Positions 1-64,000 of a DNA stretch of 64,000 nt are shown here, one piece after another. Each line of letters opens with the position of its first letter. Position 1 is the first letter of the stretch. The position numbers and the translations under genes were made by a program. The notes beneath the pieces are model-generated. The model was not told the DNA's origin. It saw nothing but the letters and a program-made list of their open reading frames with translations, and did not search any database. Origin of the DNA: an uncultured Pelagibacteraceae bacterium. Lineage in GTDB: Bacteria; Pseudomonadota; Alphaproteobacteria; Pelagibacterales; Pelagibacteraceae. The DNA lies in contig CACJOA010000001.1 in assembly GCA_902594915.1 (NCBI GenBank), positions 1 to 64,000 of the forward strand, in the 5' to 3' direction.

Positions 1-251
1 ATTCTCAATTCATTGGAATTCTGAAGTAAAACTTGCCCTAAGAATGTAGAGGCGGCACCAAATATAATAAAGACTATAGAAAATCCAATTGTAAATAATA
101 CAATTGGAATAAGATTTACATTTTTTTTTTCAATTAATTCATTTAATGAATTTCCAGATATATATGAAATATAGCCTGGTATTAAGGGCAACACACATGG
201 AGATAAAAAACTTATTAAACCAGCTCCTAGTGCTACAATTAATTCTATCAT
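1..251 (-). CDS. CcdA/DsbD-family membrane protein, N-terminal part only
   Basis: The gene begins at an ATG at 249-251 and runs off the left edge, so about 83 residues are visible. They open with MIELIVALGAGLISFLSPCV, then LPLIPGYISYISG, then a second membrane segment. The SPCVLPLIPGY motif, with a cysteine in the first membrane helix, is the hallmark of CcdA-type thiol-disulfide transporters. These carry reducing power across the inner membrane for cytochrome c maturation or other periplasmic thiol reduction. It lies 11 bases downstream of the aldehyde dehydrogenase on the same strand and may be co-transcribed. Which branch of the family it belongs to cannot be decided from the fragment. Confidence 0.8.
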   Translation of the reverse strand, partial: MIELIVALGAGLISFLSPCVLPLIPGYISYISGNSLNELIEKKNVNLIPIVLFTIGFSIVFIIFGAASTFLGQVLLQNSNELR

Positions 252-262
252 TTATTTTAGAT

Positions 263-1705
263 TTATCCTTTTAAACCTAGGTGTGTGTACTTGACATTTA
301 GGTAATCTTTAATTGCCATTGAACCACCCTCTCGTCCATAACCTGATTGCTTAATTCCACCAAAAGGTGCTTCGGCTATAGCAACAAGTGATGTATTAAT
401 TGCAACTGTTCCTGTTTCCATTAGCTCAGATGCTTTGTGAGCTTTATCCATTGAATTTGTACAAATATAACTTGAGAGACCCAATTCATGATTATTTGCT
501 CTTTCAATAACTTCTTCAAAACTTTTAAATGACAACATTGGAACTAAAGGTCCAAAAGGTTCAACTTTCATTATTGTAAAATCATCTTTAACGTTATCAA
601 ATATGGTTGGTTCATAATAAAAACCTTTATTAAAACCTTGCGGTCTTTTACCTCCTAAAAGGACTTTAGCACCCTCTTTTTTTGTAGTTTCCACCAGCTC
701 CTCAACTTCATTTAGTCTTTTTTTAGTAGTCAATGGACCTAGTTGAACTGTTGGATCCATACCATCTCCAATTTTAAGTTTCTTTGTTTTTTCAACAAAT
801 AAATTTATAAATTCATCTTTTTTACTTTCTTGAATATAAAACCTATTTGGGGATATACAAACTTGACCATTATTTCTAAATTTAGCAGCTATGGCCATAT
901 CTGTTGCTTTTTTAATATCAGCATCATCAAAAACTATAAAAGGTGAGTGGCCACTTAATTCCATCGTAACTCTTTGAACTTTATCAGCAGCTTGTTTTAG
1001 AATTAGCTTTCCTACTCTTGAAGATCCAGTTATTGAGATTTTTTTAACTATATCGGAAGCAATTAGTTGTTGTGCTATACTAGGCGGATCTCCAGATAAA
1101 AGATTTACTACACCAGGTGGAACTCCACACTCTTTACAAATATCAACCATTTCCATCACTACACCTGGAGTGATTACATCTGGTTTTATTATGACTGAAC
1201 AACCTGCAGCTAATGCAGTTGAAATTTTTCGAGCAGATAAAACAGCGGGAAAATTCCATGGTGATAATGCTGCTACCACACCGACTGGCTGATAATAAAC
1301 GTGAACGCGAGTATCTTCAAATCTACTTTCAACCGTTTGACCATAAATTCTTTTTGTTTCCTCTGCATTCCATTCAAAAATATCAGCTGCTCCATTAACT
1401 TCCCCTTTCGCCTCAATAAATGGTTTCCCTACTTCTAAGGTCATCCATTTTGCCAATAAGTCTTGTTTTTCTCTAATTTTATCAGCAATTCGTCTAATAA
1501 TATACGATCTCTCCCAGGGAGGAGTTCTTTTCCATAACTCCAAACCTTTTTCAGCTGACTTAAGAGCTCTATCGACATCCTTAGAATTAGCCTTAGATAC
1601 TTTTCCAATAATTTCCTCATTAGCTGGATTTATAACTTCGTATGTGGATTTATCTGATGATTGACACCATTCACCATCAATAAACTGTCCAAATTTTTCG
1701 TACAT
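263..1705 (-). CDS. NAD(P)-dependent aldehyde dehydrogenase, succinate-semialdehyde dehydrogenase-like
   Basis: A full-length 480-residue aldehyde dehydrogenase. Visible landmarks are the SPWNFP motif (oxyanion Asn151), cofactor-binding Lys174, the turn TGSSRVG near 226-232, general base Glu249, catalytic Cys283 in NNGQVC, the EPFGPL motif and the C-terminal KQSGYGREGG. The usual ELGG around the general base reads ELSG here, a mild change. Overall it resembles the GabD/succinate-semialdehyde group, which oxidises semialdehydes to acids in the cytoplasm. Substrate cannot be fixed from sequence alone. It is read from the minus strand, with the CcdA-type gene 11 bases downstream. Confidence 0.85.
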   Translation of the reverse strand: MYEKFGQFIDGEWCQSSDKSTYEVINPANEEIIGKVSKANSKDVDRALKSAEKGLELWKRTPPWERSYIIRRIADKIREKQDLLAKWMTLEVGKPFIEAKGEVNGAADIFEWNAEETKRIYGQTVESRFEDTRVHVYYQPVGVVAALSPWNFPAVLSARKISTALAAGCSVIIKPDVITPGVVMEMVDICKECGVPPGVVNLLSGDPPSIAQQLIASDIVKKISITGSSRVGKLILKQAADKVQRVTMELSGHSPFIVFDDADIKKATDMAIAAKFRNNGQVCISPNRFYIQESKKDEFINLFVEKTKKLKIGDGMDPTVQLGPLTTKKRLNEVEELVETTKKEGAKVLLGGKRPQGFNKGFYYEPTIFDNVKDDFTIMKVEPFGPLVPMLSFKSFEEVIERANNHELGLSSYICTNSMDKAHKASELMETGTVAINTSLVAIAEAPFGGIKQSGYGREGGSMAIKDYLNVKYTHLGLKG

Positions 1706-1809
1706 ATTTTAACTTAACATTACTTCAGGTTGTGTCCACCATGTAATTATTTCGCATTAAAAAACTTAAGAACAATGCTAACATTAAAATATAAAAGAAA
1801 GGAGTTTTC

Positions 1810-2133
1810 ATGGCAAAATTTTATGCTTTAGGAAATTATACAGCACAAGGCTTTCAAGGATTTTGTAAAGATCCTGGTTCAGACAGATCAAAAGCTGCTC
1901 AAATTGCTGCTGAAGCCGTCGGTTCAAAGTTGGTTTCATTTTGCGGTTTAAGAGGAGCTTATGATTTTATGGCTGTATTTGAGGGAGAATTTTCTCAGGG
2001 AGCCGGTATCAAAATGGCTACAGAAGCAAGTGGCACTTTATGCAACATAACGATTTTAGAAGAAATAAACCTAAACGATGTCGCATCTAATGCTGCTAAG
2101 ATTGCACAAAAATACAAAGGAGTTGGGCAATAA
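1810..2133 (+). CDS. GYD-domain protein
   Basis: A 107-residue cytoplasmic protein. The segment GAYDFMAVFE (from residue 49) followed by a conserved-looking Ala/Gly-rich helix and TLCNITILEEI matches the GYD family, a small ferredoxin-like fold of unknown function. The start is well supported: AGGAG at 1800-1804 lies five bases before the ATG, one of the few strong Shine-Dalgarno sites in the window. The gene stands alone, is divergent from the upstream aldehyde dehydrogenase, and is followed by a strong hairpin. No biochemical role can be assigned. Its codon choice is richer in G and C than the neighbouring 2286-6293 block, which fits a well-expressed gene. Confidence 0.75.
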   Translation: MAKFYALGNYTAQGFQGFCKDPGSDRSKAAQIAAEAVGSKLVSFCGLRGAYDFMAVFEGEFSQGAGIKMATEASGTLCNITILEEINLNDVASNAAKIAQKYKGVGQ

Positions 2134-2142
2134 CCTTAATTA

Positions 2143-2168
2143 ATCTTCTAGCCCAAGGGCTAGAAGAT
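2143..2168 (+). terminator. Perfect 12-bp stem hairpin after the GYD gene
   Basis: ATCTTCTAGCCC and its exact reverse complement flank a central AA, starting 10 bases after the stop codon. The stem has a GC core that stands out in this A+T-rich setting. No clean run of T follows on the plus strand, so it may be a 3'-end stabiliser rather than a classical intrinsic terminator. Confidence 0.5.
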
Positions 2169-2285
2169 AAATCTTTAAAAATTTAAGTATTATTTTTTCT
2201 AAAAAAAATAAGTTTTTATTGATATTTTTAATCTTCCAGAACTGTTTTCTTGTAACTTTTTGATTTTCACTTAAAAATATAAGCT

Positions 2286-2972
2286 ATGTTAGATCAAATA
2301 AATATAAACTCAAATGTTGAATTAGATTTAACCTTACTTATTTTAAATTTAGCTATTGGATTAATCATTTCCTTGATACTTAGATTTCACTATAGAAAGT
2401 ATGGTTCAACAATTACCAATAGAGACGAATTTAGCAATATATTTCCGTTTATAACACTCACTACAACATTAATTATTTCAATTGTAAAGTCTTCTTTAGC
2501 TCTATCTTTAGGTTTAGTTGGTGCTTTATCTATAGTTAGATTCAGGACGCCAATTAAAGAACCTGAAGAATTGGCATATCTTTTTATTTGTATAGCTGCA
2601 GGTCTTGGATATGGAGCTAACCAAACTGTAGCAACTACTGTTGCTATTATTTTTATTCTTATCTTTTTAACTTTGATAAAAATCAAAACATCTCAAATTA
2701 ATAATAAAAATATTTATTTAACTATTGAGACTTCTGATCCCGCAGATTTAGCAAAAAAAAACTTATCAGAGAGCTTTAATAAAATTTTGGAGAATGAAAA
2801 TGGAAATTATGATTTAAAAAGACTAGATATAACCGATGATTTAGTTCAAGTAACATACATACTTAATTTAAAAGATTTAAACAACTTGGAAAATATAATT
2901 CAAGCATTTAAAACAAAACATCCAAGAATAAAAATTAATTTTATTGATCAAAATCAAGTGCCAAGTATTTAA
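2286..2972 (+). CDS. DUF4956 membrane protein, first gene of a polyphosphate-polymerase operon
   Basis: A 228-residue inner-membrane protein. Hydrophobic helices are seen at about residues 13-36, 50-66, 69-84 and 97-125. The motif GLVGALSIVRFRTPIK at about 78-93 is the signature of the DUF4956 family, and a soluble domain of about 95 residues follows. In other bacteria DUF4956 genes are repeatedly found beside VTC-domain and CotH genes, and the same order is seen here. Only 15 bases separate it from the VTC gene. A role as membrane partner or conduit for the polymerase is inference. The start has no clear Shine-Dalgarno sequence. Confidence 0.8.
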   Translation: MLDQININSNVELDLTLLILNLAIGLIISLILRFHYRKYGSTITNRDEFSNIFPFITLTTTLIISIVKSSLALSLGLVGALSIVRFRTPIKEPEELAYLFICIAAGLGYGANQTVATTVAIIFILIFLTLIKIKTSQINNKNIYLTIETSDPADLAKKNLSESFNKILENENGNYDLKRLDITDDLVQVTYILNLKDLNNLENIIQAFKTKHPRIKINFIDQNQVPSI

Positions 2973-2987
2973 ATAATTAATTAAATT

Positions 2988-3677
2988 ATGTTTGATAAAG
3001 AGAATAGTAGATATGAAATTAAATTTATAACTCACGATACTAATTATTATCTATTAAAAAATTGGATAAGAATAAACGACTTAGTTCTCTCAAAAGAATA
3101 TGATAATAGAAAAATTAATAATATATATTTTGACACCCATAATTATACTGCCTATAAATCAAACATTTATGGAAACTCCTCGAGACTAAAGATAAGATAT
3201 AGATGGTATGGAAACTTTTTTGATAATAATTTAGGAAATTTAGAATTTAAGATTAAGAGAAATGTTTATGGCCACAAAGTAAGATTTCCAATAGAAAATT
3301 TAAAAATAAACAAGGAAATAAATTGGAAAAATATTATTTTAAAAATCAATCAAAATTTATCAGCAGAATATAAAAATATTTTTAATTCTCAATGTGTTCC
3401 GATGATAATAAATAAATATGAAAGAGAATATTATAAAAGTAAAAATCAAAAAGTTAGGGTTACTATTGATAAAGATATTTATAATTATGATCAGAGAAGA
3501 AATATAATAAAACCAAATCTTGATAATAAAACTTTTTCGCAAAAATACTTAGTAATCGAAATTAAATTTGATAGAAGTCATAAGAAATTTTTTGAAAATT
3601 TCTCAATTAATACAGCTATCAAATTAAGCAAAAATTCAAAATACATTAATGGTGTTAGAGCAGTCACAGGAATATAA
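2988..3677 (+). CDS. VTC-domain polyphosphate polymerase
   Basis: A 229-residue soluble VTC (vacuolar transporter chaperone) domain, the tunnel-fold polymerase that makes polyphosphate from ATP in yeast Vtc4. The basic and acidic tunnel residues are in place: R8-E10-K12 at the N-terminus (SRYEIKF), YFD at 47-49, R66-K68-R70 (RLKIR), E86-K88-K90 (LEFKIK), R146 in YEREYY, R157-T159-D161, E191-K193 (IEIKF), and K218-Y219 near the end. This pattern is what an active enzyme should show. It has no membrane segment, so membrane attachment would come from the DUF4956 neighbour. The CotH gene starts directly after its stop codon. Confidence 0.85.
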   Translation: MFDKENSRYEIKFITHDTNYYLLKNWIRINDLVLSKEYDNRKINNIYFDTHNYTAYKSNIYGNSSRLKIRYRWYGNFFDNNLGNLEFKIKRNVYGHKVRFPIENLKINKEINWKNIILKINQNLSAEYKNIFNSQCVPMIINKYEREYYKSKNQKVRVTIDKDIYNYDQRRNIIKPNLDNKTFSQKYLVIEIKFDRSHKKFFENFSINTAIKLSKNSKYINGVRAVTGI

Positions 3678-6293
3678 ATGAGATTTGAAAAGAAAAAAGA
3701 ACCCATAAAACTAGGAAAATTTAAAAAATATTCTTTTTATTTTATAATTATACTATTTTTTTTTATTCTAGGAATATGGACAGAGAAATATAACTTTGTT
3801 GCAAAACCTAAAATGATTATTCAAGAAATATCTCAAAAAGTTTATGAAAAGATAGTTCTAGAATATTTTGATGATAATCGATTAATTATAGACATTAATT
3901 ATAAAAATTTTCAAAAAATTGAAAAAGCAAGAGAAATTGGTTTAAAAAATGAACGTCTAAAGGATGAAGACTCTAAATGGGCAAATGCTAAATTAAAATA
4001 TGATGATGATGAATATAAAGTAAAAATTAGGCTAAAAGGCACTCATGGAGATCATTGGAGGCACCCATATAAATGGTCATTTAAGATAAAATTATCTAAT
4101 GATAAAACTATTTTTAATTTAAAAAGATTTTCTATTCAATCACCTCAAACTACATCTTTTTTGCATGAATGGTTATTTATGAAAGCTCTAAAAAAAGAAG
4201 GCCTGATCCATCACAGAGTAAAATTTGTTAATGTAATTATAAATGGAAATAAATTAGGATATTATATGTTAATAGAGCAAGCTTCCAAAAACTTAATTGA
4301 ATTTAACAAGAGAAGAGAAGGTCCTATAATCACTTTTAATAAAGATTTATGGATTGATGAATTTAATGCAAAAAAAAATCAACTCGGTATAAATACCGAA
4401 CTAGACAACTTTTGGAGGTCAAAAATTACTCCAGTTCAATTTAAGAATAAGAACCTAAATACTAATCAAGAAAAATACTTAAACAAAGCAATATTTCTGC
4501 TGGAGTCATTTAGAAATAAAGAATTAAAACCTAATGAAGTTTTTGATGTTTCACAATTAGCGAAATTTATGGCTCTTAAAGCAATATTTGGATCTATAGA
4601 ATTAGATACAAATGATTTAAAATTTTACTTTAATCCGGTAACAAGATTACTTGAACCGGTTGGAAAAGAAGTTCATACTAATCATAAAAAATTTCAGCAC
4701 TATAGTGGATGGGTGTTTAACCTAGAAAAGATAGTCTTGCCTTGGCAAAAACACTTTTTAAAAATTTTGTATGATGATAAAGATTTTTATGAATTATTTC
4801 TTAAAGAGCTATCGAATTTATCAAGCCAAAATTATATTCAAGATATTATAAATGAAAATATTAATGAATTTAATAGATATAAAAAAATTTTAAAAATAAA
4901 TCATCCATTTAAGGAAATAATTAACTTAGAAGATATAAACAATACAAAAGAATTTATAAAAGGTAGTTTAGACCCTGTGCAAAAAGTTAATGTAAATCTA
5001 ATTTCTTCAGAAAATAATAATTTAAAACTAAACATTAAAAATACTCAAGTCTTACCAGTTGAAATAATGGGACTAAAAAAAGATGATAAACAAATTTATT
5101 TTGATAGGCCCATTTTTGTAAAAGGATTGGAGCTTAATTCCTCTAATGACAAAAAACACATAAATATAGATTGCAAAAATATTACATGCTCAAGAAAAAA
5201 TATTAAGAATTTGGAAATTTTTTATAACATTTTAGGTCAAAAAAAACTTTATAGCAGCAAAATTGATTTCTGGTCAAACAGTAACCAATTTCAATCCTTT
5301 CAATCAAAGAATAGTTTAAAAACTTTAAAAAATTTAAAGATTATTGAAATTCAAGATGATAAAATTAATTTAAGATCCGATGAATGGATTATTGATCAAA
5401 AAATTATTATTCCAAAAAATTATAGATTTATAGTTTCGAAAAATACTAGGATTATATTTAAGGATAACGGCCAGTTAATTTCCCATTCTCCAATTTCATT
5501 TAATGGTTCAAAAAAAGAGCCAATATTTGTTTCTTCTAATTTTAAGGATGAAATCAATAGAAAAAGAAATGAAGCAGATAATTACAGTGGTCATGGTAGC
5601 GGAATACTAGTACTGAATACAAAAAAAAAATCTAATATAGATAATGTTATTTTTAACAAAATGTCTTCACCTCCTTTACAGGATGGTGAAGGGTCTTTAG
5701 GAGCAATTAATTTTTATCAGTCAGATGTTGATATAACAGGATCAAAATTTTTAAATAATATTAGAGGGGATGATTATATAAATATAATTAGATCTAATTT
5801 TTTAATTGATGATTGTTATTTTGAAAATACAAACTCCGACTCCATAGATTTAGATTTTAGTAATGGTATTATCAAAAACTCTGTTTTCAATAAGTCTATC
5901 AATGATGCAATTGATTTTTCAGGAAGTAAAGTAAATTTAATCAATGTTCAAATAGATAAAGCTGGAGATAAAGGAATTAGTATTGGGGAAGAAAGTCAAA
6001 TTGTTGCTAACGATATTAGTATTACAAACTCATTTATAGGTATTGCTAGTAAAGATAATAGTTTAGCAACACTTGATAAAATCGTAATTAATAATGTTGA
6101 AATAGGACTAGCTGCTTACACAAAAAAAAATGAGTATGGTCCAGCAAAAATAAATATTAATGATTTAAGTATATCAAATTCTAAAAAAGACTTTGTATCA
6201 GCAATTGGATCAGAAATTTATTTTAATGAAAAATTGATTAAAAATACGAATTGTAATAAGGATTTATCTAATTGCCCTTTTTTGAGTGATTAA
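3678..6293 (+). CDS. CotH-family protein fused to a C-terminal beta-helix, membrane anchored
   Basis: An 871-residue protein with a basic N-terminus, one membrane helix (about 18-36) and a large domain presumably outside the inner membrane. Residues about 60-420 match the CotH family, secreted atypical kinases first known from spore coats: RLKGTHGDHWRHPYKWSFKIK (118-138), the segment around GYYMLIEQ (194-201), and YFNPVTRLLEPVG (317-329). Where CotH proteins usually carry an aspartate pair after the IPWD-type motif, this one reads GKEVHTN. Residues about 560-865 contain repeated short Ile/Val/Asn-rich strands typical of a right-handed parallel beta-helix. The ATG follows the VTC stop with no gap, and the 3' end overlaps the opposing gene by 26 bases. 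Its substrate is unknown. Confidence 0.8.
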   Translation: MRFEKKKEPIKLGKFKKYSFYFIIILFFFILGIWTEKYNFVAKPKMIIQEISQKVYEKIVLEYFDDNRLIIDINYKNFQKIEKAREIGLKNERLKDEDSKWANAKLKYDDDEYKVKIRLKGTHGDHWRHPYKWSFKIKLSNDKTIFNLKRFSIQSPQTTSFLHEWLFMKALKKEGLIHHRVKFVNVIINGNKLGYYMLIEQASKNLIEFNKRREGPIITFNKDLWIDEFNAKKNQLGINTELDNFWRSKITPVQFKNKNLNTNQEKYLNKAIFLLESFRNKELKPNEVFDVSQLAKFMALKAIFGSIELDTNDLKFYFNPVTRLLEPVGKEVHTNHKKFQHYSGWVFNLEKIVLPWQKHFLKILYDDKDFYELFLKELSNLSSQNYIQDIINENINEFNRYKKILKINHPFKEIINLEDINNTKEFIKGSLDPVQKVNVNLISSENNNLKLNIKNTQVLPVEIMGLKKDDKQIYFDRPIFVKGLELNSSNDKKHINIDCKNITCSRKNIKNLEIFYNILGQKKLYSSKIDFWSNSNQFQSFQSKNSLKTLKNLKIIEIQDDKINLRSDEWIIDQKIIIPKNYRFIVSKNTRIIFKDNGQLISHSPISFNGSKKEPIFVSSNFKDEINRKRNEADNYSGHGSGILVLNTKKKSNIDNVIFNKMSSPPLQDGEGSLGAINFYQSDVDITGSKFLNNIRGDDYINIIRSNFLIDDCYFENTNSDSIDLDFSNGIIKNSVFNKSINDAIDFSGSKVNLINVQIDKAGDKGISIGEESQIVANDISITNSFIGIASKDNSLATLDKIVINNVEIGLAAYTKKNEYGPAKININDLSISNSKKDFVSAIGSEIYFNEKLIKNTNCNKDLSNCPFLSD

Positions 6294-7266
6294 TAAATTT
6301 TTTAGAAACTCTATAAATTATAAAGAAAAAAATAATTATGGAAATTACTATAATTAATTTTAATTTATTCAATACAATATATTTGTCTTTGATCTCAGCT
6401 CTAATTTTATTAACATTAGTAATATTTAATTTTTCCTCATTTTTAATAATAAGTTTTTTTGGTAATATCTCATAATCTTGATTAGTTACGAAATCACCGC
6501 TTACTAAAAATTTGTTGGTCTTCATGACATCTACGATCACAAAGCTTGCTTTTGGCTTACCATCTCCCATACCAATATTATATAAATCAATGTCTCCAAT
6601 TTTGTCCATCCAATAAATTAAATTTACATTTTGTTTTCCATAAAAATTATTATCACTTAAATCTCTAAAATATTGTCGTTTAGAGTTTCCAGCAAATATT
6701 GCTAAGACTTTATTTTTAATATGTGGATATATTTCTTGAAAGTAGTAACTTTTGTCGTGTGAATATTCTTTGCTATCAACAATACTATCATCCCAAATTC
6801 TATGATGTGTCAAAATAATATTAATTTTTCCATTTTGATTATTAAGGTTATTATTTAAAAATTCAATTATTTGATCTTTATTTTCAGAAGAGTTTAGTAA
6901 AATAAAATTTAAATTATCAGTTTGTAAAAATTTGTTTAGATATCCAATATTTTTGAGATAATCATTTTTAAATTTATCATTTGATAATTCCTGATTACCA
7001 GGAACAAAAAATAAATTTGAATTGATGCCCTTTTTAATCTGAGAAATAGTATCTTTTTGGTGTAAATTTGAATCGCCTAATATAAAAACATAATCAGCAT
7101 TATACTTATTAATCTTATTAAATAACTTGTTAAGAATTATTTTATCTTTTACAATTGGATACATATGGCCAATCAATATGAATCTTGTTTTTTTTTCATT
7201 GGCTAAAAGAATTCCGTTAAAAGATATGAAAAATGAAATTAAAAAAAAGGTGTATAATTTTTTCAT
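6268..7266 (-). CDS. Membrane-anchored calcineurin-like phosphoesterase-fold protein with degraded metal site
   Basis: A 332-residue protein with an N-terminal signal peptide (about 1-22) and a C-terminal membrane helix (about 300-320) followed by basic residues, so the body should face the periplasm. The order of motifs is that of metallophosphoesterases, but several ligands are changed. The first DxH reads IGH (32-34), GDxxN is kept (64-67), GNH(E/D) reads GNQE (90-93), the HH pair is kept (154-155), and the final GHxH reads GNSK (193-196). It may therefore bind rather than hydrolyse phosphate compounds. It converges on the CotH gene with a 26-base tail overlap. An enzyme with an unusual metal site cannot be excluded. 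Confidence 0.65.
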   Translation of the reverse strand: MKKLYTFFLISFFISFNGILLANEKKTRFILIGHMYPIVKDKIILNKLFNKINKYNADYVFILGDSNLHQKDTISQIKKGINSNLFFVPGNQELSNDKFKNDYLKNIGYLNKFLQTDNLNFILLNSSENKDQIIEFLNNNLNNQNGKINIILTHHRIWDDSIVDSKEYSHDKSYYFQEIYPHIKNKVLAIFAGNSKRQYFRDLSDNNFYGKQNVNLIYWMDKIGDIDLYNIGMGDGKPKASFVIVDVMKTNKFLVSGDFVTNQDYEILPKKLIIKNEEKLNITNVNKIRAEIKDKYIVLNKLKLIIVISIIIFFFIIYRVSKKFINHSKKGN

Positions 7267-7394
7267 TTTAAACTAATAAAATTAATTAAGAAACGCACAA
7301 ATAAGTAAATAGCATTTTGCATTCAAATTCTTGTTTTTATATTAGAATATTATAGAAATATAAACATGAAAAAATTCAAAAATATTTTTTTCTT

Positions 7395-7865
7395 ATGTCT
7401 GTTCATTTAAGTTCAAAAAAAGTTATAAAAGATTGGATTGATTATAATAATCATATGAATGTATCTTATTATCTTTTATTATTTGATAAATATGGTGCTG
7501 ATACCTTGAATAATATTTTTAAAATAGGTGAAAATTCAGCAAAAACTACTGGGAAAAGTACGATGATCGTGGAGTCTAACATTACTTATAATCAAGAACT
7601 TAAATTAAATGACGAAGTAGATATCAATCTAACTTTTTTTGACCATGACAAAAAAAGACTTCATTATAAAATGGAAATGTTGCACAAAGAAAAAAAATAC
7701 TTGGCCTCAACAATAGAGATACTTGCTCTTTACGTAAATTTGAATTCTAGAAAAGTAATCGAATTTGAGAAAGAAAAAATTGAAATTATGAAAAATTTTA
7801 TAAATAAATATAATTCAAAATTTAATAAAGACGGATTAAATTTTTTATCTAAATTAAAAAAGTAA
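7395..7865 (+). CDS. Hotdog-fold acyl-CoA thioesterase
   Basis: A 156-residue single hotdog domain. The N-terminal motif WIDYNNHMN (14-22), with catalytic-type Asp16 followed by NHMN, is that of the 4-hydroxybenzoyl-CoA/YbgC thioesterase group. WIDYNGHMN-type variants occur in betainyl- and related CoA thioesterases. These enzymes hydrolyse acyl-CoA thioesters in the cytoplasm. The exact substrate is not visible. The ATG at 7395 has no Shine-Dalgarno sequence. The gene meets DUF779 tail to tail with a gap of four bases. It is not obviously linked in function to its neighbours. Confidence 0.75.
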   Translation: MSVHLSSKKVIKDWIDYNNHMNVSYYLLLFDKYGADTLNNIFKIGENSAKTTGKSTMIVESNITYNQELKLNDEVDINLTFFDHDKKRLHYKMEMLHKEKKYLASTIEILALYVNLNSRKVIEFEKEKIEIMKNFINKYNSKFNKDGLNFLSKLKK

Positions 7866-7869
7866 AAAG

Positions 7870-8217
7870 TTAATTTATTGATGTGTCTTCTGGTATACAG
7901 ATTTCTGATCTTGTTAAAAATCTTTTTCCAGTTCCGTTGTCTAATGAAAACATTCCGCCCATTCCATCAACACAATCAATTATGAGATCGGTGTTTTTCC
8001 AAGCTGTATGTTGAGTTTCACTGATATAAAAAGGGATCCCGCCTATTTTACCAATCAGCACATCGTCTTGACCAACTTGATATTCTTTTGCTGGATAACA
8101 CATTGGAGCACTGCCATCACAACATCCGCCAGATTGATGAAATAATAATTCTTTACCGTGACTCTTTTTTAATTCTTCTATTAAATCTAATGCTGAAGGT
8201 GTTGCAGTAACTTTCAT
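7870..8217 (-). CDS. DUF779 protein, partner of the aldehyde dehydrogenase
   Basis: A 115-residue protein of the DUF779 family. It shows the characteristic QSGGCCDGSAPMC segment with Cys32, Cys33 and Cys40, followed by a GGIPFYIS stretch. DUF779 genes are regularly found directly beside acetaldehyde-type aldehyde dehydrogenases, as here, but their role is not established. The three cysteines suggest metal binding or redox chemistry, which is inference. It lies 45 bases downstream of the dehydrogenase on the same strand. A perfect 9-bp hairpin occupies that spacer and ends seven bases before the start codon. Confidence 0.85.
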   Translation of the reverse strand: MKVTATPSALDLIEELKKSHGKELLFHQSGGCCDGSAPMCYPAKEYQVGQDDVLIGKIGGIPFYISETQHTAWKNTDLIIDCVDGMGGMFSLDNGTGKRFLTRSEICIPEDTSIN

Positions 8218-8224
8218 ATTTATA

Positions 8225-8248
8225 TGGCCCGTATTTTATTACGGGCCA
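8225..8248 (-). other. Perfect 9-bp hairpin between aldehyde dehydrogenase and DUF779
   Basis: TGGCCCGTA and TACGGGCCA flank a six-base A+T loop. The stem is GC-rich and sits inside an apparent operon, right before the DUF779 start codon. There is no T run after it on the minus strand. It may stabilise the upstream mRNA, weaken read-through, or occlude the DUF779 ribosome site; the sequence does not decide which. Confidence 0.55.
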
Positions 8249-8262
8249 CTATAATATATCTA

Positions 8263-9813
8263 TTAAAAGAAGCCTAACTTTTTCTCACTGTAAGACACGT
8301 GTAAGTTTTTCACTTGTCTGTAATGATTTAGCATCATTTTGTGAGTTTCTCTTCCGATACCAGATTGTTTGTATCCACCAAATGCCGCATGCGCAGGATA
8401 AGCATGGTAACAGTTCGTCCAAACTCTACCAGCTTGGATTTCTCTACCCATTCTGTATGCGATATTTCCATTTCTTGTCCAAACACCAGCTCCTAAACCA
8501 TAAAGAGTATCGTTAGCAATTTTTAATGCCTCTGCCTCATCTTTAAATTTAGTTACTGATACTACTGGTCCGAAAATTTCTTCTTGGAAGATTCTCATTG
8601 AATTATTACCTTCGAAAATAGTTGGTTCAATATAATTTCCTTTTTCTAAACCACTATTAACTTTAGCAACATTTCCACCACATAGAACTTTGGCACCCTC
8701 TTTCTTACCTAAATCTAAGTAAGATTTGATTTTTTCCATTTGTTCTACGGACGCTTGAGCACCTATCATAGTTTCCATTTTTAGAGGATTGTCTTGTTTA
8801 ACAGCTTTTGTTCTAGCAATAGCTCTTTCCATGAATTTATCATAGATAGACTCTTGAACTAGTACTCTACTTGGACAAGTACAAACTTCTCCTTGGTTAA
8901 GCGTGAACATTGCAAAACCTTCTAAACATTTATCAAAGAAATCGTCATCTTGTGCCATAACATCTTCAAAGAAAATATTTGGAGATTTTCCGCCCAACTC
9001 TAAAGTAATTGGAATTAAGTTTTGAGATGCATATTGCATAATCAAACGACCAGTTGTTGTTTCACCTGTAAAAGCAATCTTTTTGATTCTCTTAGATGAG
9101 GCTAATGGTTTTCCTGCTTCTAAACCAAAACCACTTACAACGTTAACAACTCCTGGAGGTAATAAATCACCTATCATTTCCATTAATAACATAATAGAGG
9201 CTGGAGTTTGTTCAGCTGGTTTTAGTACTACACAGTTACCTGCAGCTAATGCTGGAGCAAGTTTCCAAGTTGCCATTAAAAGTGGGAAGTTCCAAGGTAT
9301 GATCTGTCCAACTACACCTAGTGGCTCTGGTATATGATAAGAATATTCATTATTACTTATCTCTGCAACAGAACCTTCTTCAGCTCTTATTACACCGGCA
9401 AAATATCTCCAGTGGTCAACCACTAAAGGCAAATCTGCAGCCATACATTCTCTAATAGGTTTTCCATTATCTAAACATTCTGCTGTAGCTAATGTGTTAA
9501 GATTTTTTTCTATAACATCCGCTATTTTCAATAAAATGTTAGATCTTTCAGTTATTGAAGTCTTTCCCCAAGTTGGAAATGCAGCATGCGCAGCATCTAA
9601 AGCTGCATCTACATCTTTAGCATCTGATCTTGCTATTTTGCAAATTACCTCGTTGTTAATCGGCGTAACATTATCAAAATATTTACCAGATTTAGGCTCA
9701 ACAAATTTTCCGTTTATATAATTTCCATATTTAGCTTTATATGGAAACGGAACTTTTAAGTGAGACGTATCCAACAAAGGAGACGAAGCACTTTTCATCG
9801 TTTCTGTACTCAT
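8263..9813 (-). CDS. Aldehyde dehydrogenase, ExaC/AldB (acetaldehyde) type
   Basis: A 516-residue NAD-dependent aldehyde dehydrogenase, counted from the ATG at 9811-9813. Landmarks: IIPWNFP (Asn175), KPAEQTP (Lys198), general base Glu272 in LELGGKSP, catalytic Cys311 in NQGEVCTC, and the EEIFGPV motif. The doubled CTC after NQGEV and the DUF779 neighbour are typical of acetaldehyde/ExaC-type enzymes that oxidise short aldehydes to acids. I chose this start because AAGGAG lies seven bases upstream and the family normally begins here. The frame stays open for another 63 codons upstream, encoding a strikingly lysine-rich stretch described separately, so a 579-residue form is possible. Confidence 0.88.
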
Positions 9814-10002
9814 TTTTTTTACTCCTTTTGTTTGTTTAGTTGATTTTAGCTTATTATTTTTTCTAGATTTTTTAGAACGTTTCTTAGTCGCAGACTTTTT
9901 TGTCACAACTTTTCTTCGTTTTATTTTGATTCTAGAAGACTTGACCAATTTTTTTTTTTTTTTCTTGGTCTTTTTATTTGCTATTTTTTTTTTAATAGCC
10001 AT
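9814..10002 (-). other. Lysine-rich in-frame N-terminal extension of the aldehyde dehydrogenase
   Basis: Sixty-three codons, open from an ATG at 10000-10002 and in frame with the dehydrogenase, encode a peptide with 28 lysines and 5 arginines, beginning [18 protein letters not shown] and continuing with [14 protein letters not shown]. It looks like a histone H1-like tail. Codons such as GCG, CGT, CGA, ACC and GTC give it more G+C than the true intergenic DNA next to it, which favours translation. Against this, its ATG has no Shine-Dalgarno sequence, while a good one serves the internal start. It could be a real tail, an alternative isoform, or a chance opening in an A-rich strand. The remaining bases 10003-10139 up to the next gene are A+T-rich and show nothing I can name. 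Confidence 0.45.
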
Positions 10003-10139
10003 AGGGCATTTAACTAAAAAAAAAGAAAATTTTCTATTTCTAAAAATGTTTATTTTCTACCTAGAATTGAATATATTACTAGATATAGTGTTTAAAATCT
10101 TTTTAATTACAATTTTTTTAATTCTAATAAAAGCTAATC

Positions 10140-11048
10140 ATGGACATAAATTTTTTTAAAAAAGTAAGAGTAATGGACGGTGGCATGGGCCAAGAACTTC
10201 TCGCAAGGGGAATGGCACCTAATGGTACTCTCTGGAGCGCGAATGCTTTGCTTAAGGAAAAATACCATAAATTAATGTTGAACACTCACTTAGACTTTGT
10301 AAAGGCTGGGGCTGAGATAATTGTAACTACAACATTTGCCACAAGAAAATTGCGATTAAAAGATAATAATGTTTTAGATAAGTTTGAATATTTAAACAAA
10401 AAAGCAGGTGAAATTGCTTTAAAAGTAAAAAAATTTTATCCCAAAATTTTAATTGCTGGTGGTTTACCTCCTCAAAATTTAACATATAAAGCAGACGATA
10501 GAGATAAAGAAGTAATTAGAGAAAATTTTTTAAGCCAAGCTAGAATTCTTGACCCATATATTGATTTTTTTTATATGGATGTTTTAAGTAGTGTTAGAGA
10601 ATTTGAGATAGCTATTGATTGCACAAAAGAGTTTAATAAACCGTATTTATTAGGTGCACATATTTCTCAAGGAACTAATTTGCCAAGTGGAGAGAAAATC
10701 TCAGATATTATGAAGAATATTAAGGATGAAAAAATACTTGGAATTATACTGTCATGTATTTCTCCAGAAAATTATGAAATTAATCTTAAAGAAATAAAAA
10801 AATTGGGAATTCCATTTGGTTTTAAACTAAATGCGTTTGTAAGAACCAATCCTAAACCTAATTATTCATCCTCTTATAAAAATATGAAAAAAGTTAATCC
10901 GAATGAATTTCTTGGTGTACGAAAAGATTTAACACCTGATAAAATGTTTAAATTTGCAAAAAAATTTAAAGAGGCAGGTGCTACAATTATTGGAGGTTGT
11001 TGCGAAACAAGACCCTCGCATATTAGAGCTTTCTCAAAACTTAAATAA
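10140..11048 (+). CDS. Homocysteine S-methyltransferase family protein
   Basis: A 302-residue single-domain zinc methyltransferase of the BHMT/MmuM family. It opens with MDGGMGQEL (from residue 12), contains VTTTFATRKLRL, and has the zinc cysteines: one in ILSCISPENY and the pair in IGGCCETRPSHIRA near the C-terminus. Such enzymes move a methyl group from betaine, S-methylmethionine or a related donor to homocysteine to make methionine. The donor cannot be told from sequence. The gene is divergent from the aldehyde dehydrogenase and overlaps the tail of the DMT exporter by eight bases. I looked for a SAM-binding leader and saw none. Confidence 0.82.
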   Translation: MDINFFKKVRVMDGGMGQELLARGMAPNGTLWSANALLKEKYHKLMLNTHLDFVKAGAEIIVTTTFATRKLRLKDNNVLDKFEYLNKKAGEIALKVKKFYPKILIAGGLPPQNLTYKADDRDKEVIRENFLSQARILDPYIDFFYMDVLSSVREFEIAIDCTKEFNKPYLLGAHISQGTNLPSGEKISDIMKNIKDEKILGIILSCISPENYEINLKEIKKLGIPFGFKLNAFVRTNPKPNYSSSYKNMKKVNPNEFLGVRKDLTPDKMFKFAKKFKEAGATIIGGCCETRPSHIRAFSKLK

Positions 11049-11928
11049 ATTTAGCTTTATCTGCTGCTTTAACAAAATAGATACCAATAATAACAGCGAT
11101 TAGAGAGATTAAAACTTTCATTGTTATTAATTCCTTTAAAAAAATATAACTCAGTATTGTACCAAAAATAGGGATAAGATAGGAAACTTGAGATTGAAAT
11201 ATTAAACCATTGTTGACTAAAATTTTAAATCTTAATAACCATGCTATACCTGTTGAGACAAATCCTAAATAAATAACTGAAATAGTTGAGTCTAATCTTG
11301 GAATAGTTTTCCAAGGTTGCTCAATAAAAAAAGCTAAGGGAAATAAAATTAAAACTGCCCAAATCAATATAGAACCAGTAACATTTTCATTTTTTTTTCT
11401 GCTTATCTTTAATGTTAAGACACCTCCTATCACGTAACATGTTGAGCCAAGTAAAATTAGCAACGCAGAGAAAAAATTATTCTCATCGATTAATAAGTTG
11501 TCAGAAAATAAATAAATTATTCCAGAAAAGCCAATCATTATTCCAAATGTTTTCATAAAGTTAAACTTTTCATTTTTAGTATAAAAATGTCCTAGTATTG
11601 TAGAGCTTAAAGGAGTCGTTGACATAAGTATTGCTGCTAGGTTGCTCTGAACCGACTTAACTCCATAAGCTATTAAAAAAAAAGGTATAACTAAATTAAT
11701 TAAACCAATTAAAGCAAACCAATACCAATCCTTTGAAAATGCCTCAATCTTTATTCTTTTTAAGTAACAAAGTAATAAAACAGGTATTGCGCCAAAAAAA
11801 ACCCTCAAAAAAGCAATCGTTAATGAGCCGAAAGAAAAAGTAGCAATTTTGATATTAAAAAAAGCTGATGCCCATATTAATGCTAACAATGTTAATAATA
11901 AATAATCTAAAAATTTTGGTTGTTTCAT
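11041..11928 (-). CDS. DMT (EamA) family transporter
   Basis: A 295-residue membrane protein with about ten hydrophobic helices arranged as two EamA repeats, the standard drug/metabolite transporter layout. It starts with a short cytoplasmic lead, MKQPKFLDYLLLTLLALIW, and the first repeat contains the usual ASAFF motif after the first helix. Family members export amino acids, nucleobases or other small metabolites; the substrate is not visible. Its start overlaps the end of the YbaK gene by four bases (ATGA), so the two form an operon. Its tail overlaps the homocysteine methyltransferase gene by eight bases. Confidence 0.85.
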   Translation of the reverse strand: MKQPKFLDYLLLTLLALIWASAFFNIKIATFSFGSLTIAFLRVFFGAIPVLLLCYLKRIKIEAFSKDWYWFALIGLINLVIPFFLIAYGVKSVQSNLAAILMSTTPLSSTILGHFYTKNEKFNFMKTFGIMIGFSGIIYLFSDNLLIDENNFFSALLILLGSTCYVIGGVLTLKISRKKNENVTGSILIWAVLILFPLAFFIEQPWKTIPRLDSTISVIYLGFVSTGIAWLLRFKILVNNGLIFQSQVSYLIPIFGTILSYIFLKELITMKVLISLIAVIIGIYFVKAADKAKFI

Positions 11929-12410
11929 TCAATAATATCTGTGATTATACCTTTTGTTATTTTTTCTAACTCATTAAAACTTATCTTAAAAACACAATTA
12001 GGATGTCCAGCAGCTGCATACAAATTATTAAATCTTTTTAAAGATCCATCGATAACTATTTCTATTTTATTCAAATGAGCTATTGGTGAAACACCACCAA
12101 TAGTAAAGCCAGTGCATACTTTTACTTCATCTGCTGAGGCCATTACTGCATCTTTTATATTTAATCTTTTTTTAATTTTATTTAATGAACCTTTTTTATC
12201 TCCAGCAATTAAACACATTGTAAATGTATTTTCTGTTTTGAATAATAAACTTTTGATTATTGCTCCAATTTCACAACCTAAGGACGAGGCCGCTTCCTTA
12301 GCGGTCCTAGCAGAACTTTCTAAAACTATTATTTTTTGATTTTGGTCAAATTTTTTTAAGATTTTCTCTACTCTATTAACAGGCTCTTTGTCTAATAAAC
12401 TCATTTTCAA
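11925..12410 (-). CDS. YbaK/EbsC-family aminoacyl-tRNA deacylase
   Basis: A 161-residue YbaK-type editing domain. It shows the conserved KSLLFK strand (residue about 55), GDKKGSL, CTGFTIGGVSP and a C-terminal NNLYAAAGHP segment. These free-standing domains remove wrongly attached amino acids from tRNA, typically Cys-tRNA(Pro) or Ala-tRNA(Pro), in the cytoplasm. The GGVSP and AAGHP segments carry the substrate-recognition residues of the family. It heads a two-gene operon with the DMT exporter and is divergent from glnA. Exact tRNA specificity cannot be read from the sequence. Confidence 0.82.
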   Translation of the reverse strand: MKMSLLDKEPVNRVEKILKKFDQNQKIIVLESSARTAKEAASSLGCEIGAIIKSLLFKTENTFTMCLIAGDKKGSLNKIKKRLNIKDAVMASADEVKVCTGFTIGGVSPIAHLNKIEIVIDGSLKRFNNLYAAAGHPNCVFKISFNELEKITKGIITDIIE

Positions 12411-12544
12411 CCCAAAATTGATGGTTATTTATTTAATTTAATTATACAATTATGTAATAAATGCATAGGTGTTATTAAGTAAAAGAGCATTATTTATCAG
12501 TCTTTTTTTGATATCACAAGTCCGAGAATTACACAGGAGTTTTA

Positions 12545-13951
12545 ATGAGCACAAATGATGTATTAAAAACTATTAAAGACAAAGATATTGAATACGTTGA
12601 TCTGAGATTTACTGATCCAAGAGGAAAACTTCAACATGTTACCATGGATAGCAAAATGGTAGATGAAGATATGTTAAACGAAGGGATTTTTTTTGATGGA
12701 TCTTCTATAGCAGGCTGGAAAGCTATCAATGAGTCAGATATGATTCTTAAACCTGATACTGCTAGAGCGATTGTAGACCCTTTTACATCACATAATACTT
12801 TAAATCTTTTTTGTGATGTTCTTGACGCTATAAAAAAAGATTCTTATGAAAGAGATCCAAGAGGAACTGCGAAAAAAGCAGAAGCCTTCTTAAAAAGTTC
12901 TGGCATAGGAGATAAAGCTTTTTTTGGTCCCGAGGCAGAATTTTTTGTATTCGATGATGTAAGATTCAAAAATGATATGAATGAAACTAGTTTTAAGATT
13001 GATAGTAGAGAAGGCCCATACAATTCAGGTAAAGAATATGAAAATGGAAACATGGGTCATAGACCTGGGATAAAGGGAGGATATTTCCCTGTTCCTCCTG
13101 TTGATAGTGAACAAGATATGAGAAGTGAATATTTAAAAGCTATGAGAGATATGGGTATTAAAGTAGAAAAACATCACCACGAAGTTGCTCCTAGTCAACA
13201 TGAACTAGGTATGTATTTTGGAACATTAGTTGATCAAGCGGATAATTTACAACTTTATAAATATGCTGTCCATATGGTTTCTCACTCATTCGGAAAAACC
13301 GCTACATTTATGCCAAAACCTGTAAAAGGTGATAATGGTTCTGGAATGCACGTTCATATGTCTATTTGGAAAGGAGATAATGCTTTATTTTCTGGAGAAA
13401 AATATTCGGGGTTATCAGATTTAGCGCTGCATTATATAGGTGGAATTTTAAAACATGCAAAAGCAATTAATGCTTTTTCAAATGCAACAACAAACAGTTA
13501 TAAAAGATTAATACCAGGTTTTGAAGCTCCAGTCTTGCTTGCATACTCTGCAAGAAATAGATCGGCTTCATGCAGAATACCAATAACATTAAGTAAAAAA
13601 GCGGCAAGATGCGAAGTTAGATTTGGAGATGCAGCAGGAAATCCTTATTTAACATTTGCTGCTATGTTAATGGCAGGGTTAGACGGAATTAAAAATAAAA
13701 TTGATCCGGGAAAAGCTTTTGATAAAGATCTTTACGCGTTATCTGAATCTGAGGTTAAAAAAATCCCAACAGTCTGTGGTTCTTTAAGAGAGGCTATGGA
13801 AAGTCTTGACAAAGACAGAGATTTTTTAAAACAAGGCAATGTATTTACTGATGATCAAATTGATGCATACATAGCATTAAAGTTTGAGGAAATTCACAAT
13901 TTTGAACACACACCTCATCCAATAGAATTTGAAATGTACTATAGTTGTTAA
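12545..13951 (+). CDS. glnA: Glutamine synthetase type I
   Basis: A 468-residue type I glutamine synthetase, the usual length. It makes glutamine from glutamate, ammonia and ATP. Visible motifs are FDGSSIAGW in the N-terminal domain, [11 protein letters not shown], the GYFPVPPVD loop, [11 protein letters not shown] and the ATP-site NGSGMHVH. Tyr397 lies in [10 protein letters not shown], the position adenylylated in GlnE-regulated enzymes, so that control is plausible. AGGAG at 12535-12539 lies five bases before the ATG. The 134-base upstream gap to ybaK contains no riboswitch or operator that I can recognise. The gene stands alone and faces the small 60-codon gene. Confidence 0.97.
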
Positions 13952-13953
13952 GA

Positions 13954-14136
13954 CTATTGGTACTTAGTTTGATTTGTAGAGGCAATTTTATTTTTATTTA
14001 GACCCTTTTTTACAACATAATCTTGGGTTCCATTTGCTCCTACATCTACAGATTTAATCAGTGATCTAAACAAAGACTTTCTTTTTTCTTTCTTATCCTC
14101 TGATTTTAACAGATTTTTAAATTCAAATAGATTCAT
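13954..14136 (-). CDS. Small hypothetical protein, 60 residues
   Basis: I do not recognise this protein. It is hydrophilic and basic, with a charged N-terminal half (KSEDKKEKRKS at 11-21) and a GANGTQDYVVKKG segment (about 33-45) that does not look like random A+T-rich translation. Support for the gene comes from a promoter with a perfect TATAAT ending six bases before its ATG, which suggests a leaderless mRNA. It ends two bases from the glnA stop and starts 57 bases past the end of sufA, so it may also be read with the suf operon. It could still be a chance frame. Confidence 0.5.
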   Translation of the reverse strand: MNLFEFKNLLKSEDKKEKRKSLFRSLIKSVDVGANGTQDYVVKKGLNKNKIASTNQTKYQ

Positions 14137-14142
14137 AAGAGA

Positions 14143-14171
14143 ATTATAATTTATATATGCATTTTATGCAA
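14143..14171 (-). promoter_or_regulatory. Promoter for the 60-codon gene, leaderless type
   Basis: On the minus strand a perfect TATAAT (14148-14143) follows a TTGCAT element (14171-14166) at a spacing of 17 bases. Transcription would start about at the A of the ATG at 14136. The -35 match is weak (3 of 6), and a short TGCAT/ATGCA inverted repeat overlaps it. Confidence 0.45.
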
Positions 14172-14193
14172 TACAGATATGTTCAAAATGGGA

Positions 14194-14526
14194 TTATACT
14201 TTGAACGATTCTCCGCAACCACAACGCTCTGTCTCATTTGGATTATTAAAAACAAACGATGATGAAAAATCTCCTTTTTTGTAGTCCATTTCAGTACCTA
14301 AAAGATACATAATTGCTGCGGGATCAATAAAAACTTTAACTCCTTTATCTTCAATAACCTCATCGTTTTGATTAAATTTTTTTAAATATTCCATAACATA
14401 TGACATCCCAGCACAACCTCCCGATTTTATCGAAACTCTTACGCCCAAAGCTTCTTTCTCCGCATTAGCCATAATTTCTTTTAATTTCTTCGCTGCATTA
14501 TCACTTAATTTTATTATAGGTTTCAT
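14194..14526 (-). CDS. sufA: A-type Fe-S carrier protein (HesB/IscA/SufA family)
   Basis: A 110-residue A-type carrier, which takes newly made Fe-S clusters to target apoproteins. The three required cysteines are present: Cys38 in SGGCAG and Cys102/Cys104 in the C-terminal CGCGESF. Length and motif spacing are standard for the family. It is the last gene of the suf operon and its start overlaps the end of the DUF59 gene by one base. SufA is assigned by context rather than by features that would separate it from IscA or ErpA. Confidence 0.88.
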   Translation of the reverse strand: MKPIIKLSDNAAKKLKEIMANAEKEALGVRVSIKSGGCAGMSYVMEYLKKFNQNDEVIEDKGVKVFIDPAAIMYLLGTEMDYKKGDFSSSFVFNNPNETERCGCGESFKV

Positions 14527-14822
14527 TATAAATTTAGTTCCAATTTAGCTGCATCTGACATCATATCCTTTGACCAGGGTGGATCCCAGACTAATTCTAA
14601 ATCAACATTATCTATTCCCTCAACTTGCATAACACCGTCTTTAACTTCTTTTGGCAAGCTCTCGGCAACAGGGCAATTTGGTGTAGTTAAAGTCATCTTA
14701 ATCTTTGCTTTTTTTTCAACAATTTGAATATCGTAAATTAAACCAAGATCATATATGTTCACAGGAACCTCTGGATCGTAAATTTTTTTTATCTCTAAAA
14801 CTATTTTTTCTTTTAACTCCAT
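14526..14822 (-). CDS. sufT: DUF59/MIP18-family Fe-S assembly protein (SufT-like)
   Basis: A 98-residue DUF59 domain protein. It opens with the family pattern DPEVPVNIYDLGLIYDI (16-32) and later shows TLTTPNCPVAESLP, with the conserved cysteine of the PaaD/MIP18 group. In suf operons this protein is called SufT and helps Fe-S cluster maturation under high demand. Here it lies between the NifU-like scaffold (gap of five bases) and the A-type carrier (one-base overlap), which supports that role. It lacks any fused domain. Confidence 0.85.
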   Translation of the reverse strand: MELKEKIVLEIKKIYDPEVPVNIYDLGLIYDIQIVEKKAKIKMTLTTPNCPVAESLPKEVKDGVMQVEGIDNVDLELVWDPPWSKDMMSDAAKLELNL

Positions 14823-14827
14823 AAGTA

Positions 14828-15292
14828 TTATTCCTCCGTACTAACTTCTTTACCATCATTATTCATGGCAGAAATTAAGGTATGCCATGATAATGTAGCA
14901 CATTTAACTCTCATAGGATATTGTTTTACACCTGATAAGCACATTAATTTAGTTTTTTCATCATCTTTTAAAATATTTGATTTGAGATCGGGGTTTTCTT
15001 TTATCATTCCTAAAAAGTCTTCTATAATTTCTTTAGCTTCATTATCACTCTTACCTTTTATTAAATCTGTCATAATTGAAGCTGACGCCATTGAAATAGC
15101 ACAGCCTTTACCCTCAAAAGATATATCCTCCACTTTTCTTTGACTATTTAGTTTCAAGTAAATATGTACATCATCGCCACATAAAGGGTTATTTCCTTTG
15201 GCATCTTTATTAAAATTTTTAGTTATACCTAAATTTCTAGGATTTTTACCATGTTCTAAAATAATCTCTTGGTAAAGTTCTTTTAATTTCAT
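14828..15292 (-). CDS. sufU: SufU/NifU-like Fe-S assembly protein
   Basis: A 154-residue IscU-fold protein. The three ligand cysteines are in the typical SufU setting: NPLCGDD (Cys38), LMCLSGVKQYP, and VKCATLSW near the C-terminus. SufU either serves as scaffold or, as a zinc protein, accepts sulfur from SufS. The extended region between the second and third blocks matches SufU rather than IscU. Its start overlaps the end of sufS by four bases, so the two are translationally coupled and probably work as a pair. No SufE gene is seen in the operon, consistent with SufU acting as the SufS partner. Confidence 0.88.
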   Translation of the reverse strand: MKLKELYQEIILEHGKNPRNLGITKNFNKDAKGNNPLCGDDVHIYLKLNSQRKVEDISFEGKGCAISMASASIMTDLIKGKSDNEAKEIIEDFLGMIKENPDLKSNILKDDEKTKLMCLSGVKQYPMRVKCATLSWHTLISAMNNDGKEVSTEE

Positions 15293-16509
15293 TTTAGCTC
15301 AAAAATTTTTTTACAATTTTTTATTCCCTCATTTAATTTATCTAAATCATCTTTAGTATTATAAACACCTAAAGATGCTCGTGCACTTGCAGAAATACCT
15401 AATTTATCATGAAGAATTTGACAACAGTGATGACCTGCTCTAATAGCTACACCACTTTCATCTAAAATCGTTGCAATATCATGTGGATGAACTCCTTCAA
15501 CAGTGAAAGATAATACTCCACCACGTTCTTTAGGATTTCCTATCAGTTTTACAGAATTATTCTTTTTTAAGATTTCTTGACCATATTCTATTAATTCTTT
15601 TTCATGTTCAATTATCTTTTCAATTCCAATGCTCTCTAAAAATTTTATCGATTGATCAAAAGCAATTACTTGTGCTGTGGCCATTGTACCGGCTTCATAT
15701 TTATTTGGAAGTTCACCATAAGAAATTCTATCTTTTTTTACTTCATTTATCATTCCACCACCTCCCTGGTATGGCGGAAGTTGCTCTAACCATTTTTTTT
15801 TTCCATACAAAACTCCAAGTCCTGTTGGGCCATACATTTTATGACATGAAATTGCATAAAAATCACAATCCAAATCTTGCATATCTAATTTTAAATGTGG
15901 TCCCCCTTGACATCCATCAACTACCACAACGATACCTTTGGAATGGGCTAATTGTGTTATTTCTTTAATTGGTAAAACTGCACCGGTAACATTAGATAAA
16001 TGTGTTATTGCTATTACTTTAGTATTATTAGTAATTTCTTTCTCTATATTTTCAATCGGTATGTCTCCATCTTCATTTATTTCTGCAAACTTTATTTTGA
16101 TATTTTTAGATTTTCTTAAAAAATGCCATGGAACATAATTTGAATGATGCTCTAATTCAGTAATTAAAATTTCATCATTTGGCTTTAAGATTGCTTGACC
16201 TAGAGTATTTGCAACTAAATTTAAAGCCTCGGTAGCACCTTTAGTAAATACAATTTCATTTTTGTCTTTCGCATTTATGTATTTTTGCACTGATGACCTT
16301 GTATTTTCATACAAATTAGTGGCTGCAACTGCTAAGTAATGAATACTTCTACCTACATTTGAAAATTGTTTAGAGTAAAAATCATTAATTCTATCTAGAA
16401 CCACCTTGGGTTTTTGAGATGAATTAGCACTATCCAAATAAACCAAATCATTATTTTGAATTTTTTCATCAAAAATTGGAAATTCTTTTTTAATATTATT
16501 TATATTCAT
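15289..16509 (-). CDS. sufS: Cysteine desulfurase SufS
   Basis: A 406-residue PLP enzyme of the group II cysteine desulfurases, which take sulfur from cysteine for Fe-S cluster assembly. Landmarks: LEHHSNYVPWH (His cofactor stack), the PLP lysine in SCHKMYGPTG (about residue 225), and the active-site cysteine in RAGHHCCQ (about 356-363), where a pair of cysteines follows the histidines. It overlaps sufD upstream and sufU downstream by four bases each. Length and motif set are normal for SufS. Confidence 0.95.
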   Translation of the reverse strand: MNINNIKKEFPIFDEKIQNNDLVYLDSANSSQKPKVVLDRINDFYSKQFSNVGRSIHYLAVAATNLYENTRSSVQKYINAKDKNEIVFTKGATEALNLVANTLGQAILKPNDEILITELEHHSNYVPWHFLRKSKNIKIKFAEINEDGDIPIENIEKEITNNTKVIAITHLSNVTGAVLPIKEITQLAHSKGIVVVVDGCQGGPHLKLDMQDLDCDFYAISCHKMYGPTGLGVLYGKKKWLEQLPPYQGGGGMINEVKKDRISYGELPNKYEAGTMATAQVIAFDQSIKFLESIGIEKIIEHEKELIEYGQEILKKNNSVKLIGNPKERGGVLSFTVEGVHPHDIATILDESGVAIRAGHHCCQILHDKLGISASARASLGVYNTKDDLDKLNEGIKNCKKIFELK

Positions 16510-17753
16510 TCTTTTAATCCTATAATACTTTTAATTAAATTTTTTATTTCTGGATCCGTTATCTTTTCAACAACATCAAGTAAAAATCCATTAATTAAAA
16601 GCTCTTTAGACTGTTGGTAGCTTAAACCTCTGGACATTAAATAAAAAATTGAGTCCTCATTTAGACTTCCAGATGCCGAACCGTGAGAACACTTTACGTC
16701 ATCGGCATAAATCTCTAATTCTGGTTTTGCATTAAATTCAGATGTTTCATCTAACAATATTGCTTTACTTAATTGATATCCGTCAGTTTTTTGAGCTTTT
16801 GAATTTACAAATATTCTTCCTTGATAGACCGATTTTGAATTTTTTCCAAGCACACTTTTGATAAGTTGATAGCTTTTAGTGTTCTCCACCAAATGATTAA
16901 TCGTAGATCTAATTTCATGTTGTTGATTTTCCTTTAATGAAAAAACTCCATTTATAAAAGCTGAAGAGTATTCACCATTTAAGTTACAATTAAGTTCATT
17001 CTTAAAATAGTCTGAACCAGCAGACATTATAAATGTTTCCGAAATACTATTGTCATCTTGTTCAATATTGTTAAAAGAATACTTTAAATTATTATTTCTG
17101 AACTTGTCGAGTTTATAATTTTTAAGTATTGAGTATCTTTTTAAATTAAAATTGTACAGGATATTTACAAAACTTGTATCTGTATTATCAATAAAATAAT
17201 CAATAAGTCTCATGGAACTATTTTCTTCTAATTCAAAATTTAAACTTAAATTAATATTTTTTGACTTTATCTTATCATTAGTTGAATGGTAAATAATCAA
17301 AGGTTTTTTTAAAGAATAATTCTTTTTAACTAAAATTTTAAAAACTTTATTGGTAAATGCATTATTTAAATCAATTAAAGAATTTTCATAATTTAATATA
17401 AAATTTTTTCCAATTTCATCATTTATTTCAATTTGATTTTTATCTTCATAACTAAAATCAATTTTTTCAATTCTACCATTAATAAAAATTATCTTATTAT
17501 GTTCTAAACCATCAACAAAAATAGTTGGATCAATTTTATTCGGCAATGAATAATCATAAAAAAAACTCAAATCAATAATCTTTTTCTTTATAATTTGACT
17601 AATATCTAAAAACTTCCAGTTTTCTTGTTTTCTATTAGGAAAACCATTATCTATAAATTTCTTCAGAAAAATTTTTTTTGATCGAATTTCATTTTCTGAA
17701 ATTTTTAAAGTTTTTACTATTTTGTCAAAATCTAATTGTAATTGTTCATTCAT
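16506..17753 (-). CDS. sufD: SufD, Fe-S assembly complex subunit
   Basis: A 415-residue member of the SufB/SufD family. The C-terminal beta-solenoid block is clear, with YADDVKCSHGSASGSL and MSRGLSYQQSKELLINGF near residues 345-400. SufD pairs with SufB and two SufC ATPases to build Fe-S clusters in the cytoplasm. The N-terminal half is divergent and very rich in Asn, Ile and Lys, following the base composition, while the C-terminal half is well kept. It overlaps sufS by four bases and starts one base after the sufC stop. Confidence 0.92.
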   Translation of the reverse strand: MNEQLQLDFDKIVKTLKISENEIRSKKIFLKKFIDNGFPNRKQENWKFLDISQIIKKKIIDLSFFYDYSLPNKIDPTIFVDGLEHNKIIFINGRIEKIDFSYEDKNQIEINDEIGKNFILNYENSLIDLNNAFTNKVFKILVKKNYSLKKPLIIYHSTNDKIKSKNINLSLNFELEENSSMRLIDYFIDNTDTSFVNILYNFNLKRYSILKNYKLDKFRNNNLKYSFNNIEQDDNSISETFIMSAGSDYFKNELNCNLNGEYSSAFINGVFSLKENQQHEIRSTINHLVENTKSYQLIKSVLGKNSKSVYQGRIFVNSKAQKTDGYQLSKAILLDETSEFNAKPELEIYADDVKCSHGSASGSLNEDSIFYLMSRGLSYQQSKELLINGFLLDVVEKITDPEIKNLIKSIIGLKE

Positions 17754-18488
17754 TTAATTAAAGCTTTCATAACCTTTTTTTTCTAGCTCGATTGCTAATT
17801 CTGGGCCACCAGATCTAATTATTTTTCCATTCATTAAAACATGTACAAAGTCAGGTTTTATGTAATCTAATAACCTTTGATAGTGAGTAATAATTAAAAA
17901 AGAATTATTTTTATTTCTTAACGTATTAACTCCATCAGCTACTATTTTTAAGGCATCTATGTCTAAACCTGAGTCTGTTTCATCTAAAATTGATAATTTT
18001 GGAGCTAGCATAGACATTTGTAAAATTTCATTTTTCTTCTTCTCTCCTCCAGAAAAACCAACATTTAATTGTCTGTTAAGTTTTTCTTCATCAAATTTCA
18101 ATTCTTTAGCTTTTTGTTTAACAAGCTTTAAAAATTCAATTGCATCTAATTCTTTTTCTCCACGTGCTTTCCTAATTGCATTTAAGGATGTTTTTAAAAA
18201 TATGTTTGTATTTACTCCTGGAATTTCTAAAGGATATTGAAAAGCTAAAAATATCCCTTTATGTGCTCTTTCCTCGGTCTCAAGATCAAATAAATTTTTG
18301 TTTTCAAATAAAATTTCACCTGATATCTCGTACCCTTTTTTTCCTGATAAAATATTAGATAATGTGCTTTTTCCTGATCCGTTTGGACCCATAATTGCGT
18401 GAACTTCACCTGAATTAATAGATAAAGAAAATCCCTTCAATATTGATTTATTTTCAACATTCGCATTTAGATTACTTATTTTAAGCAT
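17754..18488 (-). CDS. sufC: SufC, Fe-S assembly ATPase
   Basis: A 244-residue ABC-type ATPase that drives the SufB-SufD complex. Walker A is GPNGSGKSTL (about 34-43), the signature is FSGGEKKKNEILQM (about 149-162), and Walker B reads LSILDETDSGLDIDA, where the usual LDE is followed by TDSGLD, a hallmark of SufC. The H-loop is in ITHYQRLLDYI. It is soluble, with no membrane partner. The gene abuts sufB with a one-base overlap. Confidence 0.96.
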   Translation of the reverse strand: MLKISNLNANVENKSILKGFSLSINSGEVHAIMGPNGSGKSTLSNILSGKKGYEISGEILFENKNLFDLETEERAHKGIFLAFQYPLEIPGVNTNIFLKTSLNAIRKARGEKELDAIEFLKLVKQKAKELKFDEEKLNRQLNVGFSGGEKKKNEILQMSMLAPKLSILDETDSGLDIDALKIVADGVNTLRNKNNSFLIITHYQRLLDYIKPDFVHVLMNGKIIRSGGPELAIELEKKGYESFN

Positions 18489-19930
18489 TAACCAACACTC
18501 CCCTCTAAACTAATGCCGACAAGTTTTTGCGCTTCGACTGCAAACTCCATTGGTAATTGCTGTAATACTTCCTTGCAAAAACCATTTACAATTAATCCAA
18601 CGGCTTCCTCAGGGTTTAATCCTCTTTGTTGACAATAATGTAGTTGTTCTTCACTAATTTTCGATGTTGTCGCCTCATGAGCTATATTAGATTCAAAATT
18701 TTTGTTTTTTATATAAGGCACTGTATGCGCACCACATTTATTTCCCATTAATAAGGAATCACATTGTGTATAATTACTAGAATTTTTAGCTTTAGAATTA
18801 ATGTCTACCAAACCTCTGTAAGTCATATCAGAAAATCCAGCACTTATACCTTTAGAAATAATCTTACTTTTAGTATTTTTTCCTAAATGAATCATCTTTG
18901 TTCCAGTATCCGCTTTCTGATGATTATTAGTGATTGCTATTGAATAAAATTCACCAATTGAATTGTCACCTTTTAATATACAGCTTGGATATTTCCAAGT
19001 TATGGCCGAACCTGTTTCAACTTGCGTCCAAGAAATCTTTGAATTTGTTCCCTTGCACAAACCTCTTTTAGTTACAAAATTATAAATTCCTCCTTTGCCA
19101 TTTTCATCGCCCGGATACCAATTTTGAACAGTAGAATATTTTATTTCTGCATCATCTAAAGCAATCAATTCAACATTTGCTGCGTGCAGTTGATTTTCAT
19201 CTCTCATTGGCGCGGTACATCCTTCGAGGTAACTCACATAACTTCCTTTATCAGCAATAATTAATGTCCTCTCAAACTGTCCAGTCTCTGATGCATTAAT
19301 TCTAAAATAAGTCGATAATTCCATAGGGCACTTAACACCTTCGGGAATATAAACAAATGATCCATCAGTAAAAACAGCAGAGTTAAGAGTTGCAAAAAAA
19401 TGATCAGTAACTGGTATTACAGAGCCTAAATATTTTTTTACAAGCTCAGGGTGTTTTTGAATTGCCTCAGACATTGAACAAAAAATTATTCCGTGTTTAG
19501 TTAATTCACCCTTAAATGTAGTTGCTACAGAAACAGAGTCGAATACAGCATCTACAGCAATTCCGTTTAGTCTTGCTTGTTCCTGCAACGGGATTCCAAG
19601 TTTTTTATATGTCTCTAAAAGCTTAGGATCAAGCTCATCTAAGCTTTTTGGTTTATCTTTCATACTTTTGGGTGCAGAATAATAATATAAATCTTGATAA
19701 TCAATTTTGGGATATTTTGGTTTTTGCCAATTAGGTTCCTTTAAAAGTTTTAATCGCCTGTAAGCTTTCAATCTAAACTCTAACATCCATTTAGGTTCTT
19801 TTTTAATATTAGAAATAAATTTAATTACATCTTCATTTAAGCCTTTTGGAGATTTAATATTTTCTATGTCGGTAGTGAAACCGTACTTATAATCCTTTAA
19901 CTTTTCTATATCTTTTTCTCTAGTGTCCAT
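18488..19930 (-). CDS. sufB: SufB, Fe-S assembly scaffold subunit
   Basis: A 480-residue SufB, the main scaffold of the SUF machinery. Conserved blocks include [40 protein letters not shown], and the C-terminal [18 protein letters not shown] with the conserved cysteine, followed by [13 protein letters not shown]. Length and blocks are standard. It is the first structural gene after the IscR-like regulator, only two bases downstream, so regulator and machinery share a transcript. Confidence 0.96.
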
Positions 19931-19932
19931 TT

Positions 19933-20358
19933 TTAAATTCTTCTTTCAATGTTATCTTTGATAAGATCTTCTAAACTCTTTTTTTCAAAAAAATCATTAA
20001 TATGATTTTCAAGCTCGTCCCATAAATTATGGGTTAAACATTTTGTAGATTTACCGTTACAACCCTTTTTGGACTCTCTTTTACACTGCACAGTTTTAAC
20101 TTTTTCATCAACTGCATCAAGAATATTAGTAAGTTTTATTTCTTTTGCTTTTTTACTTAAAACATATCCACCTTGATTTCCTCTTACACTCTGAACAATT
20201 TCTCTCTTTCTTAGTTTAGAAAAAATTTGCTCTAAATAATCAAGAGAAATACCTTGTCTGAGAGAAATGTCTCTTAGGGATACAGGATTAATATTATTAA
20301 ACCTTGCTAGATCCACTAAAGCCATTACCGCATATCTGCCTTTAGAAGTTAGTCGCAT
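19933..20358 (-). CDS. IscR-like Rrf2-family regulator of the suf operon
   Basis: A 141-residue winged-helix regulator that opens with [18 protein letters not shown], the classic Rrf2/IscR start. The recognition wing contains [11 protein letters not shown] (58-68). Cys92, Cys100, Cys107 and His110 fall almost exactly where IscR binds its [2Fe-2S] cluster (C92, C98, C104, H107), so cluster sensing is likely. As the first gene of the suf operon, with a palindrome over its own promoter, it probably represses the operon when clusters are plentiful. AAAGG before the ATG can serve as ribosome site. Confidence 0.9.
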
Positions 20359-20379
20359 AAAACCTTTGATTTACAAGGG

Positions 20380-20407
20380 TATATATAAACCTGACTAAAT
20401 TAGTCAA
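20380..20407 (-). promoter_or_regulatory. suf operon promoter with overlapping palindromic operator
   Basis: On the minus strand, TTGACT (20407-20402) and TATATA (20385-20380) are spaced by 16 bases, a good sigma-70 type promoter. A perfect 15-base palindrome, TGACTAAATTAGTCA (20392-20406), covers the -35 element and most of the spacer. Its place right before an IscR-like gene makes it the likely operator. It is clearly different from the long E. coli IscR sites. Confidence 0.6.
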
Positions 20408-20435
20408 GTATCATATAAAAAAAAATACTAACATA

Positions 20436-20455
20436 TTGTCACGCAGTTGTGATAA
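20436..20455. promoter_or_regulatory. Imperfect inverted repeat in the suf/hydrolase intergenic region
   Basis: TTGTCAC and GTGATAA (6 of 7 positions complementary) flank six bases. TTGTCA could also be the -35 element of the rightward hydrolase gene. Protein binding is only a guess. Confidence 0.25.
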
Positions 20456-20469
20456 ATGTAATTTTTTTT

Positions 20470-20484
20470 TGAGAATAATTATCA
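20470..20484. promoter_or_regulatory. Fur-like box before the alpha/beta hydrolase gene
   Basis: TGAGAATAATTATCA matches the 7-1-7 Fur consensus (TGATAAT-N-ATTATCA, a palindrome) at 14 of 15 positions on the other strand. It lies 10 bases before the hydrolase ATG and about 65 bases from the suf promoter. A+T-rich background raises the chance of an accidental match. Confidence 0.35.
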
Positions 20485-20493
20485 TTAACAATT

Positions 20494-21150
20494 ATGGATA
20501 GCAAAATTACAGAAATTTTTATACCCGGACCTGCTGGAAGATTAGAAGCTAAATATTATAAAAGTAAAAAAAGTACCTCTCCTATTGCTTTAGTTCTTCA
20601 GCCTCACCCTCAATATGGGGGAACTATGAATAATAAAATTGTTGTTGAAACTTTTCATACTTTTATGGAAAATGATTTTTCAGTTTGCAGAGTAAATTTT
20701 AGAGGTGTAGGAAGAAGTGATGGTGAGTTTGATAATGGACAAGGTGAACTTGCTGACGCTGCAGCAGCTTTAGACTGGTTAGAAAGAGAAAACTTTGACA
20801 ACTCTCAATGTTGGGTATCAGGATTTTCTTTTGGGTCTTTAATAGCGATGCAGCTATTAATGAGAAGACCAGAAATAAATAGATTTATAGTAATCTCTCC
20901 TCAACCTAATGTTTATGATTTTTCTTTTTTATCACCTTGTCCTACATCAGGGTTAATGGTTTATGGAAAAAAAGATGAACTTGTTCCATTAGAATATATT
21001 AATGAATTAGATAAAAGGCTAAGTTCTCAAAAGGGTATCAAAGTAGAATTTCAATCAGTACCTGATGCAAATCATTTTTTTTCAAAAAATGAAAATTCTT
21101 TGGTAAAATGTTTAGATAAATATATAAAGAAAGAAACTGCTGTTTATTAA
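20494..21150 (+). CDS. Alpha/beta hydrolase
   Basis: A 218-residue cytoplasmic alpha/beta hydrolase of the small COG2945-like type. The catalytic triad is visible: nucleophile Ser112 in SGFSFGS, Asp161 in GKKDELVP and His194 in DANHFF. The oxyanion region is LQPHPQYGGTM (35-45), and NFRGVGRSDG (68-77) is the usual strand-turn. Substrate is unknown; related proteins are listed as esterases or peptidase-like hydrolases. It is divergent from the suf operon, with a Fur-like box just upstream, and its tail overlaps anmK by four bases. Confidence 0.8.
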   Translation: MDSKITEIFIPGPAGRLEAKYYKSKKSTSPIALVLQPHPQYGGTMNNKIVVETFHTFMENDFSVCRVNFRGVGRSDGEFDNGQGELADAAAALDWLERENFDNSQCWVSGFSFGSLIAMQLLMRRPEINRFIVISPQPNVYDFSFLSPCPTSGLMVYGKKDELVPLEYINELDKRLSSQKGIKVEFQSVPDANHFFSKNENSLVKCLDKYIKKETAVY

Positions 21151-22295
21151 ATATAATTCTTATTTATTATCCCTCCAACAGTAGGTTTATTACACCTTGT
21201 TGTGGTCGGAAAAGAATTTGGTAAATTCAGAAATGATCTGACTGATAAATAACCAAATGCTTGGGACTCAATAAAATCTCCATCAAAACCAAATTCATCA
21301 ATATTTCTTAAACTTATTTTCATGTTTTTTAAAAATTCATTAATTTGTTTAATTAGAATGTTATTTTTTCTTCCACCCCCACAAACAAAATTGTTTACAG
21401 GATTAAGATTTTTCATTTTATTTATATCTTTTATTCCATTTGCAATAAGATAAGCAGTGAATTTAGTTAATGTTGCACATCCGTCTTCTAAGCATAATCC
21501 TTTCACAAAGGATAAGTCAAAATCATTAACATCTAAAGACTTTTCGTAGGATTTTATTTCAAAGTTATCTACAGCTTGATTAAATATTAATTCATTAGCT
21601 ACTCCTAATTTCGCTATTTCTCCATTTTCATCAAAACTTTTTTTTGAATTCTGTCTTACCCATTTATCTATAAGACAATTTCCAGGACCTATATCATAAG
21701 CGTAAAACTTTTCATTTGATGTATCATCATTAATTATTTGGGTTATGTTTGTTATACCGCCAATATTAATTATATTGATTGGATAAGTTAAATTAAATTC
21801 TTTTATTAATTTTTGACATATTAGTTTATGAAAAATAGGTGTTAGAGGAGCTCCTTCGCCTTCGTTTATAAGATCTTGTTTCCTAAAATTATTAACTACT
21901 ATTTTTCTGGTAATTTGAGAAAGAAGTTTACCATCGCCTAACTGTCTAGAAATTCTTTCACCAGAATCATGAAAAATAGTTTGTCCGTGAAAACCTATTA
22001 AATCGATTGAATAATTTCTTTTTTTTATTATTTCATCGATAATTCTACTGTGGAAAAAAGTGATTTCTTTTTCAAGTAAACCTATTTCATCTGAATATTT
22101 TTCTAAATCATTTTTAGTAAAGATTTTATCTCTCAGATTAATCAACTTATCTCGTAAATTGAGGTCAAATTTATAATAATAGTTTAAAATTGATGAAAAT
22201 TCAGTCAATCCATCTGATTTAATCAAAGATAAATCAACACCATCAATAGAAGTTCCGGTCATAAGTCCAAGAGCCGTGTATACTTTTTTTTTCAT
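21147..22295 (-). CDS. anmK: Anhydro-N-acetylmuramic acid kinase
   Basis: A 382-residue sugar kinase of the AnmK family, which opens and phosphorylates 1,6-anhydro-MurNAc during recycling of cell-wall peptidoglycan. The N-terminal LGLMTGTSIDGVDLSL (10-25) is diagnostic. Further blocks are IGFHGQTIFHD, NIGGITNIT, DIGPGNCLIDKWV and the C-terminal CGGGRKN and ESQAFGYLSVR. Length is normal. It stands alone, converging on the hydrolase gene, with tyrS divergent 47 bases away. Confidence 0.93.
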   Translation of the reverse strand: MKKKVYTALGLMTGTSIDGVDLSLIKSDGLTEFSSILNYYYKFDLNLRDKLINLRDKIFTKNDLEKYSDEIGLLEKEITFFHSRIIDEIIKKRNYSIDLIGFHGQTIFHDSGERISRQLGDGKLLSQITRKIVVNNFRKQDLINEGEGAPLTPIFHKLICQKLIKEFNLTYPINIINIGGITNITQIINDDTSNEKFYAYDIGPGNCLIDKWVRQNSKKSFDENGEIAKLGVANELIFNQAVDNFEIKSYEKSLDVNDFDLSFVKGLCLEDGCATLTKFTAYLIANGIKDINKMKNLNPVNNFVCGGGRKNNILIKQINEFLKNMKISLRNIDEFGFDGDFIESQAFGYLSVRSFLNLPNSFPTTTRCNKPTVGGIINKNYI

Positions 22296-22320
22296 TAATA
22301 TTTTTTTTTAATAAAATTTG

Positions 22321-22326
22321 TATAAT
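22321..22326 (+). promoter_or_regulatory. -10 element for tyrS
   Basis: A perfect TATAAT lies 16 bases before the tyrS ATG, giving a 5' leader of roughly ten bases. No convincing -35 element is seen, only T runs. Confidence 0.35.
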
Positions 22327-22342
22327 GTAGGACTATAAACTT

Positions 22343-23587
22343 ATGAATAAATTTTTAAAAGAATTTAAAGATAGAGGATATTTTTATCAATGTACCAATG
22401 AAGATGAATTAGAAAATCTTTTAAATAATAAGAGTGTTAATGCTTATATAGGTTTTGATAGCACTGCTCCGAGTCTACATGTAGGAAGTTTGCTTCAGAT
22501 AATGTGTTTAAGATTACTTCAAAAACATGGTCATCGACCAATAGTATTATTAGGTGGTGGGACGACTAGAATTGGAGATCCTTCAGGAAAAGAGGAGACT
22601 AGAAAAATTTTAACTGAGAAACAAATTGAAAATAATATTAAAAATATACAAAAAGTTTTTAAAATTTTTTTAAAGACAAATAAACCTAATTTAAAACCTA
22701 TTTTTGTAAATAATTTTAAATGGTTAGGGAAGTTGAATTATATAAATTTTTTAAGAGAAATTGGAAAATTTTTTACAATTAATAAAATGTTAAGTTTCGA
22801 AAGTGTGAAGATGAGATTGGAAAGAGAACAATCGTTAAGTTATATGGAATTTAATTATATGATTTTACAAGCATATGATTTTCTAGAACTAAATAAAAAT
22901 AAGAAATGTATGCTTCAAATTGGAGGATCCGATCAATGGGGTAATATTATTAATGGTGTTGAATTAATAAAAAGAAAATTAAATAAACAAGTATTTGGAT
23001 TAACTACTCCATTAATAACTTTAGCTTCAGGTGCAAAAATGGGTAAATCTGAAAAAGGTGCAATCTGGTTGGACAAAAAACTCTTATCTCCTTATGAATA
23101 TTTTCAATTTTGGAGAAATACGGATGATAGAGATGTTTTAAAATTTTTAAAAATGTTTACTGACTTAAAAATTGATGAAATAGAAAAAATGAAAGACAAA
23201 AATATCAATGATTTAAAAATTATACTAGCAAAACACGCTACTAAAATGCTTCATGGAGAAAAAGAGTCTTCAAAGGCTTTTAATACTGCAATCTCTGTTT
23301 TTGTAAAAAAAGATTTAGCAGACCAAATCAACCTTCCCGTTACTAAAATAAAAAATTATGAAGTTGAAAGTAATTTGAGTATTCTCGATTTGGTGATTAA
23401 AGCTAAATTATTGAAATCAAAAAGTGAGGTGAGAAGAGCTATTAAAGATAAAGGCATAAAAATTAATGATATAGCCATTGATGATGCGAATTATTTAATA
23501 TCTGTATCTGATTTTAAAAATAAAAAAGATTTATTTAAATTATCACACGGTAAAAAAAATCATGTACTTATTAAATTGGTTAATTAG
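22343..23587 (+). CDS. tyrS: Tyrosyl-tRNA synthetase
   Basis: A 414-residue class I aminoacyl-tRNA synthetase. The HIGH-like motif is PSLHVGSL (about 43-50) and the KMSKS-like motif is KMGKSEKG (about 233-240). GGSDQWGNI is the tyrosine/adenylate-binding block, and a C-terminal S4-like RNA-binding segment is seen around KSEVRRAIKDKGIKIND. It charges tRNA(Tyr) in the cytoplasm. The start follows a TATAAT-like promoter, and the 3' end overlaps the AsmA-like gene on the other strand by eight bases. Confidence 0.96.
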   Translation: MNKFLKEFKDRGYFYQCTNEDELENLLNNKSVNAYIGFDSTAPSLHVGSLLQIMCLRLLQKHGHRPIVLLGGGTTRIGDPSGKEETRKILTEKQIENNIKNIQKVFKIFLKTNKPNLKPIFVNNFKWLGKLNYINFLREIGKFFTINKMLSFESVKMRLEREQSLSYMEFNYMILQAYDFLELNKNKKCMLQIGGSDQWGNIINGVELIKRKLNKQVFGLTTPLITLASGAKMGKSEKGAIWLDKKLLSPYEYFQFWRNTDDRDVLKFLKMFTDLKIDEIEKMKDKNINDLKIILAKHATKMLHGEKESSKAFNTAISVFVKKDLADQINLPVTKIKNYEVESNLSILDLVIKAKLLKSKSEVRRAIKDKGIKINDIAIDDANYLISVSDFKNKKDLFKLSHGKKNHVLIKLVN

Positions 23588-25775
23588 TTTTTTTAATTTT
23601 TTCTAAAGTTCTAGTTATAAATCTTGGAGTTAAAGTTTTTATAGGATTAACACTGGTTTGAGGTTTTTCTGGAGATCCTTTTATTTTGAAACTAACACCA
23701 AATACTCCCTCACCTGTTTTTGAACCTACTAATATTTTTCCCAATACGGGTATAGAGCTAATAACTTTATTGACCGTTGTTGCCGGTACTAAAGTTCCTC
23801 TCAAACTTATAAGTTTATTTTTTTCAACATAGCCATCCATCAATATAGATATAGCTGGTCCTACGGCATAAATTTCGTCTATCGTTATAAGATCTTTATT
23901 GTTTTTAAAATTCATTTCAAATTCCTCAAATCTGATACCTTCTCCTGATAATAGGTCTGCTATACCCTGTAAAGATGCAAGAGTAAGCACTTTTGTTAAA
24001 ATTGGTAATTCTTTTAATTTAAAATTATATATTTTTAATGTTGAAGAAGTTTCATTATTTATCGTTTGACTGTTAAAATCTAATAAACCTTCGTTAAAAC
24101 CTTTTATAAATTTATATCGTTTTATAATTGGCTCTGCTTCGTCTGAATATAATGTGGTAATTTTATCTTTACCAGTAGTGTTAATTGTAAACCTAAATTT
24201 TTTGTCATCTAAAAAGTTTCCTACTAAATCGAGTTGAGTAATTTTTTTATTCTTTAGAAAGAAATAACCTGAGAAATTATTTAAATTATATTTCTTATCT
24301 AGGAAAATTTTTTTTATGTCGACATTAAATTTTCCATTGATGTTCAAATTATTCAAATTATTATTTTTAAAGCTTAATAACTCGTTAATTAATTCATTTG
24401 CGTTTAATAAAGAACCTTTTAAAAAATATTCTTTGTTTTTTCTAAAAATTTTAAATAAGTTTTTTTGACCATTTTTATCAAAATAATCTAAATCTATATC
24501 GTCAAATTTTATTACCTGTGAATTTTTATTTATTATTAGATTTTTAACACTGAAGATATTATTTTTTTCCTCTAAATTAAAAGATTTAATAATAGTTTGT
24601 TCTAAATTTTTACTTGAACCAGTAATATTAATTAAAGTTTCAATATCTTCTTTTTTTTCATAATTTAAGAAATCAATCTTTAAGGGATTATCTTTAATAA
24701 TAAATGAAATATCAAAATTAGATAAATCTTTTTTTTTTTCGAAAATAAAATTTAGTTTATCCTCTTTACTTTGAATAAAAATATTACCATTACCTTTAAT
24801 GATTAAATTTCCAGCTTTATATGATATTTTAAGGCTATTTCTAACTAATGAAATATTGTCCCTTATTTTAGGTAATAAGTTTTTCAGATTTAGAATATTT
24901 CTTGCTTCTAGTTTATTTATGTTAATATCTGAATAAAGCTCAAAATCTTTAATTTTAAAATTTTTTTCTATATTAAATGAAAACGTATTATCTGAATTAA
25001 AATTTAAATCATTAACTTCTAAATTTTGAAAATTAGAATTAATAAAAATATTTAAGTTATGTTTATTAAAATTTACATTTTTATTTGTAATTTTACCATT
25101 AACTATAATTTTTTTTCCACTATTTTTTAAAGTTATTTTTTTTGAGGAAAAATCTAAATTGTTTAATTGAAATTTTACATCTTCTAATGTTAAATTGTCA
25201 TTTTTATAATTAAAGATAAAGTTAATCTTATCAAAATCATAATCACTTATAAAATTTAGTTTTGTATTTTTTATAAATCCGTTAACATTATAATTTTTCT
25301 TAATATTTCCTTCCTCGTCAAATTCAACTTTAATATCAGCAATTAAATATCCTTTTTTGATTACTTTTTCTAAAATATAAAGATCTGGAGTATTTTTAAA
25401 TGATCTGATAAAGGAAATTAAATTGTTAATTTCCAACGATTTTGTAGAAATTTCCAAATTTTTTATAGAAAACTTTTTTTCAATCAATGACTTAAGTAAT
25501 ATTTCTGTTTTTATCGTCTCAATTTCAATATTTTGATTTTGATTTTGATTTTTTAAGATTGAGCCAATGGTTTTGACATTTAATCTTAGTTTGAATGGAT
25601 CTAAAACTAATTTGATTTTTTTAAGATCAACATTTAAATTTTCATTAATATTTAATATTCTTTTAGAAATTTGATTATTAAATTTGTCTGTCTCAATCCC
25701 GATAAAACTTAAGTAGGACACAATCAATGTAAACAAAAATAAAAGTATTAATAAAAATTTTATAAAAATTCTCAT
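23580..25775 (-). CDS. AsmA-like (DUF3971) inner-membrane/periplasmic protein
   Basis: A 731-residue protein with one N-terminal membrane helix (about 3-25) and a long periplasmic part of low complexity, rich in Asn, Lys and Ile. The C-terminal block, GIRFEEFEMNFKNNKDLI through GEGVFGVSFKIKGSPEKP and SVNPIKTLTPRFI, is the AsmA-like C-terminal region of DUF3971 proteins. Such proteins belong to the AsmA/TamB/YhdP class, thought to help move lipids between the two membranes. A small in-frame hexamer repeat encodes an Asn-Gln run near residue 80. It starts one base before prfB begins to end, so the two are likely co-transcribed. Confidence 0.78.
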   Translation of the reverse strand: MRIFIKFLLILLFLFTLIVSYLSFIGIETDKFNNQISKRILNINENLNVDLKKIKLVLDPFKLRLNVKTIGSILKNQNQNQNIEIETIKTEILLKSLIEKKFSIKNLEISTKSLEINNLISFIRSFKNTPDLYILEKVIKKGYLIADIKVEFDEEGNIKKNYNVNGFIKNTKLNFISDYDFDKINFIFNYKNDNLTLEDVKFQLNNLDFSSKKITLKNSGKKIIVNGKITNKNVNFNKHNLNIFINSNFQNLEVNDLNFNSDNTFSFNIEKNFKIKDFELYSDININKLEARNILNLKNLLPKIRDNISLVRNSLKISYKAGNLIIKGNGNIFIQSKEDKLNFIFEKKKDLSNFDISFIIKDNPLKIDFLNYEKKEDIETLINITGSSKNLEQTIIKSFNLEEKNNIFSVKNLIINKNSQVIKFDDIDLDYFDKNGQKNLFKIFRKNKEYFLKGSLLNANELINELLSFKNNNLNNLNINGKFNVDIKKIFLDKKYNLNNFSGYFFLKNKKITQLDLVGNFLDDKKFRFTINTTGKDKITTLYSDEAEPIIKRYKFIKGFNEGLLDFNSQTINNETSSTLKIYNFKLKELPILTKVLTLASLQGIADLLSGEGIRFEEFEMNFKNNKDLITIDEIYAVGPAISILMDGYVEKNKLISLRGTLVPATTVNKVISSIPVLGKILVGSKTGEGVFGVSFKIKGSPEKPQTSVNPIKTLTPRFITRTLEKIKKTN

Positions 25776-26865
25776 TTAATGGTATAAAGATTGCTCCAAA
25801 AAATCATCAATTTCTCCATCTAAGACCTTGTCTGGACTTGTGCTTTCGAAATTTGTTCTATTATCTTTTACTAATCTATAAGGTTGGAGCACATATGATC
25901 TTATTTGATGCCCCCAACCTATTTCTGATTTAGATGACTCCGTATTTTGATTCTCTTTTTCTTTTTTTTTAATCTCAAAATCATAAATTCTCGCCCTAAG
26001 CATATTCATACATGTCTCTTTATTTTTATGTTGTGATCTTTCATTTTGGCACTGTACTACAATCTTTGTTGGGATGTGAGTTATCCTGACAGCACTATCT
26101 GTTGTATTAACATGTTGTCCGCCTGCACCGCTAGATCTATAAGTATCAATCCTTAAATCTTTGTCTAAAATTTCAATATTTAAATCCTCCTCTACCACTG
26201 GATAAATCCATATACTAGCAAAACTTGTATGTCTTCTAGCTCCAGAGTCAAAAGGCGATATTCTCACCAATCTATGAATTCCCGACTCTTTTTTTAACCA
26301 TCCATATGCATACTCTCCCTCTATTTTTATAATAGATGATTTAATTCCAACCTCTTCGCCTTTATGCTCGCTTATTAAATGAGATTTAAATTTTCTTTTA
26401 TCTGACCATTTTAAATACATTCTTCTTAACATATTTGCCCAATCTTGACTTTCAGTTCCACCAGCACCAGCATGAATTTCAAGATAACAGTCAAGAGAAT
26501 CTAACTTACTAGATAAAAAACACTTTATTTCGTTCTGCTTCACTAAAATGTTTAAATCTTTAATTTCCTTTATAACTTCTTTTTGTATAATTTGATTATT
26601 TTCTTCTATCGATAGATTATATAAATCAATGATATCTTTTAATTTTATTTCGGAATTCTTCAAAGAATTAATTAAATCTTCAAATAATTTTTTTTCTTTT
26701 ATTATTTGTTTTGACTTAGTCTTATCTTGCCAAAAATTAGTATCAAGTAATTTTCGATTGTGATTTTCAAGTTGAGAATAAATATTAGCTTTTTCAAAGA
26801 TACTCCTTAATTCTTTGATTTATTTTTTCAATTTCTTTTTTAAGACTAAATATTTTTTCTTCCAT
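25776..26865 (-). CDS. prfB: Peptide chain release factor 2, with programmed +1 frameshift
   Basis: The gene is read in two frames. An ATG at 26863-26865 opens 23 codons ending in TAT CTT TGA. Slipping +1 at CTT continues as GAA AAA GCT into the main frame, giving about 362 residues, the normal RF2 length. The joined region contains the expected NFWQD segment, absent if the main frame is started at its first ATG (26663). SPF (stop-codon reading) and SGAGGQHVN (peptidyl hydrolysis) motifs are present. RF2 ends translation at UGA and UAA. Its level is self-controlled: scarce RF2 favours slipping at the in-frame UGA. The ATG overlaps the PBP1A stop by one base. Confidence 0.93.
26793..26808 (-). 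promoter_or_regulatory. RF2 +1 frameshift site
   Basis: On the minus strand the sequence AAGGAGTATCTTTGAA contains the Shine-Dalgarno-like AAGGAG, the slippery CTT and the in-frame TGA in the same spacing as the E. coli site (AGGGGGTATCTTTGAC). Reading resumes at GAA. Confidence 0.9.
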
Positions 26866-29201
26866 TAATAAAATCTTAATATATTATTTATATTCAATCC
26901 ATTGTTATTTGAATTAATCACCTTTCCTTCTTCAACATTGATATCTTTGTACGTCTCTATAATCATATCTTTTGAAGAAAACTCAGCTTTTGTCCCTGTG
27001 ATATTGTCAACTACCATCATTGTAATTCCGTCAGGAACTTTAAATGGACGTGCATCAGATTTTTTGATTGCTTTTTCTACGAAATTTTTAAAAATAGGTA
27101 GAGCTGTTTTTGATCCTGTTTCAAATTTACCTAGACTTTTTGGGTTATCCATTCCTACATAAACACCAATTACCAAACTTGAGGTAAATCCTATAAACCA
27201 TGCATCAGTATTTTCATTTGTTGTACCTGTTTTACCAGCCAAATTCAGTTTTAGTTCCTTTAATTTTTTACCAGTACCTCTATGTATAACTCCCTCCAAT
27301 AATGATGTAATTTGATAGGCTGTTTGAGAAGAAAATACTTTTTTATAATTATCTTTTATCTGCGGAAACTTATCACTTGTATAAGAAATTTGATCACAAT
27401 TTAAACATGTTCTCATTTCATTATTTAGAATGGTATTACCCTCGCTATCTTGAACTCTATCAATTAAAATAGGTTTAACTAGTTTTCCACCATTAACAAA
27501 AGCTGAATAAGCTGAAGTTAATTTCATGAGAGTTGTCTCTGTTGAACCAAGAGATATAGATAATAATTCATCTGGATTTTCATAAATACCTAAATCTTTT
27601 GAGAAATTTATAACCTTATCTATTCCAAGGTCCTGGGCTATCCTAACTGTCATTAAGTTTCTTGATTTTTCAAGACCAGTTCTAAGTGTTGAAGGACCGT
27701 AAAACTTTTTACCATAATTTTCAGGTTTCCACTTTTTTAAGTCAGATCCTTGATCTAAAACCAATGGAGCATCTAGGACTAAAGTTGTCGGTGTATAATT
27801 ATTTTCTAAAGCAAGAGCGTACACAAATGGCTTAAATGCAGAACCTGGTTGTCTCAATGCCTGGGTAGCTCTATTGAATTCACTATTTTTAAAACTAAAA
27901 CCTCCGCTTAAGGCTAAGACCCTTCCAGTAAAAGGATCCATTACAACAATACCTCCATTTATTAGTGGAATTTGTTTTAAACTAAAATTATTTTTTTTGA
28001 TTTTTTCAACATAAATAATATCACCCACCTCAAATAATTCATTAAATTCCTTTTTTGTCCAAGATATTTCTTTGTAGTCTAAAAGACCTTTAGATTTATC
28101 TTTTAATTCAATATTTGCAGAAAATTGATCGATGTTTTTTATAATTGCAATTTTCCAATTTATAGACTTCTCAAGTTCATATTTTTCTAATCCGTTGTAC
28201 CAATTTTTAGTATATCTTTTATTTAAAAGTGGACCTCTCCATCCTTTTCTTTTATCATAAGATATTAAACCTTCTCGAAGCGAGTTTGTTGCAATATTCT
28301 GCAAATCTAATTTAATTGGGGTGTTTATACTAAATCCCTGTTTATAGACTTTTTCATAAGTAAGTTTATCAATTATATTTTTTCTAACATCTTCAATATA
28401 ATACTGGGAGTCTTCTAGAAATATTTTCTTTTTTTTCTTTAAATTTATCTTTTGTTTAGAAATCTCATTAAATTCTTCAATATTCAAAAATTTATTTTCT
28501 AGTAAATTTTTTAATACTAGGTTCCTTCTAAATTTTGCCAACTCTATATTTCTGTAAGGGTTATACTTACTTGGTGCTTTAGGTAATGCTGCCAATAGAG
28601 CCGACTCTGCATAGTCTAATTCTTTAATAGATTTATCAAAATATTCTAAACTAGCAGCTGCAACACCATATGCTCCACTTCCCAAATAAATCTGATTAAG
28701 GTATAACTCTAATATCCTCTCTTTTGATAAGGCTCTTTCGATTCTAAATGCCAATATTGCTTCTTTTATTTTTCTATTTAGACTTACTTCATTAGTTAAC
28801 AAAAAATTTTTTGCAACTTGTTGAGTTATTGTTGAGGCTCCCTCTAATCTTTTTGAAGTGAGTATGTTGCTTATATTATTAATTATTGCCCTCATAACTC
28901 CTTTGGCATCAACTCCAGGGTGTGAAAAAAAATTTTTATCTTCTGCTGATAAGAAAGAATTTATTACATTTTTTGGAATTGAGTTAAAAGGCACGAAAAT
29001 TCTTTTCTCCTTGGAAAAATCAGCTACCAATTCGCCATTTCCTGAATATACCTTACTTGACACCGGTGGTTTATAGTTTTTTAAGAATTTATAATCAGGA
29101 ATATTGTTAGAAAAACTCCACAAAATACTGAGAATACTTATCGAAATAAGTAGGAAAAAACTTAAACAAATTATGAATAATTTTTTAAATAATATGCTCA
29201 T
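26865..29201 (-). CDS. mrcA: Penicillin-binding protein 1A (class A)
   Basis: A 778-residue bifunctional peptidoglycan synthase. One N-terminal membrane helix (about 5-28) anchors it. The glycosyltransferase domain shows SAEDKNFFSHPGVD, the GASTITQQVAKN block, RKIKEAILA and LYLNQIYLGSGAYG. The transpeptidase domain has SxxK in GSAFKPF, the YSAFVNGG region and KTGTT. An OB-like insert between domains is typical of PBP1A. It polymerises and cross-links the wall in the periplasm. It lies just upstream of prfB with a one-base overlap and is divergent from the RNase E gene. Confidence 0.94.
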   Translation of the reverse strand: MSILFKKLFIICLSFFLLISISILSILWSFSNNIPDYKFLKNYKPPVSSKVYSGNGELVADFSKEKRIFVPFNSIPKNVINSFLSAEDKNFFSHPGVDAKGVMRAIINNISNILTSKRLEGASTITQQVAKNFLLTNEVSLNRKIKEAILAFRIERALSKERILELYLNQIYLGSGAYGVAAASLEYFDKSIKELDYAESALLAALPKAPSKYNPYRNIELAKFRRNLVLKNLLENKFLNIEEFNEISKQKINLKKKKKIFLEDSQYYIEDVRKNIIDKLTYEKVYKQGFSINTPIKLDLQNIATNSLREGLISYDKRKGWRGPLLNKRYTKNWYNGLEKYELEKSINWKIAIIKNIDQFSANIELKDKSKGLLDYKEISWTKKEFNELFEVGDIIYVEKIKKNNFSLKQIPLINGGIVVMDPFTGRVLALSGGFSFKNSEFNRATQALRQPGSAFKPFVYALALENNYTPTTLVLDAPLVLDQGSDLKKWKPENYGKKFYGPSTLRTGLEKSRNLMTVRIAQDLGIDKVINFSKDLGIYENPDELLSISLGSTETTLMKLTSAYSAFVNGGKLVKPILIDRVQDSEGNTILNNEMRTCLNCDQISYTSDKFPQIKDNYKKVFSSQTAYQITSLLEGVIHRGTGKKLKELKLNLAGKTGTTNENTDAWFIGFTSSLVIGVYVGMDNPKSLGKFETGSKTALPIFKNFVEKAIKKSDARPFKVPDGITMMVVDNITGTKAEFSSKDMIIETYKDINVEEGKVINSNNNGLNINNILRFY

Positions 29202-29296
29202 TTTGTTTCCATTATATATCTTAATTTGTTAAAGATAAGGCATAAGAATAACAAAATTTTAATAAAAATTTAAATGAAACATCTAAAAAAATTATT

Positions 29297-31075
29297 ATGG
29301 AAAAAAATTTATATATTGATGCATCGCATCCAAATGAAACTAGAGTTGTTATTAAGTCAGATAGTAATATTGAAGATTACGAGTACGAAGGTTTAAAAAG
29401 TAATTTAAATAAAAACAATATATATCTCGGCAAAGTAAGTAGAATTGAGCCATCGTTACAGGCAGCTTTCATAGATTTTGGTCGAGAGCGACATGGCTTT
29501 CTCTCATTTAACGATATTCAATCCGACTACTACCAAATACCAAAAAGTGATTTGAAAATTATTAAGGAGGAAGAGGAAAAAGCAAGAGAAAAACTTTCGA
29601 AAGAAAATGAAGCTAAAGAGGCAGAAAATTTAGCTGAAGGAAAACTTGAAATTGACGATCCAATTGAAAAAATAGATATTGAAGAAAAACAAAATACTGA
29701 AGATGAAAAAGAAAAAAAAAGTGAAAGTAAGCTAAGATTTAAAAGATATAAAATCCAAGAAGTAATTAAACCAAATCAAGTAATTCTTGTTCAAGTTATT
29801 AAAGATGAAAGAGGACAAAAAGGTGCAGCTTTGAGCACATTTATATCTATAGCTGGTAAGTACATTGTGTTAATGCCAAATACTCCTAAAGGAGGTGGAA
29901 TTTCCAGAAAAATTTTTAATCCAGCTGATAGAAAAAAAATTAGAATCATTTTAAACGAAATAGAAATACCAAAAGAAATGGGATTAATTGTGAGAACGGC
30001 TGGAAGTAATAAAACTAAAAATGAGATTGAACATGATCTAACATCTTTAATAAAAACTTGGAACCAAATTAAAGAAGTTGCTCTTGACTCAATAGCACCA
30101 TCCTTAATCCATCAAGAAAGTGAGATAATAAAAAGAACTTTAAGAGACATGTATGATGATAATACAAATAATATTATTATTGAGGGTAATGAAGGTTACA
30201 AGAAAGCTCAAAATTACATGAAAATGATGATGCCTTCACATGTAAAAAAAATTAAAAAATATAGAGGCAAAATCCCTCTTTTTATTGAGGAGGGTATTGA
30301 GCAAAAATTAAATCAAATATTTGAGTCTGAGATCAAATTAAACTCTGGTGGTTATTTAGTTATAAACCCAACAGAAGCTCTTGTATCTATCGATATTAAC
30401 TCAGGAAGCTCAATTAAACAAAAAAATGTTGAAAGTACAGCCTTAGATACCAATTTAGAGGCTGCTGATGAAATCGCAAGACAGATAAAAATTAGAGATT
30501 TATCAGGACTCATTATAATTGATTTTATTGATATGTTGAATTACGGAAACAGAAGACTCGTTGAAAGAAGACTTAAAGAAAAATGTAGACGAGATAGAGC
30601 TAGAATTCAGATTGGAAGAATTAGTAATTTTGGTTTGTTAGAAATGTCTAGACAAAGATTAAGAGAAAGTGCAGTTAAATGGAAGGTAAATCTTACCGAC
30701 GAGTCATTTGCACAAAAATTATTAAAACTTGTTGAATTAAGAGCTGTGTTGAGTAAAGCAAAATTTGTAAAGCTAAAAGTTTGTCAAAAAATTTCAGATT
30801 TTTTAAAAGAAAATTTTGTTGATAACTTAACTTATTTCGAAAAAAAAAATAAAATGAAAATTGACATAATATCAGAAAGTTCACTAATAATTCCTGAATA
30901 TATTATTGAAATAAAAAATAAATCAAAAAAAACAATAGATTTGATTGAAAACTTTAAAACTTTAAAAAACTTAGAAACTCAAAAAAAAGATGCAAAAATA
31001 ATAAATATTAACGAAAACAAAAAGTTTAATAAAAGGACTTACAGAAAGAAAAAGTATTTTAAGAAAGTTAAATAA
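29297..31075 (+). CDS. rne: Ribonuclease E/G, without zinc-link cysteines
   Basis: A 592-residue RNase E/G catalytic protein. The N-terminal S1 domain is split by a long acidic insertion (about residues 90-150, many Glu and Lys), as in alphaproteobacterial RNase E. The 5'-sensor/DNase-I-like core is clear, with the metal aspartates in IIDFIDM and the block RIQIGRISNFGLLEMSRQRLR. After this, RNase E normally has a CPxC zinc-link for tetramer assembly; here it is missing and only isolated cysteines occur. There is only a short basic tail, so no large degradosome scaffold. The function is mRNA decay and rRNA processing. Its tail overlaps thiG by eight bases. Confidence 0.9.
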   Translation: MEKNLYIDASHPNETRVVIKSDSNIEDYEYEGLKSNLNKNNIYLGKVSRIEPSLQAAFIDFGRERHGFLSFNDIQSDYYQIPKSDLKIIKEEEEKAREKLSKENEAKEAENLAEGKLEIDDPIEKIDIEEKQNTEDEKEKKSESKLRFKRYKIQEVIKPNQVILVQVIKDERGQKGAALSTFISIAGKYIVLMPNTPKGGGISRKIFNPADRKKIRIILNEIEIPKEMGLIVRTAGSNKTKNEIEHDLTSLIKTWNQIKEVALDSIAPSLIHQESEIIKRTLRDMYDDNTNNIIIEGNEGYKKAQNYMKMMMPSHVKKIKKYRGKIPLFIEEGIEQKLNQIFESEIKLNSGGYLVINPTEALVSIDINSGSSIKQKNVESTALDTNLEAADEIARQIKIRDLSGLIIIDFIDMLNYGNRRLVERRLKEKCRRDRARIQIGRISNFGLLEMSRQRLRESAVKWKVNLTDESFAQKLLKLVELRAVLSKAKFVKLKVCQKISDFLKENFVDNLTYFEKKNKMKIDIISESSLIIPEYIIEIKNKSKKTIDLIENFKTLKNLETQKKDAKIININENKKFNKRTYRKKKYFKKVK

Positions 31076-31841
31076 TTCCTTTTTCAGGTGACGATGGTTC
31101 ACCCATTAAAGATTTATTAATTCTTCCTGATATATATGACAAGCGTCCTGCTATTACAGCATTTCTAAATGCTAGTGCCATTTCGAATGGTTTTTTTGCT
31201 TTTGCGATTGCAGTATTAACTAATACACCATCACAACCAAGTTCCATTGCAATTGTAGCATCAGAGGCCTGTCCTAATCCAGCATCAATAATGAGAGGTA
31301 ATTTTGTTTGTTTTCTAATTATTCTAATATTAACTTTATTTAATATTCCTAATCCTGAGCCAATTGGAGCTGCTAAGGGCATAATTGCACAAGCTCCAGA
31401 ATTTTCCAACCTTTTTGCCATCAAAGGATCATCATTACAATAAACCATCACCTTAAAACCCTCCTTGGTAAGAACTTCTGTTGATTTTAAAGTTTCAATC
31501 ATTTCTGGAAATAAGTTCTTTTTATCTCCTAGGACTTCAAGTTTGACTAATCTCCATCCGCCAATTTCTCTTGCAAGTCTCAAAGTTCTAAGTGCATCTT
31601 TAGAATTAAAACATCCTGCTGTATTAGGTAAATAAGTAATTTTTTTTGGATCAATATAATCCATCAAGAGAGGTTTTTTCTTATCAAGAATATTCACTCT
31701 TCTTACAGCTACTGTGACGATTTCAGCTCCTGACAATTCTATTGCTTTAGCGCACTCTTTCATGGTCTTATACTTGCCAGTACCTACAATCAGTCTTGAA
31801 CTATATTTTTTATTTGAAATAATTAAATCGTCTTTTTTCAA
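31068..31841 (-). CDS. thiG: Thiazole synthase
   Basis: A 257-residue TIM-barrel enzyme that builds the thiazole phosphate of thiamin from DXP, dehydroglycine and ThiS-thiocarboxylate. Key blocks: SRLIVGTGKY near the start, EIVTVAVRR, LPNTAGC, DDPLMAKRLE, MPLAAPIGSGLG, and IDAGLGQASDA. The Schiff-base lysine is in LVKLEVLGD. The thiS gene lies two bases upstream on the same strand, a typical pair. Confidence 0.95.
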   Translation of the reverse strand: MKKDDLIISNKKYSSRLIVGTGKYKTMKECAKAIELSGAEIVTVAVRRVNILDKKKPLLMDYIDPKKITYLPNTAGCFNSKDALRTLRLAREIGGWRLVKLEVLGDKKNLFPEMIETLKSTEVLTKEGFKVMVYCNDDPLMAKRLENSGACAIMPLAAPIGSGLGILNKVNIRIIRKQTKLPLIIDAGLGQASDATIAMELGCDGVLVNTAIAKAKKPFEMALAFRNAVIAGRLSYISGRINKSLMGEPSSPEKGII

Positions 31842-31843
31842 AA

Positions 31844-32053
31844 TTATCCACCTCCTATAAAATGAACTATTTCCACTTTATCATTTTTCTTTAAATTTAT
31901 TTTTTTCAACTTTTTTTTATCTACTATTTCTTGATTAAGTTCAATTGCTACTTTTTTTAAAGGAATTCTTAAAATATGTACAAGATTAGCTAAATTAGTA
32001 TTTTTAGCAATTAGCTTTACTTTACCATTTACTTTTATTTTTATTTTTTTCAT
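31844..32053 (-). CDS. thiS: Sulfur carrier protein ThiS
   Basis: A 69-residue ubiquitin-like protein, starting at the ATG at 32051-32053. It ends in IVHFIGGG, the C-terminal glycine tail that is thiocarboxylated and gives sulfur to thiazole synthase. It is very lysine-rich. The frame stays open upstream to 32218, but that part lies antisense to aroQ and encodes nothing like ThiS, so it was left out. The start is only 16 bases from the divergent aroQ start, leaving no room for two full separate promoters. Confidence 0.9.
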   Translation of the reverse strand: MKKIKIKVNGKVKLIAKNTNLANLVHILRIPLKKVAIELNQEIVDKKKLKKINLKKNDKVEIVHFIGGG

Positions 32054-32069
32054 CGTATATAAGAGCTGA

Positions 32070-32516
32070 ATGAGTAATAAAATTATTATAATTAATGGTC
32101 CTAATCTTAATCTATTAGGAGAGAGAGAACAATCACAATATGGATCGATCACTCTAAAAAAAATCCAAGAAAATTGTATAAATAAATCTAAAGAACTAGG
32201 TCTTGATTTAGAATTCAAACAATCTAATATTGAAGGGGAGTTAGTAAATTTAATTCAGTCTTCTAGAAAAGTTTTTGATGGTATGATTATTAATGCTGCA
32301 GCTTTTACTCATACATCTGTAGCTATAAGAGATGCGTTAAATATTTTTAGAAAACCTATTATTGAAGTCCATATCTCGAATATTTATAGAAGAGAGGAAT
32401 TTAGGCGTAAATCTTTAATAAGTGATGTTGTTACAGGTGGTATCTATGGTCTAGGGGACGAAGGTTATATTTTAGCCATAATTTCAATGCAAAAGCTTTT
32501 AAAAAATGAAAATTGA
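32070..32516 (+). CDS. aroQ: Type II 3-dehydroquinate dehydratase
   Basis: A 148-residue type II dehydroquinase of the shikimate pathway. Diagnostic segments: IINGPNLNLLGEREQSQYG (with the catalytic Tyr and Arg), QSNIEGELV, INAAAFTHTSVAIRDAL, VEVHISN-like VHISNIYRREEFR with catalytic His, and GVVTGG-like DVVTGGIYGLG. Length is normal. It overlaps accB by 11 bases, so aroQ, accB and accC form an operon, a common order in Proteobacteria. Confidence 0.95.
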   Translation: MSNKIIIINGPNLNLLGEREQSQYGSITLKKIQENCINKSKELGLDLEFKQSNIEGELVNLIQSSRKVFDGMIINAAAFTHTSVAIRDALNIFRKPIIEVHISNIYRREEFRRKSLISDVVTGGIYGLGDEGYILAIISMQKLLKNEN

Positions 32517-32931
32517 TAAAAAAATTATTAAAGAACTAAGTGATTATTTAGATGAATTCAATTTAACTGAATTGGAATACACTGAGAAAGACACTAAAAT
32601 AAAGGTTTCAAAAAATAATTTTTCAATTAATGATCAATCATCTTCCAAAAATCTAACCTCAACTTCCAAGCCAAATAAAGAAGTAAAAACTAAGACTGGG
32701 ATAGAAGTAACATCTCCAATAATTGGTACAGCTTATCACGCACCAGAACCTGGAGCAAAAAAATTTGTTGAAATTGGAAAGAAGATTAAAAAAGGCGACA
32801 CTGTAATGATAGTAGAGGCTATGAAAACAATGAATCATGTACCGTCAACTTCTGATGGTACAGTAAAAGAGATATGTGTATCTGATGGACAGCCAGTAGA
32901 ATTTGGACAAACTATAATTATCTTAGAATAA
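32506..32931 (+). CDS. accB: Biotin carboxyl carrier protein of acetyl-CoA carboxylase
   Basis: A 141-residue carrier. The N-terminal helix region is followed by a Ser/Lys-rich linker (about 40-65) and the biotinyl domain, with the biotin lysine Lys107 in VEAMKTMNHV. It carries carboxybiotin from AccC to the carboxyltransferase for malonyl-CoA synthesis. It starts inside the end of aroQ and its stop overlaps the accC start by one base. Confidence 0.95.
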   Translation: MKIDKKIIKELSDYLDEFNLTELEYTEKDTKIKVSKNNFSINDQSSSKNLTSTSKPNKEVKTKTGIEVTSPIIGTAYHAPEPGAKKFVEIGKKIKKGDTVMIVEAMKTMNHVPSTSDGTVKEICVSDGQPVEFGQTIIILE

Positions 32932-34268
32932 TGTTTAAAAAAATTTTAATTGCAAACCGAGGGGAAATTGCAGTTAGAGTAATTAGAGCATGTAAAGAGT
33001 GGGGTATTGCGACTGTAGCTATACACTCTGATGTTGATAGAAACAGTATGCACGTAAAATTAGCTGATGAAAGTATTTGTATCGGCTCGCATTTACCTGA
33101 AAACTCTTATTTAAATATACCAGCTTTAATGTCGGCTATAGAACTGACTAACTCTGAAGCAGTTCATCCAGGTTATGGTTTTTTATCTGAAAATGCAAAT
33201 TTTGCTAAAGTGTTAGAGGAAAATAATATTAAATTTATTGGAGCGTCCTCTAAACATATAAAAATGATGGGCGATAAAATACAGGCAAAAAAAATTGCAA
33301 AGGAAAACGGCCTGCCTGTTATTGAAGGTTCTGAAGGTGGGATAAAAGATGTTTCTACGGCAAAAGAACTTTGTAAAAAAATTGGATTTCCTATTCTTAT
33401 AAAAGCTGCCGGTGGTGGTGGTGGAAAAGGAATGAAAATTGTAAATAAAGAGGAAGATTTTGAATCAATGTTTTTAACTGCTAAATCAGAGGCTAAAAAA
33501 TATTTTGGTAATGACGAAGTTTACATAGAAAAGTTTTTTCAAAACCCTAGACATATTGAGGTTCAGATTTTAGCTGGAAAAAATAGAGTCGTTCATTTAC
33601 ATGAGAGGGATTGCTCTGTACAAAGAAGACATCAAAAATTAATTGAGGAAACTCCCAGTCCAGTTTTGAATGAAAACATCAGAAAAGAGTTATTTGAAAA
33701 GACTGTAAATATGGTCAGTAAAATTGGATATGAGGGAGCTGGTACAGTCGAATTCATATATGAAGATAATAAATTTTATTTTTTAGAAATGAATACAAGG
33801 GTTCAAGTTGAACACCCTGTTTCAGAAATGGTTACAGGAATTGATATAATTAAAGAACAAATTTGGATTGCTTTTTCAGGTAAAACCGCACTAGAGCAAT
33901 CAGATATAAAACCAAGAGGTCATGCAATTGAGTGTAGGATCAATGCCGAGGACGCTAGTAAAAACTTTCAACCTTCTCCAGGTACAATTGGTATGTGTCA
34001 TCAACCTTCAGGTTTTAGAACAAGAGTAGATGGTGCAATTTTTCAAGGATGTAAAATAACTCCATATTATGACAGTATGATATGCAAACTTATTTGTCAT
34101 GGAAGGAATAGAATGGAAGCGATTCAAAGAATGAATAGATCTCTTGATGAGTTTGTTATTGAGGGAATTACTACAACTATACCTTTACACAAAAAGCTAT
34201 TAAATCATAAGAAATTTATAAATTCAGACTTTAATGTTACCTGGTTAGATAAAGAAAAAATAATCTAA
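32931..34268 (+). CDS. accC: Biotin carboxylase subunit of acetyl-CoA carboxylase
   Basis: A 445-residue ATP-grasp enzyme. Motifs: ILIANRGEIAVRVIRACKE at the start, HPGYGFLSEN, the glycine-rich loop AAGGGGGKGMK, EKFFQNPRHIEVQIL, ERDCSVQRRHQK and FLEMNTRVQVEHPV. It carboxylates the biotin of AccB at the cost of ATP. It is the last gene of the aroQ-accB-accC operon and converges on the DUF2155 gene with a four-base overlap. Confidence 0.97.
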   Translation: MFKKILIANRGEIAVRVIRACKEWGIATVAIHSDVDRNSMHVKLADESICIGSHLPENSYLNIPALMSAIELTNSEAVHPGYGFLSENANFAKVLEENNIKFIGASSKHIKMMGDKIQAKKIAKENGLPVIEGSEGGIKDVSTAKELCKKIGFPILIKAAGGGGGKGMKIVNKEEDFESMFLTAKSEAKKYFGNDEVYIEKFFQNPRHIEVQILAGKNRVVHLHERDCSVQRRHQKLIEETPSPVLNENIRKELFEKTVNMVSKIGYEGAGTVEFIYEDNKFYFLEMNTRVQVEHPVSEMVTGIDIIKEQIWIAFSGKTALEQSDIKPRGHAIECRINAEDASKNFQPSPGTIGMCHQPSGFRTRVDGAIFQGCKITPYYDSMICKLICHGRNRMEAIQRMNRSLDEFVIEGITTTIPLHKKLLNHKKFINSDFNVTWLDKEKII

Positions 34269-34666
34269 TCACATCCAACTAACCAAATATCATGCACTGG
34301 GTGATCAAAAGGAGTTATTGATGGACTTGACGAAAACATCCAACCATTAAATACAAATACATCGTCATTATTTTTATTTGTTAAATCCCTTACTTGTATA
34401 TAAGCAGTAATTTCAGGACTGTCATCAAATTCTGAATTACTACATTTTATACTTTTTATGATTAAATCTTTGTGCTTATGTTCTTCACCATTTTTTAGAT
34501 TAATCAGAATATTTTTTGAGCTAATTTTATCTAGAACCTGAATAACTGTAATTTCACCAATTAAATTTTCTTTAGAATATATGTCAAAAAAAATAAAAAA
34601 ATTTAAAAATGAAATTAAAATAATAATTTTAATCTTTCCAGGTTTTATATTTTTTTTTAATAGCAT
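34265..34666 (-). CDS. DUF2155 protein, exported
   Basis: A 133-residue protein with a basic n-region and a hydrophobic signal segment (about 14-32), so it is likely exported or membrane tethered. The C-terminal part, ITAYIQVRDLTN through VFNGWMFSSSPSITPFDHP and VHDIWLVGC, is the DUF2155 family, common beside the NDUFA12-like gene in Alphaproteobacteria. Function is unknown. It overlaps the NDUFA12 gene by 38 bases; this is long but no better start is seen. It ends tail to tail with accC. Confidence 0.82.
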   Translation of the reverse strand: MLLKKNIKPGKIKIIILISFLNFFIFFDIYSKENLIGEITVIQVLDKISSKNILINLKNGEEHKHKDLIIKSIKCSNSEFDDSPEITAYIQVRDLTNKNNDDVFVFNGWMFSSSPSITPFDHPVHDIWLVGCD

Positions 34667-34988
34667 TTTTATTTTTATTAGGATAGTAAGCTTTTTCAGT
34701 TCCTGTTAAATTTGGTTTATGGGGTTTTTGCCATTCATATTTTTCTAAATTATGGTTCTTTTCGATCTTATTAGGTGTAAAATGTATCCAAGAATACCAC
34801 TCAACTGGAATTTTAGAAGCATCTATTTCATTAGAATAAATTACCCATCTTTTTCCGTTTTTACTTTCATAGTATTTGTTACCAAAACTATCCGTACCGA
34901 CATATTTACCCATAAAAATAGTTTTTATTCTCGTCCCAAAAGTATCTTGATTCCACCAGGTGAAAATTTTTTTAAAAACTGTCAACAT
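34629..34988 (-). CDS. NDUFA12-like complex I accessory subunit
   Basis: A 119-residue protein matching the B17.2/NDUFA12 family: TWWNQDTFGTRIKTIFMGKYVGTD near the start, YYESKNGKRWVIY, and PVEWYSWIHF, followed by a Pro/Lys-rich tail with KPHKPNLTGTEKAYYP. In Alphaproteobacteria and mitochondria this protein belongs to the supernumerary subunits of NADH:ubiquinone oxidoreductase and sits at the membrane side of the enzyme. Its presence supports an alphaproteobacterial origin. It is followed on the same strand by the DUF2155 gene. Confidence 0.88.
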   Translation of the reverse strand: MLTVFKKIFTWWNQDTFGTRIKTIFMGKYVGTDSFGNKYYESKNGKRWVIYSNEIDASKIPVEWYSWIHFTPNKIEKNHNLEKYEWQKPHKPNLTGTEKAYYPNKNKNAIKKKYKTWKD

Positions 34989-35102
34989 AAAAAATATAAT
35001 TTATTTCAATTTAAAATTGTATAATTTAAATTAGACTAAAATTTGATTTTGTATATAAGTTAAATGAATCTTTTTTCAAATTAATTTAACTAATGAGGTA
35101 AA

Positions 35103-35924
35103 ATGGCAAAATATTTAGTAGAAACTTATTACACTTGTACATTCAAAGTAAACCATTACTTAGATAAGATCAACGAGTTAGAGCTAAAAAACTTAGAAAA
35201 AAGAGATGATGGAAAATTCGAGATTTTGGACGTAAAGCTTGACAATAGAAAAACAAAAAATCTTGACCCGAAGAATAATAAGGTTATTGAGAATAATAAA
35301 GTTGACATAATTTCAGATAATAGTTCCTCAACAAAAAGCTTAGAAAAAATTATAAAATCAAAAAATATAAACTCCGAAATTACTGGCAAGAGGTTTAGTA
35401 TGCCTGATAGAAGAAAGGGTTATATTCAAAAAGCCACTATAGGAGACCATAAAGTTTATCTTCATACTGGCGAATATGAGGATGGAAAAATTGGTGAAAT
35501 ATTTATTGATACAAGTAAAGAGGGTGAATTAGTGAAGGCTTTAATGAATAATTTTGCAATTGCAGTTTCGCTTGGACTTCAATATGGCGTACCTTTAGAT
35601 GAATTTATAAACGCATTTGTTGGTACAAAATTTGAGCCTTCTGGAAAAGTTTATGGAAATGACAGAATTTTAAGTGCAACATCAATTTTAGACTACATTT
35701 TTAGAGAATTAGCTATTTCGTACCAAAATAGAGAAGATCTTGCTCATACACCATCAATTGGAAATTCAGAAAACCTTGGTGCAGACGATCAACATTCTGA
35801 AGATCAAAATCAACTTTTAAAAATTGTCAAAGATATAACTAGCAAAGGATTTGTAAGGAACAATTATAGAAAAAATCTTGTTGATCTTTCTGATGTAAAA
35901 ATAAATCTTAAAGGAAAAAAATAG
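35103..35924 (+). CDS. Stand-alone NrdJ C-terminal (TSCPD) domain protein
   Basis: A 273-residue protein. Residues about 98-240 ([65 protein letters not shown] and [11 protein letters not shown]) match the C-terminal part of the B12-dependent ribonucleotide reductase NrdJ. No reductase barrel precedes it. The first 60 residues ([19 protein letters not shown]) do not belong to that enzyme as I know it, and an acidic/lysine linker follows. In Pseudomonas a split NrdJb does exist, so it may be a detached subunit or a separate regulator. GAGGT lies a few bases before the ATG. No full nrdJ is in the window. Confidence 0.72.
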
Positions 35925-35925
35925 A

Positions 35926-37710
35926 TTATTTTTTTAAATTTAAAGAAATATTTAATTCTTTTAATTGTTTTTCATTAATTTTTGAAGGTGCATTCATCAT
36001 TAAATCTTGTGCATTTTGATTCATTGGAAACATGGTTACTTCTCTGATATTTTTTTCATTTGCCAAAAGCATAACTATTCTATCAATTCCCGGTGCTATA
36101 CCTCCATGAGGTGGAGCACCATAACTTAAAGCGCTAATCATACCACTGAATTTTTCATTAACTTGATCTTCGGTATAACCGGCAACTGAAAAAAGTTTGT
36201 ACATTAATTCTGGTATATGATTTCTAATTGCACCCGAAGAGAGTTCGATTCCATTACAAACTATATCATACTGATATGCAAGTATTTCTAAGGGTTTTTC
36301 AAAATTTATTTTATCTGTATCTCCTTGGGGCATAGAAAATGGATTGTGACTAAAGTTAATTTTATTTGTCTGTGAATCAATTTCAAACATTGGGTAATCT
36401 ACGACCCAACAAAACGCAAAAATGTTCTCATTAATTAACTCTAAATCTCTTGCAATTTTGTCTCTTGCTAAAGCAATAATTTTCTCAACTTCTATCTGTT
36501 TATCACAAGCAAAAAAAATACTGTCTCCATCTTCTGCTAGAGTTTTTTTCATAATTTCTCTTAAAGCATCTTTAGAAAAAAATTTTCCTATTGGACCCTT
36601 AGCGAATATTTCCTTATCATTTTCAATCGTAAAATATGCTAGACCAGAAGCACCCTGACTTTTCGCCCACTTGTCAATATTGTCAAAAAAACTTCTTGGT
36701 TTATTCTTGGTATTTTTTGTGACGATGCATCTCACTTTTGAACCTGATTTGATAAGTTTTTTAAATATTTCAAATGAAACATCATCCCTATTGAAAATTT
36801 CTGTTACATCATTAATAATTAAAGGATTTCTCAAGTCTGGTTTATCAGTGCCATATTTTAACATTGCCTCAGAATAGGAAATTTTAGGAAATTTATTAAA
36901 CATCAATTTTTTTTTTGAAAACTTTTTAAAAGTATTAACAAGTAATTTTTCGACTACTTCAAATACATCTTCTTGTTCAACAAATGACATTTCTAAATCA
37001 AGCTGATAAAATTCACCAGGACTTCTATCTGCTCTTGCATCCTCGTCTCTAAAACAAGGGGCAATCTGAAAATATTTATCAAAACCTGAAACCATTATTA
37101 ACTGTTTGAATTGTTGTGGTGCCTGAGGAAGAGCATAAAATTTTCCAGGATTTAATCTGCTTGGTACCAAAAAATCTCTTGCCCCCTCAGGGCTAGATGA
37201 AGTTAAAATAGGTGTTTGAAATTCTAAAAAACCCAACTCATGCATTTGATTTCTTATAAATGAGATGACTTTAGATCTCAAAATTATATTTTCGTGAATT
37301 TTTTTTCTTCTTAAATCTAAAAATCTATATTTCAATCTTATTTCTTCTGAATATTCTTGATCACTAAAAACAGGCATAGGTAGTTCTTTACATGTTCCAA
37401 GTATTTTAAAATCTTTAATAGAGACCTCAACCTCACCAGTTTCTAATTCCTTATTAATAGTATCCTTACTCCTATTAACAACTTTTCCAAATACCTGTAT
37501 AACTGTCTCTAGTTGAATTTTTTCTAATTCAGAAAAGTTTTTATTCTGTTTTTCAATAATACATTGAGTAACACCATAATTATCTCTTAAATCGATAAAT
37601 AATAAATTTCCATGGTCACGTTTTTTATTTATCCAGCCAGACAAAATAATATCCTTGCCAATATCTTTCTTATTCAACTCATTGCATTTATGACTTCTAA
37701 ATTTATTCAA
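35926..37710 (-). CDS. aspS: Aspartyl-tRNA synthetase
   Basis: A 594-residue bacterial-type class II synthetase. The anticodon-binding OB domain is followed by motif 2 in FRDEDARADR, a GAD insertion domain (around 290-420, with CDKQIEVEKI) and motif 3 in GAPPHGGIAPGIDRIVML. The FLVPSR and PQAPQQFKQLLM-type blocks are kept. Many Alphaproteobacteria use a non-discriminating form that also charges tRNA(Asn); that cannot be decided here. It ends two bases from the NrdJ-like gene and begins just after the Hda-like gene ends. Confidence 0.96.
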   Translation of the reverse strand: MNKFRSHKCNELNKKDIGKDIILSGWINKKRDHGNLLFIDLRDNYGVTQCIIEKQNKNFSELEKIQLETVIQVFGKVVNRSKDTINKELETGEVEVSIKDFKILGTCKELPMPVFSDQEYSEEIRLKYRFLDLRRKKIHENIILRSKVISFIRNQMHELGFLEFQTPILTSSSPEGARDFLVPSRLNPGKFYALPQAPQQFKQLIMVSGFDKYFQIAPCFRDEDARADRSPGEFYQLDLEMSFVEQEDVFEVVEKLLVNTFKKFSKKKLMFNKFPKISYSEAMLKYGTDKPDLRNPLIINDVTEIFNRDDVSFEIFKKLIKSGSKVRCIVTKNTKNKPRSFFDNIDKWAKSQGASGLAYFTIENDKEIFAKGPIGKFFSKDALREIMKKTLAEDGDSIFFACDKQIEVEKIIALARDKIARDLELINENIFAFCWVVDYPMFEIDSQTNKINFSHNPFSMPQGDTDKINFEKPLEILAYQYDIVCNGIELSSGAIRNHIPELMYKLFSVAGYTEDQVNEKFSGMISALSYGAPPHGGIAPGIDRIVMLLANEKNIREVTMFPMNQNAQDLMMNAPSKINEKQLKELNISLNLKK

Positions 37711-38373
37711 TTACTCTCCTAAAACTTCTTTTATAATCTTTAAATTAATTGATTTTTTTTTTTTTAAGCTCATTTGATCGACCTTATATATGAATTCAAA
37801 TATATTTCTATATGATCTATCAATTTTCTTAATAATGTAATTAATTAACTTTTTATCTAGAGAAATCTGACGATCTGATAAATTTTTCAGTATTAGTGCA
37901 AACATAAGTTCATCATCAGGTTTCTCAATTTTTTGCATTAAAAAATTTTTAGCTCTAGATTTTAAATCAATAAGACCGAATTTTAATTCGGCAATTGGCT
38001 CTTTGGATGTGACTACTAAATATTTATCATCTTGATCAATAATATTTATTAAAGTGTAAATTAATTTTTCATCTATATTATTATTTAAGTTTTCCAATAC
38101 AATATTTTGGTATCTTTTAATGCTTTCTAAATTATCATTATTTAAAAAAGTTGCTTCAAATTTTATTCCCTTAAATTTTTTTAAGAAAATATTCATCAAA
38201 TGTGTTTTTCCAGAGTAATTATCTCCTATTATATTTAAAAATTTCCTTTCCCAATTGGGCCATAGATTTAAAAGGTCTAAGACATGTTTATTGCAACTAG
38301 AAATAAAAAAATTTTCAATACCAAAATTTTGGTTATGTTTAAATTCAATAATTTTTTGTTTTAAATCTGTCAT
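37711..38373 (-). CDS. Hda/DnaA-like AAA+ protein
   Basis: A 220-residue protein resembling the ATPase core of DnaA without its DNA-binding domain, as in Hda, the factor that turns off DnaA after initiation. It has the FFISSCN-type start, a P-loop reading GDNYSGKTHLMNIF (about 49-62) and ends with the DnaA-like lid region, ISLDKKLINYIIKKIDRSYRNIFEF. Walker B is weak. It may bind the clamp through a short N-terminal segment, but no clear motif is visible. It lies between aspS and the DUF2066 gene on the minus strand, with a four-base overlap of the latter. Confidence 0.72.
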   Translation of the reverse strand: MTDLKQKIIEFKHNQNFGIENFFISSCNKHVLDLLNLWPNWERKFLNIIGDNYSGKTHLMNIFLKKFKGIKFEATFLNNDNLESIKRYQNIVLENLNNNIDEKLIYTLINIIDQDDKYLVVTSKEPIAELKFGLIDLKSRAKNFLMQKIEKPDDELMFALILKNLSDRQISLDKKLINYIIKKIDRSYRNIFEFIYKVDQMSLKKKKSINLKIIKEVLGE

Positions 38374-39449
38374 TCTAATATCCAGATATTATTTTGAGTA
38401 TCAAAACTAAAATTATTTTCATTCATTGATTTTAAAAATGCATTTGGAGTTCCATTAAACACAACCTGATAATAAATAAAATCTTTGTTGAATTGAGAAA
38501 TATAAAAATCGTAAATTCTATCTGTCTTACTTAAAATTTTTTCAAGTTTATCTATTTTATTTGGATCAGAATTATCAGCCTTAATAGTTAGTGGAAATTT
38601 TATTGAGGTATTAATCTTATTAATATTTTTCCAATAATCCTCATAAATAGTCTTTAATTTTGAAATCATATCTATTAATTGATTTCTATCTTGTAAATTT
38701 ATACCAGAAAAAGATTGGTTTTTTAACTTAACATTCCCATTAATGGTAATTTTTGACAGAATTCTAATGTTTCTCTGATTTTTGAATATTAAAGCTATGA
38801 TAGACTCATTCAATGAGTATTTATCGGTAATTTTCTTAAAATCATATTGTTCGATTAAATTAAATTGTTTCTTTATCAATGTCAGATCTTCAAGATCCTC
38901 TGTAGGCAATATGTATTCAATCAAATGTAAGCTATCTTTTTGATTATTCCATTCATCAAAAATTTTATTATTTGAAAATATTAATAAATCTCTTTTTTTT
39001 TCATCAATTATTATTGGAATAAATAAAAATTTTTTTCTTTTTGGTATTGTGGGAAAAATATTATTTTTTTCTAAGAAATTGAAAATTTTTTTTTTACTAA
39101 ATGAAACACCTAAATTTAAATAATATACTTCATCAATAAACTTTTCTTCTTTAATTGAAAAAGAATTTATCATTGTTTTTATTTCATTTAATCTAGTCGT
39201 TTTTATTTTATTTTTATCATCAGAAGTTACAACTAAAGCAACCAACTTGTTAAAAGCTTTTACAAAACCTTCATCAATAACATCATTTTTGTTAAAATTT
39301 AACTGAAATGGCTTCGAAATTTCTATGTTTTCAATTTCAAAGGGTTTCGATTTAGCTTTTGTTGTGGAAAAAAAAGATAAAATTAAAGATAGAAATATAA
39401 TAAATATATATATCGTTTTAAAATAAATTAATTTAATATTTAATTTCAT
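38370..39449 (-). CDS. DUF2066 protein, exported
   Basis: A 359-residue protein with an N-terminal signal or anchor segment (about 10-30). The middle matches DUF2066: VKAFNKLVALVVTS, YYLNLGVSFSKKKIFNFLEKNN, and FLFIPIIIDEKK. Function is unknown. In Alphaproteobacteria this gene commonly stands between purM and the hda-like gene, as here. It is divergent from purM with only 11 bases between the two start codons. Confidence 0.75.
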   Translation of the reverse strand: MKLNIKLIYFKTIYIFIIFLSLILSFFSTTKAKSKPFEIENIEISKPFQLNFNKNDVIDEGFVKAFNKLVALVVTSDDKNKIKTTRLNEIKTMINSFSIKEEKFIDEVYYLNLGVSFSKKKIFNFLEKNNIFPTIPKRKKFLFIPIIIDEKKRDLLIFSNNKIFDEWNNQKDSLHLIEYILPTEDLEDLTLIKKQFNLIEQYDFKKITDKYSLNESIIALIFKNQRNIRILSKITINGNVKLKNQSFSGINLQDRNQLIDMISKLKTIYEDYWKNINKINTSIKFPLTIKADNSDPNKIDKLEKILSKTDRIYDFYISQFNKDFIYYQVVFNGTPNAFLKSMNENNFSFDTQNNIWILE

Positions 39450-39460
39450 ATTACATAATA

Positions 39461-40489
39461 ATGAATAAAAACTTATTTACATATAAAAAAAGTGGTGTTG
39501 ATATTAATGCAGCTGATAAATTTGTTAAATTCATATCATTACTTTCATCAAATAAAAAAGGCAAAAAAAAGTTTTCTAAAATAGGTGGTTTTGGGTCTAT
39601 TTCAGATATTCCAAAACAAATAAAACAACCAAAAATTGTTGCTTGTACCGATGGTGTTGGAACTAAAATAGAAATAGCTAACACTTTGAATAAATTTGAT
39701 ACAATCGGAATAGATTTAGTTGCGATGAGCGTAAATGATTTAATAGTCCAAGGTGCAAAACCGCTTCTATTTTTAGATTATATATCAATAAATAAAATTG
39801 ACATAATCAAACTTAAATCAATAATTAAAGGTATAATTATTGGATGTAAACAATCTGATTGTGAGTTAGTAGGCGGTGAAACCGCTGAGATGCCAGGAAC
39901 TTATGAGAAAGGAAAATTTGATATAGCTGGTTTTGCAGTTGGTGTTGTTGATCAAAAAAAAATTTTAAATAAAAAAAAAATAAAATTAAATGACTTGATA
40001 CTAGCGATTCCATCGAATGGTTTGCATTCAAATGGATATTCTCTTATCAGATATCTTCTTAGAAAAAAGAAAATAAAAATTCAAAAAAGTAAATTTCTAA
40101 AAAAAGAATTACTTAGACCTACAAAAATTTATACTAAAGAGGTTTTAAAATTAATTGATAAAGATTTAATAAATGGTTGTGCAAACATAACTGGTGGAGG
40201 TTTATCTGATAATATTAAAAGAGTAATACCTGAAAACTTAAATGCTGAAATTGATTTGAGCAAAATTAGATCACTAGAAATATTTAGTTGGTTAAAAAAA
40301 AATGGAATATCAAACAACGAAATGTTAAAGACATTTAATTGTGGAGTGGGTTTTTGCCTTATAGTAAGTCCGAAAAAAATCAAAAAAATTGATAAATATT
40401 TTAAAAAAAGATTTAGACCCTACATAATTGGAAGAATTGTAAAAGGGAGCACAAAAGTGTCTTTAAATGGTGAAATTAATTGGATCTAA
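39461..40489 (+). CDS. purM: Phosphoribosylformylglycinamidine cyclo-ligase (AIR synthetase)
   Basis: A 342-residue enzyme that closes the imidazole ring in purine synthesis. Blocks seen: YKKSGVDINAAD at the start, ACTDGVGTKIEIA, GIDLVAMSVNDLIVQGAKPLLFLDY, CELVGGETAEMPGTY, LAIPSNGLHSNGYSLIR and NITGGGLSDNIKRV. Length is standard. It overlaps purN by 23 bases, forming a two-gene purine operon. The start leaves 11 bases to the DUF2066 start, so its promoter must lie within that gene. Confidence 0.97.
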   Translation: MNKNLFTYKKSGVDINAADKFVKFISLLSSNKKGKKKFSKIGGFGSISDIPKQIKQPKIVACTDGVGTKIEIANTLNKFDTIGIDLVAMSVNDLIVQGAKPLLFLDYISINKIDIIKLKSIIKGIIIGCKQSDCELVGGETAEMPGTYEKGKFDIAGFAVGVVDQKKILNKKKIKLNDLILAIPSNGLHSNGYSLIRYLLRKKKIKIQKSKFLKKELLRPTKIYTKEVLKLIDKDLINGCANITGGGLSDNIKRVIPENLNAEIDLSKIRSLEIFSWLKKNGISNNEMLKTFNCGVGFCLIVSPKKIKKIDKYFKKRFRPYIIGRIVKGSTKVSLNGEINWI

Positions 40490-41048
40490 AAAAGTTAAAA
40501 CTGCAGTTTTCATATCTGGAAATGGAAGTAATCTAAAATCTTTGATCGAATTTTCTAGAAAAAAGAATTCTCCAATTTTAATTAATTTAATTATTTCAAA
40601 TAATTTAAAATCAAGAGGTCTTAAATTTGCAAAAATTTTCAAGATAAGGAAAAAAATATTTAATTTTAAGGATAAGTTTTTGACTGAAAAAAAAATTCTT
40701 CTAGAGCTTAAAAGAAATAAAATAAAACTAATTTGTTTAGCTGGTTTTATGAAAATTTTATCAAAAAATTTTATTAAAAAATTTAGAGGGAAAATATTGA
40801 ATATTCATCCCTCACTTTTGCCTAAATTTAAAGGATTAAACACTCATATGAGAGCTATAAAAAATAACGAGAAATATTCTGGATGTACAGTACATTTTGT
40901 TAATTCAAAACTAGATTCAGGAAAAATAATTCTACAGAAAAAAGTAAAAATATCTAAAAATGAAACTTCACACAGTTTAGCAAAAAAAATTTTAATTCAA
41001 GAGCATAAGTTATACCCTCAAGCTATCTTAAAAATTTTTAATCTTTAA
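40467..41048 (+). CDS. purN: Phosphoribosylglycinamide formyltransferase
   Basis: A 193-residue GAR transformylase. The N-terminal phosphate loop AVFISGNGSNLKSLI (12-26) and the catalytic block ILNIHPSLLPKFKG with the active His are present, followed by SGCTVHFVNSKLDSG with the catalytic Asp. It uses 10-formyl-THF in the third step of purine synthesis. The only reasonable ATG lies 23 bases inside purM. Its tail overlaps ndk by 11 bases. Confidence 0.95.
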   Translation: MVKLIGSKKVKTAVFISGNGSNLKSLIEFSRKKNSPILINLIISNNLKSRGLKFAKIFKIRKKIFNFKDKFLTEKKILLELKRNKIKLICLAGFMKILSKNFIKKFRGKILNIHPSLLPKFKGLNTHMRAIKNNEKYSGCTVHFVNSKLDSGKIILQKKVKISKNETSHSLAKKILIQEHKLYPQAILKIFNL

Positions 41049-41448
41049 AAAAAAAATCTATTTCAATTTTAGCATTTTCTAAACTATCAGAGCCATGAAC
41101 GGAGTTTTTATCAATTGAGATCCCATACTTTTTTCTAATTGTACCCTCTTTAGCCTCTTTTGGATTGGTTGCACCCATTAATTCTCTATTTCCAAGTACT
41201 GCGTCTTCTTTTTCAAGAACCATTACGACAATAGGCCCAGATGCTAGATACGAACAAAGATCGTCATAAAAAGGTTTTGTTTCATGAATCTTATAAAATT
41301 TTTCTGCCTCAAATTTTTCTAATTGAATTTTTTTTTCCTTAAGAATTGAGAAACCTTGACTCTTAAATATATCTTTAATTTCATTATCTAAATTTCTTTC
41401 TACAGCATCAGGTTTTATAATTGATAATGTCCGTTCGATATTACTCAT
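41038..41448 (-). CDS. ndk: Nucleoside diphosphate kinase
   Basis: A 136-residue NDK. It starts ERTLSIIKPDAVERN, has the catalytic His118 in NSVHGSDS, and the usual GPIVVMVLEKEDAV strand and TNPKEAKEGTIRKKYG segment. It balances nucleoside triphosphates in the cytoplasm. It overlaps the pepA end by eight bases and converges on purN with an 11-base tail overlap, so the purine genes face each other. Confidence 0.97.
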   Translation of the reverse strand: MSNIERTLSIIKPDAVERNLDNEIKDIFKSQGFSILKEKKIQLEKFEAEKFYKIHETKPFYDDLCSYLASGPIVVMVLEKEDAVLGNRELMGATNPKEAKEGTIRKKYGISIDKNSVHGSDSLENAKIEIDFFFKD

Positions 41449-42898
41449 AATTATCTTCTATAAGTTGATTTAATAATCTAACCCCATATCCTGTTGCACC
41501 TCCAGAATTTAGAGCTCCCCCATATTTCGAGAATGCCATCCCAGCTATATCTAAATGAGCCCAAGGCGTTTTATCTAAAATAAATCTTTGTAAGAATTGT
41601 GCAGCAGTTGTTGACCCTGCTCCACCAACATAATTTATATTTTGCATATCTGCGTTTTTAGAATTTATAAGTTTGTCGAAATTTTGATGAAGGGGCATTC
41701 GCCATAATTTCTCATTTACTTTTTCTCCAGCTGCAAGTAATTGCTTTGATAATTTATCATTGTTAGAAAACAATCCAGCATATTCTGATCCTAAAGAGAC
41801 AATGATGGCACCTGTCAAAGTTGCTAAGTCAATAATAAATTTAGGTTTAAATTTTCTTTCAGTAAAAGTAAGAGCATCAGCAAGTACTAATCTTCCTTCA
41901 GCATCTGTATTTAATATCTCTATTGTCTTACCACTGTAAGATTTTACAATATCACCTGGTCTCTGAGCATTACCACTTACCATATTTTCCACAAGGCCTA
42001 CAACACCTACAGCATTAATTTTTGCTTTTCTCAAAGCTAAGTTTTTCATTAAGCCAACAACAGTAGCTGACCCTGCCATATCATAAGTCATGTCCTCCAT
42101 AAATTTTGCTGGTTTAAGTGAGTAGCCACCAGTATCAAAACAAACCCCTTTACCAACAAAAGCTAGAGGTTTAGAATTATTTTTTGCCCCATTCCATTCA
42201 ATAGTTACAAGATATGATCCTCTTATACTACCCTGCCCAACACCAAGTAGAGCATTCATACCTAATTTTTTAAGTTTATTAACATCATAGATATTAACTT
42301 TTAATCCATTGTTTTTTAGTAATTTTAATCTTCTGGCGTATTCATCTGGATGTAAAACATTGCCAGGCTCAGAAACTAAATCTCGTGTATAAAAAGTCCC
42401 CTCTTCTAAGGCGTTAAATTTTAAACGATTTTTGATTGATGGATTATTCTTATTTCCAAAAACACTTAAAGTAATAAGTCTTTTTTCTTTTTTTGATTTA
42501 TATTTATTGAATTCATAAGATTTAAGTTTTAGTCCATGAAGCAAATGACAAATAAAATTATCATTACTAGTATTTATACTATCTGTGTTTATAAAATATT
42601 CTTTGTTGTTGCCATAATTAATACGGCCATATAGTTCAGCACCAAGATTTTCTATTTCGTAATTTTTTAGATTTTTTTTGACAGAAATCAAAACTATTGT
42701 TTTTTTTGAGCTCAGCTCAAACACAAATAAATTTTTTTCTAAATTGTTACTTTTAAGTAAGTCACTTATATAAGAATTCTCGGAATTGGAAATATATCGA
42801 TTTAATGACTTGGTGTTAAATTTTTCATTAGTGAACAAAATTAGATTGTTCTGACGATTTTTTAGGACAGTATTTTTATAGTTAATTCTAATAGACAT
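41441..42898 (-). CDS. pepA: Cytosol (leucyl) aminopeptidase
   Basis: A 485-residue M17-family metallo-aminopeptidase. The catalytic domain shows VGKGVCFDTGGYSLKPAKFMEDMTYDMAGSA with the bridging lysine and metal ligands, then the signature NTDAEGRLVLADAL and a C-terminal HLDIAGMAF. The N-terminal domain is divergent. It removes amino-terminal residues from peptides. It lies just upstream of ndk and divergent from lptF, an order common in Proteobacteria. Confidence 0.95.
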   Translation of the reverse strand: MSIRINYKNTVLKNRQNNLILFTNEKFNTKSLNRYISNSENSYISDLLKSNNLEKNLFVFELSSKKTIVLISVKKNLKNYEIENLGAELYGRINYGNNKEYFINTDSINTSNDNFICHLLHGLKLKSYEFNKYKSKKEKRLITLSVFGNKNNPSIKNRLKFNALEEGTFYTRDLVSEPGNVLHPDEYARRLKLLKNNGLKVNIYDVNKLKKLGMNALLGVGQGSIRGSYLVTIEWNGAKNNSKPLAFVGKGVCFDTGGYSLKPAKFMEDMTYDMAGSATVVGLMKNLALRKAKINAVGVVGLVENMVSGNAQRPGDIVKSYSGKTIEILNTDAEGRLVLADALTFTERKFKPKFIIDLATLTGAIIVSLGSEYAGLFSNNDKLSKQLLAAGEKVNEKLWRMPLHQNFDKLINSKNADMQNINYVGGAGSTTAAQFLQRFILDKTPWAHLDIAGMAFSKYGGALNSGGATGYGVRLLNQLIEDNYE

Positions 42899-42945
42899 AA
42901 TTAATGATTATTTTTTATTATTTTTCTTTTTTAAGCTTATTTTTA

Positions 42946-42972
42946 TTGACATTTTTTATATATATGTACTTT
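42946..42972 (+). promoter_or_regulatory. Possible lptF promoter
   Basis: A perfect TTGACA (42946-42951) is followed 15 bases later by TACTTT (42967-42972), in the pepA/lptF divergent region. The -10 match is poor and spacing is short, so only the -35 element is convincing. Confidence 0.3.
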
Positions 42973-43007
42973 AGGTTGTATTTAAATACTGATTTTATAG
43001 ATAATAA

Positions 43008-44138
43008 ATGATTAATTACAATAAAAAACTAATTTTTCAAAAATTTTTTTTAGATAACACTTATTTCTTTCTAATCTGTATTTTAAGCTTAAGCATTATT
43101 GTTTGGGTTATTCAAGCAGTAAATTTTTTAGATTTTGTCACTGAGGATGGTCACGGATTAACCGTATATTTTAAATACACACTGCTAAATCTTCCAAAAA
43201 TTATTTCAAGATTGATGCCATTCATTTTCTTTATAGCTATTTTTTACACAATTAATAAATCAGAGGATAATAACGAATTAAAAATATTTTGGATAAATGG
43301 AATAGATAAGAAAGAATTTATAAATACCCTTCTAAGATATTCATTAATATTTTTTCTAGCACAAATTGTTTTAAGCTCTATTATTGTACCTTTAAGTCAA
43401 AATAAGGCTAGAACCTATATACAGAAATCAAGTATAGATTTCTTCCCATCTCTCATTAATGAAAAAAAATTTATTGATACTGTTGATAAATTAACGATAT
43501 ACGTCGAAGAAAAAAAAAATGAAAATAATTATTCAAATATTTTTTTAAAAGATATAAAAAATGAAAATACTGTTAAAATAATTTATGCCTCTTATGGTAA
43601 ATTAGTTAATAATGAAAGTGAAAGATCTCTTTATTTAGATAATGGTAAAATAATTAATATTACAGACAATAATATAACTGCCATAGATTTTAAAACAACG
43701 ATTTTTGATTTAAGTAAATATCTTACAAAATCTATAATAGATTTTAAGATCCAAGAAAAAAATTCTTTAAAACTTATTAATTGTTATATAAACTTTCATA
43801 TCTTAAAAGATGAAACTTACTACCATATTCTTGATTGTAACAGTGAGTCCTTAAACATACTTCAACAAGAGTTATTTAAAAGAATAGTCAAACCTTTATA
43901 CTATTTAGCACTGGCTATTTGTGCTGGTTTTTTATTAATAATTTCTAAAGAAAGTTCAAAAATTAGATTATCAAGATCGTTAATATTTGCTCTAGGAACT
44001 TTAATTCTAATTTTTGCAGAATTAACAACTTCTATATCAAGTAAAAACATTTTTTATTTTTATATATCAATTGTTTTACCATTATTATTTATTTTAACGC
44101 AGTACATGATTTTATCAAATAAATTGAATTTTAAATAA
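43008..44138 (+). CDS. lptF: LPS export permease LptF
   Basis: A 376-residue inner-membrane protein of the YjgP/YjgQ family. Three membrane helices at the start (about 17-35, 60-80, 100-123) and three at the end (about 298-370) flank a beta-jellyroll periplasmic domain. The motifs LPKIISRLMPFIFFIAIFYTIN and ELKIFWINGID are typical for LptF. With LptG and LptB it extracts lipopolysaccharide from the inner membrane. LptG follows after two bases, then LptD, which supports the assignment. Confidence 0.9.
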   Translation: MINYNKKLIFQKFFLDNTYFFLICILSLSIIVWVIQAVNFLDFVTEDGHGLTVYFKYTLLNLPKIISRLMPFIFFIAIFYTINKSEDNNELKIFWINGIDKKEFINTLLRYSLIFFLAQIVLSSIIVPLSQNKARTYIQKSSIDFFPSLINEKKFIDTVDKLTIYVEEKKNENNYSNIFLKDIKNENTVKIIYASYGKLVNNESERSLYLDNGKIINITDNNITAIDFKTTIFDLSKYLTKSIIDFKIQEKNSLKLINCYINFHILKDETYYHILDCNSESLNILQQELFKRIVKPLYYLALAICAGFLLIISKESSKIRLSRSLIFALGTLILIFAELTTSISSKNIFYFYISIVLPLLFILTQYMILSNKLNFK

Positions 44139-44140
44139 AA

Positions 44141-45217
44141 ATGATCTCAGTATATAAAAAATATATCTACACAAAATACCTCCTTAATTTTTTAAAAGTA
44201 AGTTTTGTTTTTTTTATAATGATAATAATTATGAATTTATTTGAAGAAATTAAATTTCTCAATAATAGTGAAACTTTTTTCTTACTTCCGTTCTTTTTAA
44301 CATTACTTAATGCACCCTCTATATTTTTTGAAATTTTACCTTTTATCTTTTTAATTAGTGCAATTTTTTTTTATTTAGAAATAATTGAAACTAATGAAAT
44401 TGTAGTTTATAAAACTTATGGAGTAACAAATCTTAAAATAATTCAACTAATTAGTTTAACAACTTTTATAATTGGTATATTTACAATTATAGTTTTTTAT
44501 AATTTTTCAGCAAACTTGAAATTTCTTTATTTGGAAATAAAAAATCAATATGCAAAAGACGATAAATATTTAGCAGTTGTTACTGGTAATGGTCTTTGGA
44601 TAAGAGATAAATTAGGGAATAACACTAATTATATTAATGCTGATAAACTTCAGGAGAATAATTTGTTAGATGTTTCCGTTTCACAATTTGATGAAGATTT
44701 TAATTTATCTAAAGTAATTATTGCAAAGAAGGCTTTTATAAAAGACAAAAAATGGATACTTGATGATGTTGTTGTGAGTTCTCAAAATAATGCCACAAAA
44801 TTTAAAACTCTGAAATTTGAGACAAATTTTGATATTAACAAGATCTTATCAATTTTTGAAAATCTGTCGTCTTTAGATGTTTTTAAATTGAGTGATCTAA
44901 AAAAAGACTATGAATTACTTGGTTATAATACTGAAGTTATAGACGGTTATCGCCATAAATTATATTCATATCCAATTTATTTATCTTTAATGGTATGTAT
45001 TGCATCAATTTTAATGCTAAAAATAAAATTTAACAATTCGAAAGTTTTTCATGTCACATTTGGAATACTGATATCAGTTTTAATATATTACATAAATCAT
45101 TTCTTTAATGTAATTATAGAAACTCAAAATATTCCATACTTATTTTCTATCTGGGGGCCACAAATTATACTCATGATGATTGTAACTTTTAATTTAATTA
45201 GGATAAATGAAAAATAA
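44141..45217 (+). CDS. lptG: LPS export permease LptG
   Basis: A 358-residue paralogue of LptF with the same layout, three helices, a periplasmic jellyroll and three helices. NAPSIFFEILPFIFLISAIFFY and ETNEIVVYKTYGVTN correspond to the conserved coupling region that contacts the LptB ATPase. It is the partner permease in the LPS extraction complex. It begins two bases after lptF and overlaps lptD by 11 bases. No lptB is present in the window. Confidence 0.9.
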   Translation: MISVYKKYIYTKYLLNFLKVSFVFFIMIIIMNLFEEIKFLNNSETFFLLPFFLTLLNAPSIFFEILPFIFLISAIFFYLEIIETNEIVVYKTYGVTNLKIIQLISLTTFIIGIFTIIVFYNFSANLKFLYLEIKNQYAKDDKYLAVVTGNGLWIRDKLGNNTNYINADKLQENNLLDVSVSQFDEDFNLSKVIIAKKAFIKDKKWILDDVVVSSQNNATKFKTLKFETNFDINKILSIFENLSSLDVFKLSDLKKDYELLGYNTEVIDGYRHKLYSYPIYLSLMVCIASILMLKIKFNNSKVFHVTFGILISVLIYYINHFFNVIIETQNIPYLFSIWGPQIILMMIVTFNLIRINEK

Positions 45218-47606
45218 TTTTACTTTATACTTACTGATTTTTATTTTTTCAATAGTGCAAATAACAAACAAATGTTTCGCTGAAGAGATTAAATTCGAAG
45301 CTGATAATATTGAATTAATAAATGATGATATTATAAGAGCTTCAAAAAATATAATAATTAAAGATAATCTTGGAACAGAGATTTATGGAGATAAAATTCT
45401 CATTAATAAAAAAGAAGGATTATACACTATAACTGATAATGTAATATTTATTGATAATCAAAATATACTAGAGATCAAAACTGAGAAAGTAATTTATGAT
45501 AAGTTTAAAAATATAGTTACAACATTTAACAAAACTAACATAATTAAAAATAATAAATATTTTGTAGAAACCTCAAATATTAAGTTCAATCGTAATAAAA
45601 ATATAATTTTTACAAAGGAAAAAGCAATTTTTAATGATTTAGAAAATAATAAATTTAATACTGAGTCATTTGAAATTATCTTAAATAAGAATTTATTTAA
45701 ATCTAATAACGCAATTTTTACTGATAAAGAGCTAAATATTTATAACATCAAAAACCTGCTTTTTGATTATGAAAATAATAAATTATTAGGTAAAGATGTA
45801 GCAGTAAATAAGGATAACAAAGTTTCTAAAAAAAAACATTTACCTCGGATTAAAAGCAATTCTCTAATTATAGAGAATGATATATCGAGTTTTGGAAAAA
45901 CTGTTTACACAAACTGTAAAAAAAGAGAGGGTTGTCCACCATGGTTATTACAAGCAAAAAGGGTTGAACATAATAAAATAAAAAAACAATTAAAATACGA
46001 CAACGCACTTTTAAAAATTTATGATGTACCAGTTTTTTACTTTCCAAAATTTTTTCATCCAGATCCAACTGTCGAAAGACAGTCGGGTTTTTTAACTCCA
46101 ACAGTTTCTACAACTAATTCAAATAGTTTTATTAAACTCCCATATTTTTTTGAAATTTCCGGTAATTCAGACTTAACTCTCTCTCCAAGATTTTATGATA
46201 ATCAAAAAAATATATTTCAAGGTGAATATCGATTAGTAACTGAAAAATCTGACCATATCTTTGATGCAAGTATTCAAAATGAGGAAAAACTCATATCAAA
46301 AAATGAATCAAAAACACATTTTTTTTCAAAATCTTTAATTGAGATGGATCTTTCATATTTTGATGAGTCTAAAATAGATTTTCAGATGCAATCAACTTCT
46401 AATGATACGTATCTAAAATCCGATAATTTAACCTCACCAATCATAAGCTCACAAAGTACCTTAAGTTCAAAACTTAACTTTACTGGTAATACCAATACAG
46501 TTGATTTTGAAATTTCTACAGAAATTTACGAGGATTTAACTGAAGAAAACGATAGTGACAAGTATGAATATATTTTTCCAAATTTTAACTTAACCAAAGA
46601 TTTTGAGACATCCTTAAGTGGGTCCTTATCAATGAATAATATTGGATATAATAAGATATATGACACTAATATTAATGAAAAAGTATTAGTAAACAACCTT
46701 ACATATAAATCACTAGATAGTATAAATAATTATGGAATGATAAATAATTATGAATTTTTAATTAAAAATTTTAATGCAGACTCAAAAAACTCAAAAAACT
46801 TAAAAAATAAAAATGAACATAATATTCAAGGAATTTTTCAATTTAATACTAAATTTCCGCTGCAAAAAACGGGGTATAAATATAATAGCTCGCTCACACC
46901 AATTTTTGTTGCTAAATTTAACCCTCTAAAAAACAAAGACATCAAAAATACTGACAGAATTATTGATTATAATAATATTTACTCAATAAATCGAATAGCA
47001 TCAAATGAAACATTAGAGGGAAAAAATTCAATTACAATTGGAAATGAATATAAATTATTTAGCAATGATAATAAAAACAGTGAAATTTTTGGTTTCAACT
47101 TAGCAACTTCATTTAGGGACCAGAGAAATGAGGATTTACCAACTAAAAGTTCGTTAGGTCAAACTGCCTCTAATATTGTTGGACAGGTAAATTTAAAAAC
47201 AAATGAATTCATTGATTTAAGTTACGATTTTATCTCTGATAATAATTTAAATCAATTTAACTACCACAAAATAGATACAACATTTAAAATAAACAATTTT
47301 GTTAGTACTTTTGAATTTATAGAAGAAAGTAATAAAATTGGAGATGAAAGTTTTTTTGCTAATGAGACTTCATACTTTATAAATGAAAATAAAAATTTAA
47401 AATTCAGAACAAGAAAAAATAAAAAAACTGATCTCACAGAATATTATAATCTTATTTATCAATACAAAATGGACTGTTTAACAGCAGGTATAGAGTATAA
47501 AAAAAATTATTATAGCGATGGAGATATTAAACCAGAAGAAAGTTTGTACTTCTCTATCACACTTATGCCTTTTGGAGGATCAATTAGTCTACCAGGACTT
47601 AATTAA
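45207..47606 (+). CDS. lptD: LPS-assembly protein LptD
   Basis: A 799-residue outer-membrane protein with a signal peptide (about 1-25). Residues about 27-200 form an OstA/LptA-like jellyroll domain. The boundary block CKKREGCPPWLLQAKRVEHN and the stretch PVFYFPKFFHPDPTVERQSGFLTP are highly diagnostic for LptD. The remainder, rich in alternating strands, is the beta-barrel. It inserts LPS into the outer leaflet. Two cysteines lie in the CKKREGC block and one in a C-terminal DCLTAG, consistent with structural disulfides. A nine-base unit repeats three times at 46780-46806 inside the barrel. Confidence 0.93.
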   Translation: MKNNFTLYLLIFIFSIVQITNKCFAEEIKFEADNIELINDDIIRASKNIIIKDNLGTEIYGDKILINKKEGLYTITDNVIFIDNQNILEIKTEKVIYDKFKNIVTTFNKTNIIKNNKYFVETSNIKFNRNKNIIFTKEKAIFNDLENNKFNTESFEIILNKNLFKSNNAIFTDKELNIYNIKNLLFDYENNKLLGKDVAVNKDNKVSKKKHLPRIKSNSLIIENDISSFGKTVYTNCKKREGCPPWLLQAKRVEHNKIKKQLKYDNALLKIYDVPVFYFPKFFHPDPTVERQSGFLTPTVSTTNSNSFIKLPYFFEISGNSDLTLSPRFYDNQKNIFQGEYRLVTEKSDHIFDASIQNEEKLISKNESKTHFFSKSLIEMDLSYFDESKIDFQMQSTSNDTYLKSDNLTSPIISSQSTLSSKLNFTGNTNTVDFEISTEIYEDLTEENDSDKYEYIFPNFNLTKDFETSLSGSLSMNNIGYNKIYDTNINEKVLVNNLTYKSLDSINNYGMINNYEFLIKNFNADSKNSKNLKNKNEHNIQGIFQFNTKFPLQKTGYKYNSSLTPIFVAKFNPLKNKDIKNTDRIIDYNNIYSINRIASNETLEGKNSITIGNEYKLFSNDNKNSEIFGFNLATSFRDQRNEDLPTKSSLGQTASNIVGQVNLKTNEFIDLSYDFISDNNLNQFNYHKIDTTFKINNFVSTFEFIEESNKIGDESFFANETSYFINENKNLKFRTRKNKKTDLTEYYNLIYQYKMDCLTAGIEYKKNYYSDGDIKPEESLYFSITLMPFGGSISLPGLN

Positions 47607-47611
47607 ATAAT

Positions 47612-48556
47612 ATGGGAAATAAAATTTTAACAATCCTTTATATTATATTTTATTTTCTACTAGCAAATAAGTTTTCATTTTCGACAGAAGTAAAAATCAT
47701 AAAAAAAATTAATAATGAAATAATAACGAATTTAGATATCCAAAAGGAATATAATTATTTAGTAGCCCTAAATAATGATTTAATAAATATCAAAAAAGAA
47801 GAGGCCTTAAAAATAGCCGAAAATTCATTAACCAGAGAAAAAATAAAAGAAATAGAAATTAAAAGATTCTATAATTTAGATAATCAAAAAAATGAAACAA
47901 GCTTAAATAAAATTTTGGAAACTTTTTATAAAAAATTGGGACTTGCTAATGAATTAGAATTTGAAAGTTACCTAAAATCATATGGATTAAATTTAAATGA
48001 AGTTAGAGAAAAAATTCAAATTGAAATTTCATGGAATAGACTTATTGGTGAAAAATTTAGAAATCAAATTGAAGTAGATGTTGAAAAAATAAAAAAAAAA
48101 ATTGAGGAAAAACAATTAAATATCAGAGATGTTATTGAATATGATTTATCTGAAATATTATTTCAAGCTAAAAATTCAGAGGAGTTAAAAAGTAAAATAA
48201 ATGATATAAAGCTTAGCATCAATCAAATTGGTTTTAATAATACAGCTAATAAATATAGCATCTCTGATAGCGCCAAATTTGGTGGAAAGATTGGTAAAAT
48301 AAAGCAAAACCAGTTATCAGAAAAAATCAAAAACGAATTAATAAATTTGCGAATTAATGAAATAACTAAACCAATAAATATTGGGGGAAATTTTTTAATA
48401 TTATTACTAAATGGAAAAGAAAAAATAGAAATACAACAAGACAAAAATCAAGTTTTAGAAAATTTAATAAAATTTGAAAGGACAAAACAATTCGATATGT
48501 TTTCTCAAATTTATTTTAATAAAGTAAAACTAAATAATCAAATAAATGCTGAATAA
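47612..48556 (+). CDS. surA: SurA-like periplasmic chaperone/peptidyl-prolyl isomerase
   Basis: A 314-residue exported protein with a signal peptide (about 1-24). The SurA N-domain (KKINNEIITNLDIQKEYNYLVALN) is followed by a helical region and one parvulin-like domain (about 170-280) with AKFGGKIGKIKQNQLSEKI and the GNFLILLLNGKE end strand. E. coli SurA has two such domains; here only one is seen. It escorts outer-membrane proteins, fittingly placed after lptD. The pdxA start overlaps its end by 11 bases. Confidence 0.85.
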   Translation: MGNKILTILYIIFYFLLANKFSFSTEVKIIKKINNEIITNLDIQKEYNYLVALNNDLINIKKEEALKIAENSLTREKIKEIEIKRFYNLDNQKNETSLNKILETFYKKLGLANELEFESYLKSYGLNLNEVREKIQIEISWNRLIGEKFRNQIEVDVEKIKKKIEEKQLNIRDVIEYDLSEILFQAKNSEELKSKINDIKLSINQIGFNNTANKYSISDSAKFGGKIGKIKQNQLSEKIKNELINLRINEITKPINIGGNFLILLLNGKEKIEIQQDKNQVLENLIKFERTKQFDMFSQIYFNKVKLNNQINAE

Positions 48557-49517
48557 ACCTATTATAATAGTTTGCGGTGAGCCAAATAGTATTTTTTCTG
48601 AAATTCTCATCAAAACTCTTAAAATTTATAAAAATAAGAAACCAATAGTACTAATTGGATCAGTCAAACTTCTTTATAGTCAATTTGAAAAATTAAAATT
48701 AAAACAAAATTTAAATTTAGTTGTTTTTAAGGATAAAAAATTTATTGGAATAAAAAAAAATGAATTAAATATAATCAACGTTAATTATAATTTTCAAAAA
48801 CCTTTCGAAAAAATTTCGAAAAAATCAAATAAATATATTTTTAATTGTTTTGAAAATGCTTTGGAAATCTTAAAAAATTCAAATTCATCTGGATTAATAA
48901 ATGGACCTATTTCCAAAAAAAATTTTTTAGGTAAAAAACATCAAGGAATAACTGAATTTTTAAAAAAAAAATTTAAAAATAACGATAAATACGCCATGCT
49001 AATTTACAACAAAAAATTATCGGTGTGTCCAATCACTACTCATATACCAATTAGAAAAGTATATTCAAAAATATCAAAGAATAAAATTGTAGTAAAGTGT
49101 TTGCTAATTTCAGATTTTTTTAAAAAAAAATTTAAAAGAAAACCCAAAATTGCCATTACAGGTTTAAATCCTCATTGTGAAAATTTCGTAAGTGTTAGTG
49201 AAGAAAAAAAGATAATAGAACCCTCAATTAAAAAATTAATAAACAAAGGTGTAAAAATTTCAGGTCCATATCCAGCAGATACTGTTTTTTTAAAACAAAA
49301 TATAAAAAGATTTGATATAGTTATTGGAATGTATCATGACCAAGTATTAGCACCTGCTAAAGCTTTGTTTAATTTTAATGCTATTAATATAACACTTGGC
49401 TTACCTTTTTTGAGAATTTCTCCTGATCATGGACCTAACTATAAAATGATAGGAAAAAATAAATCAAACCCGGAGAGCCTTTTAAAAGCAATAAAATTTT
49501 TAGACAATAATAAGTGA
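48546..49517 (+). CDS. pdxA: 4-hydroxythreonine-4-phosphate dehydrogenase
   Basis: A 323-residue PdxA of vitamin B6 synthesis. Conserved parts are GLINGPISKKNFLGKKHQGITEFL, PITTHIPIRKV (metal His), ITGLNPHCE, GPYPADTVFL, VIGMYHDQVLAPAKAL (metal His) and LPFLRISPDHGPNY. The enzyme oxidises 4-phosphohydroxy-threonine with NAD. It overlaps surA by 11 bases and rsmA by four (GTGA). Confidence 0.94.
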   Translation: MLNKPIIIVCGEPNSIFSEILIKTLKIYKNKKPIVLIGSVKLLYSQFEKLKLKQNLNLVVFKDKKFIGIKKNELNIINVNYNFQKPFEKISKKSNKYIFNCFENALEILKNSNSSGLINGPISKKNFLGKKHQGITEFLKKKFKNNDKYAMLIYNKKLSVCPITTHIPIRKVYSKISKNKIVVKCLLISDFFKKKFKRKPKIAITGLNPHCENFVSVSEEKKIIEPSIKKLINKGVKISGPYPADTVFLKQNIKRFDIVIGMYHDQVLAPAKALFNFNAINITLGLPFLRISPDHGPNYKMIGKNKSNPESLLKAIKFLDNNK

Positions 49518-50302
49518 AGATAGTAGCTAAAAAAAGCTTAGGTCAAAATTTTCTAATTGATAAAAAAGTTTTAAAAATAATTTCAGAAATTGTAGATATA
49601 AAAAATAAAGATATTTTGGAGGTTGGACCTGGTACAGGAAATCTTACAAGCGAATTAATCAAAAAAAATCCAAAAAAGATTATCTTAATTGAAAAAGACA
49701 ATGTTCTTTTAAAATTGTTAAAAGAAAAATTTTTTGACAGGGCAACCTACTTTAATGAAGATATTCTTAAATTCACAGAAAAAAATTTATCAAAAGAAAA
49801 ATTGACAGTTTTTGGAAATCTTCCATATAATATTTCAACAGAAATTTTGATTAAATGGGTTTTAAGTATGAATACTGAAGTTTGGTTTGATAAATTAATT
49901 TTAATGTTCCAAAAGGAGGTTGCTAACAGAATATTGAGTAAATACAACTGTTCTGAATATGGAAGATTATCTATTATAGCTAATTGGAAACTGGACGTTA
50001 AAAAAGTTATAGATATAGAACCAAATGCTTTCTATCCACAACCAAAAGTTTATAGTAGTTTACTAATCTTCGAACCAAAAAAAAAATTTTTTAAATTAAA
50101 AAGTGGAAATTCTCTAGAATTAGTGACCAGAACTTTTTTTAATCAACGAAGAAAAAAAATAAAAAAACCATTCAATAGATTATTCAATAACAATACTGAA
50201 ATAGCAAAAAAATATAATATAAATTTAGATTTAAGGCCTCAGAATTTGAGTTTTAATGAATATTATCTTTTAGCTCAAGAATTTGAAAAATTAAGAAATT
50301 AA
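49514..50302 (+). CDS. rsmA: 16S rRNA dimethyladenosine transferase
   Basis: A 262-residue KsgA-type methyltransferase that dimethylates two adenosines near the 3' end of 16S rRNA, a late step of small-subunit maturation. Motifs: [15 protein letters not shown] at the start, [11 protein letters not shown] (SAM binding), IEKDNVL and [10 protein letters not shown] (catalytic). The start codon is GTG, overlapping the pdxA stop in GTGA. The tail overlaps gmk by 12 bases. Confidence 0.95.
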
Positions 50303-50923
50303 CTTATCAATATGATTCTTAATAAAATCTTTATCATAATCTTTTGAACCATTTGATATCTCTGCATCAATTAATTTTTGTATCTTTAAAAAACATTCTT
50401 CTAAATCATCATTAATAACAACATAATCGTAATTAATCCAGTGGAGAACATCTCTATCAAATTGCTTCATTCTTTCCTCAGCAATTAATTTATCTTTCAT
50501 ATCTCTATTAGATAATCTCTCAAATAAAATTTTTTTACTTGGTGGAAGAATAAAAAAAGTTATTAATTTATAATCCAGCTTTTTATTTTTAATCTGGTCT
50601 GCACCCTGCCAGTCTATATCAAAAATAACGTTATTATTATTTTCAAGATTTTGAATTACCGGTGTCCTAGATGTACCATAGTAATTATTAAAAACTTTTG
50701 CATACTCTAAAAATTCATCATTATTAATCAATCTTTTAAATTCTTTGTCGGATACAAAAAAGTAATCATTACCGTTTGTTTCATTTGGTCTGGGACTTCT
50801 GGTCGTGTGGGAAATTGATATGAAAAATTTATTTTTTTTTGAAAGTAAATTTACTAATGTTGTTTTACCAGCCCCGGATGGGGATGATAATACTACCATT
50901 ATCCCACCTTTTTTTTGAAGCAT
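50291..50923 (-). CDS. gmk: Guanylate kinase
   Basis: A 210-residue kinase turning GMP into GDP. P-loop [11 protein letters not shown] lies at about 13-23, followed by [20 protein letters not shown], the GMP-binding region, and [11 protein letters not shown]. The first ATG gives a lead of MLQKKGGIM, similar to alphaproteobacterial relatives. A second ATG at codon 9 has AAGGTGG before it and could also be used. It lies just after acpP on the same strand. Confidence 0.95.
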
Positions 50924-50930
50924 TAATTAT

Positions 50931-51170
50931 TTAATTGCTTTTACTTTCTATAAATTTAACTGCGTCACCAACTGTTAATATTTTTTCTGCTTCAGTATCA
51001 GAAATTTCTGATCCAAATTCTTCTTCAAAAGCCATAACTAGTTCCACTGTATCTAAACTATCTGCACCTAAATCATCTATAAAACTAGACTCATCAGTAA
51101 CTTTTGCTTCATCTATTCCAAGATGATCGGCGACTATTTTTTTAACTTTGCTTGAAATATCTTCTGACAT
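50931..51170 (-). CDS. acpP: Acyl carrier protein
   Basis: A 79-residue ACP, acidic and helical, with the phosphopantetheine serine Ser38 in [10 protein letters not shown]. It carries growing fatty acyl chains. The order fabD-fabG-acpP is the classic fatty-acid cluster, though no fabF follows here: the next gene is gmk, seven bases on. Confidence 0.97.
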
Positions 51171-51222
51171 ATTAATCCTTATTTATTAGTTTAAATTCTT
51201 ATTAGTTTAATTAGCTATTTTG

Positions 51223-51960
51223 TCAAGCCATATACATTCCCCCATTAACATGTAATGTTTCTCCATTAATATAATCTGAGAGATTAGAGGCTAGAAAAAG
51301 AACAGCATTAGCAACATCTTCTGGTTCTCCTAATTTTGCAGATGGGATTTTTGAAATAATAATATCTTTAAATTTTTCATCTATTTTTTCGGTCATTGCA
51401 GTTTTGATAAAACCGGGTGATATGCAATTAATATTAATATTTTTTTTTGCATACTCGATAGCTAGACTTTTCGACATTGCTATTATTCCAGCTTTAGAAG
51501 CTGAATAGTTAGCCTGACCTAAATTACCAGTATGAGCTACAACTGAAGTTATATTAATTATTTTTCCTGATTTATTTTTTAACATTTTTTTTATTGTAAA
51601 TTTACTTAATAAAAATGTTGAGCTAAGATTTGTTTCAATAACCTTTTTCCATTCGTCAATACTCATTCTTATTGATAAATTATCTTGTGTTATTCCAGCG
51701 TTATTTATTAAACAATCTATATTTCCACCGAGTGATGAGCATGCGTTTTCAATAAATTCTTCAATTTTTTCACTTTTTGAAATATCAAAATCTAAAATCT
51801 TTAAATTTTTAAATCTTAATTTAAGTTTTTCTAATTTTTCAACTTTAGTACCTGATGCTAGAATATTAGCACCATTTTCATTAAGTTTTTCTATTATAGA
51901 ATTTCCAATACCTCCTGTAGCACCAGTCAAAATTATATTCTTATTTTTTAAATCTTTCAT
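51223..51960 (-). CDS. fabG: 3-oxoacyl-ACP reductase
   Basis: A 245-residue short-chain dehydrogenase. Motifs: TGATGGIG (cofactor), NNAGIT, the catalytic set ITSVV with YSASKAG (Tyr and Lys), and NCISPGFIKTAMT. It reduces beta-ketoacyl-ACP with NADPH. It overlaps fabD by four bases and is followed by acpP after 52 bases. Confidence 0.95.
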   Translation of the reverse strand: MKDLKNKNIILTGATGGIGNSIIEKLNENGANILASGTKVEKLEKLKLRFKNLKILDFDISKSEKIEEFIENACSSLGGNIDCLINNAGITQDNLSIRMSIDEWKKVIETNLSSTFLLSKFTIKKMLKNKSGKIINITSVVAHTGNLGQANYSASKAGIIAMSKSLAIEYAKKNININCISPGFIKTAMTEKIDEKFKDIIISKIPSAKLGEPEDVANAVLFLASNLSDYINGETLHVNGGMYMA

Positions 51961-52883
51961 ACCTTTAAATCTTTTATATCATTCTCATTATTGATTGTAT
52001 TTATTTTTACATTTCTATTTATTCGTTTGACTAATCCTGATAAAACTTTTCCAGGTCCGATTTCGATAAAATGTGTTACCTGGTAATTTATCATATTAGT
52101 AATAATTTCCCTCCATCTAACTCTGCTTTCTATTTGTCGAATTAAAAGTTTACTTAATTCCTCTTTATTAGATATTTCTTCAGCAGTAACATTTGACATA
52201 AGCTTATTTATTCCATTGTTGAAGGATATTGTTTCTATTTCTCTTTTCATAACTTCACTAGCTTTTTCCATTAGATTACAATGAAAAGGCGCGCTGACAG
52301 GAAGTTTAATATTTTTAATATTATTTTCTTTTAAAATTTTTGATAACTTAATTAAATCTGTATTTTTTCCACTTAAAACTATTTGACCTTCAGAGTTATC
52401 ATTAGCAATTTGAGCAACAAAATCTTTTTCATTATTATCTAAAATCTTTTCAATGTCCTCGACATTAGACCCTAGGACTGCCAACATTCCCCCCACTCCT
52501 TCTGGAACAGCGTTTTGCATCGCGTCTCCCCTGGTTCTTAAAAGTTTGATTGTTTTTGAAAAACTTAAATAGTCAGCACACGATAAAGCTGAATATTCCC
52601 CTAATGAATGACCTGCAAAATATTTTGCTTTATTTAAGTTAATGTTAAACTCTTTTTTAATTACACTAAAAATTGAATAACTTATTAAAAAGATTGCAGG
52701 TTGAGTATTTATTGTTAAATCCAATTCCTCTTTTGGCCCATTTAAAATTAGATTTGATATTGAATATTCCAAGATGTTGTCTGCCTCTTTAAAAAGCTCT
52801 TTAACAAGATCATATTTGTCATAAAACTCTTTTCCCATTCCAACCATTTGAGATCCCTGACCTGGAAAAATAACCGAAAACAT
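51957..52883 (-). CDS. fabD: Malonyl-CoA:ACP transacylase
   Basis: A 308-residue acyltransferase. It opens with FPGQGSQMVGMGKEF, has the nucleophile in GHSLGEYSAL, and the second histidine in SAPFHCNLM. It loads malonate on ACP to feed fatty-acid elongation. First gene of the fabD-fabG-acpP-gmk set, divergent from the ribosomal protein operon. Confidence 0.96.
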   Translation of the reverse strand: MFSVIFPGQGSQMVGMGKEFYDKYDLVKELFKEADNILEYSISNLILNGPKEELDLTINTQPAIFLISYSIFSVIKKEFNINLNKAKYFAGHSLGEYSALSCADYLSFSKTIKLLRTRGDAMQNAVPEGVGGMLAVLGSNVEDIEKILDNNEKDFVAQIANDNSEGQIVLSGKNTDLIKLSKILKENNIKNIKLPVSAPFHCNLMEKASEVMKREIETISFNNGINKLMSNVTAEEISNKEELSKLLIRQIESRVRWREIITNMINYQVTHFIEIGPGKVLSGLVKRINRNVKINTINNENDIKDLKV

Positions 52884-52932
52884 ATAAAAAAAACCTATTA
52901 TTTTAATTTTTTTGCTATTGTAATTAAAGATT

Positions 52933-52938
52933 TATAAT
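52933..52938 (+). promoter_or_regulatory. -10 element for the rpsF operon
   Basis: A perfect TATAAT 32 bases before the rpsF ATG. Upstream TTGCTA is 15 bases away and would be a short-spaced -35. I saw no S6:S18 autoregulatory fold in the short leader. Confidence 0.35.
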
Positions 52939-52970
52939 AGTATATCCACAATTTTTATTAATAAACATAA

Positions 52971-53324
52971 ATGAATTTATACGAACACACAATTATAGCA
53001 AGGCAGGATACTTCTCCCGCCGAAATTAAACAATTGACAGAAAAATATACTAAAATTGTTGAAAAAAATGAAGGTGAAATTGTTAAAACTGAAAATTGGG
53101 GACTAATAAACTTATCATACCTTATTAAAAAAAATAGAAAGGGTAGCTATATTCACTTTAAAATTAAAGGTAATGGTAAAGTAATAAATGAATTAGAAAA
53201 AAATGAATCGATAGATAAAAAATTACTTAGATATTTAACAGTCAAAGTTAAAAAATTCGATTTAGAAACAAGCTATTTTTCAAAAAGTGAGGATATTGAT
53301 AAAAAAGAGGTTTCAAAAAATTAA
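52971..53324 (+). CDS. rpsF: 30S ribosomal protein bS6
   Basis: A 117-residue S6. The start, [19 protein letters not shown], the strand [25 protein letters not shown] and [10 protein letters not shown] are typical. S6 binds S18 on the platform of the small subunit. It is the first gene of an rpsF-rpsR-rplI operon; rpsR follows after two bases. Confidence 0.96.
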
Positions 53325-53326
53325 AC

Positions 53327-53599
53327 ATGGCAAAAAGACAAAGTGGAAATAAAAAAAGTAGGCAAAGCAATTTTGCTAAGCTAAGTATTTTTCAGCCAAA
53401 TAAATATAAATTTAAAAAAAGTTGCCCACTATCTATTAAAGGTGCACCTAAAATTGACTACAAAAATATCAAACTTTTAAAAAAATATATGTCAGAAAAT
53501 GGAAAAATTTTACCTTCAAGAATTACAAATGTGAGTCAAAAAAAGCAGAGAGAATTATCATTATCAATTAAAAGAGCTAGAAACCTGGCATTACTTTAA
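53327..53599 (+). CDS. rpsR: 30S ribosomal protein bS18
   Basis: A 90-residue basic protein. The segment [25 protein letters not shown] and the end [19 protein letters not shown] are diagnostic for S18. An N-terminal lysine/serine-rich lead of about 30 residues precedes them. It sits between rpsF and rplI with very short gaps, the conserved order. Confidence 0.96.
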
Positions 53600-53606
53600 G
53601 AATTAT

Positions 53607-54065
53607 ATGAAAGTCATTTTGTTAGAGAATATTAAAAGAGTTGGGAACATTGGTGAGATCATCGATGTAAAAAGAGGCTTTGCAAGAAATTTTCTAATAG
53701 CTAATAAAAAAGCATTATACGCGTCTAAAGAAAATATTCATCAAGTAGATAAAATAAAGTCAGAGCTATCAAAAAAAGATAATGAAAAAAAGCTTGAAGC
53801 TAAATCGATATATGAAAAAATAAACAAAACTGAGTATGTAGTTAAAAAATTAAGCACTGAAAATAATGAATTATATGGATCAGTAAAACCTACTGAAATT
53901 TCTAAATTAATACTTGAAAAAGATAAAATTGAGATAAGACCATCAATGATACAACCAATTAAAGATATTAAATCTATAGGTAAATTTAAAGTAAAAATTT
54001 CCTTACACTCAGAAGTTGATGCTGAAATTACAATAGTAGTTCAGTCTTCAGAGACTATTGAATAA
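53607..54065 (+). CDS. rplI: 50S ribosomal protein bL9
   Basis: A 152-residue L9. The N-domain MKVILLENIKRVGNIGEIIDVKRGFARNFL is diagnostic (GEIVDVKxGYARNFL type), then a long charged helix and the C-domain with ELYGSVKPTEIS. It ends the rpsF operon; a weak A+T hairpin (54098-54111) with following T's lies before dnaB. Confidence 0.96.
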   Translation: MKVILLENIKRVGNIGEIIDVKRGFARNFLIANKKALYASKENIHQVDKIKSELSKKDNEKKLEAKSIYEKINKTEYVVKKLSTENNELYGSVKPTEISKLILEKDKIEIRPSMIQPIKDIKSIGKFKVKISLHSEVDAEITIVVQSSETIE

Positions 54066-54132
54066 TTATACAATTTTTTCCCCAATACTTTTTTCAAATT
54101 TCAAAAGAAATATTTTTTGATAAATTAGTTTT

Positions 54133-55551
54133 GTGGAAAATAATTTAAAAATAATAAAAAATCAATTTAAGGAACTACCAAATAATATTGAGGCAGAACA
54201 GGCTGTAATTGGCACGATTTTAGTTACTAATGAAATTTTTGATGAAATAAATACAATTTTATCCAGTGTTAATTTTTATGATCCAATGCATCAAAAAATT
54301 TTTAATGCTATAGAAAATCTAATATATAAAGGAATGTTAGCAAACCCAATTACTCTAAAAAATTATTTTGATGACGAAACTGACGAATTAAATGTTCCTG
54401 AATATTTGGTTAAAGTAACAAAATTTTCTACTTCCTCAAGACAAGCTAAAGAATATTCAAAAATAATTTATGATATGTTTGTAAGAAGAGAGCTAATAAA
54501 AATTTCAGAGGAAACAATTGATTCTGCAAAATTAAATGACTTAAATATATCTGGTCAAAATATTATTGAAAAATCTGAAAGATCTCTTTTTGATCTAGCA
54601 GAAAATGGATCCTTTGATAGCTCATTGATTAAATTTGATGAAGCTATGAGACAAACTATTGAAATGGCATCAGCCGCTTATAAAAACGAGGAAGGTATTG
54701 TTGGTGTTCCAACAGGATTGAGAGATTTAGATGACCGATTAGGTGGTCTTCATCAATCTGATTTAATTATAATTGCAGGACGTCCTTCAATGGGTAAAAC
54801 AGCGCTAGCGACAAACATAGCATTTAACGCTGCTCAAAAATTATTGTCTAGTGAAAAAAAATCTACAATTGCTTTTTTTTCGCTTGAAATGTCCTCTGAA
54901 CAACTATCAACAAGAATTTTAGCTGAGCAATCAAGAATAAAATCAAATGATATAAGAAGAGGAAGAATTTCTGATGAACAATTTGATAAATTTTTAGAAA
55001 CATCAAAAAATATTTCAGAATTACCATTATACATAGATGAAACACCAGCAATAAGTATTGCCGCATTAAGTAATAGAGCAAGACGTATTAAGAGGTTGTT
55101 TGGATTAGATATGATTATTGTCGATTATATACAGCTAATGAGAGCAACTTTAAACAATAAAGATGGCAGAGTTCAAGAAATATCTGAAATAACACAAGGT
55201 CTAAAAGCAATAGCTAAAGAGTTGTCAGTTCCAGTTGTTGCACTTTCTCAATTGTCAAGAGCTGTTGAACAAAGAGATGACAAAAAACCACAATTATCAG
55301 ATTTAAGAGAGTCTGGATCAATAGAACAAGATGCGGATGTTGTTATGTTTGTTTATAGAGAAGCATATTATTTGGAGAGAAAAGAGCCAAGACCAGCAAC
55401 AGTTGAGCATGCTGAGTGGCAAGCAAAAATGAACGAAGTTTCTAATTTGGCAGAAATTATTATTGGTAAGCAAAGACATGGGCCAACAGGAAATATAATG
55501 CTTGAGTTTGAGGCAATGTTTACCAAATTTAAGGATACTCAAAGCAGCTAA
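54133..55551 (+). CDS. dnaB: Replicative DNA helicase
   Basis: A 472-residue DnaB. The N-domain (NNIEAEQAVIGTIL) recruits primase. The RecA-like domain has GRPSMGKTALATNIA (Walker A), FFSLEMSSEQL, VDYIQLM (Walker B) and DLRESGSIEQDADVV. The start is a GTG at 54133, after which VENNLKIIKNQFKELP leads into the domain. It follows rplI, the usual neighbour in many Proteobacteria. No intein or insertion is seen. Confidence 0.96.
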   Translation: MENNLKIIKNQFKELPNNIEAEQAVIGTILVTNEIFDEINTILSSVNFYDPMHQKIFNAIENLIYKGMLANPITLKNYFDDETDELNVPEYLVKVTKFSTSSRQAKEYSKIIYDMFVRRELIKISEETIDSAKLNDLNISGQNIIEKSERSLFDLAENGSFDSSLIKFDEAMRQTIEMASAAYKNEEGIVGVPTGLRDLDDRLGGLHQSDLIIIAGRPSMGKTALATNIAFNAAQKLLSSEKKSTIAFFSLEMSSEQLSTRILAEQSRIKSNDIRRGRISDEQFDKFLETSKNISELPLYIDETPAISIAALSNRARRIKRLFGLDMIIVDYIQLMRATLNNKDGRVQEISEITQGLKAIAKELSVPVVALSQLSRAVEQRDDKKPQLSDLRESGSIEQDADVVMFVYREAYYLERKEPRPATVEHAEWQAKMNEVSNLAEIIIGKQRHGPTGNIMLEFEAMFTKFKDTQSS

Positions 55552-55554
55552 ATT

Positions 55555-55568
55555 CCCTTATAAAAGGG
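55555..55568 (+). promoter_or_regulatory. Short hairpin covering the MMPL ribosome site
   Basis: CCCTT pairs with AAGGG across ATAA. AAGGG lies four bases before the ATG at 55573 and is the only ribosome site candidate, so the stem could hide it. Confidence 0.35.
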
Positions 55569-55572
55569 TAAG

Positions 55573-57957
55573 ATGCTAGCCCAACTTTACTATAATTTAA
55601 TACTTAAAAACCCAAAAACAGTCCTCGTAATATTAATCATCACAGTATTAAGTTTTGGTTACTATGCAAAAAATTTTAAATTAGATGCCTCATCTGAAAC
55701 TTTACTTTTAGATGGAGATCCAGACCTAAAATATTTACAAGAGGTTACAAAAAAATATGGCTCGAAAGAATTTTTGATTTTGACCTACACACCTAATGAG
55801 GGAATGGTATCTGATAATTCCATAAATAATCTTTTAAGTTTAAAATACAAAATTCAAAGCTTAAGTTGGGTTCATAGTGTTATAACTTTATTAGATGTAC
55901 CGTTATTAAATAGTTCAGATTCTCCACTACAAGAGAGGCTTAAAAATTTTAAAACATTAAAAGATGATGACATAGATAGAAATAGGGGATTTAGTGAAAT
56001 TTTAAGTAGTCCAGTTTTCAGAAATTTCGTAATTAGCGAAGATGGAAAAACAAGTGGAATAATAGTAAATATAAAAGATAATAATATTAAAAATACTTAC
56101 AAAAAATCAAAAAAAGAAATAGAGGATTACAAAGATCAAATAAAAAAACAAAATCATAAAAATATTATTGAAATTAGAGATGTTATTGAAAGTTATAAGG
56201 ATATTGGGAAAATACATCTAGGCGGAATACCTATGATTGCAGATGACATGATGTCCTTTATCAAAAGCGATATTATTGTTTTTGGAATTGGAGTCTTGCT
56301 TTTCATCATAGCAACTTTGTGGTTTGTTTTCAGAAAATTAATATGGATTATTGTTCCTATAAGTAGTTGTTTTTTTTCTGTAGTAATAATGATGGGAATT
56401 TTAGGATTATTAGGATGGAAAGTAACTGTTATTTCATCAAATTTTATAGCCCTCATGTTGATATTAACAATGGCGATGAACATTCATTTAAGTACAAGAT
56501 TTTTACAACTCAAAGAGAATTATCCTGAGAAGAATATTTTAGATTTAATTTCATTGACAACTAAAAAGATGTTTTGGCCTATCTTATATACAGTTGTTAC
56601 AACTGTCATTGCATTTTTATCATTAATATTTAGTGAGATAAAGCCAATTATTGATTTTGGGTGGATGATGACCTTGGGATTGATAACATCTTTTATAATC
56701 ACATTTACTCTTCTACCATCTTTAATTAATTTTGTTCCGCAAGAAAATATTTCCCTAAAAAGATATAAGGAGTCGATTATCACAAATTTTTTTGCAAAAT
56801 TTTCTAAAAATAATAAGAATATTATATTAATATTTACTGGAATTATTATAATACTGAGTTTTGTGGGAATTAGCCGTCTCGAAGTTGAAAATAGTTTTAT
56901 AAATTATTTTAGTAAAAAAACTGAAATTTATAAAGGAATGAAATTAATTGATGAAAAACTTGGGGGCACTACACCACTTGAAGTTATTTTAAAATTTCCT
57001 AAAAAAGATAAATCAAAATTTGATGAAGAGAGTGAATTCGAGGATTGGGATTCTGAAGATGAACAAAGTGATGAGAAATATTGGTTTACAAAAGACAAGA
57101 TTGACAAAATAGCATCAGCTCATAATTACTTAGATAGCTTGCCGCAGGTAGGAAAGGTTTTATCTTTTTCATCAATAATAGACGTTGCTACTATGCTTAA
57201 TAATAATAAACCACTTGGCACACTAGAAATGGGTGTACTTTACTCTAAAATTCCTCAAAGCATTAAGTCTGAGATAATTGATCCATATATTTCAATTATA
57301 GATAACGAAGCAAGAATTAGTCTGCGTATTATTGATTCTCAAGAGAACCTAAGAAGAAATGAATTAATAAAAAAGATTAATTATGATCTAAAAAATAAAG
57401 TAGGATTAAATGAAAATGAATTCAAACTTGCTGGAGTTTTAATTTTGTTTAATAATTTGCTTCAAAGTTTATTTAAATCTCAAATTTTAACTTTGGGTTT
57501 AGTCATGATTGGTATATTTTTTATGTTCTTAATACTTTTCAAAAATATTAAACTCTCGCTTATTGGAGTTGTACCAAATTTTATAGCTGCTTTTTTTATT
57601 TTAGGAATTATTGGATTGATTGGTATTCCATTAGATATGATGACAATTACTATAGCGGCGATCACAATTGGAATTGCCGTAGATAATAGCATTCATTACA
57701 TTTATCGTTTCAAAGAAGAATTTAATAATTTAAATGATTATAACAAAACTCTGGATCTGTGTCATAATACAGTTGGTATAGCAATATTAAATACTTCAAT
57801 TACAATTGTCTTTGGTTTTTCAATTCTAATCTTATCAAAATTCATACCTACTATTTATTTTGGAATTTTCACAGGATTTGCAATGTTATTAGCAATGATA
57901 TCAGTTTTAACATTACTACCCTTATTAATCCTGATGATTAAACCCTTTGATAATTAA
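55573..57957 (+). CDS. MMPL/RND-family membrane transporter
   Basis: A 794-residue protein with two repeats, each a helix, a large periplasmic loop and five helices. First helix about 14-32, then five at about 230-400; a helix at about 413-433, then five at about 640-790. The sequence GWMMTLGLITSFIITFTLLPSL and IGIAVDNSIHYIYRF are RND permease motifs. It resembles the HpnN/MMPL branch that moves lipids, rather than tripartite drug pumps. The second loop carries an acidic insertion (about 475-500). Substrate unknown. It lies between dnaB and cvpA. Confidence 0.82.
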   Translation: MLAQLYYNLILKNPKTVLVILIITVLSFGYYAKNFKLDASSETLLLDGDPDLKYLQEVTKKYGSKEFLILTYTPNEGMVSDNSINNLLSLKYKIQSLSWVHSVITLLDVPLLNSSDSPLQERLKNFKTLKDDDIDRNRGFSEILSSPVFRNFVISEDGKTSGIIVNIKDNNIKNTYKKSKKEIEDYKDQIKKQNHKNIIEIRDVIESYKDIGKIHLGGIPMIADDMMSFIKSDIIVFGIGVLLFIIATLWFVFRKLIWIIVPISSCFFSVVIMMGILGLLGWKVTVISSNFIALMLILTMAMNIHLSTRFLQLKENYPEKNILDLISLTTKKMFWPILYTVVTTVIAFLSLIFSEIKPIIDFGWMMTLGLITSFIITFTLLPSLINFVPQENISLKRYKESIITNFFAKFSKNNKNIILIFTGIIIILSFVGISRLEVENSFINYFSKKTEIYKGMKLIDEKLGGTTPLEVILKFPKKDKSKFDEESEFEDWDSEDEQSDEKYWFTKDKIDKIASAHNYLDSLPQVGKVLSFSSIIDVATMLNNNKPLGTLEMGVLYSKIPQSIKSEIIDPYISIIDNEARISLRIIDSQENLRRNELIKKINYDLKNKVGLNENEFKLAGVLILFNNLLQSLFKSQILTLGLVMIGIFFMFLILFKNIKLSLIGVVPNFIAAFFILGIIGLIGIPLDMMTITIAAITIGIAVDNSIHYIYRFKEEFNNLNDYNKTLDLCHNTVGIAILNTSITIVFGFSILILSKFIPTIYFGIFTGFAMLLAMISVLTLLPLLILMIKPFDN

Positions 57958-57962
57958 AATTA

Positions 57963-58508
57963 ATGACAGAAATTTTGAAAAATATCTCAGATGCTCTTTC
58001 AATTATTGATTTGATTTACTTAGTTATAACAATACTTTCTCTAATAAAGTGTTACAGCAAAGGCTTTGTCTTAAGTATTCTTGCAATGGCGAAATGGTTA
58101 TTAGCTTATGTCATAACTTTGATAATTTTTCCAAGACTAAAACCGTTAGTTAATGAAGCTTTTGATAATGAATATATTTTAGATATAGGTCTAGGAGTCG
58201 TAATTTTTATAATTGTTATTTTTTTAGTTCTTCTAATTAGCAAAGGGATAAGTAAAGCTGTCCAATATACGGGATTAGGAAGCTTAGATACGATTTTTGG
58301 ATTCTTTTTTGGATTTATTAGATCATATATTATCTCTGTTTGTCTATTTTCAGCTGTCCATATTGTGTATAATTATGATAAATGGCCGATAAATTTAGAT
58401 AAATCATACATCTTTCCATATTTAGAAAAAGGTAGTAATTATTTATTAAAAGAATTTCCTAATGAAAAAACATATCAAAATTCTAAAGAAAAAATTAAAG
58501 AACTATAA
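57963..58508 (+). CDS. CvpA-family membrane protein
   Basis: A 181-residue protein with about four helices (near 16-30, 42-58, 75-95, 108-128) and the CvpA-type GLGSLDTIFGFFFGFIRSYI block. CvpA is linked to envelope robustness and is classically encoded just before purF, as here. The last 47 bases overlap the purF start. Molecular function is not well defined in the family. Confidence 0.82.
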   Translation: MTEILKNISDALSIIDLIYLVITILSLIKCYSKGFVLSILAMAKWLLAYVITLIIFPRLKPLVNEAFDNEYILDIGLGVVIFIIVIFLVLLISKGISKAVQYTGLGSLDTIFGFFFGFIRSYIISVCLFSAVHIVYNYDKWPINLDKSYIFPYLEKGSNYLLKEFPNEKTYQNSKEKIKEL

Positions 58509-59943
58509 TCCAAAACTTAAAGAGGAATGTGGTATTTTTGGCGTAGGTAATGCCAAGGACGCTTCAGCTTTAACAGCATTAGGTCTTCATGCTCTTCAGC
58601 ATCGAGGCCAAGAGGGTTGTGGAATTGTTAGTTTTAATGGTAAGCAATATTTCTCTGAAAAAAGATTTGGATTAGTTGGAGATAATTTTAATAAAGAAAA
58701 AATATTAAAAAAATTACAAGGGGATTATGCGATTGGCCATAACAGATATAGCACTACTGGTGAAAATAGCCTAAGAAATATTCAGCCTTTTTTTGCAGAT
58801 ACAAACGCTGGAGGAATAGGTATTGCGCACAATGGTAATTTAACTAATTCTATTTCTCTTAGAAACAAATTAGTTAAAGAGGGTGCAATTTTTTATACTA
58901 CATCAGACACTGAAACAATTGTTCAATTAATAGCAAGATCTAAAAGATTAAAAACAATCGATAAAATTGTTGATGCTATTTTTCAGATTCAAGGAGGCTA
59001 TGCTTTAGTGATGCTTACACAAACTTCATTAATAGGAGTTAGAGATCCTTTTGGCATAAGACCTTTGGTAATTGGAAAGATTAAGAATAGTTATGTTTTG
59101 GCTTCTGAAACATGTGCACTTGATATAATCGGGGCAAAATTTTTAAGAGAAGTAGAAAATGGTGAAATTGTCATAATTAAAGAAGATACATTAAAGAGTA
59201 TAAAACCTTTTCATCCTAAAAAAGCAAGGCCATGTGTATTTGAATATATATATTTTTCAAGACCCGACAGTATTTTAAATAATAAATCAGTTTATGAATA
59301 TAGAAAAAATCTTGGTATTGAACTTGCAAAAGAAAATGATATTAATGCCGATATTGTAGTTCCTGTACCAGACTCTGGGAATGCTGCGGCCTTGGGTTTT
59401 GCCCAGCATCTTAATAAAAAATTTGAATTAGGATTAATTAGAAATCATTATGTTGGTAGAACATTTATTGAGCCAAGCCAAAAAATTAGAAGTTTAGGTG
59501 TTAAACTAAAATTGAATGCTAATCAGTCTACTATTAAAGAAAAAAAAATAATTTTGATTGATGACTCGCTTGTTAGAGGCACAACATCTTTTAAGATTGT
59601 TAAAATGTTATATGATGCAGGTGCAAAAGAAGTGCATGTCAGAATAGCTTGCCCAGAAATTAAATACCCAGATTTTTATGGTGTAGACACCCCAACTAAA
59701 AAAGAATTGCTTTCAGCAAATAAAAATAAAGATGAAATATGCAAATATATTGGAGCTAAATCTTTAGAATTTTTATCTTTGAACGGTATGTATAGAGCTA
59801 TAGGATTTGATAAAAGAAACCAAAGTTATCCTCAATTGACAGATCATTATTTTACTGGAGATTATCCTGTTAAACCAATTGATGAACTTGGAGATAATAA
59901 AGTTACACAATTATCTTTATTAAGTTCGGTATCAAATAACTAA
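58462..59943 (+). CDS. purF: Amidophosphoribosyltransferase
   Basis: A 493-residue enzyme of the first committed step of purine synthesis. The glutaminase part begins at Cys23 in EECGIFGVG, followed by LHALQHRGQEGCGI and HNRYSTTG. The PRTase part has VPVPDSGNAAALGF and the PRPP loop IILIDDSLVRGTTS. Cys23 must become the N-terminus, so a 22-residue lysine-rich leader would be removed, as propeptides are in Bacillus PurF. The only available ATG lies 47 bases inside cvpA. Confidence 0.95.
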   Translation: MKKHIKILKKKLKNYNPKLKEECGIFGVGNAKDASALTALGLHALQHRGQEGCGIVSFNGKQYFSEKRFGLVGDNFNKEKILKKLQGDYAIGHNRYSTTGENSLRNIQPFFADTNAGGIGIAHNGNLTNSISLRNKLVKEGAIFYTTSDTETIVQLIARSKRLKTIDKIVDAIFQIQGGYALVMLTQTSLIGVRDPFGIRPLVIGKIKNSYVLASETCALDIIGAKFLREVENGEIVIIKEDTLKSIKPFHPKKARPCVFEYIYFSRPDSILNNKSVYEYRKNLGIELAKENDINADIVVPVPDSGNAAALGFAQHLNKKFELGLIRNHYVGRTFIEPSQKIRSLGVKLKLNANQSTIKEKKIILIDDSLVRGTTSFKIVKMLYDAGAKEVHVRIACPEIKYPDFYGVDTPTKKELLSANKNKDEICKYIGAKSLEFLSLNGMYRAIGFDKRNQSYPQLTDHYFTGDYPVKPIDELGDNKVTQLSLLSSVSNN

Positions 59944-59946
59944 TTT

Positions 59947-60504
59947 ATGAAAAAAGTAAGTTTTACAGAAATGAAAGAAGGGACTAAAGAGGATTATCTT
60001 TTTCTTGATAAACATGAAAAAAACTTCGCCAGCAAAACAGCAGACAGAATTTTAAAATTTATGTCCAGTCTTACTGAGACTTTAGAAGGCTATCAAGTTT
60101 CAAGACTAGATCATTCACTACAATGTGCTACAAGAGCTTATAAGAACGGAGAAAGCGATGAATTGGTGGTTGCAGCTTTGTTGCACGATATTGGTGATGA
60201 GTTGGCTCCAATGAACCACTCCGAATATGCAGCTGCGATTCTTAAGCCATATGTGTCAGAAAAAACTCATTGGATAATTGAAAAACATGGTGAATTTCAA
60301 ATGTTTTATTATGCTCATCATTTAGGTGGTGATAAAAATAAAAGAGAAAAATACAAAAATCATAAATATTATCAAGACACAATAAACTTTTGTGAGAAAT
60401 ATGATCAAAATTCTTTTGATCCAAATTATAAATCTTTACCATTGGAGTTTTTTAAGCCAATTGTGAAAAAAATTTTTTCTAGAAAACCTTATACTTCTGT
60501 TTAA
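59947..60504 (+). CDS. HD-domain protein resembling PhnZ-type diiron oxygenases
   Basis: A 185-residue HD-domain protein. The pattern VSRLDHSLQCATRAY with His56, then ALLHDIGDEL with His80-Asp81, NHSEYAA (His91), EKHGEF (His114) and KYDQNSF (Asp153) fits the ligand set of the PhnZ/TmpB mixed-valence diiron oxygenases (extra His before the HD pair). It differs at the substrate-gating YxxE of PhnZ: the position of Glu is Tyr49. It may therefore be an oxygenase on another substrate or a phosphohydrolase. It lies three bases after purF and 23 bases before gshA. Confidence 0.65.
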   Translation: MKKVSFTEMKEGTKEDYLFLDKHEKNFASKTADRILKFMSSLTETLEGYQVSRLDHSLQCATRAYKNGESDELVVAALLHDIGDELAPMNHSEYAAAILKPYVSEKTHWIIEKHGEFQMFYYAHHLGGDKNKREKYKNHKYYQDTINFCEKYDQNSFDPNYKSLPLEFFKPIVKKIFSRKPYTSV

Positions 60505-60527
60505 ATTTTTTAGACTAATTTTTACCT

Positions 60528-61823
60528 ATGATTGATACCAAAGAAAAAATAATCGAATATTTTAGATCAGGGATTAAAAAAGAAAAAAACTTTAAAATTG
60601 GAGTTGAGCACGAAAAATTTTTATTTGATAACACAAATAACAAACGTGTTGATTACTCTAAAATAAAAGAAATGTTTGAGTCCTTATCAGAATTTGGTTG
60701 GAATCAAGTTTTAGAAAAAAAAAAATTAGTTGGATTGAACAAAGGTGATAAAAACATTACTCTCGAGCCAGGAAATCAAATAGAACTATCTGGAGAAAAA
60801 CTCAGTAATATTCATCAAGTTTGTGCAGAATCACAAGAATATTTATTTGAGCTAAGACAAGTAACCAAAAAACTTGACCTGAGTATTGTAAGTTTAGGTT
60901 TTGATCCTATTTCGAAATTAAGTGAGGTTCCGAATAATCCAAAAAAAAGATATAAACTTATGACCAAGGAAATGCCAAGTGGCGGTAAACTAAGTTTAGA
61001 TATGATGTATAGAACTTGTGGTACACAATTAAATATTGATTATAGTTCAGAATTAGATTTTGTAAAAAAGTTTAAAGTAGTAAATTCTATTGTTCCAATA
61101 TCAATATCCTTGTTTGCAAATTCATCAATTGTTGAAAAAAAAAACAGTAATTATTTATCTTATAGATCAAAAGTATGGCAAAATACTTCACGAAGTGGAT
61201 TACCAAAAATTTTTTTTGAAGAATTAAATTTTGAAAAGTATGCAGATTTTGTAATGGACTTTCCAATCTTATTTATTCAAAATCAAGATGAATATATTCC
61301 AGGTAAAGAATATAAGTTTAAAGATTTTATGAATAGAAAAATTAATGAAATTGAAAATCGTCTACCCAATGAACATGATCTGTCACTTCATCTAAGTACA
61401 ATCTTTACAGAAAACAGGTTGAAAAAATATATTGAGCTAAGATCAATGGATACCTGTGGCTGGGATTGTCTTTGTGCCGGTCCAGCTTTTTATATTGGAT
61501 TACTCTATGGAAATCTTGACGAAATTTATGAAATAATTTCAAAGTGGGATAAAAGTAAAATTATAAATGCGTATCTTGAAGCTCCGATTAAAGGATTTAA
61601 TACACAATTAATGGGCAAAGATCTTCTTTATTGGGCAACTACTTTATTATCTGTATCACGAAAAGGACTTGAGAATAGAGATATTCAAAACAAAGCTAAA
61701 AAAAATGAGTGTTTATTTTTAAGTCATTTACAAAAAATAATTAATAATAAAACTACGAATGCAGATCATATGATTAATAAATTTTCCAAGAATGAAGATT
61801 TGAACGAATTATATGATAAATAA
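60528..61823 (+). CDS. gshA: Glutamate-cysteine ligase, plant/alphaproteobacterial type
   Basis: A 431-residue GCL of the GCS2-like class shared by plants and Alphaproteobacteria. Motifs: FKIGVEHEKFLFD (ATP/metal glutamates), ITLEPGNQIELSGE, MMYRTCGTQLNIDY, and the block HLSTIFTENRLKKYIELRSMDTCGW. It makes gamma-glutamylcysteine, the first step to glutathione. It overlaps gshB by 11 bases, so both enzymes are made together. Confidence 0.93.
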   Translation: MIDTKEKIIEYFRSGIKKEKNFKIGVEHEKFLFDNTNNKRVDYSKIKEMFESLSEFGWNQVLEKKKLVGLNKGDKNITLEPGNQIELSGEKLSNIHQVCAESQEYLFELRQVTKKLDLSIVSLGFDPISKLSEVPNNPKKRYKLMTKEMPSGGKLSLDMMYRTCGTQLNIDYSSELDFVKKFKVVNSIVPISISLFANSSIVEKKNSNYLSYRSKVWQNTSRSGLPKIFFEELNFEKYADFVMDFPILFIQNQDEYIPGKEYKFKDFMNRKINEIENRLPNEHDLSLHLSTIFTENRLKKYIELRSMDTCGWDCLCAGPAFYIGLLYGNLDEIYEIISKWDKSKIINAYLEAPIKGFNTQLMGKDLLYWATTLLSVSRKGLENRDIQNKAKKNECLFLSHLQKIINNKTTNADHMINKFSKNEDLNELYDK

Positions 61824-62739
61824 AATTGTAGCTATTCAAGGAAATAATCCTTTATCCCTAAATCCTAAAACAGATACAAGTGTTTTTCTTGCTAATGAAA
61901 TTCAAAAGAAGAAGTATAAAATTTTTTATTATGAACCAAAAAGTTTATCAATAGTAAATTCTAAAGTAATAGCTGATGGATTTTTTATAAAGTTCAATTA
62001 CAAAAAAAAAAAATTTTTTGAAATCATTAAAAAGCAAAAATTAAATCTTATTAAATGCAAATTTATATTAATTAGACAAGATCCGCCGTTTAATTTAGAG
62101 TATATCACGACTACATACATATTAGATACTATAAAAAAAAATGTAGAAATTATTAACAATCCAACATCAATAAGAAATATTTCTGAAAAGCTTTATTCTG
62201 TAAAATATAAAAAAATAATGCCTAGTACAATTTTTTCTCAAAATATTAAAGAGATTAAAAATTTTTTTAAAGCACATTCTAAAGTAATAATTAAACCAAT
62301 TCATAGTTATAGCGGTAATGATATTCATATGTTGAAAAAATTTGACTCAAAGACTGTCAAAAAATTAATAAAAAAACATAATTTTATCATATGCCAAAAA
62401 TATTTACCCAAAATAAAAAAAGGAGATAAGCGAATTTTTTTGATTAATGGAAAAATTATGGGCGCAATTTCAAGGATTCCCAAAAAAGGTTCTTTTTTAA
62501 GTAATATGAGCAAAGGTGCAAAACCTGTTAATACTAAATTAACGAGGAAAGAGAGAGAAATATCTAAAATGATTGCTAAAGATCTCAAAAAAGAAAAAAT
62601 ATTTTTTGCAGGAATTGATCTTATAGATCAAAGACTCAACGGAGATATTAATGTTACATCACCAACAGGATTAAAAACTTTTTATGATTTATCTAAGATC
62701 AATCTAGCTAAAATTTTTTGGAAAGAACTAAAAGCGTGA
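61813..62739 (+). CDS. gshB: Glutathione synthetase
   Basis: A 308-residue ATP-grasp enzyme. Diagnostic blocks: LIRQDPPFNLEYITTTYIL, INNPTSIRNISEKL, KPIHSYSGNDIHML, KGDKRIFLINGKIMGAISRIP and INVTSPTG at the end. The glycine loop usually reads KPLDGxGG; KPIHSYSG is a divergent version. It adds glycine to gamma-glutamylcysteine. It overlaps gshA upstream and the DMT exporter downstream (GTGA). Confidence 0.92.
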   Translation: MINKIVAIQGNNPLSLNPKTDTSVFLANEIQKKKYKIFYYEPKSLSIVNSKVIADGFFIKFNYKKKKFFEIIKKQKLNLIKCKFILIRQDPPFNLEYITTTYILDTIKKNVEIINNPTSIRNISEKLYSVKYKKIMPSTIFSQNIKEIKNFFKAHSKVIIKPIHSYSGNDIHMLKKFDSKTVKKLIKKHNFIICQKYLPKIKKGDKRIFLINGKIMGAISRIPKKGSFLSNMSKGAKPVNTKLTRKEREISKMIAKDLKKEKIFFAGIDLIDQRLNGDINVTSPTGLKTFYDLSKINLAKIFWKELKA

Positions 62740-63596
62740 ATAATTTAAGTGATCAACAAAAAGGTTCTTTGCTAGCTTTTGTTGCGGTTATATTTATCAC
62801 CCCAGACTCTTTGTTTATAAGGCTATCTAATATTGATACTTGGGGGCTTGTATTTTACAGAGGATTGATACCTTTTTTTTTGGTTTTTCTCGTTATGTTG
62901 ATAATTTATAAACTCAGTTTTTTTAGAATTCTTTTTACCAGTGGTCATCACGGCCTGATATATGTTGTAACTTTCAGTATAACAAATATCACTTTTGTGG
63001 TTTCAATACAAAATACAAATGTTGCTAATACTCTTGTAATGATTGCTACTGCTCCAATGCTTTCAGCACTACTAAGTGCTATTTTTTTAAAAGAACCTCC
63101 GGATAAAAAAACTCTTGTATCAATAGTAATTACTTTTTTAGCTATAATCTTTATTTTTTTTGACTCTTTAAAACTTGGTAATTTTTATGGTGATATATTA
63201 GGATTAATTACAGCATTAGGTTTAGCAGTGGGTGCTGTGACTATAAGATCTGCTAAATCTAAAAATTTGGTTCCAGCTGCAGTGGTTGGTAAACTTTTTG
63301 TTGCATTATTTGCTTTATTTTTTGTAAGAAGTTTTGAACTTTCAGAAAAAGACATATTCATTGTTCCACTTATGTGCACACTATGCGTTGCAATTCCATT
63401 TGTTCTAGTGACAATTGCTCCAAGATTTATACCTGCAGCAGAAGTAAACCTTTTCTTTTTATTGGAAACAATAATTGGTCCAATCTGGGTCTGGATGATT
63501 ATAAAGGAACAACCAAGTATTGAAACTATTCAAGGGGGTATAATAATAATTTTGACAATTGCTATTCACTCATTTTTAAAACTAAAAAATTCATAA
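62736..63596 (+). CDS. DMT (EamA) family transporter
   Basis: A 286-residue membrane protein with about ten helices in two EamA repeats. It begins VNNLSDQQKGSLLAFVAVIF, with FITPDSLFIRL and an RGLIPFFLVF block. I take the GTG at 62736, which overlaps the gshB stop as GTGA, the same arrangement as pdxA-rsmA. A TTG 18 bases upstream is less likely. Its place after gshAB raises the possibility of export of a thiol or metabolite, which is inference only. Confidence 0.85.
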   Translation: MNNLSDQQKGSLLAFVAVIFITPDSLFIRLSNIDTWGLVFYRGLIPFFLVFLVMLIIYKLSFFRILFTSGHHGLIYVVTFSITNITFVVSIQNTNVANTLVMIATAPMLSALLSAIFLKEPPDKKTLVSIVITFLAIIFIFFDSLKLGNFYGDILGLITALGLAVGAVTIRSAKSKNLVPAAVVGKLFVALFALFFVRSFELSEKDIFIVPLMCTLCVAIPFVLVTIAPRFIPAAEVNLFFLLETIIGPIWVWMIIKEQPSIETIQGGIIIILTIAIHSFLKLKNS

Positions 63597-63598
63597 GC

Positions 63599-63626
63599 TT
63601 GTCACAATTAAGACTTGATTTATTAA
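63599..63626 (+). promoter_or_regulatory. Possible promoter of the MFS gene
   Basis: TTGTCA (5 of 6) and TATTAA (4 of 6) with 16 bases between, ending 28 bases before the ATG at 63655. Confidence 0.35.
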
Positions 63627-63654
63627 TAGACCGCGAATACTTACGATAGTTTTT

Positions 63655-64000
63655 ATGAATAAAGTTTTAAAAAATTCTTGGGCACTATTTCTTGGGATGA
63701 GCTTTATTATGATGGCATATGGTTTTCAAGGAACTCTCTTGGGAGTTAGGGCTGTCCAAGAAGAATTTAGTTTAACATCTACTGGTTTTATGATGTCTGG
63801 TTATTTTGTTGGATATTTTATAGGTGCAGCAACAATTCCTAATATCATTTCTAGAGTTGGTCATATAAGAGTTTTTGCAGCCTTTGCATCATTAGCATCA
63901 TTAGTTATTCTAATTCATTCTATTATAATCAATCCTTTTGTTTGGTTTCTACTTAGAGTTTTAACTGGAATAAGTATGGTTTGCATTTATACAGTTGCTG
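63655..64000 (+). CDS. MFS transporter, N-terminal part
   Basis: The gene starts at an ATG at 63655 and runs off the right edge; 115 residues are visible. They contain at least three membrane helices. The segment FMMSGYFVGYFIGAATIPNIISRVGHIRVFAAF, including the RVGHIR loop between helices 2 and 3, is of the major facilitator YcaD/UMF2 type. Substrate is unknown. It is separated by 58 bases from the DMT exporter, with its own possible promoter. Confidence 0.8.
   Translation, partial: MNKVLKNSWALFLGMSFIMMAYGFQGTLLGVRAVQEEFSLTSTGFMMSGYFVGYFIGAATIPNIISRVGHIRVFAAFASLASLVILIHSIIINPFVWFLLRVLTGISMVCIYTVA

What the first reader, a model, noticed from the sequence alone, without database searches (positions are those of the whole stretch)
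2286..7266. Polyphosphate-polymerase locus with DUF4956, CotH/beta-helix and a phosphoesterase-fold protein
Three genes with gaps of 15 and 0 bases encode a DUF4956 membrane protein, a VTC domain with its tunnel residues intact, and a membrane-anchored CotH protein. A periplasmic phosphoesterase-fold protein faces them. DUF4956-VTC-CotH linkage is known from other bacteria, but its function is not worked out. Keeping about 5 kb for this in a streamlined genome suggests a real benefit, perhaps making polyphosphate at the membrane and moving or attaching it outside. The export/attachment idea is inference.
Basis: partly seen in the sequence, partly recalled or inferred. Interest (0 to 1): 0.7.

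Follow-up and report, generated by a model that had tools for sequence, protein, structure and literature searches.

The report
Bacterial polyphosphate-export gene set
A tiny ocean bacterium carries a compact, widely shared set of genes that looks built to make chains of phosphate inside the cell and pass them outside, where a kinase-like surface protein and phosphate-cutting enzymes would handle them; this is predicted from sequence, not yet shown.

Summary
The genes are as described: DUF4956 (2286-2972), VTC (2988-3677), membrane-anchored CotH/beta-helix (3678-6293) and, facing them, a phosphoesterase-fold protein, here PEF (6268-7266). The three + strand genes travel as one unit. All 38 SAR11-family VTC loci examined carry CotH beside VTC; 34 show DUF4956 too, the other 4 are cut by contig ends. 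Starting from the beta-helix instead, 38 of 46 well-flanked loci from many phyla, an archaeal group and Prochlorococcus hold both partners. Nine of nine Vtc4 residues checked are kept. PEF recurs at such loci, but is optional.

New clue: soluble pyrophosphatase occurs in 3 of 197 SAR11-family genomes, each time inside this locus and with an export signal (once fused to CotH); two flavobacterial loci carry it as predicted lipoproteins.

Best reading: VTC makes polyphosphate in the cytosol, DUF4956 passes it out, CotH/beta-helix uses or attaches it, exported phosphatases act on short products. Synthesis is supported by residues only; export and acceptor are inferred. VTC-linked CotH has His (Glu here) where CotH kinase has an essential Asp, so ordinary kinase activity is doubtful. 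The linkage was noted before in Pel loci; I found no print on its breadth, PEF or the exported pyrophosphatase.

The parts
2286..2972 (+). DUF4956 membrane protein: membrane helices followed by a C-terminal ferredoxin/ACT-like domain (residues about 139-227)
   Evidence: PF16316 7e-17; model pLDDT 86; fold matches for the C-terminal part only; 82 of 82 aligned relatives hit PF16316
2988..3677 (+). VTC domain protein, predicted cytosolic polyphosphate polymerase
   Evidence: PF09359 1e-32; Vtc4 by profile 7.6e-14; nine Vtc4 positions invariant in 35 of 35; no membrane segment
3678..6293 (+). CotH/beta-helix protein with N-terminal membrane anchor (residues about 15-38)
3870..5051 (+). CotH kinase fold, residues 65-458 of the protein above; Glu308 lies at the place of CotH Asp228, Glu331 at that of Asp251
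   Evidence: 5jd9 Z 27.5; alignment columns
5307..6263 (+). right-handed beta-helix, residues 544-862, with a conserved Asp/Lys/Glu/Ser stripe
   Evidence: AlgG 4ozy Z 27.2; 15 of 20 nearly invariant family positions lie here; 19 invariant columns in 15 sequences
6268..7266 (-). PEF: phosphoesterase-fold protein with N-terminal signal-like segment (3-22) and C-terminal membrane segment (294-325); optional fourth gene

Best explanation
A prokaryotic polyphosphate synthesis-and-export module. Step 1 (supported by residues, not assayed): VTC joins the terminal phosphate of ATP into polyphosphate in the cytosol. Step 2 (inferred): DUF4956 passes the chain through the cytoplasmic membrane, doing with a separate subunit what the membrane part of the eukaryotic VTC complex does. 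Step 3 (inferred): the membrane-anchored CotH/beta-helix protein receives the chain outside and uses it as phosphate donor for, or attaches it to, a surface polymer held by the beta-helix. Step 4 (inferred from predicted export and domain identity): the phosphoesterase-fold protein and, in some genomes, an exported pyrophosphatase act on short chains and pyrophosphate.
For: Nine Vtc4 positions (K200, R264, R266, K281, K294, R361, E426, S457, K458) map to K12, R70, R72, K88, K97, R146, E191, S217, K218 and are invariant in 35 of 35 SAR11-family proteins. CotH in 38 of 38 and DUF4956 in 34 of 38 SAR11-family VTC stretches, the 4 others cut by contig ends. 38 of 46 well-flanked beta-helix loci of other lineages have VTC and DUF4956. 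Predicted sides of the membrane fit: no membrane segment in 108 of 108 VTC proteins, an N-terminal hydrophobic segment in 107 of 114 CotH/beta-helix proteins. Soluble pyrophosphatase in 3 of 197 SAR11-family genomes, all three inside this locus and with export signals, one fused to CotH; two flavobacterial loci have lipoprotein-like pyrophosphatases beside PEF. PEF recurs and is once fused to a CotH domain (L158). PPK1 is rarer in VTC genomes (6 of 33 against 73 of 164, p 0.006, phylogeny not corrected).
Against: No assay exists here for any step. The membrane part of DUF4956 matched no solved structure, so a channel is unshown. PEF lacks two of the usual metal-binding motifs, so its activity is open. 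CotH lacks the catalytic Asp of CotH kinase. Eight of 46 well-flanked beta-helix loci lack an adjacent VTC, three of them DUF4956 too; seven of those eight genomes have VTC somewhere. PMC7250820 states that bacteria do not synthesise polyphosphate in the periplasm (passage) and PMC4525184 that SAR11 does not store polyphosphate (passage). Pyrophosphatase and PEF are absent from most SAR11-family loci.
Confidence: 0.5

Rival explanations
1. Surface-polymer modification or its regulation without polyphosphate export: the CotH/beta-helix protein modifies an exopolysaccharide or its secretion proteins, and VTC/DUF4956 act on phosphate in the cytosol and membrane only.
For: CotH, a poly-phosphate polymerase and DUF4956 genes are contiguous with Pel polysaccharide clusters of streptococci, clostridia and bifidobacteria, and regulation by phosphorylation was suggested there (PMC7112168, passages). 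The beta-helix resembles polysaccharide-acting enzymes. 14 of 37 SAR11-family loci and 21 of 80 scanned loci contain sugar-nucleotide or glycosyltransferase genes.
Against: Against 20 arbitrary SAR11-family stretches (3 of 20) the excess is not significant (p 0.13). The window's locus has none within its 64 kb by the same search. It does not explain pyrophosphatases outside.
Confidence: 0.22
2. Phosphate store outside the cytoplasm: exported polyphosphate is a reserve, returned as phosphate by PEF/pyrophosphatase and taken up again; it would contribute to the extracellular phosphate buffer of SAR11 and Prochlorococcus.
For: SAR11 and Prochlorococcus have an extracellular or periplasmic phosphate buffer that phosphate-specific transport does not explain (PMC4525184 and PMC7250820, passages); both groups contain the module. 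Two of two tested DUF4956-VTC loci of other Alphaproteobacteria carry a Pho4-type phosphate transporter beside VTC, one also a phytase-like protein.
Against: Only 33 of 197 SAR11-family genomes have VTC, whereas the buffer is described as generic. The buffered phosphate is said to be unphosphorylated ions taken from seawater. A kinase-fold/beta-helix protein is not needed for a store.
Confidence: 0.13
3. VTC here is a tunnel metalloenzyme with another product, such as short phosphates, pyrophosphate or a modified nucleotide, which is the exported molecule.
For: Pyrophosphatase, not a polyphosphatase, is the enzyme fused to CotH. Tunnel metalloenzymes carry out diverse reactions by a common mechanism (PMC4641920, start of abstract in the listing).
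Against: PF09359 itself is hit over almost its full length and nine of nine Vtc4 positions checked are kept.
Confidence: 0.12

Closest known systems
Eukaryotic VTC complex (yeast Vtc1/Vtc3/Vtc4)
   Same: VTC catalytic domain with nine checked positions kept; synthesis coupled to passage through a membrane is shown for yeast (PMC9911596, passages) and is the proposal here.
   Different: No SPX and no fused membrane part (229 aa; 0 of 108 bacterial VTC proteins with a membrane segment); membrane partner is DUF4956; CotH/beta-helix partner.
CotH + poly-phosphate polymerase + DUF4956 genes beside Gram-positive Pel clusters (PMC7112168)
   Same: Same three families, contiguous (passages).
   Different: There one accessory set of a polysaccharide locus, function unknown. 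The passages seen mention no beta-helix, pyrophosphatase or PEF; those proteins were not compared here.
CotH spore-coat kinase (B. subtilis, B. cereus)
   Same: Fold (5jd9, Z 27.5); acidic residue at the place of Asp251 in 127 of 132.
   Different: Asp228 replaced by His in 117 of 132, Glu in 9 (window), never Asp; beta-helix attached; predicted to lie outside the membrane.
Polyphosphate and pyrophosphate enzymes of vacuoles and acidocalcisomes (yeast Ppn1 endopolyphosphatase, recalled; acidocalcisomal soluble pyrophosphatase)
   Same: VTC product side of the membrane with a calcineurin-like enzyme and a family I pyrophosphatase; acidocalcisomal pyrophosphatases are among the matches of L051's enzyme.
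   Different: Analogy only: cytosolic pyrophosphatases score higher in the same list, and PEF lacks two usual metal motifs.
MgtC
   Same: 14 of 82 DUF4956 proteins touch the MgtC model at E <= 0.01; the C-terminal domain of an MgtC is among the fold matches (2lqj).
   Different: Matches shown are below Pfam's cut-off and the C-terminal fold is very common.

Membership tests
VTC-type polyphosphate polymerase (PF09359) | VTC domain over the curated cut-off | tested here: met
   114 bits against cut-off 23
VTC-type polyphosphate polymerase (PF09359) | Basic tunnel and metal residues of yeast Vtc4 | tested here: met
   Nine positions invariant in 35 of 35; R264/R266/E426 are the positions changed to inactivate yeast VTC (PMC9911596, passages); the rest of the list is recalled
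VTC-type polyphosphate polymerase (PF09359) | Makes polyphosphate from ATP | not testable with these tools
   needs an assay
Eukaryotic VTC complex | SPX domain and fused transmembrane domain on the VTC subunit | tested here: not met
   229 aa, only PF09359 over cut-off; no membrane segment. May work like the complex; is not one
CotH kinase (PF08757) | Fold and sequence family | tested here: met
   5jd9 Z 27.5; family profile 2.7e-15; 8 of 35 members hit PF08757, the window protein itself does not
CotH kinase (PF08757) | Catalytic Asp228 (B. subtilis numbering) | tested here: not met
   Glu in the window, His in 117 of 132, by alignment with an insertion nearby; D228Q is inactive in B. subtilis (PMC7821199, passages)
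CotH kinase (PF08757) | Asp251 | tested here: inconclusive
   Glu in the window; Asp in 111, Glu in 16 of 132
DUF4956 (PF16316) | Profile over cut-off | tested here: met
   62.1 bits against 30.6
Calcineurin-like phosphoesterase (PF00149), for PEF | Fold by profile | tested here: met
   18 of 22 family members at E <= 0.01, not the window protein; profile hits Rv0805 at 1.7e-9
Calcineurin-like phosphoesterase (PF00149), for PEF | Full set of metal-binding motifs (DxH, GD, GNH, H, GHxH; recalled) | tested here: not met
   GD and one His kept; first Asp and GHxH replaced in all 21 aligned; GNH is GNQ/GNN in the SAR11 rows
Family I inorganic pyrophosphatase (related loci, not the window) | Active-site residues | tested here: met
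   PF00719 over cut-off; E45, K53, E55, R73, Y84, D99, D101, D104, D130, D135, K137 invariant in four copies; which are active-site positions is recalled

The most novel reading that the evidence does not exclude
The VTC-linked CotH proteins are a new class of extracytoplasmic phosphotransferase that uses exported polyphosphate instead of ATP: the near-invariant His at the place of the kinase's catalytic Asp takes phosphate from polyphosphate, and the beta-helix, with its conserved Asp/Lys/Glu stripe, presents the acceptor glycan or protein. DUF4956-VTC is the donor supply. That would answer how bacteria and archaea can phosphorylate outside the cell, where there is no ATP. (The window's own clade has Glu there and would be a variant.)
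Probability: 0.15. Interest if true: 0.92.

Novelty: new variant of a known kind. Interest (0 to 1): 0.77.

Why it matters
Coupled synthesis and membrane passage of polyphosphate has been shown for the eukaryotic VTC complex (PMC9911596, passages). A compact prokaryotic counterpart, found here from SAR11 and Prochlorococcus to Bacteroidota, Planctomycetota, Patescibacteria and Woesearchaeota, would give polyphosphate a planned place outside the cytosol of bacteria and archaea. It would offer a phosphate donor for phosphorylation outside the cell, and it makes testable the published statement that bacteria do not synthesise polyphosphate in the periplasm (PMC7250820, passage). It gives a working hypothesis to many genes now called DUF4956, 'VTC domain' and 'CotH kinase'.

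Tried and rejected
Polysaccharide-island link in SAR11: 14 of 37 loci against 3 of 20 arbitrary stretches of five complete genomes (two of which hold the module elsewhere), p 0.13; 0 of 7 GYD-gene stretches and 0 of 3 pieces of the window; not used as support.

PEF as a chance facing neighbour: rejected, the family recurs at the locus, on the same strand in the other SAR11 cases seen (L051, L064, L099, L101), and is once fused to a CotH domain (L158, residues 522-761). Caveats: of the 24 hits among 80 loci, L127 keeps canonical metal motifs and stands two genes away (one search shows its twin L091), L123 is part of a 988-aa protein, and L102 is the same contig as L064.

Apparent exceptions to the unit in the SAR11 family (DUF4956 without VTC in G052, G119, G171, G188, G195): four end at contig ends; G195 runs into letters read as N. 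True exceptions among 46 well-flanked loci of the scan: neither partner in L122, L168, L171; DUF4956 only in L118, L129, L132, L144, L172; of these eight genomes only that of L122 has no VTC match.

Promoters: 35 found against 44.6 in shuffles, so nothing is claimed; four terminator-like sites (0.6 in shuffles) lie inside the genes and are not interpreted. DUF4956 fold search: only the common C-terminal fold matched; its profile has no match among solved sequences. The 340-aa protein between DUF4956 and CotH in L031-L033 and L035: the one member tested hits no Pfam family; not solved. Print was searched; only CC-licensed PMC papers are covered, no preprints.

Full report
What is there. The first 7.3 kb of the window hold three consecutive + strand genes, DUF4956 (2286-2972), VTC (2988-3677) and a CotH-like protein (3678-6293), with gaps of 15 and 0 bases, and a convergent - strand gene (6268-7266) whose 3' end overlaps that of CotH by 26 bases. 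The genome is 1.05 Mb in 28 contigs, 88.6% complete.

VTC. PF09359 is hit over almost its full length. The family profile finds yeast Vtc4 at 7.6e-14. Through that printed alignment the Vtc4 residues K200, R264, R266, K281, K294, R361, E426, S457 and K458 fall on K12, R70, R72, K88, K97, R146, E191, S217 and K218 (numbering), each invariant in 35 of 35 SAR11-family proteins; in a wider set of 22 all stay invariant except S217, which is kept in 90% or more. R264, R266 and E426 are the positions changed together to inactivate yeast VTC (PMC9911596, passages); the rest of the list is recalled. The own genome shows no PPK1 and no PPK2 match (genome incomplete). In the family, PPK1 occurs in 79 of 197 genomes, in 6 of 33 with VTC and 73 of 164 without (p 0.006, phylogeny not corrected).

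CotH/beta-helix. The window protein hits no Pfam model by itself, but 8 of 35 family members hit PF08757 and 5 a beta-helix model, and the profile finds B. cereus CotH (2.7e-15). A structure model (pLDDT 78) matches CotH kinase over residues 65-458 (5jd9, Z 27.5, rmsd 3.4, 329 residues) and right-handed beta-helix enzymes over 544-862 (AlgG 4ozy, Z 27.2, rmsd 3.2, 282 residues); Foldseek agrees for CotH (E 1.3e-11 and 3.3e-11). In the family, 15 of 20 nearly invariant positions lie in the beta-helix (one fully invariant position, E200, lies in the kinase fold), and 19 columns are invariant in a 150-residue piece of 15 sequences from SAR11 and other proteobacteria. This suggests that the beta-helix carries a binding or active site. 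In B. subtilis CotH, D228Q and D251A are inactive (PMC7821199, passages). In 132 VTC-linked CotH domains the D228 position is His in 117, Glu in 9 (the window among them), another residue in 5, a gap in 1, and Asp in none; the D251 position is Asp in 111, Glu in 16, other or gap in 5. The fold is CotH, but the standard catalytic residue is not there.

DUF4956. The model (pLDDT 86) has a membrane part and a C-terminal ferredoxin/ACT-like domain; only the latter matched solved structures, and it is a very common fold. 14 of 82 members touch the MgtC model weakly. G79 A80 L81 S82 R85 R87 G106 are invariant in 82 sequences.

One unit. In the SAR11 family VTC occurs in 33 of 197 genomes, 12 of 77 good ones. 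The 41 match rows are 38 loci (three genes split in two rows). The window and 37 fetched stretches carry CotH in 38 of 38, within 28 bases of VTC or overlapping it except in L046, where a pyrophosphatase gene stands between; DUF4956 is in 34, and the four without it are cut by contig ends (L043, L047, L064; L034, whose DUF4956 lies at the end of another contig, L094). The order is DUF4956-CotH-VTC in 31 of these 34 and DUF4956-VTC-CotH in 3 (window, L041, and L057 with CotH facing). From the other side, DUF4956 occurs in 36 of 197 genomes, 31 of them with VTC (Fisher p 1e-28); the five others end at contig ends or in letters read as N. In a relative (G606, L211) the flanking genes (aldehyde dehydrogenase and GYD protein; DUF779 protein and aldehyde dehydrogenase) stand about 0.58 kb apart without the module, and in G594 (L212) about 3.3 kb apart with none of the module genes: the locus sits at a variable site.

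Breadth. One scan of the genome collection with the beta-helix alignment found 319 relatives; only the best 80 were kept. They come from Pelagibacteraceae, Prochlorococcus (AG-347-N23, MIT 9314), many Bacteroidota, Planctomycetota, Omnitrophota, Patescibacteria, Magnetococcales, SAR324, Spirochaetes, Woesearchaeota and others. Of the 80, 61 hold VTC, 61 DUF4956 and 53 both. Of the 46 with more than 2.5 kb on both sides, 38 hold VTC, 43 DUF4956, 38 both and 3 neither. Seven of the eight of these genomes without adjacent VTC have VTC somewhere. Distances of the three proteins rise together over 72 loci (rho 0.75, 0.78, 0.83; at most 0.22 in 500 permutations each); common descent explains part of that.

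Phosphate enzymes outside. Soluble pyrophosphatase (PF00719) is found in 3 of 197 SAR11-family genomes, and each time in this locus: fused behind the beta-helix in L050, between CotH and VTC in L046, directly after VTC in L051. The stand-alone copies begin with hydrophobic signal-like segments and the fused one rides on a protein that does. In two flavobacteria (L133, L162) a pyrophosphatase with a lipobox-like cysteine stands 54 and 0 bases before a PEF gene, followed by beta-helix, VTC and DUF4956 genes. The catalytic positions are invariant in the four stand-alone copies (which positions these are is recalled). A review abstract treats such enzymes as cytoplasmic or soluble (PMC11210485, start of abstract in a listing). 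That all three genomes are among the 33 with VTC has p 0.004 by itself, without counting that the gene lies inside the locus each time.

PEF. A single-sequence search found it in 2 of 197 SAR11-family genomes, both in the locus; L051 was found only by the profile. 18 of 22 members hit PF00149 and the profile hits Rv0805, but the first Asp and the GHxH motif are replaced in all 21 aligned, so its activity is open. A signal-like N-terminus is usual, with a lipobox-like motif in 11 of 26. Three alphaproteobacterial loci (L087, L088, L090) hold VTC without a CotH hit; in the two tested, DUF4956 and a Pho4-type phosphate transporter flank VTC, and one has a phytase-like protein.

How it most likely works. 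VTC makes polyphosphate in the cytosol and hands it to DUF4956; outside, the CotH/beta-helix protein uses or fixes it, and exported phosphatases act on short products. Shown: residues, linkage, predicted topology, pyrophosphatases with export signals. Inferred: the polymer itself, its passage, the acceptor. Rivals are polysaccharide modification only, a phosphate store, and another tunnel-enzyme product. The polysaccharide link, attractive because of the Pel clusters, is not significant in SAR11 against a control. The store idea connects to the extracellular phosphate buffer of SAR11 and Prochlorococcus (PMC4525184, PMC7250820, passages), but the module is too rare in SAR11 to be its general basis, and those papers say that no polyphosphate is stored or made there.

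What is known. The three-gene linkage was noted in Gram-positive Pel clusters without a settled function (PMC7112168, passages), and VTC and CotH genes are listed in a Clostridium perfringens locus (PMC2879425, passages). In the library searched I saw no description of the beta-helix partner, the PEF family, the exported pyrophosphatase, the His substitution or the breadth. It may work like the eukaryotic VTC complex; it is not a member of it. Hence: new variant of a known kind.

Noticed in passing
L031, L032, L033, L035 (between DUF4956 and CotH); cut in L034 and L094: A protein of about 340 aa with an N-terminal membrane segment stands between DUF4956 and CotH in one group of SAR11 loci; the member tested hits no Pfam family.
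   Followed up: partly
L140 (Kordiimonadaceae MAG), 4031-15444: Two DUF4956, three VTC and three beta-helix genes lie within 11.4 kb, as if the module were duplicated.
   Followed up: no
SAR11 family, 197 genomes: PPK1 and VTC tend to avoid each other: 6 of 33 VTC genomes have PPK1 against 73 of 164 others (phylogeny not corrected).
   Followed up: partly
L087, L088, L090: Other Alphaproteobacteria hold DUF4956-VTC with a Pho4-type phosphate transporter (two of two tested) and, in one, a phytase-like protein, in place of CotH.
   Followed up: partly
window 1810-2133 and 7395-10002: The module sits between a GYD-domain gene and a thioesterase-like/DUF779/aldehyde dehydrogenase group; in relatives this gap differs in content and length.
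   Followed up: partly
L137, L141, L133, L162, L125 (flavobacteria and Agaribacillus): A second CotH-domain protein of about 430-610 aa without beta-helix follows DUF4956.
   Followed up: no
L085 (G233): A VTC-DUF4956 pair is followed by an HlyD-type secretion protein; the large gene upstream runs through letters read as N and was left unclassified.
   Followed up: no
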